Shown piece by piece: positions 1 through 64,000 of a DNA stretch of 64,000 nt. A program made the position numbers and the translations under genes. The notes under the pieces were generated by a model that ran no database searches, had not been told where the DNA came from, and saw only the letters and a program-made list of their open reading frames with translations. The DNA lies in the NCBI GenBank assembly GCA_036971475.1, contig JBAIZL010000004.1, forward strand, positions 71,185,393 to 71,249,392, given 5' to 3'. Source of the stretch: Prosapia bicincta. Lineage: Eukaryota; Arthropoda; Insecta; Hemiptera; Cercopidae. Numbering within the stretch: the first letter of the stretch is position 1; the number at the start of each line of letters is the position of its first letter.

Positions 1-319
1 TAATAAACGTTCATAAAAATTCACTGTTAAAAAATACAGTAGGACTGTACTGTAAATGGTTCAGTAGTAACATCAACTAATGTTAACAAACAACTAAGGT
101 CGACTCAGCGAGTCTAGGGTGTTTGCGTAAACAAAGAGTAAGGGAAATATTCTGAGAACTGTGCTAAGTGCTGAAACCGTTATAAAGTATTTCTGTCGTT
201 CTAAAAATAAACATTCTATGAATTGGGCGTCATTGTGTGTTGCACGTGCTGTTTACACTACTTTGTAGACATTTTTACTTGGTCCATGCTAGTATACGTT
301 GACGCATATGATTTTGAAT
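1..319. other. AT-rich non-coding DNA
   Basis: No coding signal seen. Confidence 0.6.
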
Positions 320-472
320 GGCAAATTAAATGATAATAATAAGCGAACAGATGATTACAATAAGCGGCCTAATTACAATGTATTAATATACGTCCGTGTT
401 TGTTTTTCAATGAAACGATAACAATAACCGAATGATAACATTAACCATGATCACAATAAGCGGCGCCGACTG
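320..472 (+). repeat. Tigger-like MITE end
   Basis: The stretch has four variants of a TGATnACAATAAGCG-type motif and ends in GGCGCCGACTG followed by TA, i.e. a terminal inverted repeat starting CAGTCGGCGCC on the other strand with the TA duplication expected of pogo/Tigger elements. The same motifs recur on the minus strand at 15410-15690, beside a Tigger transposase relic. The left end is not defined. Confidence 0.5.
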
Positions 473-581
473 TATATATATTTATGTAATATTAGTGTCC
501 AGTTTTCCTACTACTTTTGTTTGTTTCACACATCAGTTATTGAGCATACATTAAAAAAAAAGTATAAGGCCCAAAGTGTTT

Positions 582-606
582 GAAAACGTTCTGTCTCAGT
601 AAGTTT
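582..606 (+). repeat. Terminal fragment of a PLE-like repeat
   Basis: 25 bases from GAAAACGTTC to AAGTTT match, in reverse orientation, the terminus of the broken PLE at 4293-4318. It covers the GAAA, stem III, cleavage position and stem I 3' strand of the hammerhead-like fold there; the 5' half of the fold is absent. Confidence 0.5.
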
Positions 607-3600
607 ACAAAATTAAAGCTCAGATAGTCATAAACTAATGTAAAAAGTGATTAAGTTTCACCAAACATAATCTACCATACAATTCAAAATATTTTTTTTC
701 TTTTCAAGAAAAGTTCTTCCAAATACTGTTATCAACGTTTAAATAATTTACTAGTAAATTTTTCCCTCAAAGTTACTTTTCCTTGTGTCCACAAAAAGTT
801 TTCTTTGAATAATTGGCATTTTTATATTGTAATTTCTGTATTCACCACTTTTGTATGTTAACTTCAGTTATATTGTATGTTTTTGTAGTGGTGCTGCTGT
901 TGGAACCTATTTTCATTTACTGTAATTAATTTAAAGTTTGTGTCATAGTTACGATGCATACCACAGTAGATATTTTCATAAGGGTATTTATTTTTCACCA
1001 TTACTTTAAACATATTTACGGTCTGCCATATTTGCATTGGTTACAATGAGATACATTCTAATGAAACAAAATGAATGAATGTACTATTGTATATGAGGCT
1101 TAACTACTAAGAACTGTTGATCAAGTTGTTACATGTCACTCTTATCATTGCACTAACTGCCTACGTTCACTAATGGTTCAACAATGTGGAGAAAGGAATC
1201 AATCCACCTGCTTACAAACAATCTTTCATTTCTAATGCTACTAGTTGCATACAGAAAAAACTTGTCATTTAAAATATTAGTTTTTATAATATGTTTTAGT
1301 GTAGACATACAACAAAACATGTAACAAAAGGTACAGAAAGATGGGTCAATATAACTCAGATATTTGTAGAAATAGACTAATCGCTGACACAGTGATTTCA
1401 GTATCACTGTATCAGACAATACGTTTTGGTATACTAAATTTAATTGCTGTCTATGACTATTACTGAGTGTGATTTCATTGTTTGAAATTCTTCACTGCAT
1501 ATGTAAGACAGGTTGATTTTTAGACATTTATTTCCATAAAAATTGTCGTCTGATCAGCAAATACAGTACTTTCCAAAAGTAACACTTACTTTATTGTTTT
1601 TTATAAGAATGGAGGTTTCTGTAGGTAGTAATTGTCTCTCTTTAGTAACTTAAACTTTATTTCTACTTGATAATTGAACACACCTTTCAAAATACCTGTC
1701 TTTTGTGCAATTTCAGCAAAACCTTTACACTTGACGTTTATACAAAATGATTTGTCAAACTTATTATTTCAATAAATTTATGAAAAATATACTGAAAAGT
1801 AACCTTTTGTGACTATACTTAGGTACCTTAATCAGTGTCTTGGTTGATGACCAGGAAGTTCAGTTGAGCTAGGTGGTAGCAGTTTTTTTATATGATCAAA
1901 ATGGGTTTGGACCAGTTGACTTGTAATGAATGAGTGGAAGTCATAATGATTTTAATTAGTCATAACAAAGAGTAATTTTCTTATTGCCTACTTTAAAAAA
2001 ACAGCTATCAAGTAAAACAATTTAATTTGTCTACTTTCCTGTTATCACAAAACCATTTTATTTGGCTTGATAATCACATAATTGTTTTATAGTACTTCAT
2101 TCTTAAGGTAGAAATATTATGAAGAATCAGATTGATTGATAGGTAATTTTTAGAAGGCTGAACGTAAGGGATTACAGTAATAATGGTATACGTAACTAAC
2201 AACTACACTAAAGGAACTTCAAATAAAATTACACTTGTTTGTATAATTTCTATGAAATCTCAAGATGTACGACACAAAAACTGCAAGTTTCAAATAAAAA
2301 ATAAAAAAGCAACTTATTTTTATTGATAACAGGATTTGTATTATAGCTGAACTTTAAAGTTTAAACTTTTAAATATTGCTATTCATAAGTTGTATTTATT
2401 GATTTAATTTTAAAACAACTGGGTAATACCTAGAACTACAATGTGAAGCTGACGTGATTTAATATCATTTAGCTTCAGAGTCCCATTTTTGTTTAGTTTT
2501 ATTCATATCATTTGTGTGATAAATATTGCATTAAAGATTGTAATTTTGAATTACATGTTTCATATATCATTGATTAAAATTTTCTCATCCATGACATTCA
2601 GTAAAATTTGTATTTCGTTATTTATTAATTTTATAACTTGTGCAAATGTGTAAGAGATTCAAAAATTGTTCAGAATATACCAAGGCTGATGATGATGGTA
2701 ATTGCTTTAATTTGAATAATGATGATGATGATGATGATAATTTACTTTAATTATAAGTGTGTGCAAGTAAGAAAATTAATAAGTTACAACATATCAACAA
2801 TGTTTCTTATAGACACTTTTTTTGACTTTTTTCAAATCGTTTTAAAATTTATGTTAACATTTTTTTAACAAATTGCTATGTAAAAAGTTGACACTGGAGT
2901 ATTCTGTTTCAACATTGGTTGCCTTTCCTGCAAGGAGAAGATTTGCGATTCAGACAGGGATAATAATGGTCACCAGTGAACCACATAATCTTGACTTTCA
3001 GCTTTACTTGTGCCATAAAACATGCTTAAATGTTTGACCACCACTAATATTTTAAACTGTATACACCATATATACAGGATAGGTAGACAGAAAGTTATTG
3101 TGTGGCTAAATACATTCACAATGCTTAATGTCCTTGTGTACAAACCCTTATTACACTCTTGACAGAGTGTTAAATCAATTTTTAAATGTTGTATAAACTA
3201 ACGATTTTAAACAAATAAAATTAACAATAAATGAATTTCTGTTTGATATTTAGAATTCTTCTGTTTGTAGTTTTAGAGTGATCAACCAGTTTTTTAAGAT
3301 TATATGATATGTGTGCAGATTAATACTTTTATATTATGTGTTCCCAAACTTTTGGTTCAAAAGTAATACAAAATAAAATTCATTGCGATATTTTAATAAT
3401 ATACAATCTGTGTGTATAATTTTGGTGTTCTCATCTGGAATTTTTGTAAAAAAGTTTTAAGATATGGTGTTTACTACAGACCAGATTAATTCTGAAATAG
3501 AAGGTTAATTAATTCAGCGTTTCATCTATAATTATTTTATCACAGTAACTTTCCTAACTTGAAATAAGCCTAACTATAATTTGCCTTAATTGTTTAATAG

Positions 3601-4290
3601 AGGACGACTAATTAAAGTTAATAATTAATCAAATTACTAAAGTTGTTACTTAAAATAAACTGCATTTTATTTCATTTTGTTATTGTTTTGTTTAAACAGT
3701 GTAACAAATTTAAACACCTAACAAATTTAACAATTTGATATTTGTAAAGAAAATAATTGTATAATTATCGAACCAAAAAGAAATCATTGTATTTTCTTCA
3801 AAGGTTAAAATTACATTTATTTTATTAATGGTAAATAAACTTAAAAAGAAAAACCCACCCACCATTAGATTTTGATGACTTATATGCTGTAATTAAATAA
3901 CTCATTTAATGTTTATTTGGGCACTGGAATGAAGTTTTTTATATAAAGGAAAATAACGGAGTTGGTAAACATCAGTAAATATTTAATTTAATTACAGGGA
4001 CATTTTGGAAAATTATTTGCTAAAACAATTTAATTTATAGTAATATTAACTTAATTTATTCCAAGGTAGTTTAAAGAGAATGGTTCAAAATTAAGTCTAT
4101 AAAACATATTTCAGTTACATCTGGGAGCCAAAATGCCCAATCTCTATATTTTGAGGATGATGATTCCATAGAGCAGTGTACTAAGCATTATATTGTTTGA
4201 TGTTGCATTTAACCTTGATACTGGTAACATGTTATTTGTATTAATCACTTAAACAATAGTTTATGACTATCCGAACTTTAAATTTGTTGA
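607..4290. other. AT-rich DNA, no gene seen
   Basis: No coding or RNA gene supported. A short (ATG)n microsatellite lies at about 2718-2739. Small open frames here have no recognisable content. Confidence 0.6.
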
Positions 4291-4292
4291 AA

Positions 4293-5060
4293 CTTACTGA
4301 GACAGAACGTTTTCGATCGCTATGTGCCGATCTTCATCAGTGTCTTCTGCTTAGAGGTGTCGGGTCAAGCGGTGATGGTTTTAAAGGTAGGTTTTCGATA
4401 GTATCAAAGAGTATGTGCGATTTGTATTGTGTTTGATCGTTTAATATGTGTACTTTGTGTTTTTGTGTGTCTGTAAATTTCATATTGTTGTAGTGTGTTG
4501 AGATGTGGACCTTTTTTGTTGATGTGTAGGATTTCTAGGTTATGGTAAATGTCTGTGTATTTGTGTCCTGTTTCTTTTATGTGATTGTAAAATGTTGAGT
4601 TGGTGTTAACTTTTGGAAAGTTAAAATTTAATACAAATTCATGCTCAGTAAAAAATACGAGAGAATTTATAGCGAAAATACAAAATATAAAATTAACAAA
4701 TGATGAGATTTTGGTATCATTTGATGTTTGTTCTTTATTTCCTAGTATACCGTTGAACGAAACTTTAATTTTGTTGGAAGAATTTTTAATTGAAAATAAA
4801 ATTGAGAATGATAAAGTAAACCAATATGTTAATTTAGCTAGGTGTTGTATGAAACAAAATTATTTTTCATTTAATAATGAGTTTTATGAGCAAAAAGATG
4901 GTACAGCTATGGGTAATAGCTTATCACCTTTTATACCTGAACTTTTTATGAACAATTTTGAAAAAGAATTAAAAAATAAACTCTCGTATTTTCAAAAGGT
5001 ATGGGTTAGGTATGTTTTCTGGATAGTAGAACAAACATTAAATTCTCTTTGGATTTAAAG
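4293..5060. mobile_element. Broken PLE, minus 3' end joined to plus RT fragment
   Basis: Two PLE pieces face away from one another. On the minus strand 4590-4350 encodes the C-terminal end of a GIY-YIG protein (HIKETGHKY, HINKKGPHLNTLQQYEIY) and runs into a hammerhead-like terminus at 4345-4300. On the plus strand 4600-5058 encodes a reverse-transcriptase fragment: FDVCSLFPSIPL (catalytic motif A type), then QKDGTAMGNSLSPF (motif B), ending where the YVDD motif should be: WVRYVF reads into a stop. The head-to-head arrangement with a lost middle also occurs at two other PLE loci here. Not functional. Confidence 0.75.
4300..4345 (-). ncRNA. Hammerhead-ribozyme-like fold, standard core
   Basis: Read on the minus strand: stem I AGACA with UGUCU (5 bp), core CUGAUGA, stem II AUCG/CGAU around GCACAUAG with a 5' AG and 3' C, then GAA, stem III AAC/GUU with no loop, and C at the cleavage position. 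Loopless stem III is known for hammerheads in PLEs and suggests action as a dimer. Activity is untested. Confidence 0.6.
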
Positions 5061-5618
5061 CATTTTTTTTGTTTTTTAAATGTCTTCTTCTGTCTCAAAA
5101 ATATCTTTTGGGGTTTGAGTCTATGTTTGGCCTTTTTACCTTTCTTGTTCTTCCTAAGCAGATAATCTAGTCTCTGCACATTTTTGGATATTTTCAATAT
5201 TCTAATGTGCTCCTAGCTTGAAGTTAGAACCTTTAAAAATATTTGTCGATATAATTGATATTTGAGTCCTAGGCTGATATTCATTTAATTAAAGATTTAC
5301 CTATTTTTTAGAATAAATTTGTGTATAATAAAGAGTTGGAAAGGCATAAATAACTGCTATCAGTATGACATTGAAAAACAAAAGGTTTTGGATTTAACAT
5401 TAAAATGGGAAGATCATCAGTTAAAACAATTAAATATGTGATGTAATTAAGATAAAAAAGTAATTGAATAATGATGCTTATATAGGTTAAGCTTTATAAA
5501 TGCAGATTTTTTTACTTGTCTTGTAAATTTGCTTTTCTCTTGACTCTATAATAAAACCTTCATTTGGAAAGCATTCAGTAATTAAAACAATGGCAGCATC
5601 ACCAATATGTTTAGGTTA
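5061..5618. other. AT-rich DNA, no gene seen
   Basis: No coding content recognised between the PLE fragment and the MITE at 5619. Confidence 0.55.
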
Positions 5619-5931
5619 CTATACTTTGATTTAAAGTAGAATAGGAATGGGTCTGTGGCAGGGAGGGATGCGGTGTTGTCAGTTTAAACGTCATGACTCT
5701 CAACCCGCCATCGCCAGTGGCAAAACGAAGCAAGCTACAACACTAGTAAATTACTAAACCACAGCTACGATGAAACTGAGCGACGAACAAAAGTTTAACA
5801 TCGAATTGGCAACAAGGATCCCCCATGCAGCAAGATGTCAACTTCTTATTCGTTCAGATGGCGGTATCCCCCACTCCCTTTGACCAATTTTACCTACGTA
5901 GAATCCTATTCTGTTTTAAATCAAACTATAG
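5619..5931. mobile_element. MITE with 27-bp terminal inverted repeats
   Basis: The ends are imperfect inverted repeats: TATACTTTGATTTAAAGTAG on the left and TATAGTTTGATTTAAAACAG read inward from the right, with AATAGGA following in both. The interior (5650-5890) is clearly richer in G+C than its surroundings and encodes nothing I recognise. Superfamily not assigned; a target duplication could not be fixed. Confidence 0.55.
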
Positions 5932-7184
5932 GTGATTGTTACTTTCAACATTATTAATATGTGGTTAGTACTTTGTTTTTCTATCTCTCATAACATTGTT
6001 GCTTTACTACAAATAACAAACTTAGAACATTTCCATCAATAGAATTCCTCTGATTGATAAAGAACTTTCAAAATGTAATAATACTAGTATGATATTGTGT
6101 AGAAACGAAGAAATACAATGTCTCAAAAACATTTTATATAGTCTATCAGAATCTTTGAATAAAATATCATTTTTATACTGTGTAAGTTAATGGAAAATTA
6201 AATTTAAAAAAAAGTAATTTTGTTTTAAGTCCTAGAATATTTTATGAATGATTCTTGCAATTGTCCATTTCTTACATTTTAGTTAAATAAATATTATCTA
6301 AACTACGATGGCAGGAAGATAAGATTATTGCAACTATAAAAATAACTGTCTACACTTTGTTCTGAAACACTTCATAGAAAAATGAAATATAGAAAGACAA
6401 ACAAGAAAAAAATTCTATTTTTGGATACATATTACATCATAGCAACTAAACTTTGTTTATGTTACATTTTCTTTTGATATTGTAGTGCGATTGATTTATT
6501 GCTGAACAGTCAGTAAAAAGGAAGTTTAACCTGTAGTTCCAGTTTAAACAGGACTATAGGACTACAAAATTAAGTTTAATTTTTTGTATACAAATTATAA
6601 AAATGTATTTTTCTTAGAAATATTGAGAGTGATGTACCATAAAGTTATTGTTTTAAAATCTAAAGTAATTTTTCCACCTGTTTAATAAATTATCTAGCTA
6701 GAGATAAAAATGTTAATGTGTGTAAGGTTAGTTTATCAATCACAAAATTAAACAACTATTCTGTGTGCATTATGTGCGATATTGTGGATTATACACCTAG
6801 GATAATGTGAACATTACTTGGTGGAATAAAATTTCCAAGTTGTAGTAAGTTATTAACTTGATCTTAGGAAAAATTTTAAATGAATAGAAACTTATTGAAT
6901 CAATTTAAAATTATTTTTCTAAATTTTTTAAAACGTTTTGGTTAATTATTTATTTGATTCATGGTATACCTGTTTTAACTAAACTTATTGCATCATTTTC
7001 TGTACATTAACATAGTTGAAATGTTTAAATAACTTGAATAGACAATACCAAGAAAAGTGTTGTTTGTAATTCTATTTTGATCTATTGTATTTTGATGTTA
7101 AAACTAAATCATAAGCGGAATATTTAGAAATATTATTTAAACGACTCAGAATAATTATAAATAAAAAAAATCTCCTAAACCAAA
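5932..7184. other. AT-rich DNA, no gene seen
   Basis: Nothing recognised. Confidence 0.6.
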
Positions 7185-7262
7185 CCTCTGAAGATCTTTG
7201 CTTTGTAATCGAATTGTACATCAGGACATAAATAAAAAGTTTTTGTGGCTTAAGAGGTTTTA
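7185..7262 (+). repeat. Degenerate PLE-like terminus with hammerhead-like fold
   Basis: 7185-7225 reads CCU, CUGAAGA, UC, UUGC-UUU-GUAA, UC, GAA, UUGUACAU, C, AGG. Stem I is CCU/AGG, stem II UUGC/GUAA with a wobble, stem III UGU/ACA after one mismatch. The following AAGAGGTTTTATTTATT matches the inverted repeat at 52822-53031, so this is one dispersed family. Decayed. Confidence 0.4.
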
Positions 7263-7711
7263 TTTATTTACCGTGACAGTTGCTAGAGTTATTAACTCAG
7301 AATTAGATGTATTGCATTTCTGATTTGAGTTTAGCTAGTTGACTACCAGAGATGTTTTGATATGAAGATTTTATTTTATAATGACCACTCACTATTTTAT
7401 TTATTTAACTAAACTTTCCATATCTAGTATGTGACATAGTTTCAGAAACTTTTAAGCTAATGGGTCTTATATTAAAACATCAGCTATATGTTTAGAAGTT
7501 TGCAACTTTCAGTATGTCTTCTAAAAGAAGACACAGACATTAAATTGAGATGTTTAAATTATTAATATTATTCTTATGGATGATGTGAGGATTTTATACT
7601 TCTATTTTATGACTTGGATCTATTTTAGAGAACTCCAGGATTTGATTGGGTTTTACTAGTACCGTTCATCTTCAGTAGTTCAAGTAAACAAAAGCTCTTA
7701 CCATTAAAAAT

Positions 7712-7830
7712 CACTAAACACTTGTAAATGTTTACAAACTTGCCTATAGTGGCACTTACTTATATTTGTTGAGGACGGCCGTTTCAGGAGATGTGTCCCA
7801 TTGTCAACTCAGACCGTAATTCCGTACATT
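7712..7830 (-). repeat. Dispersed repeat terminus with variant hammerhead-like fold
   Basis: The stretch 7712-7770 is one copy of the unit that is tandemly repeated at 14390-14860 (ACTTGCCTATAGT...TTATATTTGTTG). It adjoins a fold at 7769-7812. A shortened inverted copy lies at 14875-14965. Confidence 0.6.
7769..7812 (-). ncRNA. Hammerhead-like fold with U3/A8 core
   Basis: Minus strand: stem I UGAG/CUCA (4 bp), core UUGACAA, stem II GGGA paired to UCUCC with one bulge, GAA, stem III ACGG/CCGU with no loop, C at the cleavage position. Core positions 3 and 8 are U and A in place of C and G. In the ribozyme structure these two bases pair, so the change is compensatory. Untested. Confidence 0.5.
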
Positions 7831-9937
7831 AAAAATATATTGTTATTTTGGTCATAGAGTCGTTTTTGGTTGACATGAAAAAATTTTTTGAAAAATTTAA
7901 AGAGAAATTTTAAAAGATCATATTTTTGCGTATAATTTTTCATTAATTCTTTTCATATTACTCAGATCATTAAAGTGAAGTTACAAGAATAAAATTTATA
8001 TTCATGTTTACTATGATTACTTGATGTATTGAACCACCTCTTTATATTTAAAGAAATTTTTTGGACTTAGTAAGAGACTGACAGACTTATTTTGGTAGGG
8101 TAAGCTGCGGCCCAGTTAGCAAAAAAATCAGGTATCTTGCTTCTATTGTTCTGTGAAAATTTGCTTGTAGTAAGACATTTGTAAAAAACATCCCTCACCC
8201 TGTAGCCCACCTGACACAAATGAAGCTCATTATTTGCAAGATACATTATGATGCATCATCGGCACAAGGTATTCATCGGCATCATCAGAATTAATGGTGA
8301 TTCTAAATCCTTACTTATCAAAATCCTTAAAAAATTCATAACTTTTATCTAATTATAGTTCAATGATTTATTGATAGATAAAAAAAATAGACATTGTTAT
8401 ACTGTTATTGTACTAATGGTTAGAACAACTATTTATTTTATAGTAAATCACAGTAATGTGATGTGAAATGAATCATGGTTAGGCATCATGACTAGCATCA
8501 TGTTAATTCTCAGACACATGAGAATGTGGACAGTCCGTGGTTGATGAGGATTGTCTTTATGTAGAGGATTAATGAAAAAGCAGATGAAAGGGTGAATAGC
8601 AACCTCCACAAATTAAGCCTACTCCACAATACTTAGCCTACTCTAGTAGTCTATAGTCTTAAAATAGACAAACATGAATACTAAAATAATGACATATTTC
8701 AGCCACACTTTGTCAGTAAAAGAGAGAAAGTGAAACTAGACTCTTGTTTCTATAGTTTTGTTATATCTTCCTTTTTTTTTTTTAAAGTAAACTATAATAC
8801 CTTTGTGTTTAAAAAAATGTAAATTACAGTACAGCTATATACCAAGATTTTTAATTATTGAAATATAATTAAATATTTATTTTTAAATATGTTGTGTTAG
8901 ATGATTTTCTCTATTAAAGTCCTCTCTTAACACAGCAGAACATAATGCAAACATGTGGCTTATAATAACTGCTACAACAATTCTTTGTTAGTTGGTTCAC
9001 TATAGGCAAACATAAAGTTTATGCTCTAAAATTTGTTTGTTATACATTTGCAAATGCCAATTTATTGTAAGAAATTAACTGTAAATAATAATAATATTTT
9101 CAGAAATTTTCTTAAAGTCTGTGTTAAACATCTTTTTCTGTTTAGATATATTTTCTATGAAGATCTATCTTTCTGTGATGGAAAACAGTTGATAACCTAA
9201 ATTTCATGTAGAATTATAGTGCTTTAAAATCCGGGAAGGTAAAGTAAATAGACTTTTCTTTCATTTCAATTTTGTAAGAATTACAATATTATTGTATTTG
9301 TTGAATTCAAAGTTACCTTTTAAAAATTTGTTTAGCAAAATTTCACAATACAGTAATTTATTTATTAGCACTTTTATAGTATGATGCAGTTTTAATTGTA
9401 CATGAGATTCTTGAAAAATAAGAAACAGTTAAATTTGTATTAATTTGACTTGTAAATCACTATAAAGGAACCAGTTGTTAATTTATTGAAATTTTACTAC
9501 AAAAATAGCTTAAGTACTTAATTCGCATTACACTGCAAATATTTTTATTATATCCTTGAATACTAAGAGTTATGTAGTTAATAATTAGGCAGGTTATTTT
9601 ATTTTAGGCACTTATCAATTTAGATAAAAAATTGATATTTTCAAATTGAAATAAACTTGATTTGTGTTTTAAACAATTAAGACTCTGATGATTGTTTTAC
9701 GAGACATAATGTTATTATAATTATATATGTTATAATGTATATTTTAGTTTTATATATTAAAATTTGTTTTGATATAACTATTTCTTATTGCAGGCCTTGC
9801 TGTTAAATCAAAATAAATATATGCAACTTACAATAATAAAATTTTGATTTTATATGCGTTTTAATGACTTTTGTCATCATGATCAGTGAAGCCACAAGAA
9901 ACATGTAACTTCAACTTGAGAATATAAAGTTAACAAA

Positions 9938-9941
<4 letters not shown>
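7831..9941. other. AT-rich DNA, no gene seen
   Basis: Nothing recognised. Confidence 0.6.

Positions 9942-10001
<60 letters not shown>
9942..10001. repeat. (TA)n microsatellite
   Basis: About 60 bases of alternating T and A, directly next to the palindrome starting at 10005. Confidence 0.95.
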
Positions 10002-10003
<2 letters not shown>

Positions 10004-10088
10004 TGTTTTGGACTAGGAGACTGACAGACTTACCTTGGTAAGAGTCCACACTGTAGTCTTGAAATAGAAACACATAAAAGCACTTAAA

Positions 10089-10128
10089 CAATGATATATT
10101 TCAACCACACAGTGGTCTTTGTCAATCG
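10089..10128 (-). ncRNA. Hammerhead-like fold, left arm copy
   Basis: Same fold as 10226-10265 in the opposite arm of the palindrome. Confidence 0.3.
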
Positions 10129-10225
10129 AAGAGAAAACACAAAAAGAAATATGAGAGAATGAAATAAAACAAATACCTTATTTATTTTATTTCATTCTCT
10201 CATATTTCTTTTTGTGTTTTCTCTT

Positions 10226-10265
10226 CGATTGACAAAGACCACTGTGTGGTTGAAATATATCATTG
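10226..10265 (+). ncRNA. Hammerhead-like fold lacking one core base
   Basis: CGAU/AUUG as stem I, a core UGACAA that is one base short (or UUGACAA with a poorer stem I), AG, stem II ACCAC/GUGGU, U, GAA, loopless stem III AUA/UAU, then C. Conserved in the other copies of this unit, but the core is defective as drawn. Confidence 0.3.
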
Positions 10266-10481
10266 TTTAAGTGCTTTTATGTGTTTCTATTTCAAGACTT
10301 CAGTGTGGACTCTTACCAAGGTAAGTCTGTCAGTCTCCTAGTCCAAAAAATCTAAATAATCTTTACCAACCAAAACTAACCTAAATATATATATATATAT
10401 TTGTAGATTATGCAACACTGTTTTCTTGTATACACTTATCACTTTCACTTATGTACTTAAACAAGAATCTTACTTGGTATT

Positions 10482-10529
10482 TATGCGAGTACTTTCAAAG
10501 ACTGGTTAGTGTCTCCATCCTCGGGCATA
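10482..10529 (-). ncRNA. Hammerhead-like fold at PLE 3' end (minus copy)
   Basis: Stem I UAUGC/GCAUA (5 bp), core CCGAGGA, stem II AGAC/GUCU around ACUAACCA, GAA, loopless stem III AGU/ACU, C at the cleavage position. The core has C at position 4 where hammerheads have U. Confidence 0.45.
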
Positions 10530-10587
10530 CTGAACAGTGTTTTGGACTGCGAGCTGCGTGGAATTTGCCGTTGACCTTGGTGTACCG

Positions 10588-12060
10588 TTAACTTCTATTT
10601 TTAGATTCACTGCACCTGTGCGAGTTTTTAACGTTCGTTTTGGGGTTAATATTGTCTATTAGATTGAATAATTTATCGTTTTTTGATTTTATTTGTATCT
10701 GTTCGTTAATGATGTTATTTTTATTTTTATAAATTTCTAGTTGTTCCCAGATTGTCATTTTGAGGCCTTTTAGGACCTTTTTAACTAGGTGTACGTTTTT
10801 TAATGTGGGGAATGTGTGTTTGTTTTTGATTGCGTGTGTGGCTAAGTTTGAGTTATAAATTTCAGGTTTGATATATGCATTGAGATGTTCTTGATATCTG
10901 TCTTTTAATTTCTTTTTTGTTTGGCCTATGTACATTTTATTACAGTCTGGGCATTCGATTTTGTATATTCCGTTATTAAGTGTGGAACATATTTCTTCTG
11001 GTTGGTTTATTTTGTTGATTATGTTTCCTGTGTTTTTGTAGGCTATGTTAATATTATTATTTTTTAGTGTTTTAGTTATTCCTTTTATGTTGTATCCTGT
11101 GTAAGTGAATGTAGCCCATTTTGTTGTTAGTGGTTCGATTTTAGGTTGTTTTAATTTATTTAATATTTTAAATTCTAATTTATCTATAGTTTTTTTATTG
11201 TATCCATTTTTTTGGTATATTAATTGTTTTTCTATGGTTTTTTCTTCATTATTTAGAGGCAATTTTAGCATCCTGTATAAAAGTGAGTTGTAAGCGGCCA
11301 TTTTATGTTGTGGGGGATGGTTGGAGTGGTTTGGTATTGTATTAATGGTTTGTGTGGGTTTCCTATAAATAGAATATTCAATGTTATTTGTATTTCTGGT
11401 CAATGTCAGGTCTAGATAGTTTATTTTATTGTTTATTTCTTCCTCCATGGTGAATTGTATGTTAGGGTGTAAGTTATTGATTTCATTTAGAATGATGTTA
11501 TTATTTATTGCTTTATTTTGTGAGATGTATAATCCATCATCGACATACCGTATCCAATGTCCGTTGGGGTCGTGTGTTTTTATGGTTTGTGTGATTAATT
11601 CGTCAAGTTTTTGGAGGTAAATTTCTGATACTATACTTGATAGTGGTGATCCCATTGCTAAGCCGTCTGTTTGTTTATATATTTTATTATTGAATATGAA
11701 ATAGTTTTGGTTTAGTATGGTCTTTAGGCATTTTGTGATTTGGTTTGTGTATTTGGGGTATGTTTTAAGGTCAGTTAATTTGTTTTTTATTATTTGGATG
11801 GTTTCATTAATTGGTATATTAGAGTACATGTTTGTGATATCAAATGATATAAATTTGGTGTTTTTGGTTATGTTTATTGTTTTTAGTATTTCCGTTAATT
11901 CAATTGAATTTTTTATGGTGTATTTAGTTTCCAATTTAAGTTCGTGTTTTAGGTTTTTGGCTATTATTTGTGATATTTTATAGGCAGGTGCATTTTTAAA
12001 ATTTATTAAGGGTCTTATGGGATTGTTTATTTTATAAAATAAAGCAATAAAATAAAGCAT
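10588..12060 (-). pseudogene. PLE reverse transcriptase with GIY-YIG endonuclease, 5' truncated
   Basis: 490 codons open without a break. Order: RT fingers (INNPIRPLINF), catalytic motif A FDITNMYSNIPI, motif B QTDGLAMGSPLSS, catalytic YVDD (WIRYVDDGLYI), thumb region with FRKPTQT-type YRKPTQTINTIPNHS, then the GIY-YIG domain GIYKIECPDC, MYIGQTKKKLKDRYQEHL. PLEs use this RT plus nuclease to insert by target-primed reverse transcription. Full PLE proteins are longer: the N-terminal part is missing because the copy is cut off at the junction with the plus copy at 12060. All core RT and nuclease residues seem present, so it decayed little since insertion. Confidence 0.85.
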
Positions 12061-12122
12061 TTATAAATGATTTCATCATTCTAAATGAAATCAATAACTT
12101 ACACCCTAACATACAATTCACA

Positions 12123-13064
12123 ATGGAGGAAGAAATAAACAATAAAATAAACTATCTAGACCTAACCTTGACCAGAAATACAAATAGCATTGAATATTCT
12201 ATTTATAGGAAACCCACACAAACCATTAATACAATACCAAACCACTCCAACCATCCCCCACAACATAAAATGGCCGCTTACAACTCACTTTTATACAGGA
12301 AGCTAAAATTGCCTCTAAATAATGAAGAAAAAACCAAAGAAAAACAAATAATATACCAAAAAAATGGATACAATAAAAAAACTATAGATAAATTAGAATT
12401 TAAAATATTAAATAAATTAAAACAACCTAAAATCGAACCACAAACAACAAAATGGGCTACATTCACTTACACAGGATACAACATAAAAGGAATAACTAAA
12501 ACACTAAAAAATAATAATATTAACATAGCCTACAAAAACACAGGAAACATAATCAACAAAATAAACCAACCAGAAGAAATATGTCCTACACTTAATAATG
12601 GAATATACAAAATCGAATGCCCAGACTGTAATAAAATATACATAGGCCAAACAAAAAAGAAATTAAAAGACAGATATCAAGAACATCTCAATGCATACAT
12701 CAAACCTGAAATTTATAACTCAAACTTAGCCACACACGCAATCAAAAACAAACACACATTCCCCACATTAAAAAACGTACACCTAGTTAAAAAGGTCCTA
12801 AAAGGCCTCAAAATGACAATCTGGGAACAACTAGAAATTTATAAAAATAAAAATAACATCATTAATGAACAGATACAAATAAAATCAAAAAACGATAAAT
12901 TATTCAATCTAATAGACAATATTAACCCCAAAACGAACGTTAAAAACTCGCACAGTGCAGTGAATCTAAAAATAGAAGTTAACGGTACACTAAGGTCAAC
13001 GGCAAATTCCACGCAGCTCGCAGTCCAAAACACTGTTCAGAATGCCCGAGGATGGAGACACTAA
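12123..13064 (+). pseudogene. PLE C-terminal half: RT thumb and GIY-YIG
   Basis: 313 codons, nearly identical to the C-terminal half of the minus-strand copy, starting after the YVDD motif. It keeps GIYKIECPDC and IYIGQTKKKLKD of the GIY-YIG nuclease and runs past the stop position of the minus copy because of small differences near 12955. Without an RT core it cannot move alone. Confidence 0.8.
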
Positions 13065-13087
13065 CCAGTCTTTGAAAGTACTCGCAT
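13042..13087 (+). ncRNA. Hammerhead-like fold at PLE 3' end (plus copy)
   Basis: Same fold as the minus copy: stem I AUGC/GCAU, core CCGAGGA, stem II AGAC/GUCU, GAA, AGU/ACU, C. Only the outer base of stem I differs. Confidence 0.45.
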
Positions 13088-13121
13088 AAATACCAAGTAA
13101 GATTCTTGTTTAAGTACGAAA

Positions 13122-13126
<5 letters not shown>

Positions 13127-13160
<34 letters not shown>
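13127..13160. repeat. (TA)n microsatellite
   Basis: Alternating TA directly after the PLE plus-strand terminus. Confidence 0.95.
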
Positions 13161-13163
<3 letters not shown>

Positions 13164-14103
13164 TATTTTTGTAATTAAAAAATGGGAACATAAAAATAGG
13201 ACTCTCCTGTTTTTATAAAGTTTAAAAAAGATAAAAACTAAGTAGGTGTTGGTGGTTTTGTAATACTCATTGTGAAAGAGTTATCCAGTTGCTTAACTGG
13301 AATAGACTGGGCCAGTTTCAGTAATCTATTTTTATGTCTGACAAAGCTTTTGGTTACATTTACTGTAGAACTCATTAAACTAATATTTATTTGACCAGTC
13401 TTATATCTAGCTAGATATACTTGTAAACACTGAACTCCTCCTCTGAATTTGTTACATGTAATCAGACCATACAAAAACCCAGTTGGTTAAACAAAATTTT
13501 CCTTTATAAAACGAAATTTTTCTTTTCAATTACGTAGTCTTGAGAAAACAATTGAGAGTAACTTGGATTGAACCATGTTTCCCTCTGCTATTGTGGTTTT
13601 AACCCTACATGTACTCACAAACTTGTCCCATCTTCATAGATAATCACCTTAAAACTTCAAAAATAGAATGAACCTTGCTCTTTGTTTAAAACAAAATCAG
13701 GTAATACAAAGTAACCCAGAGGTCCATATTATTTTATTGTTAATCATTACAGTATAGAAATTATTTTTACTTTTAATTCTGTTTATAAAAAAAGTATAGT
13801 TATAATTTATAAATTTTCCTAGCAGTTTTAAGAAGAATAGATAAATAATTCAGTATAATTTTTATCTTCTAAATATCTGAAAATTGCAGGTTTTAGGCTA
13901 TGATGTAATTTATCCATATATGTGGGTTAATCAGTATTATAAAAGTAGTTGCCTAGAAAGTTTTATCTTTGTTTGATAAACATTTAATCAAGTAAGATTG
14001 TGAACCAAGTTATGCATTATATAAATATATATTCTATATAACTGTTTTAAAAATAATCTGTTGTTTAGCCCTTAAATAATTTTATTGTTTTGAAATGTTT
14101 TAG
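13161..14103. other. Intron or 5' flank before the RING exon
   Basis: No gene seen; ends in the acceptor TTTTAG used by Roquin coding exon 1. Confidence 0.6.
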
Positions 14104-14266
14104 AATGCCAATCCAGGCACCGCAGTGGACTGAGTTCCTATCATGTCCTGTGTGTTGTAATGAATTTGATGCAACACTTCGAAGTCCTATCAGTTTGGGC
14201 TGCGCTCACACTGTTTGCAAAACTTGCTTGTCTAATCTACACCGTAAACAATGTCCATTCGATCAG
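14104..14266 (+). CDS. RC3H1: Roquin coding exon 1: start codon and RING finger
   Basis: Residues 1-54. It opens [17 protein letters not shown], the well-conserved Roquin N terminus, which fixes the start at 14105. The RING ligands read C14, C17, C33, H35, C38, C41, C50 and D53; Asp as the last ligand is usual for Roquin. The domain belongs to the E3 ubiquitin-ligase class. Acceptor AG is at 14102-14103 and donor GTAAGT starts at 14267; the exon ends in phase 0. Reading through the donor gives an intron tail that is not protein. Confidence 0.93.
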
Positions 14267-14389
14267 GTAAGTGTGAAAATGTCTCATTTTATAATTTGTT
14301 TCTTAATAGTTTTAAAGGTATATGATTTTCAAATTATATAGCAAAGTAATTATTTCATTTGAAACTATATAGGTTAACTAAAAAAATTA

Positions 14390-14860
14390 TCATATTTGTT
14401 GATTCCATCTTTGCACATGAGCTACTAGTTTTCACTAAAACACTTGTAAGTATTTTACAACTTGCCTATAGTAGTATTTACTTATATTTGTTGATTCCAT
14501 CTTTGCGCGTGAGCTACTAGTTTTCACTAAAACACTTGTAAGTATTTTACAACTTGCCTATAGTAGTATTTACTTATATTTGTTGATTCCATCTTTGCAC
14601 ATGAGCTACTAGTTTTCACTAAAACACTTGTAAGTATTTTACAACTTGCCTATAGTAGTATTTACTTGTATTTGTTGATTCCATCTTTGCGCGTGAGCTA
14701 CTAGTTTTCACTAAAACACTTGTAAGTATTTTACAACTTGCCTATAGTAGTATTTACTTATATTTGTTGATTCCATCTTTGCACGTGAGCTACTAGTTTT
14801 CACTAAAACACTTGTAAGTATTTTACAACTTGCCTGTAGTAGCACTTACTTATATTTAAA
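14390..14860. repeat. Tandem repeat, five copies of 92 bp
   Basis: Unit starts GATTCCATCTTTGC recur at 14401, 14493, 14585, 14677 and 14769, exactly 92 apart. Copies alternate between CACATG and CGCGTG variants, suggesting that pairs were duplicated. The 3' part of the unit is the same sequence that ends in a hammerhead-like fold at 7712-7812. Confidence 0.95.
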
Positions 14861-14874
14861 TTAGTCAGAGTTAC

Positions 14875-14965
14875 GGTCTGAGTTGACAATGGGACACAAC
14901 AAATATAAGTAAGTGTTGCTATAGGCAAGTTGCAAAATATTTACAAGTATGTTAGTGAAAAATTA
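14875..14965 (+). repeat. Inverted, shortened copy of the 7712-7830 repeat
   Basis: It keeps stem I 5', the core UUGACAA and the start of stem II (CTGAG, TTGACAA, TGGGACA) but then jumps to CAACAAATATAAG: the second half of the fold is deleted at a CA microhomology. Confidence 0.65.
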
Positions 14966-15409
14966 TCAATAAACATATTTAAATTGTCAACCAGTAGATT
15001 AAAAAATTAACAAGTTATTAGTAAAAAATGTAAAACATAGTAAGTTATTATGCAATGAATTTTAATTTAATACCTATGCTCAAAATATTTTATAATATGC
15101 TGCCTTGTATACAAATTAATAAATATTCATTTTTGTTAGCGTAAGTAAAAGGTACAAATTGACACTTCAGTACAGTTTGTTAGCATAATATAGGAAAAGC
15201 CTTCTTGGGTACAAATGATGTAAAAGGAGAAATGTTTAATGTGGATTTGCTAACACAATTAGCATCTGCAGAAGGTTTTATAGTTTTATTTTATTAAGTT
15301 TTTATTTTACTTGTAGGCAACAGTTTTTCCTCTTCATGTTGTAGTTCATACTGTGTTCTACATTTATGGTTGTGCAGATTTATATTTTTATCTATTATTC
15401 ATATACATA

Positions 15410-16960
15410 TATACAGTAGCTGCTGCTCAGTGTGATCAAGCTTAATGTTATCATTTGGTTATTATTATTTCCCTTGAAGACATACAATGAATCGTATAAA
15501 TACTCTTGGATTTTGTAGTCTATTAGGTTCGGTAAAACTTGATAACTTTACATTAAATTACAACCATCCAAACTTATTAGTTAGTTAGATAAGTTGGGAT
15601 AGTGGTAATTTAATGTAAAGTTATCAATTGTATAAATACATTATAATTGAGTTGCTTGTTGTAGTCATCTCTTCGCTTATTGTAATCATTTAATTTGTCA
15701 TCCAATAAAATATGGATTCACTAGCATAGACTAAACAAAAATGTTTACAAGTATTGTAAATTCCGAGAAATCAGTTGACCGATATGGTGACTCACATCTT
15801 GCTCATCAATCCTGTTATCTGTATTATCAACATAATTTATTATCGATATGCCATTCATATTCTGTTTAACTTTACTCAAATAAATCCTTTAGGTTTCATA
15901 AAATGTACAGTAGTTGTGTGTCCATGTAGTTGTTTGCACGCCTTTTGTTCACGCGACTACTCTACAGTACTGCACCGTTTATTTCTTTATTTTCATTATG
16001 TTTATGATTTCAGAGTAAGTTTATGTAATTTAATTTTGGAAGATCTTTCTTTCTTTGTTTTGTGAAATTTGGTGTTATTTATAGTTTGAAAGTGTAGCAG
16101 GATGTCCGAATACCATAAGAAAAGAAGTGATGTAAAGAAAAACTTGACCTTCCAGATCAATACAGTAAATTACCAAATATGAGTCAAAAGAAACACTGCT
16201 TTCAAGTTGGCATTTTGCAACCTCTTTTATGCAATATTTTTAAGGACAAAGACGCCATCTTGTCATTATCAGAGTGTAAATGAAAATGTTGACAGCAAAA
16301 GAAATCATTCCGGGAAGGATCCAACAATTGAAATCCGCTTTGAAATCATGGTTTAAAAAAGTTGCGAAAAATGATACAAAAGTTGATGGCTTATTAATGT
16401 GCCAAAAAGCCGAGGAACTTGCAAACAAAAATAGGAAAGCATGATTTTAAAGCCACAGATGGATGGTTCCATCAATGGAAGAAAAGAGAAAACATTGTTT
16501 ATAAGTGAACATGTGGTGAAAAGAAAGTTTCTGATTTAGTTAGAGCTGAGGACTGGTTACAAAACAAATGACCAGAATTGTTGGCTGAGTATTCTCCTAG
16601 CTGCATATGGAATGTTATGCGATTCTAGAAATCCATCGAAAAATAAAGACAGACCAAAAAACAATTCTATGGAAACATGTCTTCTACTTTTCAATTGATA
16701 AGCAACCAAAGTACATTTGTTGCTTGTATAGGACCTTTGTTGCTTTTAGTTATTTGAAGAATGTTACAGCTTATAAACAAGCGATTAATAGGCTTAAAAA
16801 ACAATAGATCAAAATCAAAGCTGAATAAGAATAGGATAAGTACAGAGTGGTGGAGAATGAGAAAAGAAGTTATGTTAGAATGAAGTGATATAGAAAATGC
16901 AGGAAGACTTCACAGGGTTATGGCATGATGTGAAACCCTGTCCACTAGTTCACATATAGT
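15410..16960 (+). pseudogene. Tigger/pogo-type transposase relic
   Basis: Decayed DNA transposon in the first Roquin intron. Plus-strand frames with stops and frameshifts give segments typical of Tigger transposases: ALKSWFKKVAKNDTKVDG, then KAEELANKN, FKATDGWFHQWKKRENIVYK (CENP-B/Tc5-type HTH domain), near 16330-16510, and EDWL...PELLAEYSPS near 16550-16600. The DDE catalytic part is not recognisable. A terminal-repeat-like sequence (ACAGTAGCTGCTGCTCAGTG, followed by TAATGTTATCATTTGG) at about 15414 matches the Tigger-like end at 320-472. A hairpin with 22-bp arms lies at 15540-15626. Boundaries are approximate. Confidence 0.65.
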
Positions 16961-17769
16961 CTGAGAGCCAATGTATTTGTATATCAAGTTGTGTCAGTTA
17001 TGTTTATTTCTTTTGTGTTTGATTTTACTGTTCATTGAAATAAAGATTGATGAAATCATTAAGTAATCACATAACACCAAGTTTTTAATGAAGATCCATG
17101 AAAGCTCTTAAGAAATTGCCATTTGGCATTAATAATGAAAAGACTCTTACTTCTTTAGCAAAGGGGCTTTTGTGTAAGTGATGTATAACTGGAAAAAGTA
17201 TTAGTGAAAGAAAATTACTTCCTGTTCGTAAAATGGACAACTGCATTTGACATTGACACATGTCCAAGAGCCTTTAAAATTGCAGAGCACTTACCGTAAA
17301 AATATCAACAATAGTCTAAAAGTAAATTGTTGATAGACAATGGCAGTCTTTTCATTTATTAATTCATAAGAATCAATCTGATAATTTATTTGTTGGATTG
17401 TGAGAGGTTAAATGCATTGTAACTAGATTTTAATTTGCATATTTAAAAAAATATAAATAAGTAAAATTCATTTTTGTTAATTGTAGAATATGTCTTACTA
17501 TGTCTTAAAATAAAATCTAAGGTCAGGATGCTCTTAACAAAACTCAAGACCAAAAATCTCTTTGAAAAGTATTCTTTAAATGTATTGTTTTGTCTTGTTT
17601 TGTCCCTGTGAAAATTTCGACTTACTTTATAGAGACCCCAAATAGATGACCCGAGATAAACATTGCACTTAACCTGCCACATGAGGTGAGTAAGAAAGAT
17701 CATGTACAACTATTAAAAACAATAACATTAAACATGATCTAATCTCAATACAAAAGCCACATAAAAATA
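16961..17769. other. Intron DNA, no gene seen
   Basis: Nothing recognised. Confidence 0.55.
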
Positions 17770-18610
17770 TTCACAGATGGCTCGGGAAGAGGGGGAGAGC
17801 TTATCGGCGGCAGGCTACTATAATGAATCGAACTGAGACTGTTTTTACATTCCAGCCAATTCCAATTCCAGCATAGATACTGAGCTTTTGGCTATAAGTG
17901 CAGCCCTGACTAGCTGTGTGCATTTAAAGGGCAATTCAAAAATATGCATCCTATCAGATTCGAAAGCTGCTCTTTAGTCATTGTTAAGTAATTCTACAAG
18001 TTCATATTCGTTTTGAATATCAGAAATAAGAAAAACCATCCTTGAACTAGTAGACTGCGGAAAGGAATTAACTCTTCAATGGGTACCTGCCCATTGCAGA
18101 GTACCCGGAAACGAAATTACAAAAATAGCCTCAACCTGGGGACCTACAGATGAAGGCAAACACTCCCTGCTACATTGCAAAAGTGTAGGCAGGGAAGTTT
18201 TCCAAAAACTTTGGTGTGAAAATTGGGAAAAAAAGAGTCTACTGGTCGACACCTTTACCAGCTCCAACCAGAACCACCAGTCGAGGATAAAATAGGGAAG
18301 TAGCACGATCAACAGCATCTTTTGCTGCCAGAGCAAGATCCGGCCATCTGGTGACACAGGAGTACATATTTCGTTTTAATCTCACAGTCTCCATTATGTG
18401 CACTATGTGGTGTGGAGAGCAAAACAATTGAACACATCCTGCTGAACTGCCCAAACCCATTACCTACGAGAGACATCCTCAGACCAATTGTGACAAAATG
18501 GCAAGATATTCTAGTTAAGAGGAACCTGTGGGCCATAACATCATATATATATATATTGTTGACATCGGCTACAGTTGAGCTGGACGCCTGTACGAAGAAG
18601 TAAGTAAGTT
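17770..18610 (+). pseudogene. Non-LTR retrotransposon RNase H relic
   Basis: Frames interrupted by stops encode an RNase H-like domain: KIFTDGSG near 17770, then TLQWVPAHCRVPGNE near 18070-18110, followed by the C-terminal Cys motif CGVESKTIEHILLNCPNP at 18410-18460. This order is typical of Jockey/I-type element ORF2 C termini. The 3' end is GAAGAAGTAAGTAAG at 18593-18607, a simple-repeat tail also seen on the other RNase H copy at 61790-61807. Inactive. Confidence 0.75.
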
Positions 18611-19139
18611 CTTTAAATGCATTCAATTAATTACAACTTTTTAATCTTACATCGGTTGAAAACTTAGGTTGTGATCCTTTTTAGGTTTAAAAATAAATGA
18701 CATGTTCAATAAGAGGGTCTTTGAGATTTTAGCTCGTAGAGTTTAAATGTAATTAATTACATGCATGTTTTGTTAAAAGTGTCCTAACCTTTTTAGTTAT
18801 TATTACATTTAAATAAAGTATTAAGGATTCTAAAATAAATTTGAAATATATACTCCTTATATAATTATGATTATAATTAATTAATGCTAGTCTCTTCATT
18901 TAGGGGCTAGAGGGTTAGAGACAACATTTCATTCAAAAAAAAATCAAAGACTTCTTTTCAGTCTCATAATTCAAGAAACAATTAATTCACGGATAATGCA
19001 CTTTCTTGTACAGAGTAAAGCCTTAAAGAATCTCACAAAATTAATCTGAGACATTGAAGTAAGGATATTCCTAATAGCTCTTATAAGTTTAATACATATT
19101 GAAATAATGTTGCTGTCCATGACGAGCTGGTTGTTAATT

Positions 19140-19401
19140 ACTTATTACACTTTTGCTATTACTTGCAACCAGACTTTTTGTTAACTAAAAGTTGTGAAAT
19201 TGTTAACTTACATTTGGAGGAAACGATTCTAACTTTTTAAAAAATGGTACCGAGGAAGCACAACTATAGCATTCTTAGTGGCAAAATACGAGGCTGAAGA
19301 AGTCGTAAGACGAAAACGTTTCTTCCAAGTGTAAGTAAACAATTTAACAACCTTTAGTTAACAAAAAGTCTGGTTGCAAGTAATAGCAAAAGTGTAATAA
19401 G
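19140..19401. repeat. Palindromic PLE-like terminus
   Basis: Imperfect inverted repeats 19140-19225 and 19316-19401, about 86 bp each. The right half carries the fold at 19290-19325. Confidence 0.7.
19290..19325 (+). ncRNA. Hammerhead-like fold with core CUGAAGA
   Basis: Stem I GAGG/CUUC with one wobble, core CUGAAGA (only variable position 7 differs from CUGAUGA), stem II GUC/GAC with a GUAA tetraloop, GAA, loopless stem III AAC/GUU, U at the cleavage position, an allowed base. Confidence 0.5.
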
Positions 19402-19565
19402 TTTAATACAAATAAAATATGTACACAAAACTCACAAATTATCATTTATTTACTCAGACATTTTTCAATGACAAAGTGATCTTCATCAGTGAGTTTTGCT
19501 ACTTCAAACTCTAAGTGTATTTGTACTAACATAACCTCACAAGCTAAGCTCAAAGAATAGTTGTA
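19400..19565 (-). repeat. PLE 3' terminus, minus strand
   Basis: Contains TTTGAGCTTAGCTTGTGAGG and, downstream, CACAAAACTCACAAATTATC (plus strand), both shared with the PLE tail at 30200-30270. Between them lies the fold at 19453-19493. Confidence 0.65.
19453..19493 (-). ncRNA. Hammerhead-like fold with core CUGAUGA
   Basis: Stem I CUCA/UGAG, core CUGAUGA, AG, stem II region AUCAC-UUU-GUCAU (one mismatch), U, GAA, stem III AAA/UGU with one mismatch, C at the cleavage position. The related copy at 34590-34634 has stem III ACA/UGU. Confidence 0.5.
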
Positions 19566-20737
19566 CCTCAGAATTTTGTTTCTGGATCACTCTACTAACA
19601 CGCGTCTACAAAATGTCCAAGGAAAAAGTAGATAGAAGAAGGTGTTCTGAAACCTAAAAAATTAGAATCAGACTAAGCAGATGAAAAAATAATAATTTGT
19701 AAACTTGAATACCTTTATTGCTACTTATTTAATAATTTGATTATCATGATAATAATAGAACACGATAAATAGATTAATTTAAAAATATACTTTGGAGTAA
19801 TAGGTTGAAAGTAGCCCTTCAGTTATTTCAGAGATTAAGCCTTTATCATGTTAGATTTGATCTTATATTATCTTAACATAAACATGATGTGTTCATACTA
19901 CCTTTATACTATCATAGAATGTTCTTACTATGTCCGTATTTCTATCCCCACATAGGGGTATAAAGGGTAGCACCTCTCTTTCTGTTTCCAGTAGATAGGC
20001 TAATCATTTACTACTTCCATATTTCTATCCATACTCAAGAGTATAGAAAGGCAGTATCCCACTATAAAGAGAGATCCTTTTTTTTATTCTGATAGAGGAT
20101 CATAGCATAACAGTGCACACTGGAATTCTAATTTTTCCTATCTCCTTAATGAAAAAATTCATATTTTACATGTATCGTATATGTTGCTGTCTTTACTCTG
20201 CTTAAGTTTTTTCCAGGCAATGGTAGCATTTGTGTGTATTTTAACCTTACAATACAAAACAAAACCTGAGCTGGTTTTAAAATAAAATAAAAAATCTTAA
20301 AGAGCAGAAATAGAAAAGAAAGGCCTTTTTGAAATAGTAATATAATTGACTTTGAATAACACTTTTTGATAAGTAATATGTATAGAATAAAAACACATTT
20401 TAAAATGTTTATAAAAACCTACAAAACTAACAAAACCAGATGCATTTAAAACAGTAAATAAATAAGTGCAAGAGTTGTAATAACATAGTATTAGCCTTGA
20501 ATAAAGAAATAAAAGTATATTGTAATTATATCTTTTTTCTTTCTGATATTTATCACACTTATCAAACTATGATAACTTACACAACAAATTAAAGTATACA
20601 AACTATAAGTAACTTGTTTTCTAGCCTAGGTTTCTAGAAATCCATGACCATGAATCCATTTTGTATTTTGGAACCGGAGTACAACATTAACTAATTTCCA
20701 GGAGAAGTATTAAATTAACATTTTTGTTTGTTTTCAG
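19566..20737. other. Intron DNA, no gene seen
   Basis: A diverged direct duplication of about 90 bases (TATTTCTATCC...) lies near 19925-20075. Ends in the acceptor of Roquin exon 2. Confidence 0.5.
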
Positions 20738-20933
20738 ACTCTGATCAACACGGAGCTAGAAAAGTTACCAGTAAATTTTGCACTACTCCAGCTCGTTGGA
20801 ACTTCAGTTCCAGAGACCAACACAGAAGCTGTAGCACCTATTAATCATTTAAATAAAGAAGATTTACAAAGTTATCTCCAAGCCAAAAAATGTATAGAAG
20901 AATTAGCTCTCTATCTCAAACCATTTTCATCAG
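20738..20933 (+). CDS. RC3H1: Roquin coding exon 2: HEPN N-terminal part
   Basis: Residues 55-119 plus one base. It encodes TLINTELEKLPVNFALLQLV followed by a stretch ending in KKCIEELALYLKPFSS, both close to the segment between RING and ROQ in known Roquins. It was missed by simple open-reading-frame scanning because it has no internal start. Acceptor TTTTCAG ends at 20737; donor GTAAAA starts at 20934; phase 1 at the end. Confidence 0.92.
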
Positions 20934-21796
20934 GTAAAAGATTTATTTTATTTTTATGTATTTTTACGTAAAGGACGATTTTGGTTTTTCTGACTCCTGT
21001 TCTGTTATTGTCTTTTATTAACCCGTGAAAGAAATTTTTTTTGTTATAGTTCTTGATTTTGGATGAAATATACTCACATAACACCAACCAGAGAATACAC
21101 TCGGCTTTCAAAATGCTGCAGACAGCACTGTTGTTTTATTTATTACATATCCATTTAATGATAAAGTCATGATTAATTAGCAGGTGACTTGATAGCCGTT
21201 AAACATATATTACTGTAATTTACACAAATCAATTGTTTTGTTGGCATAAATCAATTGCCTGGTCATACAATCCAATCCTACTATGTTGCTGGCTACACAA
21301 ATTAACTCCTGGGATCATTCTTATCATCCAAAGCTCTGCCTTTGTTTTTGTATGGGTTATTTACTGTTGGGATAATAATTTGAAATAAGTGACCCATGTT
21401 TGATGAAAAACATTATGTTGGAATAGAAAAGGTATTTTAGTTTAAATGACAGAAGTGATTTTTTGGAGGTGACTTGCCCATTTTTTGAAGCAATTTTGAT
21501 ATGTTACTTTACAATAATTTATTTATCTTGATTTATTTATTTTATAACTGGTTATTATTGAGAAGAAAAGATAATAAGTAGAAACCGATCACCAAACTAA
21601 TAAATCTGGTTACAAATAAATACAAATTGCAGAGAACAGGATTCACCTGAAAGTCACTCTTAAGAAAGTAGCCTGCAGAAGACTTGTTCATAGATTTGAT
21701 TTCTTCATGTAATTTGATTTTTTTAAAAAGTTTTATTGTGTGCGCACACACACAACACATAGTTTTTATATATTAGTTTTATTAATATAGTTTATG

Positions 21797-21799
<3 letters not shown>
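20934..21799. other. Intron DNA, no gene seen
   Basis: Nothing recognised. Confidence 0.55.

Positions 21800-21853
<54 letters not shown>
21800..21853. repeat. (TA)n microsatellite
   Basis: Left flank of the nested palindrome. Confidence 0.95.
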
Positions 21854-21854
<1 letters not shown>

Positions 21855-21856
<2 letters not shown>

Positions 21857-21981
21857 CTGATATTTAATATTATCCATTGTTTTTCCGTTGCACTGACTTT
21901 ATGAAGTTAATAAATTACCAATTTTGAGTAATTTTTGCACTTAATGGTGGAAAAATTACTCAAAATTGGTAATTTATTAAC

Positions 21982-22027
<46 letters not shown>

Positions 22028-22213
22028 GTTAATATATTACTATGTGAGTAATTTTATCCACCATTAAGTGCAATAATTTTACCTTGAGTGATGAGGCACC
22101 TTTCACTCAAGGTAAAATTATTGCACTTAATGGTGGATAAAATTACTCACATAGTAATATATTAACTTCATAAAGTCAGTGCAACGGAAAAACAATGGAT
22201 AATGTTAAATATC
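21855..22213. mobile_element. Nested palindromic PLE-derived element
   Basis: Non-coding. An outer inverted repeat (about 21855-21912 and 22160-22213, containing GTTTTTCCGTTGCACTGAC) encloses two inner perfect palindromes: 21901-21936 with 21951-21986 (36 bp, 14-base loop) and 22023-22090 with 22104-22171 (68 bp, 13-base loop), separated by (TA)n. The loop of the second is a remnant of the hammerhead-like fold of the PLE at 33161-34363, cut to its 3' half. The same sequence flanks that PLE at 32470-32640. I read it as a non-autonomous collapse product of that family. Confidence 0.75.
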
Positions 22214-22215
22214 AA

Positions 22216-22332
<117 letters not shown>

Positions 22333-23361
22333 TTTCACCTACACTTTTTAAAGTGTCATTAATTTTTATGAAAGATTTTAATTGCATCACCATCTTTATC
22401 AATATTGTGAATTGTATTATATGGCAACCAACTGGCGAGCAGGAGTACTGAAGTGCCAGATTATGAGGTGCTTCTGAAGTAAAAACACCCTGGCCAGTGT
22501 ATCCTACAGAAGCACTCAAGACACTAAATATAACTTATATTGAACTATTATCAATTAAAGCAAAGAAAAGAAATATTCATTGCTGATAAAAAAAGCTAAT
22601 TTTGAATATTTTGGTAGAATCCAAAAAAATGTCTTGCAAACAACTACAGACAGTAGCCAAAATAATATATTACAAACAATTACAGAAACTAGCCCAATTG
22701 CATTATGGTCTATAAAAAAAACAACATGGATAAAGTAAACATATACTTTTAAAAAGTACATACCGTAGATTTATTCTTTTAATAGAATATCCTATGCATT
22801 TCTGCCACAAAGTTGTAATATTAATCCAACTGAAACCAGTTAGTCTATTGAAATCTATTGCATAGAAGAAACTTGTTCCAGTGGATTGTACCCAATGTAG
22901 AATTGGTTACAGTTTGTATAGTTCTGTTTGTATTTATCTTGAATTGGAAATATTTTTTTTTTTGGGTTGTAATATATGTCATGTTGGAGCTGGGACACTA
23001 AATTATATGTAGCGATTTATGAACTGAACATTCATATGTTAGTTACATTTAGTTTTTGATATGGCATAGTAGTTATGTTGTATTTGTTTTTAAGGCTAGA
23101 GTAATTAAGCTAGTATTAGTAGCAGTGGAAATGTTTTTTTAGTATTACTGCTCTGTTATGTTTTTGACCTAAACATTTCACAAAGAGAATAAAAACAAGC
23201 CAAGCTTTCACAAAAGACTGTAAATTTAATGTAAAAATAACCGGCATTAAATTCATACGGCTCATAACAATAAAACAACCTGCTCTATTCATATTTGTAA
23301 AATTTCTCTTTATTTTAAGAAATTTGTTTGAATTGTTGTGGAATTATAATTATTTGTTAAG
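22333..23361. other. Intron DNA, no gene seen
   Basis: Nothing recognised before Roquin exon 3. Confidence 0.55.
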
Positions 23362-23586
23362 GAAATGGTACAGGAGTATTGTCAAGGCCAATGCAACGCA
23401 AGTTAGTCACTTTGATCAACTGTCAATTAATAGAGGAAGAAGGGAGATCAAGGGCAATGAGAGCTGCCAGATCTTTAGGAGAGCGGACTGTAACAGAACT
23501 TATCTTGCAACATCAAAATCCTCAACAGTTATCAGCAAACTTATGGGCTGCTGTTCGTGCACGGGGGTGCCAGTTTTTAGGACCAG
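23362..23586 (+). CDS. RC3H1: Roquin coding exon 3: start of ROQ domain
   Basis: Residues 120-194. The first two bases complete a Gly codon from the previous exon. The peptide contains [17 protein letters not shown] and [20 protein letters not shown], nearly identical to vertebrate Roquin, where this part is helical and precedes the winged-helix RNA-binding core. Acceptor is the less common TTAAG (23360-23361 AG); donor GTATTT at 23587. The exon ends one base into a codon. Confidence 0.93.
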
Positions 23587-25479
23587 GTATTTTAGTTTGA
23601 ATTGGAACGTTCAGTGGTAAAATATAGTTATAAATTTGTCCTTAATTAAAAAATATGTGTCTTCCTTTCATACAGGAAGATATGTAATATTAAATACTAT
23701 TAATTTACAAAATTTGTTGTTGTTTTTACCTTGTGAAAAACAGTAAAGTCTTGATTCCAATAAAAATCCTCCCATCTTTGTTATTTGAAGTTAATTGAGA
23801 AGTTGTTTGTTCATTGATGTTATTAGGGTAATTTTTTAATACAGTAGTGCTTAATGCTGCTTATAAATCCTGTGCATCTGTAACAAGACATAAGACATAT
23901 TATGTAGAAGCAGATAGCCTTTTCTTATTTAAATGAACCACTAAACGGTAATTTTTTGTATTGAAGAAAAATTAGCAATAACCTTTTTGTTCGGATGTTA
24001 TTTTAATTTCTTTAACCCTTTTGTGTCACCCTACAATTTGAGTCTTGAATGGTCTTTCAGATCCATTTTCTCATTTTTGTTTAAAGCACTGATGTATTAT
24101 AATTATATATTTTGTTTTAAAATACTTAGGAGATTTTTAATTCATCACAGTAAGTATTATGAATCAGGGAATATAGTTGAATCTCATTAAAACTGACACT
24201 ATTAAACCAGATGTTGTTTTTACCGAACTTTGTTTTGAAGGTAATTCACACCATCTGCTTGCTACATAAAAAGGCACTCCACAGCCTGTGCTGGTAGGGT
24301 TGCTTCTACCTTCTGTCCAGTGGTTTTCCTCCTAAATGATACAAGAAAACTATAAGCAGTATACGTATAGCGTAAAAGTATTACTAATAGAATATAATTT
24401 AGCTAATGTTTATAAATGTTTTGTTGAACAAAAACTTTAAAATATCTGTGCTTCTTGCTGCTCTATCCAAAAGGTCACTGGCATGAAACATTATGTTAAT
24501 TTAAAAAAAAAACTACCTCGAACGAAAGAGAACTGAAACTATATTAGACATATAAGTAATATTTATAATGTTAACTTATAAATTGTAAACAAACACCTGC
24601 CTTTCCACAGAGCCCTACCTTGAAGATCACTCAATGCATTGAAACAACCTCAAAGCATTTTCAAAATTTATTTGAAGACTTCTTTACTAAAATTAAAGTG
24701 ATTTTTTTCTTACAACTATCATTGTATTTGATATTACAACAGCTGCAGAGAAAGTGTTAACATGTTTTTAATTGCTATAAATACAACTTATAATTAAATC
24801 AGTTTCTTCTTATGTACCTTTTATATTTTTTTAAAATTATTATTTTTACTTTTTTATAAGAAATTTTTGCGTTATAACAGACTTTTATTTAAACAGAACC
24901 ATCAGCCACAAATAAATAGTTCATTATATATAATAAGACTCTACTGCACTAAAAAATGTAGGTACTAAAAAGTCTGAAGGTAAATTGTACAAGAAAAATA
25001 TAAAAATAATGTTATTATTAAGCAACTACATAAGAAATTTAAAATTGTGAATAGAATTTAAAATTATGTGATACTTAATTGGAAATGGATTTGTCTGTTC
25101 TTTCCCATCCAGCTACCTGTTTTCCTAATCATTTTGTTTTCTCCCTTATTTAGTCGTTTGCTTTCTTGTTACATTCTCTCCTCCCTGGTTTTTCATCTTC
25201 TTCATATTATTGGGATATTTTGTTGACAGCATTAGGGTTCATTGGAGTACAATAAAGTCTTTGACTACTTATCCTTCATTAGGTATGAATCAAATAGAAT
25301 TATATCACAAGTGATAGGACCAGGGGACTAAATTTTGCATAATAAAGGAGATTTAATTTATAATATTATGATTTTAATTTAAAATAGTAATAGTAATTTA
25401 AAATAATGAGAGTTATAACACAAAATATAGGTAGAGATGTAACTAACAAATTAAAAACAAAAATATTTGAAGCAATGAA
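23587..25479. other. Intron DNA, no gene seen
   Basis: Nothing recognised. Confidence 0.55.
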
Positions 25480-27080
25480 ACATGGGCGTCGAAAACATCA
25501 ACTCACAGACATTTGGTTGTGCCTAAATATAGGAAAGAAATTTACCTGACAATTTGTGAAGGTTCAGACAACCCTAGGCTGACCTTGTTGACAATTATGA
25601 CCCGCTGTTGCATTATTCCTACGCCCCATCCTCTCTGCAGGCAACACAGCAACCACCATCACCCGACAACAAGAGCGTGAAGTTGGAGTTCACTGTCGTC
25701 TTTTTCTATGCTGTGTGCTATCTCATTTCCGATTACTCCGCAGTGAGCAGGAATTCACTGGAGCACAATATTCGTTTCCACAAGGATTAAATTATGCGCT
25801 GCATCACATCCGCGCAAAAGAGTTCTCAAGTCTATGGTGAGAAGCGTCTGTAGTGTGGATCTCGAATCAGTGAAAATACAAATGCTCTCTACATTATTCA
25901 AGGTCAAACTGTTGACTAACGCCACATTGACCTGACATTTACTGGAATGTAGTATCTTTCTCCCGATTGTTCAATGAATACTCCCTGACTTCCCTTGATG
26001 CAGATCCACTGACCCATCTGTGTATAACCTAACATGATGTTGGTAGCATGTGTTGATCATTTCTATTGTTTTCTTTTTGAGCTCCTTAGGGTGTTATTTC
26101 CTTGGAGGCCCCATCAGGTAGATCCAAGATGGCAGTAACATCCATTTATGTAGCTGTATTTCACTCAGAGCAAGGCCTTATGGGCTCCGATCAAATCGAG
26201 CCCTTGAGTACCTGAGATAGGTCTATAGTTCTGAAAGCAAAGGACTGCTTGATGGTTGACTCCTTATGCAAAGCATTCAGTGGGTGATTTATGTACAGTG
26301 ATATGATCCCTATATGCCTGTGCCATATTTTCTTCTATATGTACAGGCTAATGGGTTTAGTGGACAGTTCTACTTCCATTGCTGATATTAGTATCATTTT
26401 TGGGCATCTGAGGCATACATGGAGGACAATGTATTGAATCAGCTGCAGCTGCTGTATGTGGGTTGCTGCTGCAGATCCCCACACCTCACAGCCATATGTA
26501 AACTTCGATTTGGTGTAAGAGTTATAGAAAAGGTTCAGCGTGAGGGTGTCAGCTCCCAAGGTACAGCTTGCGACTGCCTTCAAAGAATTGAGTCTCTTCA
26601 CACTCTTGTTCAAAGCATTCTCAAAACGGTCCTTCCATCTCAAATTGTGGTAGAGTTTTATACAAATAATTTTGGAGTGATCTTTACTCTGTTTGCTTTT
26701 GCGAATGCCCAGGGAAGGAGCATAATTGACATACAGTCTGATGCCGATATTACAAGAAAAACTTACTGGACCGTACTACAACTTTTTCCAATGCAGCCTG
26801 AACTAACGACGTTCCCTTTGAGGATCACAATCAGTAGACCAAATCGTTAGGTCATCAGCAAATACAGAAAGCTGCATCTCCGATGGTAGATTGGGACACA
26901 TATTGTGTAGCGCCATGTTGAAGAGGGTTGTGCTAACTCTTAGGGTTTCCCTTGAGGGATTCCGTTGCCGAACTTACTATCAGACAACATTACAGAAACT
27001 GTTATGTGATGATCTTCCAGAAAGTTCATTAGGTACTGGAGCATTTTCCCTTTTATATTTCAGCCCCATACACTAGAGGG
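25480..27080 (-). pseudogene. Jockey-type non-LTR retrotransposon relic (RT and RNase H)
   Basis: Minus-strand frames broken by stops and shifts give, in order: TLFNMALHNMCPNLPSEMQL and SVFADDLTIWST (catalytic FADD of the RT) near 26920-26830, then KDRFENALNKSVKRLNSLKA and YGCEVWGSAA (thumb region) at 26643-26430, then HVRLYTDGSVDL near 26020-25990 and IPAHCGVIGNE near 25735-25700 (RNase H). The organisation fits Jockey-like ORF2. It lies opposite to Roquin in the intron between exons 3 and 4 and has higher G+C than the intron around it. Confidence 0.8.
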
Positions 27081-27470
27081 TTATGGTGGTATGTGGAACT
27101 TTTCAAAATTGATCATAGCTGCTGCTGTAGACTTTTTTCTTTAGAGTCCTTCATATATTGGCTTGTAAAATATAACAATATGTCTATTGTGCTCCTATTT
27201 CTTTTAAAGCCAAATTGTTTAGAGTCCAGGAGGTTTAAAGGTCTTTAAAGAAGTAGAATGTGGTTGTTTATTGTAAAATTAATGTTATTTTGATCCTTGC
27301 TTAATTTATCTTTAGTAAATATATTACAGTTCGGAATAAAGCATTTCACATCTTCCTAAATTTTATTAAAATCTACAAAATATGTAAAGTTCAAAAATAG
27401 TTGTAAAATATTTCTAAAACGTTGTTCAAGAATTTTTTTAAAATGCAGTGTAATGTGTTTTTTGTTACAG

Positions 27471-27646
27471 CAATGCAAGAAGAAGTTTTGAAATTGGTAC
27501 TGCTTGCTTTAGAAGACGGCTCAGCACTCTCTCGCAAAGTTTTAGTTATGTTTGTAGTTCAACGTTTAGAACCTCATTTCCCTCAAGCTTCCAAAACTAG
27601 TATAGGTCATGTTGTACAGTTATTGTATAGAGCATCTTGTTTCAAG
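27471..27646 (+). CDS. RC3H1: Roquin coding exon 4: ROQ core
   Basis: Residues 195-253. It encodes the winged-helix core with [20 protein letters not shown] and [20 protein letters not shown]. In solved Roquin structures, basic side chains of this part contact the stem-loop RNA; the Ser-Arg-Lys and Ala-Ser-Lys-Thr groups are present. Acceptor TTACAG ends at 27470, donor GTATTT begins at 27647, end phase 0. Confidence 0.94.
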
Positions 27647-28256
27647 GTATTTTAACAGTTATCTTTCTTTTTAATTTTAAGGAGTAAGCATATATAAGTC
27701 CTGACTAAAAAGTAACTGAATTGATCTTGAAATAGTGAAAACAATAAGATCAAAAGTTGAGAGATTAGTCACATACTACAGAAGGTGTATGGACACCTTC
27801 TGATCAAGTTTTTGCTTGCATTTTTACTCAATTCACATATAGCACTAATTTAAAGTGATTGATGTTTTGACACTTTAGTTTGAAAATGTGAAGTATTTAG
27901 AAATAACATAAATATAAAATTGTTTTTAAACTTGGAAAATCTGCAATCAAAGCGTTTTTGATGTTGCAGCAACTATATGATTATTTGATTAACTTATTAT
28001 ATTTACATAAACGTTTATGGGTTAACCCATTATGGATTAAATTATTAGTGTTCCACACGGCCCAGCGCAATCAAATTAATCCCGAATTCAGTTTTCATGA
28101 AAATTGTTGCCAACTGTATTCAGTTGGTGGTTTAACTGTGTTATGCCAATTTAATATTTTTTAAATAATTATTTGTAATAATTTGTATTAGAAAAGAATA
28201 ATTATAAATTAAAATATATAAAATAATATTATATAAATAAATATATATATATCACG
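27647..28256. other. Intron DNA, no gene seen
   Basis: Nothing recognised; AT content rises towards the microsatellite at 28262. Confidence 0.5.
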
Positions 28257-28261
28257 TTGTC

Positions 28262-28262
28262 C

Positions 28263-28312
<50 letters not shown>
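28262..28312. repeat. (TA)n microsatellite
   Basis: Left boundary of the PLE cluster. Confidence 0.95.
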
Positions 28313-28316
<4 letters not shown>

Positions 28317-28317
<1 letters not shown>

Positions 28318-28512
28318 TTATTTCATTCTCTCATATTTCTTTTTGTGTTTTCTCTTTGATTGACAAAGACCACTGTGTGGTTGAAATATATCATTGTTTA
28401 AGTGCTTTTATGTGTTTCTATTTCAAGACTACAGAGTGGACTCTTACCAAGGTAAGTCTGTCAGTCTCCTAGTCCAAAAAATCTAAATAATCTTTACCAA
28501 CCAAAACTAACC

Positions 28513-28516
<4 letters not shown>
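28317..28516 (+). repeat. PLE terminal unit, copy 2
   Basis: About 200 bases nearly identical to 10185-10384, with the fold positions at 28357-28396, then (TA)n at 28517-28557. Confidence 0.85.
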
Positions 28517-28559
<43 letters not shown>

Positions 28560-30205
28560 GCATTTATGTTAATAAAAAAACATAATGTTTATAAAATAAA
28601 AAATTATCAAAATAAAAATCAATTTATATACAATTTAATAATCTAAAACAAAAATTACAAATTAATAACTTATGTACAATAAAAGCAGATAGAAGCAATG
28701 CTGTGGTGATAATAAACAAACAAGATTACATAAACAAAAATGAAAAATATATTATAGATAATATGTTTCTAGAACTAAAAAAAGATCCCACGAATAAATA
28801 CCAAAATGAAATGAAAGGTATTGTGAAGAATTCTTATGTATTATTTAATCCGGGAAATCAATAACATAAATGATAACCTTAAAATACCATTATTAAATGG
28901 TATTATAAAATTACATAAAATAAATAATCCAATTAGACCGCTTATTAATTTTAAAGGTGCACCTTCATATAAAATATCTAAAATTCTTGCAAAACAGTTA
29001 AAAGACAAAATGAACTTAAATAACATCATAATATAAAAAATACTTATCACCTTGTAGAGAAAATTAAAAATATAAAAGTAGACAATAAAAGCACATGAAT
29101 ATCATTCGATATAAAAGACATATATACCAATATACCTTTAATGGAAACATATAAAATAATAAAAAATAAATTAAATATGTTTACATATCATAAAAAAGAA
29201 ATTGATGAAATAATAATGTACTTAAAGTAATATTAAAACAAAATTACTTTTGCTATAATAACAAAATATACAGACAAGAAGACGGCTTGGTAATGGGTTC
29301 ACTGCTATCAAGTATCATTTCTGAAATATTTTTGCAATATATTGATGAAGAAATAATAAAAATTATTAATATGATAATGGACAATGGTATAGATATGTGG
29401 ATGACGGCCTGTACATTTCTACAAATAATGCATTAAATTTAGACCTAATAATTACCAAAATAAATAATATACACAATAAAATACAGTTTACTTACGAAAT
29501 AGAAAAACTTAATGCTATAAATTTTTTAGATATCACCATTTATAAGGAAAATAATAAATTAAATTTTACAATATTTAGAAAACCCACTCAAACAGTAAAA
29601 ATAATACCTAATCATTCAAACCACCCGTACAATCAAAAAATGGCATGTTTCTATAATTTATTATACAGAATGAACCGAATTCCATTAAACCCGATAAATA
29701 AATTGAAAGAACTAAACATTATTCAACAAATAGCAATACAAAATGGATATAAAAAAGAAACCATTAATAAATTGAATAATAAGATCCTTAAAAGAATGGA
29801 TAATACTATAAATAAAAATTATTATTCAAATAATAAAGAAATTATTTGGTCCAAATTCTTATTTACCGGTTATGAAATCAAACCAATTATAAAATTATTT
29901 AAAGACACTAATGTCAAAATAGCTTATTACACTAATAACACAATTAATAATATAATAAATATAAACATTAAAATAAATAAAATTATATAAACGGCGTATT
30001 TAGTATTAACTGTACAAAATGTCAAAAATGTTATACAGGACAAACAAAAAAGAAAATAAAGGACCGTTATAAGGAACATTTAAATGCATTTAAAAAACCA
30101 CATATTTATAAAAATCTAATCTTGCAACACACTGTATAGAAAGAAATCACGATTTTCCAGATATTAGTAATATGAAATTAATTAAGCACGTACAAAAAGT
30201 ATTCT
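28560..30205 (+). pseudogene. PLE relic, RT and GIY-YIG, frameshifted
   Basis: Almost the full PLE coding region, broken by several shifts and stops. In order: KADRSNAVVIINKQDYI (N-terminal part), IKLHKINNPIRPLINF (fingers), motif A region damaged at 29100, motif B near 29290, WYRYVDDGLYIS near 29390 (catalytic YVDD), 29397-29990 open to the linker, then NCTKCQKCYTGQTKKKIKD of the GIY-YIG at 30005-30060. It is the same broad family as the PLE at 10588-12060 but a more diverged member. After 30200 the tail TTTGAGCTTAGCTGGTGAGG matches the PLE terminus at 19400-19565. Confidence 0.8.
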
Positions 30206-30550
30206 TTGAGCTTAGCTGGTGAGGTTATGTTAAAAACAAATAAAAATATACACAAAACTCACAAATTATTCATTTATGGATTTATATTCAATGGATATAG
30301 TAATGAAATTACTATAGAGTTTATAGATGAAATTCACAAAAAGATGAAAAATAAGACAATAAAAAATCAGAGAAGCACGTTATTAAGGGATTTAAAAGGG
30401 AAAAAATGGGTAAAAATAACACACCTTCCACCAATGTCTAATAAAATTAAAAAATCTCTAGGAAAATATAGTAATTTGAATGTTACAATTGCCACTGCAA
30501 ATAACCTAAAGAAGTTGTTAGGGAACCTTAAAGATGAGAGAATGAAATAA
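30206..30550 (+). pseudogene. PLE linker fragment of another copy
   Basis: The open frame fuses a PLE tail to a piece of a different PLE. Codons after about 30270 give KKWVKITHLPPMSNKIKKSL and NLNVTIATANNLKKLLGN, the segment between RT and GIY-YIG in Penelope-type proteins. It stops at AGAATGAAATAA, which is the inverted edge of the terminal unit found at 32097. Confidence 0.65.
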
Positions 30551-30567
30551 AATAATTGTAATCACAG

Positions 30568-31720
30568 ACTATTTTAGTCACCATAGATGTCACCTCTCTC
30601 TATACCAACATCCCTCATGCACACGGCCTATCTGCAATAGAGAATTTTCTAAACAAACGCCCAGGCAAGCCTTCTCCCACTACACCTTTTCTTGTGAACC
30701 TGACCAGGTTCATCCTCGAGAAGAACAACTTTCAGTTTGAGGGAAGGAACTACCTTCAAATAAAGGGAACAGCAATGGGCACCAGAATGACACCATCGTA
30801 CGCAAATCTGTACATGGGATTGTTGGAAGAAAGTTTTCTAAAGACACAAACACACCAGCCATTATATTGGTATAGATATATAGATGACATCTTCCTAATT
30901 TGGACACAGGGTGCTTCAACACTTGAGGCATTTTTAGACAGCCTGACACAATTCTCCACACTTCAATTTACCTGGGAGAAATCTACATCAGCCATTACCT
31001 TTTTGAATGTAGAGGTAACACTCCAGAATGGAAATATCAACACAGGAATTCACATCAAACCGACAAACCACCTACAATATCTCCATTTCGACAGCAACCA
31101 CCCAATAAACATAAAACGATTCATTCCACATCAGAGGTAAGAGAATCTGTTCGAATGATAGGGAATTGGAAGATATTAATAGAAAGATATTAACAGCCTT
31201 CTAGAGAAGAGGATACCCAAAAAAACTCATTGAAAACCAAATTCATTCAGCACAATCCTCGGTTCACCATAAACCACAAACAGAACAAAATAAACTGTCT
31301 TTAATAACAGACTACCATCCTGGTCTACATAAACTCAACAAGATATTGAGAGATGGCTTCAAAATTCTTCAAGCTTCCGTCCACACCAAAAATCTTTTCA
31401 CCGATCCACCGCACATTTGGTACAAGCAACCTCCCAACTTGAAAAACATCCTAGTACATCCTAAACTACCAGACCCTGATGCAGAGAAACCACACAAACT
31501 TCCTCATGGCTCCTTCCCATGCAATAGACCTAGATGCAAGACGTGTCCAATACACCCCTCAGCAAATAGTTTCAACAGCCAAACAACAAAAATGGTCTTC
31601 AAAATACAGGGTCATCATAATTGTACATCGAAAAATGTCATATACCAGCTACAATGTAAACTTTGCTCAGCACAGTACATAGGCCTGACCACGGATGGTC
31701 TGAATATCAGAATATGAATG
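30568..31720 (+). pseudogene. Neptune-like PLE protein relic
   Basis: RT part: TIDVTSLYTNIPHAHGL (motif A), QIKGTAMGTRMTPSYANLYM (motif B), YRYIDDIFLIW (catalytic, YIDD). The frame is broken by stops at 31138-31180, then resumes: DYHPGLHKLNKILRDGF and the cysteine group CNRPRCKTCPIHP ahead of a GIY-YIG remnant VIYQLQCKLCSAQYIGLTTD. The zinc-finger-like cysteines before GIY-YIG are typical of the Neptune-type PLE group. Codon composition is less AT-rich than in the other PLEs here. Decayed. Confidence 0.8.
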
Positions 31721-32096
31721 GCCACAGACATGATGTTAAAATTATGAATATGGATAGACCAACAGCTTAACATGCTGCGAGTCACAACATCACAACTTTT
31801 GATGACTGCTATACCACAAAAATAATTAAATCACTCCCCCCTGATTGCAATCCCTCAGAACTGAGAAGGTGGGAACTATCATAACAGTGGTATACCAAGT
31901 CCAGAGAATCCCCTAACCTCAACATCAGATAAATCCATTCATTTTTTTTCCAAATAGCCTTATCTCTTTTCCCCTGACAGGCTTATATAAACTATAATCA
32001 CTCATATGTTCATGGAAACAATATATATATCTTTAATCTCTGCATCTGTGACATCTGATTTTTACTCTACACAATCTGTGATTACAATTATTTTAT

Positions 32097-32295
32097 TTTA
32101 TTTCATTCTCTCATATTTCTTTTTGTGTTTTCTCTTCGATTGACAAAGACCACGGTGTGGTTGAAATATATCATTGTTTAAGTGCTTTTATGTGTTTCTA
32201 TTTCAAGACTACAGAGTGGACTCTTACCAAGGTAAGTCTGTCAGTCTCCTAGTCCAAAAAATCTAAATAATCTTTACCAACCAAAACTAACCTAA
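32097..32295 (+). repeat. PLE terminal unit, copy 3
   Basis: Near-identical to 10185-10384 and 28317-28516. Fold positions 32137-32176. (TA)n and (AAAT)n follow at 32296-32345. Confidence 0.85.
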
Positions 32296-32313
32296 AAATA
32301 AATAAATAAATAA

Positions 32314-32349
<36 letters not shown>

Positions 32350-32580
32350 TAATATATGCTACTCACAGTTTAAAGCCTAGTTATTTCCTCTAACATTCAC
32401 GTAACAAACTATTCACTTTATATTTATAAAAAACCGTAATAACTAAACAGATTTCAAATATATATATATTCTTGATATTTTACGTTATCCATTGTTTTTC
32501 CGTTGCACTGACTTTATGAAGTTAATATATTACTATTGTAAGTAATTTTATCCACCATTAAGTGCAATGATTTTACCTTG

Positions 32581-32624
32581 AGTGATGAGGCTCCTTTCGG
32601 TCACTTGACCACTGTCGAATCACT
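32581..32624 (-). ncRNA. Hammerhead-like fold, minus copy
   Basis: Same stems as 34287-34330, but core UCGACAG, with the last core A changed to G. Confidence 0.4.
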
Positions 32625-33072
32625 GATTACTTTTTCTTAATTTTTCTGGTGCAGATGTTCGGTCCGTCGTGTTGGTAATTGTTGACGTCATATACGTTTC
32701 CTCTTGAGTCTTGTGTATTATGTTTTTGAATAGTATGTCTTCTGTATATGTTGTTTGTAGATTCATTAAATTGTTGTGTATGTTTTTGTAAATGTGGTAT
32801 TTTTCTAGTGAGTTTAGTTCTATTGGGTTATTATTTATTTCAAGTATGGTTAGGTTATTTTCGTAATTTGTTATTTCATGTTTATGTGATATTAGGTGTG
32901 CTGCAACATTTGATACTTTTGAATTTTTGTTTTTGAATGCTCTATAATGTTCTTCGAATCTTATTTTAAATGATCTGGTTGTTTTCCCTATGTAAAATAA
33001 TAAAAACAAACTAATACACAATAACGAAAAAAGAAACACAATAGATAGTATCATTACGCTAACCAAACACAT
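32620..33072 (-). pseudogene. PLE GIY-YIG C-terminal fragment
   Basis: Encodes YIGKTTRSFKIRFEEHYRAF and the following C-terminal region to a stop. Residues before this are junction sequence, not PLE. Nearly identical to the end of the plus-strand copy. Confidence 0.75.
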
Positions 33073-33160
33073 ATGTAACCAAAATTACAAGTATTTGTAA
33101 TGTTTGTAAGTTTACTTCCAATTTAACAATAAATACTATAAACAAACAACTGGACTCCCC

Positions 33161-34291
33161 ATGGGATCACCCATATCATCTGTCATGTCAGAAATATATT
33201 TACAACAATTTGAAGAAATAATAATTAAACCTATACTAAACACACACAATATTTCACTATGGACAAGGTATGTAGACGATATACTTGTAATATACCAACC
33301 TACCATTCACAACGAACACATCATAATATTAAACAAACTAAATACATACAACGAAAACATACAATTCACCGTTGAAACAGAAACAAATAGAACAATCAAC
33401 TATCTTGACATCACTTTAAATATAAATGATAATAAAATAAAAACTACAGTATACAGGAAACCTACTTCCAACAACACCACAATACACTACAAATCTAACC
33501 ACCCCTGGACACACACAATTAACACTTACAGTAACATGATAAATAAAGCAATAAAATACACACAGTATAACAAACAAAAATTAAATGAAGAATTAGATAA
33601 CATCAAAAAAATAGCAATAGAAAATGGATACAACAAACACATTATAAAAAATATATACAATAAATTCACAAAAAAACCTAACCTCAACACAACACTACAA
33701 CCGGAACACAAAAATAATGAAAACAAAAAAATCTACCTAAAATATAAATACACCAATAACAAAATAGAAAAAATAACAAATATATACAACAAAGAATACT
33801 ACACTCTAACATACAAAGCAAACAACAAAATAATAAAATATCTTAATAACACAAACCACAAAACAAATTCAGAAAAACATAACCTATCAGGAATTTACAA
33901 TATTACATGCAACAACTGTATCGCTTTTTACATAGGAAAAACAACCAGAACATTTAAAATAAGATTTGAAGAACATTATAGAGCATTCAAAAACAAAAAT
34001 TCAAAAGTATCAAATGTTGCAGCACACCTAATATCACATAAACATGAAATAACAAATTACGAAAATAACCTAACCATACTTGAAATAAATAATAACCCAA
34101 TAGAACTAAACTCACTAGAAAAATACCACATTTATAAAAACATACACAACAATTTAATGAATCTACAAACAACATATACAGAAAACATACTATATAAAAA
34201 CATCATACACACAGATCAAAAGAAAGTGCGTGTAACGTCAACAAATACCAATATCACGGACCGAACATCTACATCAGAAAAATATCAGTGA
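33161..34291 (+). pseudogene. PLE RT and GIY-YIG protein, 5' truncated
   Basis: 376 codons open. Begins at RT motif B (MGSPISSVMSEIYL), catalytic WTRYVDDILVIYQ, thumb INYLDITLNINDNKIKTTVY and YRKPTSNNTTIHYKSNHPW, then linker and GIY-YIG: GIYNITCNNCIAFYIGKTTR, RTFKIRFEEHYRAF. The front of the RT, with motif A, is missing. The stop is followed at once by the hammerhead-like fold at 34287. Confidence 0.82.
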
Positions 34292-34330
34292 TTCGACAAT
34301 GGTCAAGTGACCGAAAGGTGCCTCATCACT
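34287..34330 (+). ncRNA. Hammerhead-like fold with U3/A8 and C4
   Basis: Stem I AGUGAU/AUCACU (6 bp, perfect), core UCGACAA, U, stem II GGUC/GACC with AAGU loop, GAA, stem III AGG/CCU with UG loop, C at the cleavage position. It overlaps the last codons of the PLE ORF. Core position 4 is C where U is expected. Confidence 0.5.
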
Positions 34331-34589
34331 CAAGGTAAAATTATTGCACTTAATGGCCACTAAAATGTCACTTTGTTAGGTTTGTTCATTCAAGTTGTTT
34401 AAATGGGCTTTTAATTTTATTTGTTAAGGATATATTGGGTACAATATTATGAATTTAAATTAATCCATCTAGGGTGAACCAAGAAAATTTGCAATGAAAT
34501 TAAAAAAGTAACATTCCTAAACATTAGTAACAGTAATAACAAATACATACACAAACAAGACTTAAACACACTTACAAATTAATATTTAT

Positions 34590-34634
34590 TCATGGAGACA
34601 TGTTTCAAAGACAAAGTCATCATCATCAGTGAGC
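34590..34634 (-). ncRNA. Degenerate hammerhead-like fold
   Basis: Core CUGAUGA, UG, stem II AUGAC-UUU-GUCUU, GAA, loopless stem III ACA/UGU, C. Stem I does not pair as drawn. Belongs to the family of the fold at 19453-19493. Confidence 0.4.
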
Positions 34635-35321
34635 TATGAGATAATCAACATTTTCAGCATTGCATTGTCTTGAAAAAGCATTATTTTTTCTATGCAAATA
34701 AATGTCTAAAGCAGTGTTATCTAATCACAACAAAATTGAGATATTTACTGTTGATAATTTGATCTAAGGAAGAGATTAGAAAAGTAGTTCTAATAAAATT
34801 ACCACAGCACATAAATAATTTAAATTTCTTAATGCATCTTTGGATAGCTGGCTAACCTAAGTGGATAAAATGGTTGTACAACTCTAATGGGTCTTTAGTT
34901 GTTGGTAAAAATTTACCAATTATGGCCCAACAATTTACCGAGGCGATTTTTTATTTTGAATTTTTATACATATTTCTATTTTAGAGTTTTTATACATCAT
35001 TTACAATATGCATTTAGACTTTTAAAATATATTATAGTATAAGAACATCTCCTATACACCTCCTGTGTTGATTGGGAAAAATTCACTGCATTACATTGGT
35101 GTTATATGTTTTTTCAATTTGAAGTTAACAGCAAACTACTTGTTATACTTGCAGAAAACACTTTAAAATAAAATTCCAGTACCAAGAATCTGATGTTAGT
35201 TACAGATATAAGGTTAATGAATAAAATTTATAAGTTTGTATTATATATGACTGAAGCATTTTTAAATAAGTTACAACTTCCGTCATCCTGTTGACATTAA
35301 CATGAAATTTTTTACAAACAG
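34635..35321. other. Intron DNA, no gene seen
   Basis: Nothing recognised before Roquin exon 5. Confidence 0.55.
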
Positions 35322-35655
35322 GTTTCTAAACGTGAAGGTGATTCATCATTAATGCAATTGAAAGAAGAATTTCGAACGTATGAAGCTCTCCGTAGAGAAC
35401 ATGATGCTCAAATTGTGCAAATAGCAACAGAAGCTGGTCTCCGTATCGCTCCTGATCAATGGTCTGCTTTGCTATATGGTGACACTGCACATAAATCACA
35501 TATGCAAAGTATTATAGATAAGCTACAGACTCCTCAATCATTTGCCCAGTCAGTGCAGGAATTAGTTATAGCTTTACAACGTACAGGAGATCCAGGGAAT
35601 TTGTCTGTTTTAAGACCTCATCTGGAGTTGTTAGCTGGTATTGATCCCAGTCCAG
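35322..35655 (+). CDS. RC3H1: Roquin coding exon 5: end of ROQ and HEPN C-terminal part
   Basis: Residues 254-364 plus one base. It starts [20 protein letters not shown] and continues through [16 protein letters not shown] and [15 protein letters not shown], all hallmark Roquin segments. In the fold, the chain leaves ROQ here and completes the split HEPN-like helical domain. Acceptor ACAAACAG ends at 35321; donor GTGAGA starts at 35656; phase 1. The preceding intron (27647-35321) carries the PLE cluster. Confidence 0.94.
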
Positions 35656-36715
35656 GTGAGAGACATAAAAAATTGTGAAAATACTACACATTTTTTCATT
35701 TTGTAAAGAAAAATAAAACATGAATTTAATAGAAGGGCTATCCAAAGAGTTACAGACATTTTCAAATAAAAAATTAACAATGTGAAAAAAGTGTTGTATA
35801 CATTTTAGAGGTAAATTCTTTAGATATTTGTCTATATAATTGCTCATTTAAATTAAGGCAATCAAACAGTGGCACAAGTATTTCAATTTCATCTGTATAA
35901 ATTTGCTATTTGTGATTTCAACCATTGATTTACACTTACATGCAGTTTGGGTTGAATATCAAAGCATTGTGTGGAGACTTGTGTTTTTATTGCTGGGAAG
36001 ATGTGGTATTCGCTCATCGCCAAATTTAGGCTGTATGGGGGATTATTGAACACCTTCCATTTAGTTGCTCTCGGATATTTTTGGCCTTATGTAGATATGC
36101 ATTATTATGAAAAAAAACAAAACCTTTATGCTAAGTATTCATTGAAGCTTGTTTTGTAAACCCCGCTTCACTTTCTCAGTATTTCATAATTCATCCCTAT
36201 ATTGTTTTGAAATTTTAATAATCATGAAACCACTAATAAAGTGTGTCATTTGTTTACATCACCCGTCCATCTTATTAAAAGAGGCTCATGCCTAGGCCTA
36301 TCATTGTTCATGGGCATTGGTTTGGCTATATTGAAAATTGTAACACTACCTCATTCGACTTCTACTCATTCCATATACATCACAAAGTTTGTAATGAATT
36401 TCAATTTTTTTCCAACAAAAACAGAACATAACTTATAAGTGAGTTTCTATTGCAGCACATATTTTAACAGTTCATGAAGAAAAAAGTAGCAGATAAATAG
36501 AAAAACACTAACACCTCTCGATGGTTACTGACCTTATGTAACTAACGCGGTAGCAATAACCCTCAATAATTCATCAATGTAGTACGTCAAAATATCTGTC
36601 ACTTTCTAGATAGGTCTTGCATTTAAATATGTTTATGTTTAACTCATTTTTAGGATAAATCATTATGTACTTAAAGTATACTGACAAACAATATTATTAA
36701 AAATATATTAATAAT
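35656..36715. other. Intron DNA, no gene seen
   Basis: Nothing recognised. Confidence 0.55.
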
Positions 36716-38425
36716 AAAATTAATTATATTTTTCCTCCTAATGTCAAATAAATGACTTTCATTACACATATAGAGCATTATGTAATCATGCCTTTTTTAT
36801 CTTATATTAAACTATTGATCTATGGACTCATACATTAATGGTCAATTAATTAAATTTTTCCTCTTATTGTCAAATAAATTACTTTCATTACATATATAGA
36901 GCATTATGTAATCATGCCTTTTTTATCTTATATTAAACTATTGTTCTATGGACTCATACATTTGATGGTCAATTAATTAAATTTTTCCTCCTAATGTCAA
37001 ATAAATGACTTTCATTACATATATAGAGCATTATGTAATCATGCCTTTTTTATCTTATATTAAATTATTGTTCTATGGACTCATACATTTGTTGGTCAAT
37101 TAATTATATTTTTCCTCCTAATGTCAAATAAATGACTTCCATTACATATATAGAGCATTATGTAATCATGCCTTTTTTATCTTATATTAAACTATTGTTC
37201 TATGGACTCATACATTTGTTGGTCAATTAATTAAATTTTTCCTCCTAATGTCAAATAAATGACTTTCATTACATATATAGAGCATTATGTAATCATGCCT
37301 TTTTTATCTTATATTAAACTATTGTTCTATGGACTCATACATTTGATGGTCAATTAATTAAATTTTTCCTCCTAATGTCAAATAAATGACTTTCATTACA
37401 TATATAGAGCATTATGTAATCATGCCTTTTTTATCTTATATTAAACTATTGTTCTATGGACTCATACATTTGTTGGTCAATTAATTATATTTTTCCTCCT
37501 AATGTCAAATAAATGACTTCCATTACATATATAGAGCATTATGTAATCATGCCTTTTTTATCTTATATTAAACTATTGTTCTATGGACTCGTACATTTGA
37601 TGGTAAATTAATTATATTTTTCCTCTTATTGTCAAATAAATTACTTTCATTACATATATAGAGCATTATGTAATCATGCCTTTTTTATCTTATATTAAAC
37701 TATTGTTCTATGGACTCATACATTTGTTGGTCAATTAATTATATTTTTCCTCCTAATGTCAAATAAATGACTTCCATTACATATATAGAGCATTATGTAA
37801 TCATGCCTTTTTTATCTTATATTAAACTATTGATCTATGGACTCGTACATTTGATGGTCAATTAATTATATTTTTCCTCCTAATGTCAAATAAATTACTT
37901 TCATTACATATATAGAGCATTATGTAATCATGCCTTTTTTTTCTTATATTAAACTATTGATCTATGGACTCGTACATTTGATGGTAAATTAATTATATTT
38001 TTCCTCTTATTGTCAAATAAATTACTTTCATTACATATATAGAGCATTATGTAATCATGCCTTTTTTATCTTATATTAAACTATTGTTCTATGGACTCAT
38101 ACATTTGATGGTCAATTAATTAAATTTTTCCTCCTAATGTCAAATAAATGACTTTCATTACATATATAGAGCATTATGTAATCATGCCTTTTTTATCTTA
38201 TATTAAACTATTGTTCTATGGACTCGTACATTTGATGGTAAATTAATTATATTTTTCCTCTTATTGTCAAATAAATTACTTTCATTACATATATAGAGCA
38301 TTATGTAATCATACCTTTTTTATCTTATATTAAACTATTGATCTATGGACTCATACATTTGATGGTCAATTAATTATATTTTTCCTCTTATTGTCAAATA
38401 AATTGCTTTCATTACATTTAGAGCA
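36716..38425. repeat. 127-bp minisatellite, about 13 copies
   Basis: The mark TTTTTCCTC recurs at 126-127-base steps (36834, 36860+100, 36987, 37114, 37241 and onward). Each unit contains TTACATATATAGAGCATTAT and TTTTTTATCTTATATTAAAC. Two linked variants exist, CTCCTAATG...TGAC and CTCTTATTG...TTAC, in irregular alternation. The last unit is truncated near 38425. Confidence 0.95.
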
Positions 38426-39125
38426 TTATGTCATTGTAAAAAGCATCAGGTAAACTAGGTGCATGACTTATATTGAAGATCAGTGTTTCATGAAATGTCT
38501 AGGGTCATTGTCCATGTATACAGATACTTGGATTTCTTAGAGAGAGTGTTCTCTTTTTTATATCTGTTCTTATACCATGCTATAAATATTCATGGTTTTT
38601 CAAACATAAAGTGTTTGACAGGGTAAACTGTCCAAGTCAGTGATGTCAGATCTACTATTTTTATAATAGAAAAATAAAAAAAATACAGTACTTATACTTG
38701 TACCTCTTACACTACTGTAAAACACACAAAATGGCTGCTGGAAATATGTCAACATATTCGAGGCACCTTTTATTTTCCAGTGATTCAGTATGTATTATAT
38801 CAGGAGATTAGAGACCTTGAAAAACTAGTTGGAGTTGACATTATGTAGGATAAAGCAACAACGACACCTACCATTCCCTAACTATAAAAATAAACTTGCA
38901 GTGCACGACTTATAATATGAAATTTTTAATTAATTATAATAATAATAAATAATTATAATATAATTACATTTTTTAATTATAAATTTATAACCATTTATTC
39001 AACAATAACTATACACAGCATTTACAAATCACAGACAATTCTTTAAATGATTTATTCATATTAAAATCTTTCATTAAACATTTTTTTTATGTTGAAAATT
39101 TAAACTCGGACACATTCTGTTTTAG
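38426..39125. other. Intron DNA, no gene seen
   Basis: Nothing recognised before the zinc-finger exon. Confidence 0.55.
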
Positions 39126-39390
39126 AATGTAGTGGCTGCAGTTGGACAGAGGTATGGCATGGAGTGGAAGCAGCTAGAATTGTTGTTGCTGGTTTAGTGG
39201 AGTTCATTAGAGTACACGGAGCTCGTAAACTTCCAGCTGGAGAACCTGGAGGTGTAGGTGGAGCATTATCACAGATTCATGCACATAACGGCAAATATAA
39301 AATTAGTTTATGTCGTGATTTAGGTCTCAGGGGTAGCTGCCCTCGAGGTGCAAATTGCACATTTGCTCATTCAGATGATGAGTTAGAAAA
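39126..39390 (+). CDS. RC3H1: Roquin coding exon 6: CCCH zinc finger
   Basis: Residues 365-453. The zinc finger is C427-x8-C436-x5-C442-x3-H446 (core GSCPRGANCTFAH), a C3H1 finger of the spacing found in Roquin, where it adds single-strand AU-rich RNA binding to the ROQ contact. Before it the exon has a glycine-rich linker (EPGGVGG). Acceptor TTTTAG ends at 39125; donor GTAAGT at 39391; ends two bases into a Lys codon. Confidence 0.93.
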
Positions 39391-40385
39391 GTAAGTTTCT
39401 TAACAATATTTTCACTTCAAAAATGTCTTGGCACACAGATTAACTGAGTGCCATACCAAAACTATCTTAGCACACAGATGGTTACCAATTTTATTTCTTT
39501 AATTTAAAGATTTGTAAATTAATAATAAAAGTTTTGTGAAGAAAATTTTGCTTTAGAAAAATTAAGTAATCATATAAAAAAATGAGTTATCTCTGGCCTT
39601 CATAGTACATAACTTTATTGTGATTATATTGATTTTGTTTATATTTGCATTAGAAATGATATATTTCACCATTTATTTAACTTACTATTACACTGTATTG
39701 GGTTTACTCTTGTGGATTAAAACATCCCTATTATCTTTTCACTTTATTTCCTATACACAGTTTATTGAAATGTAGGTTTACTTACAAAAACTCATTGATC
39801 TGGATATTGACACCTATTCCAAAGAATATGCTTATTCCTAACAGATACCTGTGGGCTCTCATTTATGCATATTTTAAAATATATAAATTTTCTATTTTAT
39901 CTGAAGATAATCCAAATGACTCCAAATGTTTTTTATTTAGTTTTTTGTTTTACAAACAAAATGTCACTATAGTGAGGTAATAATTGTATTTATTTAGTTA
40001 ATACTAAAATGGCTTGTTGTTTTTCGAAAAACATTTGTGCCTTGTTCTTCTGAACGGATAAAAATTTGATTTGTGGTTTTCCAACAATTTTGACTTTCTT
40101 AAGTTTTTTTTCTGGCATTGTTGGAGCTTTTTGCTTTCCCATGAAAAATTAATTCCTCTTAAAATCATAAATGTTTACATTCATTGTAAATTTTTCCTTT
40201 AGGAGTCTCAGTTATAATACTAAAATGTTTTAATTAATAAATCTATACAAATATTTTACTTTTTGGAAAATTAATTTTTTTTGTATTAAGATTCATTTTT
40301 CAGTCGTTAAGATGCCTTGTCAAACTAAAACTCTAAAAAACAAAAAAATGTGTAATGGATTTGGATAATTATATATATTCTATTT
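39391..40385. other. Intron DNA, no gene seen
   Basis: Ends in the (TA)n tract into which the Gypsy element is inserted. Confidence 0.55.

Positions 40386-40387
<2 letters not shown>

Positions 40388-40439
<52 letters not shown>
40388..40439. repeat. (TA)n microsatellite, Gypsy insertion site
   Basis: About 52 bases of TA to the left of the 5' LTR; the tract resumes at 49110 after the 3' LTR. ATAT flanks both sides, compatible with a 4-bp target duplication that cannot be told from the repeat itself. Confidence 0.9.
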
Positions 40440-40442
<3 letters not shown>

Positions 40443-41645
40443 AACATTTTGAAGTAGTATATATATAAAAGGCACTTACAAAATAAGATAAATATATATA
40501 AATAAATTCAGTATGTAAAAAAATTACTAAAATATACCAGTAACGAAATGTAAACATAACCTAATTTCACTTGTGTAGAAAATGCACATGGCCACATTTT
40601 AGATCTAATCACAAGATTTTATATAAAAAGAAAAAAAAACACACAAATCACTATTTATAAGAAAATGTATTAGAAGTAATTGATAGATAACAATTTGAAT
40701 AGAACAATAGAACGATATAAATACACTTAAAACTTTCAAACGGCAAGCTAGTGAAATGTTCTGAAGTAAACAAGATGGGAGAACGAATTTGTGGAGTTGC
40801 GTGCGCATTGACCGGCAAAAGATATTCGTTTTAAATATTTCTCGTGGAGATATAATCTAAAACAGTTTGGGAAATAAGATTTAAATGCAATTGTTTTGCA
40901 AAGAAATTTAAGTGCAGTTGTTAAGAAGAAGAAGTGTATCAGAGGCGGTGAACATGACATCCGTAAAGCTGTTACAAGGAATAAACGAGAAAATAGCGGA
41001 AATTGACGACTTGGCCATTTTATTGCTAAAAAGGGAGCGTCAGTTAGTTGGGACAGAGCATTTGAACGAGGCAGACGTGTTTCAGAATTGGCTGTAGAAA
41101 TTTTATTTTTTTAACTGGTGCGGAAAGTGCAGTATCGTATTCAAATCATAATTACAGAATAACATTAAGCCAAATCATTGAACTGATCGATTAAGAAGAC
41201 ATTATTCAGGAAATTATTTAATTAGAAACCAAATAACTTGTAAAAAAATTTTAGCTTGTAAGAATTGTAACTTAGATATTTTTTTGAAAGTGCCAACTCA
41301 AATTTTATTATTCAAAATTTAGAAAACCCACCTATTAACCCGAGATAAGGAGAGCTCAAGCTCAAATTAAAGTAATTAAATCAAATTCAATTAATATTAA
41401 AATTTATAACTAAACTTCTTGCTGCCATAAACAAATTTTAGACTTAGGCTAATAAAGCTTAATTTTTGTAATTCTTTGTGGATGAAATAAGACTTTGTAA
41501 TTAGTAAGTGACTTTATAAAGGAAAATAAGGAATGTCATATTAAGATATTAAAATTTTTGTAACAAAAGCAGCATTGAATCGTTATTTCTTTTAACTTAT
41601 AAATTTTTATTAAGACTTATAAAAGTGAATTTACCAAATATTACA
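40440..41645 (+). repeat. 5' LTR of the Gypsy element
   Basis: 1206 bp, long for an arthropod Gypsy LTR. Contains a 47-codon frame at 40954-41097 and several AATAAA-type signals. Confidence 0.95.
40954..41097 (+). CDS. Small frame inside the LTR, function unknown
   Basis: 47 codons from ATG (MTSVKLLQGINEKIAEIDDL then LKRERQLVGTEHLNEADVF, ending NWL). It is repeated at 48418-48561 because the LTRs are identical. Upstream codons without an ATG are also open. The composition is protein-like (a possible short helix), but I recognise no family and cannot exclude chance; if the transcription start lies upstream it would be a leader frame before gag. Confidence 0.35.
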   Translation: MTSVKLLQGINEKIAEIDDLAILLLKRERQLVGTEHLNEADVFQNWL

Positions 41646-41670
41646 TTTGGCACACAAACGTGGGGCTCGA
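41646..41670 (+). other. Presumed primer-binding site
   Basis: Directly after the LTR: TTTGGCACACAAACGTGGGG. Position and the leading TGG fit pairing with a tRNA 3' CCA end; the tRNA is not identified. Confidence 0.5.
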
Positions 41671-41853
41671 TTATAAAAAAATTTAAGAATTAACCTTAAG
41701 GCACTTTAGATAAGATTATTAATTAAATATTTGTATTAATATTGTTTACTTTTCAGGACTTTGCAACCATAAGTCAATAATTTTTTTAATTTTCAAAATT
41801 TAAATAGCATAAAGGGGAATTTTGAAATTTTAGATAAAGAAATAAAAAAAAAA

Positions 41854-43635
41854 ATGGAATCTGAAACAGGTACATATAATTTAAGGGGGGAGAAAGCGAA
41901 AAAAACAGAAAAATTAGAGGAATATAACAAATATAGTAGGTCTAGGAAGGGTACAGCAATTGAGGAAGCTGCAAAAGGAAAATATGTGACATTAAAAAAA
42001 AAAATAAATGAAAAAGAGGAAGAAGCTACAATAGGCCTAATAGAATTGGAAAAAGGGACAAGCCTAGAAATACAAGAGACAGAAACGGAAGGCACAGATA
42101 TGCCTATAGAAGAGAGTGAGGTGGAAACCCAAGTAGATGAGGCTAGGGGATTACCACTGATGCAAACCCAACAGAAAAAGGGAAATAATGAGGGTGTTGA
42201 TTTAAGGAATATAATGAGGACTTTAATGGAAATGAGTGTAAACATAAATACAGGGAGAGAGGAAATGAATAGAAAATTTGAAGAGAGTAAGGAGGAAATA
42301 AAAAAAGAAATGAATAGAAAATTTGAACAGAGTAATGAAGAAATAAGGAAATTAAATAAAAATAGTGAGGAAATAAAGGAGGAAAATAAGGAGATGAAAG
42401 AAGAGATGAACAGAGGATTTGCCTCAAGTAGGTTGGAAATGGATAAGAAGTTCGAAAGCCTAAAGGAAGAAAATAGGAGAATGATAGAGGATATGAGGGA
42501 ACAGTTGAGAACAGAGAATAATGCTGTAATAGGAGTTATGAGAAGAGACTTAGAGGAGAAGATTAAGGAGAATTTTGAGGAAACAAAAGAAATAATAGCT
42601 GATGTGACAGAAATTAATAAGAAAGAGATAGAGAAGGTAGAAAATATAACAATACAGAACAGGGAAGAGTTAAGAGTTTTAAATAAGGAGATAGCGATTG
42701 AGAAAAACAATAATAATGATAGAATTGACCGATTGGAAACAGAAGGAAGGAGGAATAATGAGAAACAAGGGGAATTGACCCAGAGAATGGAAAAGGTAGA
42801 AAAGAAGGTGGAAGAAAGTAAAGGAGGAGAAGGCCTAAGGATCATACAAGTGTCTTGCGGGAATCAGGAGGAGATGCCCAAATTTAATGGAAGGAATGGT
42901 AACCCTATGGAGTTCCTCAAAAGACTGGATAGGTATGTGGAGAGAAAATTTGAATGTAGGACAGGGGAAAGATTTGAAAATGAATGGAGAGGAATCATAG
43001 ATAGAGCTTTGGAAGTAGGAGCGGCTAGATGGTGGGAATCAATCAGAGAGGAGGTGGAAGATTTCGCGGATTTACAAGATAGATTTATAGAAAGATACTG
43101 GGCCAAAGAAATACAGGAAGGCATTAAAGAGAGAATGGAAAATGAAAGGTATATTGAGGGAAATGGAAGAGCCAGAGCAGATTATTTCATAGAAAGAGTC
43201 ATAGTTTTAAAGAACATGACACCACCGCAAAATGACGAAGAGATAGTCCGGAGATTAAGCCGGCATTTTAATGAAAGGATACAGTTGTCAAGAAGGGTGC
43301 AAAATATAAAAACGATCCGAGAGATGGAAAGGATGCTGAATGAGGAGGACATAGAGGAGAGAAATAAGGAAATAAGACAGAGAAACAGGGGACCATGGAA
43401 TAGGCCTACCCCTAGAGAGGAACAGAATGGAAATAGATTTCCACCCAGAAGGGGTGAGGAAGGGATGAGACAGCAGGGAAATAGAAGATTTCCAGGACCA
43501 GGAGAATTGTATAGAAGGAATGAATATAGGAATGAAGGGCGGCCATATATCCAGTTTTTTAACAGAAGAATAGATAACCATATGAGGGGGAATGTTGAAC
43601 CAAGACCAGGGCAGGAAAATAATCGAGAAAATTGA
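41854..43635 (+). CDS. gag: Gypsy Gag-like protein
   Basis: 593 codons. Residues about 110-310 form a long charged coiled coil with repeated EMNRKFE-type units; residues about 330-490 are the retrotransposon capsid-like domain (FNGRNGNPMEFLKRLDRYVE, ARWWESI, FIERYWAK). The C terminus is rich in Arg, Gly and Pro (NRRFPGPGELYRRNEYRN), with no CCHC zinc knuckle; the basic tail may bind RNA in its place. The frame ends at TGA 43633-43635 but then stays open to TAG at 43748, overlapping the pol frame (open from 43737) by 14 bases. This suggests an original longer Gag joined to Pol by a -1 frameshift. An antisense frame of 350 codons here is a shadow. Confidence 0.85.
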   Translation: MESETGTYNLRGEKAKKTEKLEEYNKYSRSRKGTAIEEAAKGKYVTLKKKINEKEEEATIGLIELEKGTSLEIQETETEGTDMPIEESEVETQVDEARGLPLMQTQQKKGNNEGVDLRNIMRTLMEMSVNINTGREEMNRKFEESKEEIKKEMNRKFEQSNEEIRKLNKNSEEIKEENKEMKEEMNRGFASSRLEMDKKFESLKEENRRMIEDMREQLRTENNAVIGVMRRDLEEKIKENFEETKEIIADVTEINKKEIEKVENITIQNREELRVLNKEIAIEKNNNNDRIDRLETEGRRNNEKQGELTQRMEKVEKKVEESKGGEGLRIIQVSCGNQEEMPKFNGRNGNPMEFLKRLDRYVERKFECRTGERFENEWRGIIDRALEVGAARWWESIREEVEDFADLQDRFIERYWAKEIQEGIKERMENERYIEGNGRARADYFIERVIVLKNMTPPQNDEEIVRRLSRHFNERIQLSRRVQNIKTIREMERMLNEEDIEERNKEIRQRNRGPWNRPTPREEQNGNRFPPRRGEEGMRQQGNRRFPGPGELYRRNEYRNEGRPYIQFFNRRIDNHMRGNVEPRPGQENNREN

Positions 43636-43736
43636 GGAGACAGGAATTACAGAACCAATGACAGGAGCCAGAAGGAAGTAAATCAGATAGAGACAAGGAG
43701 ATGTGTGGGGACAAGGAAGGAGGATGGTGCACATAG

Positions 43737-46700
43737 TCAAACGGAAAACTAGAGAACACTGGTATCGTCGCCTTGGATCAGGAAAAGGAGCATCAAACAG
43801 AACAAATGAGGTTGCCAGTGATAAAATTTGATAAAAGCTCCTACGATAAAAATAAGTTAACTATAAATAATGTATTAATCAGTAGAAAATTTTTAGAACA
43901 AGAAGATGAGGAGAGAAATTATAATTTAGGAATTGAAAAAAAAATAATAAACCCAGAGATAGAGATTAAGATGGAAGATACAAGTTTACCAGCATTAATA
44001 GACACAGGCAGTAACGTAACATGTATCCAGGAGAAATGGATGTTAGAGAATAAAAATAAAATAGGAAAAATAGAAATCCTACCAATAAAAAATTTAACCA
44101 TTCGGACTGCAACAAATAAGAAAACTAAAAAGATAAACAAAATGATCATGGTAATAGGAGAAATAGGAGGGGTAAAATATCCGTTTCAATGCCTAGTGGT
44201 GCCAGGCTTATTGAGAAAATTTATTATAGGTACGGATATGTTGATGGATGTGGAGGCACAACTTGATTTTGGAAAATGGGAGATGGAGTTTAAATATGAA
44301 AACAAATTATATAAATCAAAAATGAGTGTAGATGGGCAGACAAAATTTAAAGGGGAGATGAATAATTTTGAAAATGAGATGGAGGAGGAATTGAGTTGTG
44401 ATGAACAGGAAGGAATGAATGATATGGAAAAATGGGAAGAATTTGAAACTTTTGGAAACCAGAGTCAAAATTATATTAAAATTGTACAAGAGGAGGGAGA
44501 GATAAAAAAAGAGGATATTTTTGAAAGAATAGGGAATGAAGAGGTAACTGAGGAACAAAGACAGGAGATGAGTGATTTAATAGAGAAGTATAAAGAAGTA
44601 TTTTCAGACCAGCCCGGTTTATGCACTGCATATAAACATAAGATTAAAGTTAGGGAAGATGTACCATTTTACCAAAGAAATTACCCAATTCCTACAAAGT
44701 ACCAAGATCAGGTACAAGAAGAGATAGAGAAAATGTTGAGGTTAGGTATAATTGAAAGAAGTACTAGTCCATATATTAATCCAATAGTCCCAGTCATCAA
44801 AACCAATGGGAAAGTTAGATTATGTTTAGATGCAAGAAAACTAAATGAAATTATAATTCCGGATTATGATTGCTGTAGAGGAATAAATGAGATTCTACAC
44901 AGAGCAAAGAGAGTTAATTGGTTGAGTACCATGGACCTCACTAACAGTTTCTGGCAGGTTGAATTGGAAGAGGAGTCAAGAAAATATACTGCATTCCAAC
45001 ATAGAGGGAAAACATACCAGTTTGTTGTTACACCCTATGGATTGAAAACATCTCTAGCAGCATTGGCAAGAGCTATGGACAGTATTATGAGGGAGGAATT
45101 AGAAGATTTCACCTTAATATATGTAGATGATATAGTCTGTATGTCTGAGACATTTGAGGAGCATAAAAAACACCTAGAAAAGATCTTCCAAATTTTTTTA
45201 AAAAACAACATGACCATTAAATTTGATAAATCAGAGTTCTGTAGAAAAGATATTTCATTCTTAGGGTATAGATTGACTACAAATGGAGTAAAAATGGATG
45301 AAGAGAAGGTTAGAGCTATATTAGAATTTCCCTCACCTAAAAATCCTCGACAGTTAAAAGGTTTTATTGGAATGGCTAATTATTATAATAAATTTATAGA
45401 AAAATATTCAGAATTTGTACAACCATTATTAAAATTATTATCTAATAGAAACAAATTTATTTGGACAGAAGAGGAGGAGCGAAATTTTATTAAATTAAAG
45501 AAAAAATTTTTGGAAACAAATGTACTTACTCACCCAGATTACCAGAAAACATTTTACCTACAAACAGATGCCAGTGAATATGCCATAGGAGGACACATCT
45601 GTCAGATTGATGAAAAGGGGGAGAAAAAGGCAGTAATGTTTATGAACCGCACATTAAAAGGAAGTGAAGTTAAATATTATACCACTGAGAAGGAATTACT
45701 TGCTATATTGTTTTGTCTGCAGAAAGCAAGACAGATCATCCTAGGAAGAAAAATTGTGATCCAGACTGACCATCAGGCCTTAACTTTTATTAAGACTTGT
45801 AAAATTTTAAATTCAAGATTGCATAGATGGATATTACTAATGCAAGAATATGATTATACTATTGAACACTGAAAAGGAAAAGAAAATGTAGTTGCAGACC
45901 TATTGAGCAGGAACCCTTGTGACAAAAATAAGTTTGAAAGAAGAGACCAAAATTCAGAATTACAAATAAATTATATAGAAAGAGTTATGGATATGGAAAT
46001 GTGTACAAAATTTAAAGAATTTAGTAAATTACAAGTAGAAGATTTGGAAGTTAGAGAAATAAAAGAAAACATTCAAAATTATCCTCAAAATTATAAAATT
46101 ATTAATAACTTAGTATATAAAAGAAATAGGGAAAGTTGGAAAATAGTAGTACCAAAGGGAATGATTAAAGAAATAGTGGGTACTTGTCATGAATATTACC
46201 TGCATGCAGGAGCTAAGAAATGTCATACTATATTATCAGAGAGCTTCACTTGGAAGAAAATGGGAAAAAGCATTAGGGGAATTATTAAAACATGTAATAT
46301 TTGTCAAAGAGCTAAAAATGTAACCCAAGGTAATTTTGGAGAGATGAAAGGGATCCAAGTGGAAAAACCAAAGGAGCAATTGTCAATTGATTTTATAGGA
46401 CCATTTCAAAGAACTGTAGGAGGCTATAAGTATTTATTACTAATTTTAGATGTATTTACAAAATTCGTTCAAATCTATAAATTGAAAAAGGCAACCACAG
46501 GGGAGGCAATTAAATGTTTAGAAAATTATATAGAAAAATTCGGGAGAGTAGAAAGAATACAGACTGATCATGGAACCCAGTTTAATAATAAGAAATGGCT
46601 GGAGTATATTAAAAATAGAGAAATGAAACCAATATTTTCTCCAATAAGGAGGCCACAAAGCAATATCGTTGAGAGGGTGAATAAGGAGATCATTAGATGT

Positions 46701-47243
46701 TTGAAAACATATTGTCATCATAACCATAGAGAATGGGGAAAATATGTAGAGGTTATTAACCAGGCAATTAATGAAATTCCTCATGAGACTATAGGATACA
46801 CACCTAACCAGCTACAACTAGGAATTCAGGATGAAAGGTTTTGGCAAAAGGAAATAAAAAATTTAGGCTGGAGTTCAAAATTAATAAATTTAGAAAGACA
46901 TTTAGAAATTGCTAGGAGTAGAATTAAGAAGAAGGCTCATAAGAGAGCAGAGAAATTTAATAAAACTCATAAAATAGAAGAATTAAATGTTGGGGACAAG
47001 GTATTAGTAAAAGAAAATTGGCAACCACAGGGTATAAGAGGTGAGATGGCAAAATTATTTTATATATATGATGGACCTTATGTGATCACCAAGAAATATG
47101 GCAAGGCGACTTATGAAATCAAAGATGCTAGAAGCAATAAAATTAGAGGAATTTTCCATATTAGCTTGTTAAAGAAATTTTATGAACCAAGGGAGGCACA
47201 CCATGGAGAATCAGATAAATTTCAGATAGAACAAATTAAATAG
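43737..47243 (+). pseudogene. pol: Gypsy Pol polyprotein with one in-frame TGA
   Basis: Open in one frame except for TGA at 45870-45872. Aspartic protease: ALIDTGSNVTCIQ with the DTGS site at 44001. RT: LIYVDDIVCM, YVDD at 45120-45131. RNase H: FYLQTDASEYAIGGH near 45550-45600, ending at the stop, which falls where a conserved residue precedes KGKENVVADLLSR. Integrase: H-H-C-C zinc-binding group near 46190-46305 (LHAGAKKCH, CNICQRA), catalytic D in LSIDFIGPF, D in IQTDHGTQF, E in SNIVERVNKE; then a GPY-type C-terminal module (FYIYDGPYVI). No ATG near the start, so it needs frameshifting from Gag. The part after the stop is 45903-47243. All catalytic residues are present; only the TGA breaks it. 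Confidence 0.88.
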
Positions 47244-47902
47244 TAAGGGAGAAGTCGAGAGAAAGGAAAATAACAAGGGATAATAAGATGGTAACAACAG
47301 GAATGACTCAGGATATAAAAGTATTAGGAGAAGGAAGCGAATGTAGGAGGGATAGATAACAAATAAACCGGAAATGACAATGGACCAGAAATGACTTAAT
47401 AATTAAACAAACACTTGAAAAAAAATAAAGAAATAAAAAATATATAAATTTAAATAAAATAGGAAGGGATGAACGAATAAGAACAAGGACCTAACCTACA
47501 AACAACCTAGACATGCTATGACTCGGTTAGGCTAAAATTAAGAAAAAAAAAACACTGTGTCAGAAGATAGATTATATAGATAAATAAAAAGACTTATGAT
47601 TGGAAAGATTCCATTCTATTAAAATTAAAATAAAGAAAGAAAAAGAAAAAGGTTATAAAATAGATTCTAAGAATCAGAAAATGATTAATGTACTAGATGT
47701 TAAGAGTATAAGAGGATTGTTGATTAAATGTTAATTGTTAATTTATTGTATTGTTAGGAGTTAAGTATATCATATGTAATTAGAGGGCAGCAGACAAGCA
47801 AGAAGGATAGAGTAAGAGTTTACTCCCAAAATGTGAAAATTGAGATTAAAAAAAAAAAGGAATTTTGGAATCAAAATTTTTTTTATCTAAATTTGGGGAC
47901 TA
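47244..47902 (+). other. Gypsy 3' untranslated region and polypurine tract
   Basis: Purine-rich, no frame. It ends TTTGGGGACTA directly before the LTR (47892-47902), the likely plus-strand primer. Confidence 0.65.
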
Positions 47903-49109
47903 TGTAACATTTTGAAGTAGTATATATATAAAAGGCACTTACAAAATAAGATAAATATATATAAATAAAATTCAGTATGTAAAAAAATTACTAAAATATA
48001 CCAGTAACGAAATGTAAACATAACCTAATTTCACTTGTGTAGAAAATGCACATGGCCACATTTTAGATCTAATCACAAGATTTTATATAAAAAGAAAAAA
48101 AAACACACAAATCACTATTTATAAGAAAATGTATTAGAAGTAATTGATAGATAACAATTTGAATAGAACAATAGAACGATATAAATACACTTAAAACTTT
48201 CAAACGGCAAGCTAGTGAAATGTTCTGAAGTAAACAAGATGGGAGAACGAATTTGTGGAGTTGCGTGCGCATTGACCGGCAAAAGATATTCGTTTTAAAT
48301 ATTTCTCGTGGAGATATAATCTAAAACAGTTTGGGAAATAAGATTTAAATGCAATTGTTTTGCAAAGAAATTTAAGTGCAGTTGTTAAGAAGAAGAAGTG
48401 TATCAGAGGCGGTGAACATGACATCCGTAAAGCTGTTACAAGGAATAAACGAGAAAATAGCGGAAATTGACGACTTGGCCATTTTATTGCTAAAAAGGGA
48501 GCGTCAGTTAGTTGGGACAGAGCATTTGAACGAGGCAGACGTGTTTCAGAATTGGCTGTAGAAATTTTATTTTTTTAACTGGTGCGGAAAGTGCAGTATC
48601 GTATTCAAATCATAATTACAGAATAACATTAAGCCAAATCATTGAACTGATCGATTAAGAAGACATTATTCAGGAAATTATTTAATTAGAAACCAAATAA
48701 CTTGTAAAAAAATTTTAGCTTGTAAGAATTGTAACTTAGATATTTTTTTGAAAGTGCCAACTCAAATTTTATTATTCAAAATTTAGAAAACCCACCTATT
48801 AACCCGAGATAAGGAGAGCTCAAGCTCAAATTAAAGTAATTAAATCAAATTCAATTAATATTAAAATTTATAACTAAACTTCTTGCTGCCATAAACAAAT
48901 TTTAGACTTAGGCTAATAAAGCTTAATTTTTGTAATTCTTTGTGGATGAAATAAGACTTTGTAATTAGTAAGTGACTTTATAAAGGAAAATAAGGAATGT
49001 CATATTAAGATATTAAAATTTTTGTAACAAAAGCAGCATTGAATCGTTATTTCTTTTAACTTATAAATTTTTATTAAGACTTATAAAAGTGAATTTACCA
49101 AATATTACA
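47903..49109 (+). repeat. 3' LTR of the Gypsy element
   Basis: 1207 bp; same as the 5' LTR save an extra A near 47970. The 47-codon frame recurs at 48418-48561. Confidence 0.95.
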
Positions 49110-49157
49110 ATATATATATATATTTTAATCTTAATTTTGTATTTGTTTTTTACTTAG

Positions 49158-49291
49158 ATATCGAGCCAAAAGTCGAAAAGTTGGTAGTAGAAACAGTTGC
49201 AAAGATGAAGACTTTATCTCAGAATCTGTATTTCCTCATTCAGATGACATCATTTTCAACTCCCAGCAACATAACAGTTTTGCTCGAGAAG
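49158..49291 (+). CDS. RC3H1: Roquin coding exon 7: basic segment after the zinc finger
   Basis: Residues 453-497. The first base completes Lys, then YRAKSRKVGSRNSCK, which matches in position the basic FRKMNKR stretch after the vertebrate zinc finger. The rest is acidic and serine-rich and poorly conserved. Acceptor TACTTAG ends at 49157; donor GTTAGA at 49292; phase 1. It lies only 48 bases after the 3' LTR of the Gypsy element. Confidence 0.85.
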
Positions 49292-51530
49292 GTTAGATCT
49301 TAAAATAGATGAGAATAAAAAAACTTTTCCTATTGTAATGTCCATCTATATCTAGAAATAGTGTAGCTTTGTATCTAGAAACCTTATAATAACCCTTATA
49401 ATGAACAGATTTATTGCTAAAATGTATAACCCCTGCAGTATATAAGATTCAAATTATTATTTTCATGAGTTGATGGATTAAAATTTCATCTCTTATTCAA
49501 GATTTCTTTCAGTTATGATTTGTTTATTTATTTTATATAAAATAAGAGTTTAGTAATAACTATTGTCTTGGATTAGCTGTATAGTTTAATATTTCTTTTG
49601 GTAAGATGAACAGATAATGTAATGTTCAGAAGATATAAGGGAACATTAAAAGCATGCATTGTAAACACAATTTATACTACTTTTTGACATAAATCATTAA
49701 TGCTAATTTGCGCTTTACAAAAAAAAATATATAATAATAAAATTTTTAGCATGGGTTCCGGTTATTAATGTATTGTACATTTATTAAGATTTATTTATAT
49801 ATGATATAATTGTGTTATACAAGAATTAAATACTCTAAATAGAAAATATGTTTTTAATTCTTACTTCAAACTTTAATGAATTACACAACTCCTTATAGAA
49901 TGAAGGATGTTTCTAGTGATATTAAAAAAATCATTTTTTTTTGTAAATCTTGATTTACTTAAGATACATAAAAATAATTAATGCATATGCAAAACCTACA
50001 TATATTCCTCAAACCAAACATATATAATCCTTAAACGAGTTAAGGATGGTTAACTTGTCCTTAACAAGTTTGCACATTCCATTCATCCTAACTTTAGCCT
50101 ATACTAAGGTGACCAAAACAACAACACTATTTGCTTCACATAAGAATTAAATGCACAAACACATTAAATCAATATGTATCATAAACCCAGCAACACTAAC
50201 ACCACATCATATAATTCCTTATACAACCCTTGTCAGCAGAAACCAGCTGCATACAACACCTATTAGGTTCTATCACCTATTAAAAGGATCTTTAGAACAA
50301 GAACAGTCCCAAGAATTAAACTATATTAGTAATATATCACTAAGTGCTAATACAGCTATTATCCCTTATCCTTGAATTACAGGATATGTTGGACATGATA
50401 TAAAATCAGCAAGCACATCTAAAATATCTCATATTCACAGGTTTTGACATAGTTTCCAACATGTTCTTTATCCCAAATTATAAATACAGTGCAAGTTAAT
50501 GTTCTCTTTGTATACAATACAATGTATTTATTTTATTCAGCCACTTTCTATTCATTACCAATTTGTTGTCGTAGCACACGGGAGCCATTTTGGAGTGTTC
50601 GCATACTCATATAACAAAAATTGATAAGACCATTAGACACTTATTGTCAGCGTAAGCAATCTCTATTTAGTTTTTGCATTGTCTCGTTATCTGTTAAATT
50701 TGTATTTTTTACAATATTTTTGATTAAATTTGATTTTTTTTTTTTATCAGCAAACAAGTATAACACATTATCTTTAATTTATACGTTTTTACATGTATGT
50801 TCTACTGAAGTTTGCAAAAATTCAAATACAGTGCAGGATAATGTTGGTTTTGTTTAAACACTTTGGGATTCATTTTATTTTTCCACTTGCTATAAATTTT
50901 TGCTATTTACACTTGCTATTTTTCCAATTTGTTGTCATGTACTCACTCACTACAAATTTTCCAAAGGCCATTAGATATTTGTTGTTGACCTGGTAAGTCT
51001 AATACTTTGTTTTCACATTGTATCTATTCTGTTCATTTCATACATTATTTACACTTATTTTTGTTTGGACTTAAATTTTGATTTTATTTAAATAATAATA
51101 TTATATTAATGTTCATGCTTTATGTATGTTGCGTTTTTCCTCTAAATTATATTAGTTAAAATTAGTTAAGTTTTAAATATTTTTAGCTGCACAATTATGT
51201 AAATCATTGAATAAAGTTTGTTTTACTATACTTCATCCTTACTGTATGGAAGAACTTAAATTGGACTTTAGAAAATCATTATTCTACAATATTTTATTTT
51301 TATACACTAGTTCAATGGTAGAATTGATGTCTATTTCTTATACAGTACTCAACAATGGGTTAATATATGTTAAACTTTATAAGTGCTCAAGTTGAAGATA
51401 GACTCAATTAATATAAAATATATTCATCAGGTTGTTAAAACCTTGTATTGATATTGTTACATTCTATAACATAACTAAATTGATAGTAAATTTGTTATTA
51501 AATTATATTGATTTAATTGTTGCTCTAAAG
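49292..51530. other. Intron DNA with a diverged duplication
   Basis: No gene seen. Segments 50480-50730 and 50830-51080 share several blocks (ACAGTGCA, CCAATTTGTTGTC, CCATTAGA), so they seem to be an old direct duplication. Confidence 0.5.
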
Positions 51531-51660
51531 GAACTCGAGCTTCTGAGTTTGGTAGTGTTGGGACTTTTCCTCTAACCAATGGTCATCAGTCTTCATATCA
51601 GCCTTCTCAACAACACATGTTTGCCCCCACTCCTGGAACATATACACCTGACATTTACAG
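51531..51660 (+). CDS. RC3H1: Roquin coding exon 8: Q/P/S-rich tail, GC donor
   Basis: Residues 498-540. Low-complexity tail with HQSSYQPSQQHMFAPTPG. Acceptor TCTAAAG ends at 51530. The only donor that keeps frame with the next exon is AG|GCAAGT at 51661, the standard consensus of the rare GC-AG introns. The alternative GTATTT five bases on would throw the next exon out of frame. Confidence 0.82.
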
Positions 51661-53204
51661 GCAAGTATTTTACAGGTTTTATTTCTTGGAATTAATTTCC
51701 TTTTCACAAAAATCATCCCAATACATTTGAGAAATTACAAAATGAATTATAAATAATCCAACAATAATGTTTGTTTCTTGTTGCAGTTATGTTTATATTA
51801 TTAAAGTAGTTTGATAACAGATAATTTAATTCAGAAGTAGTATTAAAATATATTATTTATTTTTATTTTAATTATAGTTTTAGTTTATACCTAGTAGAGT
51901 GCAAGCTTACTTGAGTGTAAGCTTACATGTATTTGTTGAGAAATTTTCACTTTTATTAAATAATCCTATGGCCTTCTTAAAATAGAAACACTAAAACACT
52001 TCAGGAGTGTTATTATTCCTTTCCGTGCAAATTACAAAATTTACTTCAGCGGTTAACTTTGCAAAAATTTATTAAACTAAATTAATTTATATGTATTAGT
52101 GTTATAATATTAGTGACTATAAGCATAACATTAGAAAATTGTCATAATTGTAGTCAAAACAGGTTACTAATGTTTATTATTTACAGGCCTATTCATACTG
52201 AAAATGAATTGGTTTTTAAAATTAATAAATGAATAAGTAGGTTAGAAAATAATAGCTAAAACTAAATCCGACTAGAGTAGATTTCATAACACTCGTCGGG
52301 GTGGTGAGCAGGTATGTCAATGCAGGTCTTTCAAAAACAAATAGTTTCTTTTTTGAGATACGCTACATATCTTGGTGGCCCTTTTCCCTCTTTTTTATGA
52401 AATGTGGTTCTGGGTGAAGTCTTTGCTTCTATAGATTCCAGTAAGAGCTAAACAAACAGGTCGTCATATAATTTGACCTATCTTTCCTGTGTTTACGGTT
52501 GTGTTTATCTCCATTAACTGTAACTAAACATGTCTTGATTTTTCTTTTTCTTTATAACCTCTTATTTCAATGTCATATTCTCATGGAAATCCAATCTTCA
52601 TATGTTTCCTTTGTATTAATAACATTCAACTGTGCGGAAACGGAAGCATTTGTTTAGGTATCAAAATTTGTATTTGACTTTTAATTATTGCATAATAGTA
52701 TTTAGAGCCTAATAAAATTTAACTAAAAATCTATTTTATAATTAATAACGTTATTTCAAAACATCTGTCCTTTTTATCTCATTTTACTTCATTGAAAGGA
52801 TTATGAATTTTTTTCAATTTTAAATAAATAAAACCTCTTAAGCACAAGATCTTTTTATTTAAACTTTTATGTACATATGAATTGCAAAGCAATCATCTTC
52901 AGAGGAAATTATTACAAAAACAACTTATTTTTGTAAAAAACAATTTTTCTCATAAAATGATTGCTTTGCAATCAGAATGTACCTGAGGGTATAGAATTAA
53001 AGTTTTTCTGGTTAAGAGGTTTAATTTATTTAAAATTTTAAAAAATATGCTACAGTTGCTCCAAATTGTTATTTTTCTTGTGAAATAAATATAATGGACG
53101 TCAATAATTTTATTTATACTACTTCTAATTGCTAATATCTTTTTTTATATAATTTGCATTTCACTTAATTTCATACATTGTGTAATATTTTTTTCCTTTG
53201 TTAG
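51661..53204. other. GC-AG intron of Roquin
   Basis: Starts GCAAGT and ends GTTAG. It contains the inverted repeat at 52822-53031; otherwise nothing recognised. Confidence 0.75.
52822..53031. repeat. Inverted repeat of PLE-like terminal sequence
   Basis: AAATAAAACCTCTTAA at the left and TTAAGAGGTTTAATTTATTT at the right, with ATTGCAAAGCAATCATCTTC against ATGATTGCTTTGCAATC inside. Related to the stretch at 7185-7262. Confidence 0.6.
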
Positions 53205-53373
53205 TGCGGCACCTCACAATATGGTACTAAGTTCAGGTGGACAACTGTATGCACCACAGCCAGACTACGCAGCACCTGCTCCTTCTCACACAGAACACAG
53301 ACCTATAGAACCAGCTCATATACATACTAAACAAACATGGCATGGACAAATACCTCCTCCACCTCCTGCCAAG
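53205..53373 (+). CDS. RC3H1: Roquin coding exon 9: proline-rich tail
   Basis: Residues 541-597. It encodes a proline, alanine and histidine-rich stretch ending GQIPPPPPAK, similar in composition and place to the proline-rich tail of other Roquins. Acceptor TTTGTTAG ends at 53204; donor GTATGA at 53374; phase 0. Confidence 0.85.
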
Positions 53374-54488
53374 GTATGAGAAAGTCATTAGGATTATTGT
53401 TGAACATAAATTAGATTCTTCAAATACCTAGGCATTTTTGAAAATTGTTATTAACTGCATACATTTTTTCAAAATTACTTTTACATTTAAAAATATTTAT
53501 AGATTATGTTAAAAATATCTCCTTTTGGAGTCAAAAGATTACACCAAAAATATTCAAAGTAAATGGATCTAAAATTTGAGTTCTTCTGGCTTGTAATAAA
53601 GTATATTTTGGTGCATGATAATTTAGTTTATCATATTATATTATGCACACTAAAGCTGTGTAGAGTATTAGAAGGTAGATAAAAGTATATGTTTACTTCA
53701 GGCATATACTTTGAGGTATATAAGGCCTTATACCTAATGGTAAACTGTTGAGGCTTACCTGCATAAATTGGAGCGTGTGATCCAGCAATTGCAGACCAAC
53801 TACACAGGCATAGTGACCTGTAGATGTGACCAGAGGAGAACAGAAATTCTATCATTTCTACCTGTGCAGACATGTAGATCTGAGCAAATGTGTAAGTTAT
53901 TTCAGCTCCCCTTTACAGTTTTTAAGTTAAATAACTGGGTAGTTCATTGAATAGAGAGCGTGGTCGTCTATATTTACATGTACAATAACTAGTGACTAAG
54001 TGTAACTAGTGACTTTCGATCATCATGTTAGATGAAAATAGAAGAATTCATCGAAATATGTAAATTTGAACTTTAACTGTGATGGGTCAGAAGTACAGAA
54101 CACTACAAATGTGAAAAGAGAGATGAAGCCTATCCAAGAATTGTGATTCAGTTAAAGAACTTCAAACCCGATGGTGCAAAAAAATCTGTAGATGAATAAT
54201 TCAAGACATAATGTACTTAAAGTGAAGAAGAAACATGACAGCAATTACATGATACAAAATTTGGAGCTTCAACAGACAACGTATAGATATCAAAATTGTA
54301 ATGCTTCGATTTTCTTGCTGCATTTGTGTCAAACTTGGATGATGAGAATAGAAGAGTGAACAATGAAGTAAGTACTTGCATTGGTTACAATATTAAACTA
54401 CCCGTTTTATTTACAAGTTGAAGAATTATGGTTAGAGACCATACTTTTTACTAATCAAAGTAAAATGTTTTGAAGTATAAGAATTTAA
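53374..54488. other. Intron DNA, no gene recognised
   Basis: 53750-54370 is less AT-rich and has short open stretches, but no family is recognised. Confidence 0.4.
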
Positions 54489-54645
54489 CTTACTAATGCC
54501 AAACTTTTTGATTCTCTTGCCATTGAACCTTGTCTTCATTCAAAACCTACTTCATACAACTCCGAATATCCAAGTTCAAATAGTACGTTACCAAGTTCTT
54601 CCACAGATGCTTATGATCAATTTGTACAACAAACAGCAACTTGAG
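54489..54645 (+). other. Unassigned open stretch, Ser/Pro-rich
   Basis: About 52 codons open up to TGA at 54643 (contains DSLAIEPCLHSKPTSYNSEY). It has no flanking splice sites in phase with Roquin exons 9 and 10. It may be a fragment of the second protein of the Harbinger element next to it; unproven. Confidence 0.3.
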
Positions 54646-54829
54646 GATTTGTAGTTAATGAAGATTCTCTATCTCAGCACTCATTGGCTTCGTATTTAGC
54701 TACCTTTAATATTTGATATTTAAGGCACTTTGAAATTTCTATGCTTTTAATTGATAATACTACCAAATTTTCAATTATTTTTCTAATTTTAATTTTAAAA
54801 AAATATTTGTATTTTTTGTACATACCAGA

Positions 54830-55030
54830 AGGTACTCTATTTTCAGGACATTGTAGATGACTTCACATGTCTCCAGAATTATTTTGCCAAGAGTGGGGGT
54901 TGATATAGTTGAAAACTTGAGACATTCGTACGATGACCAGTTGCAAGAAATCTCGAAGTAGCTCTCATTCTTCCATGGGGAGAAATAGAAGTGTCGTTAT
55001 CAAATTTTTTTTTATTAAACGAGTTACAAA
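54830..55030 (-). pseudogene. PIF/Harbinger transposase fragment
   Basis: Minus strand, with a frameshift: ISPHGRMRATSRFLATG, then LGKIILETCEVIYNVLK. These match the LAVTLRFLATG and LGKIIPETCEAIY blocks at the front of Harbinger nucleases. The catalytic part is absent. Confidence 0.65.
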
Positions 55031-55665
55031 TGACAATAGTATTTTGGAGACTTTTTCATTCATCTGCAAATGTTAACAGTAATCTGAAGGATCTGAATTA
55101 AAATCTGTCTTAAATCTTATATAAGTGTATTAATTTCTCTGTGTAGCCCAATCTGTACACCAGGTTTTGTGTTTCTATTTCTTTTAATGTTCTATGGTCA
55201 CTATAGTGATTACATCATCTTGTTTGCTTGCCATATCTCTGACTTAGAATTTCTAATTCAACTCACTATAGCATTTGTGAGTTCTAGCCTTCATAGGTAT
55301 ATATTTTGGTATACCTGTGGAGGCTTACTTATCAGTTTTATCACTAGTGTGCTGGGGCTGAGTACCAAAGTAATTTTCCTTGTATCATGTTTATTTTAGA
55401 AGTGATAGTATAAAAAATATTCTGGAATTCATAATGTTCTAGAAGTTTTAAATAGAGTAGTAGGCAGTTTAAAAAATTATTTTTATTTAAAAATTCTAGT
55501 AATTATTTTTTTAATGAAATAAGTCTATATTTGACATATTTTTTCACTTTAATAACTAGTTTTAAGTTTATTTATAAAAATTAATATTATGTTATAACAT
55601 AATTTATTCTAAATTAAAAAAAAAATTTATAAGAATTTATTTTGAATTTTTTTCAATTATTTTAG
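55031..55665. other. Intron DNA, no gene seen
   Basis: Nothing recognised before Roquin exon 10. Confidence 0.5.
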
Positions 55666-55779
55666 GTTCAAAGAATGACACAAAATAAAAGTTTAGCCGC
55701 TTTACATCATCGAAAGTTTGAACTAATGTCACAGTTAGAAAGATATGTCAGTAAAAACAGCAGCTCTTTAGTTAGACCT
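55666..55779 (+). CDS. RC3H1: Roquin coding exon 10: short helical motif
   Basis: Residues 598-635. It contains ALHHRKFELMSQLERYV, a probable amphipathic helix matching the conserved LHRRRKEIMAQLEE-type motif in the Roquin tail. Acceptor ATTTTAG ends at 55665, donor GTAAGT at 55780, phase 0 at both ends. Confidence 0.85.
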
Positions 55780-56189
55780 GTAAGTACTACAATCTTGGTG
55801 ACACTAATAGTTTTTAAGTACAAAAAGGGTTCAAAAGATATTTTTGAAATAATGTAAAAGAATAACTCTTTGACTCTGAATGTAACTGTTACTATTAAAG
55901 GGTTTTTATCTTATATTTTTAAAGAAACACTTATTTGAAGGTTTTCTTTAAAATAAATAGTTAAAACCAAAGTTCATTTTAAATTATGTTCTCTAAATTT
56001 GTATAAGTTTCTTGCAATGTTTACCTGTGATAAATTTCATGAAAATAATAAAATGTTTGACATAGAAAGAACTGGTTTGAAAGATTGATAACCTATGTTA
56101 TTGGTACAACTATGACAAGTTCTATCTAGTTAGTATTAAATTGAAGAAGATATACTACTGTAAGTTCATGTAAAATACCCAATTTTATA

Positions 56190-58570
56190 CTTGTAACAAT
56201 CTTGCCTGGAATCTACTAAAGATGAAAAGTCAACAAGGGTCTCTCATCCACTTGAGGTTCCACTTCTAGCCAAGGCTGAAATAGTTTCCTATGAATAAAT
56301 GTAAAAAACACTCTATGGAAACTGGTTTGCTCCTTTAGGTTTGTAACTTCCTCAGTTGTGAGATTTATGGCTATCCATCCATGTAAACAAATGTTCCCTT
56401 AAGATGAAGTGTTTGGGTATTTAGGCATTGTGTGGTGTATGAGTAACAAGTGATTTAACGTAGCTAATCTGAAAACCATTTGATACAACAGGAGAAACTC
56501 TAGTGCACTTGGGATTATGCTATATTTAGGGATCAATAATTTAGCATGTTTTATAGGAATCACTTGAGTCTTCAGTCTGGCACTTGCTGGTCTGTGCCTG
56601 TTCCAGTCTCTGTATATACATTTTACCCTTTCCTATGATTTAAGCTTTAGTTTATGTTTTCAGACTTTAACAAGTGTTTCGATATTGGTTTGCAATTTCA
56701 TTGTAATAATTGGGGATGAAAAGACTCCAGTTACAAGTCTTAAAGCATAATGTTATGCTTAATATAAGCATATGGCTACTTCCTAGAGAAATTACTTTGC
56801 AGGTATAGTCCATCATCAGTCTCAAGTAGGCTTTGTGTGCAGAGGTTAGAACAGGAGTAACCTCATTTAATCACAGTGAGCCGTTTAAGCAGAATCAGCC
56901 TTTACCCAGGAAAGAACTGCAGCATCACTAAAGTTTCTACTCCACAACTGTTATGTCGAGATTAAATCCCAGATATTTGGCAAAGGATTGTTTCTAAGAT
57001 TTATATTGACAGGGGATTTTACAAGACCATAGGATAATATCAGTGTATTAGAGACACAAGACACTTGGAAGCCTCTTGATTGATAATCATATGTCGTCTA
57101 TCATGACATTGAACAGTTGTTTGTATTTTGAGGTTGAGTACACAAATTTTGTTCGAATGAAATATTTAGAGGAAATTTGGTATCTACTTGACGAGATTGC
57201 TTTGTACCCCATGTTTCTTCAACTTGTACAGGAGTAGATATCTCCATACTTTTTTGTAGCCTGATTTAAAATCTACTAAGATCTCTAGTGAGCATCTATC
57301 CTTAACTACTTTATAAACTTGACAGTTTAGTCAGATGTCGACTAATACAAATAAACCAGCCTGGCAGTCACTTATTGCTTCCTTTGCTTATGCAGTATTA
57401 GTTTGAGCATTTAAACCAATTTGGAGACTGAGTGAGATGGTTAGTGATATGAGTCTATAGCTCCTAAGGTTATTTCTTGATTTTCCTTTGTTATGAATCT
57501 GAATGATTTTAGGCTTCCAGGCTCTCCTTGGCATAATCTCCCAGGTCCTTATTGTCTCCTTACTGTCTTGGCTGGGCGATTTTTCGTTTTTATAGATTCC
57601 AGAGCTATATCAAGCTCTCCCATTATGAAGATGTAATTCATAGTTCTTGAGATTCACAATGTGTTAGAGAAATTATGTCACTTCTGTGTATTTCTTTTTG
57701 GTCGCTGACTTCCAGAGAGCTGTCGGGCGTCGAATACACAAAGATTTTTCTACTTGTGATGGGGAAGACAGTGTTTTTCCACTTACTTTCTTTGGTTTCC
57801 AGAATCGATTTTTCTTGTTATTGTTGAGATTTGACAAAATTGTATGTACCCATTTACTATTTCTTCTGAAATCCAAACTTTTTTACAAATTTATGTAGGT
57901 TTCTTTTTAAAATTGCATGCATGATCCTTAACATGACATCATCCATCAGATCATTCATTTATTGTTGATTTATCTATAAGTTGCATTCCTTTCCTTGGTA
58001 AAGGGCATTAAGCCTGGCATTCGATAAGGGTTTGTATACCCTTACAGATCCTTGAGCAATGCATTTTTTTGGCAGCAAAGATAATTCTTTTTGTTAAATC
58101 TTCAGATGATTAATCTGGGTTTTCATTTATCACACTTGGTGTTATCTTCAGGTATGAAACTTTAGCAAGTTTTTCTCAGTTAGGCTTCTTAAAATTCCAT
58201 GTGGATAAACAAATTGTGATGGTTTTTACAATATAGGGCTGATTTCCAGGAACAGAATATGGTGTGTACAACCTTCAAAAGCGATTTCAAAATTCAGGGT
58301 AGACTAGGGTTCACCTTTATCAGAGCTAGATTGGATGTGCTGTTGTGCTTACTGAAAGACCAAAAAGTTTAGCTGTTGGCATTTGAAGCGGGGTTGTAGA
58401 GTCGATTAGACTTTCAATAGCATGGCCTGAAACACTTGAGGTAGAATAGCACCAGTGGGGTGAATGTGCATTGGAAGCTGCAATGTTGACAACCTGTAAC
58501 ATGCTTTCAGTTTTAATGCTGTTGTTCAAAGGGTTATAAACACGGACTGGTTTATTACCAAACAATCTCC
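56190..58570 (-). pseudogene. Non-LTR retrotransposon relic (RT)
   Basis: Minus strand, heavily decayed. The clearest part, near 57490-57190, reads SYRLISLTISLS (the YRPISL block), then EILVDFKSGYKKVW and LLLYKLKKHGVQSNLVK (RT motif A block with Asp). Stops and shifts break the frame throughout; the YADD box was not found. Composition is richer in G+C than the intron. Boundaries are estimated from that change. Confidence 0.65.
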
Positions 58571-58732
58571 ATGTGAATTACCAACAATTTTAGTTAAATC
58601 ATTTGAATTATCCAAGATCTACTGTAGTAACTATTTCAGTGTCAAGTTATGTATGTAATTTTTTAAAAAAATTATAACTTTAAGGAAAAACTCTTTAAAA
58701 AAAATAGTAATAATGAACTCTTCTAATTGCAG

Positions 58733-58851
58733 GAATCTCAGGCGTGCACATCAACATACTCTATGTGGAATTCTGGGGGTATATTGCACACAAGTTCGGG
58801 AACAAATTCACAAGTTAGTCATGTCAGCTCTGCCAGACCCATACTATACAG
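58733..58851 (+). CDS. RC3H1: Roquin coding exon 11: Ser/Thr-rich tail
   Basis: Residues 636-674 plus two bases. Begins ESQACTSTYSMWNSGG and ends ARPILY. Conservation is weak, but the acceptor (AATTGCAG to 58732), open frame and phase continuity support it. Donor GTTCAT at 58852 is a poor match. Confidence 0.75.
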
Positions 58852-58996
58852 GTTCATTTTTTTTTTTAAAGATTTTAATTTAATTTTAAAAATAAATATA
58901 ATGAAATAGCATTTGTAGTTAGACCACGTAACTATGCACTTGGACTTACGAGATTTCTTGTGTACTACCACTTCTTAAAACATATTACATATTCAG

Positions 58997-59093
58997 AATG
59001 TTCTATACATCAACAGCTTCTGCATCCGATATGCCTACACATATTAAAGCTAATTTATCATCAGACTTATTTAATATCGACTGTCTCATGCAA
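58997..59093 (+). CDS. RC3H1: Probable Roquin coding exon 12
   Basis: Residues 675-707. The acceptor ATATTCAG ends at 58996; the first base completes an Arg codon begun in the previous exon, and the frame stays open (FYTSTASASDMPTHIK, then SSDLFNIDCLMQ) to a good donor CAA|GTCAGT. The intron before it is only 145 bases. The peptide resembles the Ser-rich tail in composition, but I see no strong family motif, so the call rests on phase, splice sites and spacing. Later exons were not found before 64000. Confidence 0.62.
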
Positions 59094-59342
59094 GTCAGTG
59101 TTTTGACAGTCCTTCTCATGTTTGTAGGAAAGTATTTAAACTGGCCATTTACCTCCTATCTTGCTTTCTTCGATCTCTCATGGCCAAGTCCACAGTTAGG
59201 TGGTCCACACTATATTAATAACTCTATTTTTCAGTTGATTTTAAAGATTAGGAAGCTCTGTAATTATTAACAAATGGAGGTTATGGAAGATTATATTCCT
59301 TCTTATGGGTATAAGAGTTTATATACTTATAACATTTAACCT
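59094..59342. other. Intron DNA, no gene seen
   Basis: Nothing recognised. Confidence 0.5.
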
Positions 59343-59760
59343 GGAAATATTAAAAAGAGCATTTTTTTTGTAAGAGGAATGTTTTAAGAGCTTCATTATG
59401 AATCCTAAGTGGGTCATGTAGGCCTTACCTTGTAACTTATAGTCCATACTATTAGTTCAGTATTTATAATTTTCAAAATAAAATTCTTTTTATAATTGTA
59501 CAGTAGAACCTCGATAATTTGGACTTACTGTGACCATTGCCCGGAGATTAAGGAAATATTAAAAAGAGCATTTTTGTTGCAAGAGGAATGTTTTGAGAGC
59601 TTCATTATGAATCCTAAGTGGGTCATGTAGGCCTTACCTTGTAACTTGTAGTCCATACTATTAGTTCAGTATTTATAATTTTCAAAATAAAATTCTTTTT
59701 ATAATTGTACAGTAGAACCTCGATAATTTGGACTTACTGTGACCATTGCCCGGATATTAA
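59343..59760. repeat. Tandem duplication, two copies of 209 bp
   Basis: Copies start GGAAATATTAAAAAGAGC at 59343 and 59552, and a third start is at 59761. Each copy includes the first about 40 bases of the MITE at 59710. Confidence 0.9.
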
Positions 59761-60171
59761 GGAAATATTAAAAAGAGCATTTTACTTGCAGAAAAACTCC
59801 TTTATATTTATAAAACAAAACGTATTATGACAATATGTACAGTATATGAATGTACATATTGTATATACATTTAAACTCCATTGCAATTTATTTCTTGGCA
59901 AACAAGTCCATCAATTTTGGCTGTTTAATTTTGTGAGTCGTCGCTTTTGTGCTGTCTCGTACCGTAGTCTTTTCAGCATAAGACGGACAGTATACTATGT
60001 TAATTATTTTTTTCATTTTTAGGTCTTAGACATTTTTATTATTGTGTAAGCCTTTTTATGTATGTAGTATAATTTGATTTTTGTTATTTATTGTTTTTTA
60101 TTGTACTTCAAAATCATTCCTGGTTATCCGAAGATCGGTGTTAGCGGGACCGACTATTTGAGGTTCTACTG
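59710..60171. mobile_element. Tigger/pogo-type MITE
   Basis: 462 bp between TIRs: CAGTAGAACCTCGATAATTT at the left and, read inward from the right, CAGTAGAACCTCAAATAGTC. TA flanks both ends, the pogo/Tc1 target duplication. No transposase inside. Confidence 0.75.
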
Positions 60172-60173
60172 TA

Positions 60174-61015
60174 AAGATATTTATTACTTGAAGTAAATTT
60201 AAGACATTTACTTATGAATCTAATAATTATTAACACAAACAAACATTTTTCCTTAAATATCAGTCATTTTCATTTCTGCACATGAGATGTGATTAACGGC
60301 ATCTTCAAAATATTTTTTGAAAGGTTCAATCGACAGTTTGCTGCTAGAATAGTCACGTAACTAAAATTTTGCTGTTTATATTGTTATTTTGGAATTTTTA
60401 AATGCTGACAAACAAAAGTGTCTACATTTCGATTAGATAGACACATTGTGAAATAGTTTAATTGTATTTAGCATTTTCTAAAAAAATTCATATTTTCTGA
60501 GATAAAGCAAGAATAAAAAGTAAGTGTAAACTTTAATAGAAAATTTCATATTATTTACTTTTTCCAGTTTTGATGAAATATGTCCTAAAGATATATAATT
60601 GGACCTGGGATTCACTACAGTTCATTATTATAATATACATATTTTTGAGATATAAAAGTATTTCCCTAGCCATCCAGGAATAGTCAATCTAATACTTTCA
60701 AAAATATAATCTGGTTAATACATAAACTCTTCAATATGTCTTTGATAGAGAATAGGAATGGGCAGCCTATTTAGTCTAAATTTATACTCATCTAAAATTA
60801 TGATGAGTCTGTTGACAAATCACAAAATGAATAGATAACACTGGTATGCATTTCTTAAAAAAAATTGCTTTGAGAGTGAAAACAACTGATTTTAGTCAAT
60901 TGAGATGCCCTGAATTCAGATTTGTTTTTAGTTTTTTTCTATTACGTCAATTTTTTTAAATCATAAGAATAACTTTTCTCAAATTCATACTTTTATGAAA
61001 TTATTATAACAGAAA
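60174..61015. other. Intron or flank DNA, no gene seen
   Basis: Nothing recognised. Confidence 0.5.
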
Positions 61016-61017
61016 GC

Positions 61018-61225
61018 AGTCCCCACCCGGAGATCCGATTGGGGGACTAATACTCCGGAATGTTTTACTCTCTGATTCATTTTGCCATATTTGTGTATGT
61101 ATTAGGGGGCTGCAGTGGTCTTATGCAGCTTCTGTGGACACCTCTTAGTTCACTTGGGTTTGTTTAAGCTAATGGAATTCCAAGTTTAAGCCCCCTCACC
61201 GCGTCAAGGTGAGTGTCCACGAGGG
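61018..61225 (+). repeat. GC-richer leader of unknown origin
   Basis: About 200 bases with CCCACCCGGAGATCCGATTG and GTGAGTGTCCACGAGGGGG, abutting the RNase H fragment in mid-domain. It may be a 5' part of the same retrotransposon joined by deletion, or a SINE head. Confidence 0.4.
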
Positions 61226-61790
61226 GGTAGAACAGAAAAATATTGTATTTCAATGGATCCCCAGTCATTGTGGTGTTCCTGGGAATGAGGAAGCTGACAG
61301 ATCTGCCAAGGCGTCTTGCAACTTGTTTCCATCTCCTGAAAGTTGTTACTCCTTAACTAATTGCAAAGAGGCAGTTGATAAAGAATCTCACATCTGTTGG
61401 AGAAAGAAATGGAGAGAATGCAATACTGGGCGCGAATATTATTCATTACAAAAACAACCTAATGATCCAAAGATCTTCAAGTCATTATCACGTTCAGTGG
61501 CATCTTTTGCGGCACGAGCTCGTATGGGACACATTGTCACCAATACATATTTGAAAAGGTTTCATATTACTAACGACTCTATCTGTGGAGTGTGCAAGCA
61601 AGAAGAGGAAACATTAGAGCACATACTTTTGAAGTGTCCTGTAACAGCAGCAACAAGGAGTCCCTTGATAAAGCAACTAGGACGGGAATGTACCCTGGAC
61701 AGAATCTTGAAAGAAAGTTGTTTCTGGAAATTGGCAGAGTGTGTGTATAGGAGACATCGAGCCATCGAGGCCAACCTTGGAAGCTCGTAA
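61209..61790 (+). pseudogene. Non-LTR retrotransposon ORF2 C terminus (RNase H)
   Basis: 193 codons open to TAA. Starts inside the RNase H domain: FQWIPSHCGVPGNEEADRSA; then the terminal region with CGVCKQEEETLEHILLKCP. Everything upstream (endonuclease, RT) is missing, as usual for 5' truncated copies. The frame has no stop, so it is young compared with 17770-18610. Tail GAAGTAAGAAGTAAGTA follows at 61795. Confidence 0.82.
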
Positions 61791-61899
61791 TAAGAAGTAA
61801 GAAGTAAGTATACTTTTATGAAAAAATGTGATTGACTTCCTAGTATTGATAAACATATTTTTATTTCAGTTCTTTATACACAAACTACGTGTTGATAGG

Positions 61900-63165
61900 C
61901 TTCATAAACATGCAGTTGTTAGGTAATAAATATTTCCCCACTTTATAGTATAAATACCCCAATTCCCCATAGTGTTCTAGTGTCAATTCCATCTCCTCCT
62001 CAGAATATGGGTAGTACAGACCCTCCGAATCTGAATCTGAGCCATTGTCAAATCCTGATCCCCTTTTGAAACAGTTGAGTCTTCTCATTTGCCCGAACAG
62101 TTCACACAGAGTGAGCTCAACGATTTAGTCAGAGACTTAGACCTCCCCAAAATTACTGCAGAACTTTTAGGATCACGATTAAAAGAAAAGAATTTTCTAT
62201 CCGCCGGCATTTTCATGGTTCCGGCATAGAGAGGGGGAATTCATACCTTTCTTTGCTAAAACAGATAAACTTGTATACTGCAAAAGTATAGTAGGTTTAT
62301 TTATGTCACTTGGTGTTCCATATAATCCTGCTCATTGGAGATAGTTCATTGAGAAGTCTTATAGGAGTATTGCTTCATAATGGAAATTTACTCCCCTCAT
62401 TGCCTCTTGCATACTCTGTTGATTTAAAAGAAACTTATAATAACCTTAAACTGATGCTAGATATAATTGAGTATCGTAAACCCTGGACAGTGTGTGGGGA
62501 TTTTAAAGTACTGACGATACTTCTTGGCCAACAATCCTGTTTCACTAAGTATCCCTGTTTTCTCTGTGAGTGGGATAGCAGAGCATGATCTGAGCACTGG
62601 GAAAGAAAAAACTGGCTCCTAAGAAGGAATCTTGCACCAGGAGAAAAAATGTACTTTCTGAACCCCTAATTTCTAGAGAGAAAGTTCTGTTGCCCCCTCT
62701 TCATATAAAACTTGGATTTATGAAGCAGTTCGTGACAAGCTTAAGTATGAAAGCAATATCTATTTGTACCTTCAAACAAAATTTCCAAATAAAGGTGATG
62801 CGAAACTGAAAGCTGGTGTTTTTGATGGAACACAAATTCGAGAACTCATGAGAGATTGTGCTTTCACTTTCTCGATGAATGAACTCGAAGCTTCTGCATG
62901 GTTGGCGTTTAAGAGGGTAACCGAAAACTTTATTGGGAACAATAAAGCCGAAAATTATAAGGAAATTGTTGAGGAATGTTTAGGACATTTCAAAGCCTTG
63001 GGCTGTAAAATGAGTGTGAAAGTACATTTTCTATATAGCCATATCGACTATTTCCCCGAAAATCTGGGTGCTTTGAGTAAGGAACAGGGTGAAAGATTCC
63101 ACCAGGACATTAAAACCATGCAAACAAGATACTAGGGGAATTGGAATAAAACAATGATGGCAGAT
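61900..63165 (+). pseudogene. Relic of a repetitive metazoan protein family (cc8l18.2-like)
   Basis: Plus-strand frames with shifts give, in order: SELNDLVRDLDLPKITAELL (62110-62170), AYSVDLKETYNNLKLMLDII (62430), LGQQSCFTKYPCFLCEWDSR (62520-62580), then 62764-63135 open with GCKMSVKVHFLYSHIDYFPE and KEQGERFHQDIKTMQTRY, and MMADHCW after a stop. I recall this block order from a protein family found in very many copies in invertebrate genomes, sometimes annotated cc8l18.2-like and probably carried by a transposon. Its biochemical role is not known to me. This copy is broken. Confidence 0.55.
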
Positions 63166-64000
63166 CACTGTTGGTGCCTAAAGAGAAATTCCCCGAACCG
63201 CCATCGAAGAATGTCAAAACTGCAAAATGTCTCAAGTGTGATGTAAACATTATATTTATAATTACACTTATAATTACATTGAATTATAACATCCTTGTTT
63301 ATTTATAAAATATATTTCGGTAAATAAATAATCATATATAGAGGTTTAAATTCATTATAGATACCCACATGTAATTCTGTAAATTATTATTATACATTTT
63401 TGTAAATTACGTAAAAACCTGACTTGATAGAAAAAAACTAAAAACACATCTGATTTCAGGGCATCGTGATTGACTAAAATCAGTTGTTTTCATTCTTGAA
63501 GCAAATTTAATGCATACCAGTGTAATGCATTCTGCTTTCTATCACTTCCAAATTTACTAATGAGTCCTGTGTCTATTATACCACCCTATCACACATTAAA
63601 AGTGATATGTTTCAATTTATCAGTTCGTGGTATTGATCAGATAAAATTGAAACACATTCTACTTGCTAACCTTAGTTAAATCCCAGTTAACTAATCTGTC
63701 TACAGCTTGTTATCAGTATAATGTTCTACACAAGTGATAGGAATTTGCAGGTGATGTAACTGATTGATTCTCAAAGTGTGATAACAAGGAAACGTGAAAA
63801 GACCATTAAAAACTTTCTAGATGGACAACTAAATCTTACTAGACAGGTAAAATAGGGATAATTCCATGGTCATGATTGCTATTAAAAGAGGCTGTATATG
63901 AAAAAGTCAGTATTTTGCAAAACACCTATATAACATCTATTATATAAATAGATAAACCTCATTTTGAACCTAATAAATGCTTTTAATTTCATCACACTAA
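63166..64000. other. AT-rich DNA, no gene seen
   Basis: No further Roquin exon was recognised. Confidence 0.5.

What the first reader, a model, noticed from the sequence alone, without database searches (positions are those of the whole stretch)
7769..7812. Hammerhead-like fold with U3/A8 replacing the C3/G8 core pair
On the minus strand: UGAG/CUCA stem I, core UUGACAA, stem II, GAA, a loopless ACGG/CCGU stem III and C. In the ribozyme, C3 and G8 form a Watson-Crick pair in the active fold and base-pair swaps are known to be tolerated to some degree. Here both have changed together, to U and A. The same double change is in the unrelated family at 34287-34330. Compensatory change in two families suggests selection on a folded, possibly cleaving RNA that standard motif searches for CUGAUGA would miss.
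Basis: partly seen in the sequence, partly recalled or inferred. Interest (0 to 1): 0.78.

Follow-up and report, generated by a model that had tools for sequence, protein, structure and literature searches.

The report
Retrotransposon hammerheads with a swapped core pair
The spot is a small hammerhead-type RNA motif carried by Penelope-like jumping genes in an animal-type genome; in several of these gene families a key core base pair is U-A instead of C-G, a swap already known to be possible but here fixed in very many copies.

Summary
Confirmed and re-placed. A scan blind to positions 3 and 8 finds five such motifs in the window ([quoted passage not shown] Genome-wide, core-plus-stem-II patterns match C3/G8 77,541, U3/A8 24,186 and C3/A8 4,534 times (reversed-pattern controls 443, 2,273, 663). 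The U3/G8 count did not complete. On a small RT/endonuclease tree the two U3/A8 families of the window are not sisters (support 0.949), so the pair switched at least twice. Two full-length elements have direct hammerheads 2.7 kb apart around the ORF. Both families are PLEs, so not unrelated; natural U3/A8 covariation was reported in 2011 (PMC3088659). Cleavage is inferred, and in the finding's own family the motif is no better conserved than its flank.

The parts
7770..7811 (-). Hammerhead-like motif, family F1 (U3/A8, extra U9a). 5'-3': stem I 7811-7808, core 7807-7801 (position 3 = 7807, position 8 = 7802), U9a 7800, stem II 7799-7796/7789-7786 with loop 7795-7790, GAA 7785-7783, palindromic stem III 7782-7775, C17 7774, stem I 7773-7770; predicted cleavage 3' of 7774.
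   Evidence: genome copies. No PLE ORF adjoins this copy in the window; the link to PLEs comes from L052 and L053
34287..34330 (+). Hammerhead-like motif, family F2 (U3/A8, U4C, U9a), stem I 34287-34292/34325-34330, C17 34324; its stem I contains the PLE stop codon TGA at 34289-34291
32581..32624 (-). Second F2 copy (A9 changed to G, one stem III base changed), inverted relative to the one at 34287; missed by the scanner because of A9G
   Evidence: L054 minus
13042..13087 (+). Hammerhead-like motif, family F3: core CCGAGGA (C3/G8, U4C), U9a
10482..10529 (-). Hammerhead-like motif, family F3, downstream of PLE ORF 10588-12060(-)
4300..4345 (-). Hammerhead-like motif, family F4: canonical core CUGAUGA (C3/G8), extra A9a; upstream of and inverted to the RT fragment at 4600
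33161..34291 (+). PLE ORF, C-terminal part, with a YIG-containing endonuclease-like stretch (seen by eye); two full-length relatives have stop-to-stop frames of 868 and 896 codons
   Evidence: no Pfam hit for this piece
32620..33072 (-). Inverted partial copy of the same PLE ORF (3' end)
   Evidence: inverted repeat I2
10588..12060 (-). PLE ORF (RVT_1 47.9 bits; GIY-YIG 20.8 bits, just under its 22.6 cut-off)
12123..13064 (+). Inverted copy of the same PLE (C-terminal part)
4600..5058 (+). PLE-like RT fragment (RVT_1 36.8 bits)
29397..29990 (+). Decayed PLE fragment, grouped with F3 in the tree; no hammerhead-like motif found beside it
14300..14943 (.). 92-nt tandem array made of the F1 downstream repeat (84-86% like 7716-7772 in four copies, 79% in a fifth); no hammerhead-like motif found in it

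Best explanation
The motif is the minimal type-I hammerhead carried at the start of the pseudo-LTR of Penelope-like elements, in families in which the core pair 3-8 is U-A instead of C-G. In the two full-length F2 elements examined, one copy sits at the 5' end of the ORF and one at its 3' end (shown), so cleavage 3' of C17 at both would cut a read-through transcript into a unit-length ~2.7 kb RNA with a 5'-OH end (inferred). The short palindromic stem III (ACGGCCGU, AGGUGCCU) suggests that two copies pair and cut as a dimer, or are helped by the element's protein (inferred from published PLE work). U3/A8 is a compensated state, reached at least twice, not random decay (supported). The extra base 9a probably bulges between A9 and stem II (inferred; its effect on rate is unknown).
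For: Architecture far above chance. Stems differ between families yet pair; the scanner itself requires G5, A6, A9, GAAA, A15.1-U16.1, stem pairing and position 17 not G, but nothing at 3, 4, 7 or 8. 3/8 in loci fetched for other reasons: 60 U-A, 13 C-G, 1 G-A, 0 C-A, 0 U-G of 74 distinct copies, mostly from F1 and F2 queries. Genome pattern counts C3/G8 77,541, U3/A8 24,186, C3/A8 4,534. F1 (U-A) groups with F4 (C-G), support 0.949, not with F2 (U-A). Direct hammerheads at 2360 and 5051 (L108) and 2174 and 4885 (L109) around stop-to-stop frames of 896 and 868 codons. U3 and A8 are kept in 29 of 30 F2 copies; the other, L067, has lost the 5' half of the motif by a deletion; 13 of the 26 differences in the motif fall on two loop-II sites. 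Published: U3/A8 covariation in nature and activity in vitro (PMC3088659); a PLE hammerhead whose single C3G and G8C changes abolish and whose double change partly restores cleavage (PMC11167929 passages).
Against: No cleavage shown. In F1, the finding's own family, the motif is no better conserved than the adjacent flank (106 of 2520 cells in 60 copies against 52 of 1540 in 55; 5 flanks too divergent or short were dropped, which favours the flank). Rfam scores no hammerhead at E<=10. Fold energies are unremarkable. U4C, present in F2, considerably lowers activity in vitro, although it sufficed for viroid infectivity (PMC3088659 passage). The published PLE hammerhead did not cleave without protein in that assay, and cleavage was not needed for insertion in vitro (PMC11167929). 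The U3/G8 count is missing. A recurrent C3/A8 group exists (8 of the 100 or so places listed, all on C8), and one C3/A8 copy keeps all stems (L149). F8, F9, F9b and F10 were found with a U3/A8 pattern, so they do not count toward a blind tally. The pattern searches contain base 9a by construction and no pattern without it was run.
Confidence: 0.72

Rival explanations
1. Dead hammerhead relics: C3U and G8A are two ordinary transitions that a founder element happened to carry; its descendants amplified without a working ribozyme.
For: The F1-linked ORF pieces are broken, and the F1 motif is no better conserved than the flank; the published PLE hammerhead is dispensable for insertion in vitro (PMC11167929).
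Against: Stems, GAAA, A15.1-U16.1 and C17 are kept in both U3/A8 families of the window with different stem sequences; F2 has open frames in the matched stretch in 102 of 109 listed copies and the motif at both ends in the two full-length loci; the mismatched state C3/A8 is rare beside the two paired states; at least two switches on the tree.
Confidence: 0.22
2. The fold is kept for another job, such as protein binding, RT priming or template jumping between pseudo-LTRs, and cleavage is incidental or lost.
For: The motif lies at the ORF/pLTR boundary, and in F2 its stem I holds the stop codon; cleavage was not required for insertion in vitro in the published PLE.
Against: Binding alone would not predict upkeep of position 17, GAAA and the 3-8 pair, which belong to the catalytic core (established hammerhead knowledge). 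Position 17 in F1 copies is, however, among the more variable sites (6 of 60 changed).
Confidence: 0.15
3. A chance match to a loose motif in AT-rich DNA.
For: Folding energies are ordinary; the core is short.
Against: 5 hits against at most 2 in 1000 random windows; genome counts about 11 (U3/A8) and 175 (C3/G8) times the reversed-pattern control.
Confidence: 0.01

Closest known systems
Minimal type-I hammerheads of Penelope-like elements (Cervera & de la Pena 2014; Lunse, Weinberg & Breaker 2017; neither paper is held; known here from passages of PMC7761336, PMC6155905 and PMC6466107)
   Same: Carried by PLEs in pseudo-LTRs, minimal or missing stem III, tandem copies, proposed to cleave as dimers.
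   Different: Core pair 3-8 is U-A in several families here, and one extra base follows A9. Whether those two papers describe either feature could not be read.
Natural hammerhead core variants with U3/A8 (Perreault et al. 2011, author name recalled; PMC3088659, section 8 read, passages)
   Same: The same double change C3/G8 to U3/A8, seen in several natural examples; also reports a tolerated U10.1-U11.1 mismatch and single-base core insertions (A6a, U13a).
   Different: Rare examples there; here whole PLE families with tens of thousands of pattern matches. No insertion at 9a is mentioned in section 8.
Poseidon PAc of Anolis (PMC11167929, passages read)
   Same: PLE with hammerhead at an ORF/pLTR boundary; the 3-8 pair was tested by single and double exchange.
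   Different: Canonical C3/G8, hammerhead at the start of the ORF; in F2 stem I of the downstream copy spans the stop codon.
pDo500 satellite hammerheads of Dolichopoda cave crickets (PMC2837043, passages read)
   Same: Insect repeat hammerhead with compensatory stem changes.
   Different: [quoted passage not shown] the passages read mention no U3/A8 family.

Membership tests
Hammerhead ribozyme (type I) | Three-way junction with stems I, II, III in type-I order | tested here: met
   (by sequence complementarity; not the predicted minimum-free-energy fold)
Hammerhead ribozyme (type I) | Core C3 U4 G5 A6 N7 G8 A9 | tested here: not met
   F1 UUGACAA, F2 UCGACAA: C3 and G8 both changed (still a Watson-Crick pair); U4C in F2. 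Hence filed as a variant, not a canonical member.
Hammerhead ribozyme (type I) | G12 A13 A14, A15.1-U16.1, H17 | tested here: met
   (GAAA, A..U and not-G at 17 are required by the scanner); in 60 F1 copies 13 and 14 are unchanged and 12 is kept in 56
Hammerhead ribozyme (type I) | No base between A9 and pair 10.1-11.1 | tested here: not met
   One extra base in all 74 copies, although 0 to 2 were allowed, C3/G8 families included. A laxer scan (stem II of 3 bp, 0-4 bases) also lists three other hits with 2 or 3 extra bases (L084, L076, window 51243), at or near noise level or in another register
Hammerhead ribozyme (type I) | Reaches an Rfam hammerhead model | tested here: not met
   No hammerhead at gathering score or E<=10, canonical-core PLE copies included
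Hammerhead ribozyme (type I) | Self-cleavage 3' of position 17 | not testable with these tools
   needs an in vitro assay
Penelope-like element | RT plus GIY-YIG endonuclease | tested here: inconclusive
   RVT_1 above cut-off but GIY-YIG at 20.8 bits, under its 22.6 cut-off, for 10588-12060. The 33161-34291 piece has no Pfam hit, but 2 of 20 protein relatives of F2 carry PF00078 with PF01541 (P0010, P0011)
Penelope-like element | Direct pseudo-LTRs around the ORF, often with an inverted copy | tested here: met
   F2 loci L108 and L109, hammerhead copies as markers; F1 copies on both strands in 18 of 39 loci
Natural U3/A8 hammerhead variants | C3/G8 replaced together by U3/A8 | tested here: met

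The most novel reading that the evidence does not exclude
PLE hammerheads of this genome evolved an alternative catalytic core (U3-A8 plus a bulged base 9a) that is active, arose more than once by paired switching from C3-G8, and processes tens of thousands of element copies: a very large natural set for testing how the 3-8 pair and base 9a tune hammerhead catalysis.
Probability: 0.42. Interest if true: 0.65.

Novelty: new variant of a known kind. Interest (0 to 1): 0.46.

Why it matters
Natural swaps of the 3-8 pair had been reported as rare examples (PMC3088659). Here one genome seems to hold both paired states in many PLE families, with the one mismatched state counted so far much rarer, so the tolerance of the core and the unknown role of PLE hammerheads can be tested by comparison instead of by mutants alone. 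Rfam models also missed every PLE hammerhead tried here, canonical cores included, so counts in other animal genomes may be too low.

Tried and rejected
Rejected: chance; an unrelated pair of families; fold energy as evidence; F1 within-family conservation as evidence for selection. A first scan with long loops and uninterrupted stems missed the motif and gave noise. Rfam family RF00163 against the genome gave nothing, but it rang in none of 14 control genomes and only 73 of 238,461 candidates were scored, so it is uninformative. PLE relatives in viral contigs: none by tblastn. A protein search found 20 relatives; 3 of the 20 bear an organism name (Onthophagus, Eurosta, Liolophura; a beetle, a fly and a chiton, from recall); the host is not identified. 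Papers PMC4209133, PMC5785218 and PMC1986816 are not held, so statements about them rest on passages in other papers or on recall.

A sample of 24 evenly placed stretches, 66 kb in all, gave two hammerhead-like copies under laxer rules, one C-G and one U-A (one under the strict rules). A pattern without base 9a was planned as a control and not run.

Full report
OBSERVATION. The sequence at 7770-7811 (-) is as described: stem I UGAG/CUCA, core UUGACAA, stem II, GAA, palindromic ACGGCCGU, C17. The second site, 34287-34330 (+), is also as described. The commonest form of the first family in the genome reads GGGA-CACAUC-UCCC for stem II, so stem II is 4 bp and the U before it is unpaired; the window copy has U at 11.1, as do 11 of 60 copies.

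MORE THAN CHANCE. A scanner that ignores positions 3, 4, 7 and 8 finds five motifs in the window: 4300-4345 (-) CUGAUGA, 7770-7811 (-) UUGACAA, 10482-10529 (-) and 13042-13087 (+) CCGAGGA, 34287-34330 (+) UCGACAA. All five have exactly one extra base after A9. Random windows gave a mean of 0.05 (100, first order) and 0.081 (1000, second order, at most 2 hits). The stems differ in sequence between the four families but pair in each. Labels F1 to F19 are mine.

WHAT CARRIES THEM. Four of the five lie beside PLE-like sequence in the window (RVT_1 for 4600-5058 and 10588-12060; GIY-YIG for the latter just below its cut-off). The F1 copy at 7770 has no ORF beside it; its link comes from genome copies, where PLE pieces end about 150 bases (L052) and 90 bases (L053) before an F1 motif. 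The F2 motif begins two bases before the stop codon of ORF 33161-34291, so the stop codon is part of stem I. The window lies in a 2.2 Gb genome of 361 contigs. A protein search with this ORF had 100,528 first-look candidates and lists 109 matches at 94% identity or more, 7 of them with a stop inside. The 30 loci fetched hold 46 pattern matches to the F2 motif, one of them only partial. Two full-length loci have hammerheads in direct orientation 2,691 and 2,711 bases apart around stop-to-stop frames of 896 and 868 codons (first ATG after 42 and 7 codons), plus one inverted copy each. The F1-linked ORF pieces are broken, and 18 of 39 F1 loci hold motifs on both strands.

THE 3-8 PAIR. In F1, 58 of 60 gapless copies are U-A, one A-A, one G-A. 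In F2, 29 of 30 copies keep U3 and A8; L067 has lost the 5' half of the motif. Because U-A is the founder state of each family, within-family copies do not show the switch; between-family comparison does. In loci fetched for other reasons the scanner found 74 distinct copies: 60 U-A, 13 C-G, 1 G-A, 0 C-A, 0 U-G. Of the 60 U-A, 57 are F1 or F2 by label, one more (L048) is F1 by eye, and two are a third family (UUGAAAA, L064). Pattern counts over the genome: C3/G8 77,541 (reversed-pattern control 443), U3/A8 24,186 (control 2,273), C3/A8 4,534 (control 663). By eye, many of the roughly 100 listed C3/A8 matches are single changed copies of C3/G8 families or of F1, but one C3/A8 group recurs (8 listed places on C8); the one copy of it that I fetched (L142) fails the stem scan. 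U3/G8 was asked for 14 times and never answered, so the four-way test is incomplete. These patterns hold core, base 9a = T, the first stem II pair and GAAA only, not stems I and III, and cannot show what happens without base 9a.

From those listings I fetched 20 places, and 16 with 4, chosen for variety. Scans with stem I of at least 3 bp returned a motif in 6 of 20, 9 of 16 and 1 of 4 loci; the others failed at least one stem rule and are not counted. The clean U3/A8 sets are F6 (GCUAAU/AUUAGC), F8 (GGAG/CUCC, stem I only 3 bp), F9 (GCUGAU/AUCAGC) and F9b (GCCGAU/AUCGGC) besides F1 and F2; F10 (GCUGG/CCGGC) has a weak stem I. Clean C3/G8 sets include F11 to F15 and F19. F6 and F9 share stem III AAGCUU and a similar loop with the C3/G8 sets F5 and F13, which looks like a recent paired switch (inference, no RT tree for them). 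One C3/A8 copy (L149) keeps all stems, so single-change copies do exist. A tally of ten representatives gave 6 U-A and 4 C-G with no mismatch, but F8, F9 and F9b in it were found by a U3/A8 pattern, so its hypergeometric value (0.0048) is not a blind test and is not used.

TREE. Query-anchored pieces of RT and endonuclease put F1 (L052, U-A) with F4 (L050, C-G), support 0.949, and F3 (C-G) with the fragment at 29397 (0.999), leaving F2 (U-A) apart. Two short rows (L053 pieces, under 80 columns) were dropped, and the fragment at 4600 gave no usable match. Families were assigned to ORFs by position. Any rooting needs two changes at 3/8. Pieces are partial and few, so this is moderate evidence.

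CONSERVATION. F2: 26 differences in 1,291 motif cells, 13 at two loop-II sites; third codon positions 0.0281, coding overall 0.0159, the next 60 bases 0.0398. So the motif as a whole (0.020) lies between coding overall and third positions. The 30 copies are the best protein matches, a biased set. F1: 106 of 2,520 motif cells (my sum of the table) against 52 of 1,540 in the flank, so no excess conservation; the 3' strand of stem II and C17 are its most changed parts. This weakens the claim that F1 itself is still selected.

MECHANISM. Shown: architecture, PLE linkage, direct repeats in two loci, palindromic stem III, paired 3/8 states. Inferred: cleavage 3' of C17 frees unit-length RNA, by dimers or with protein help. 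Published support read here: U3/A8 covariation exists in nature and such pairs are active in vitro (PMC3088659 section 8); a PLE hammerhead tested by C3G, G8C and double exchange loses and partly regains cleavage, needed protein in that assay and is not needed for insertion in vitro (PMC11167929 passages); the role of PLE hammerheads is called a mystery (PMC7761336 passages).

NOVELTY. Kind and swap are known. New as far as I could read: fixation of U3/A8 in several PLE families at very high copy number, repeated switching, and the extra base in every copy of the blind scan. In the listings no title or abstract start mentions a PLE hammerhead with U3/A8 or such a bulge, but the two key PLE papers are not held and may describe either.

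Noticed in passing
window 40440-48267: LTR retrotransposon: repeat pieces of 67 and 300 bases at 40440-40803 are 100% identical to those at 47903-48267, around gag-like, protease-RT-RNaseH and integrase ORFs; a young Ty3-type insertion.
   Followed up: no
window 36712-38535: 127-nt tandem array, inner copies 93-99% alike; no hammerhead found in it by the scanner.
   Followed up: partly
window 14300-14943: 92-nt tandem array of the F1 pseudo-LTR sequence, lacking the hammerhead; a half motif lies next to it at about 14870-14895.
   Followed up: partly
window 9996-10358: Inverted repeat of 180-nt arms, 98% complementary, 3 bases apart; sub-threshold miRNA-precursor hits in Rfam there, most likely because of the hairpin alone.
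   Followed up: no
G000:C4:442958-446715 (L137): Satellite-like array, 18 listed hits spaced about 190-250 bases, each with the same C3/G8 core; the three copies in L137 have a stem II of 3 bp: a retrozyme-like tandem repeat.
   Followed up: partly
window 59343-59760 and 61209-61790: Two-copy 209-nt tandem repeat; a separate fragment with zf-RVT and a weak RNase H match.
   Followed up: no
L108 2360-5094, L109 2174-4927: Upstream and downstream hammerheads of one F2 element carry the same loop II variant (AAUU in L108, AAC in L109), as expected if both pseudo-LTRs are copied from one template.
   Followed up: no
G000:C8 about 52.60-56.36 Mb (L142): A recurrent C3/A8 pattern group (8 listed places) whose one fetched copy has no complete hammerhead stems.
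   Followed up: partly
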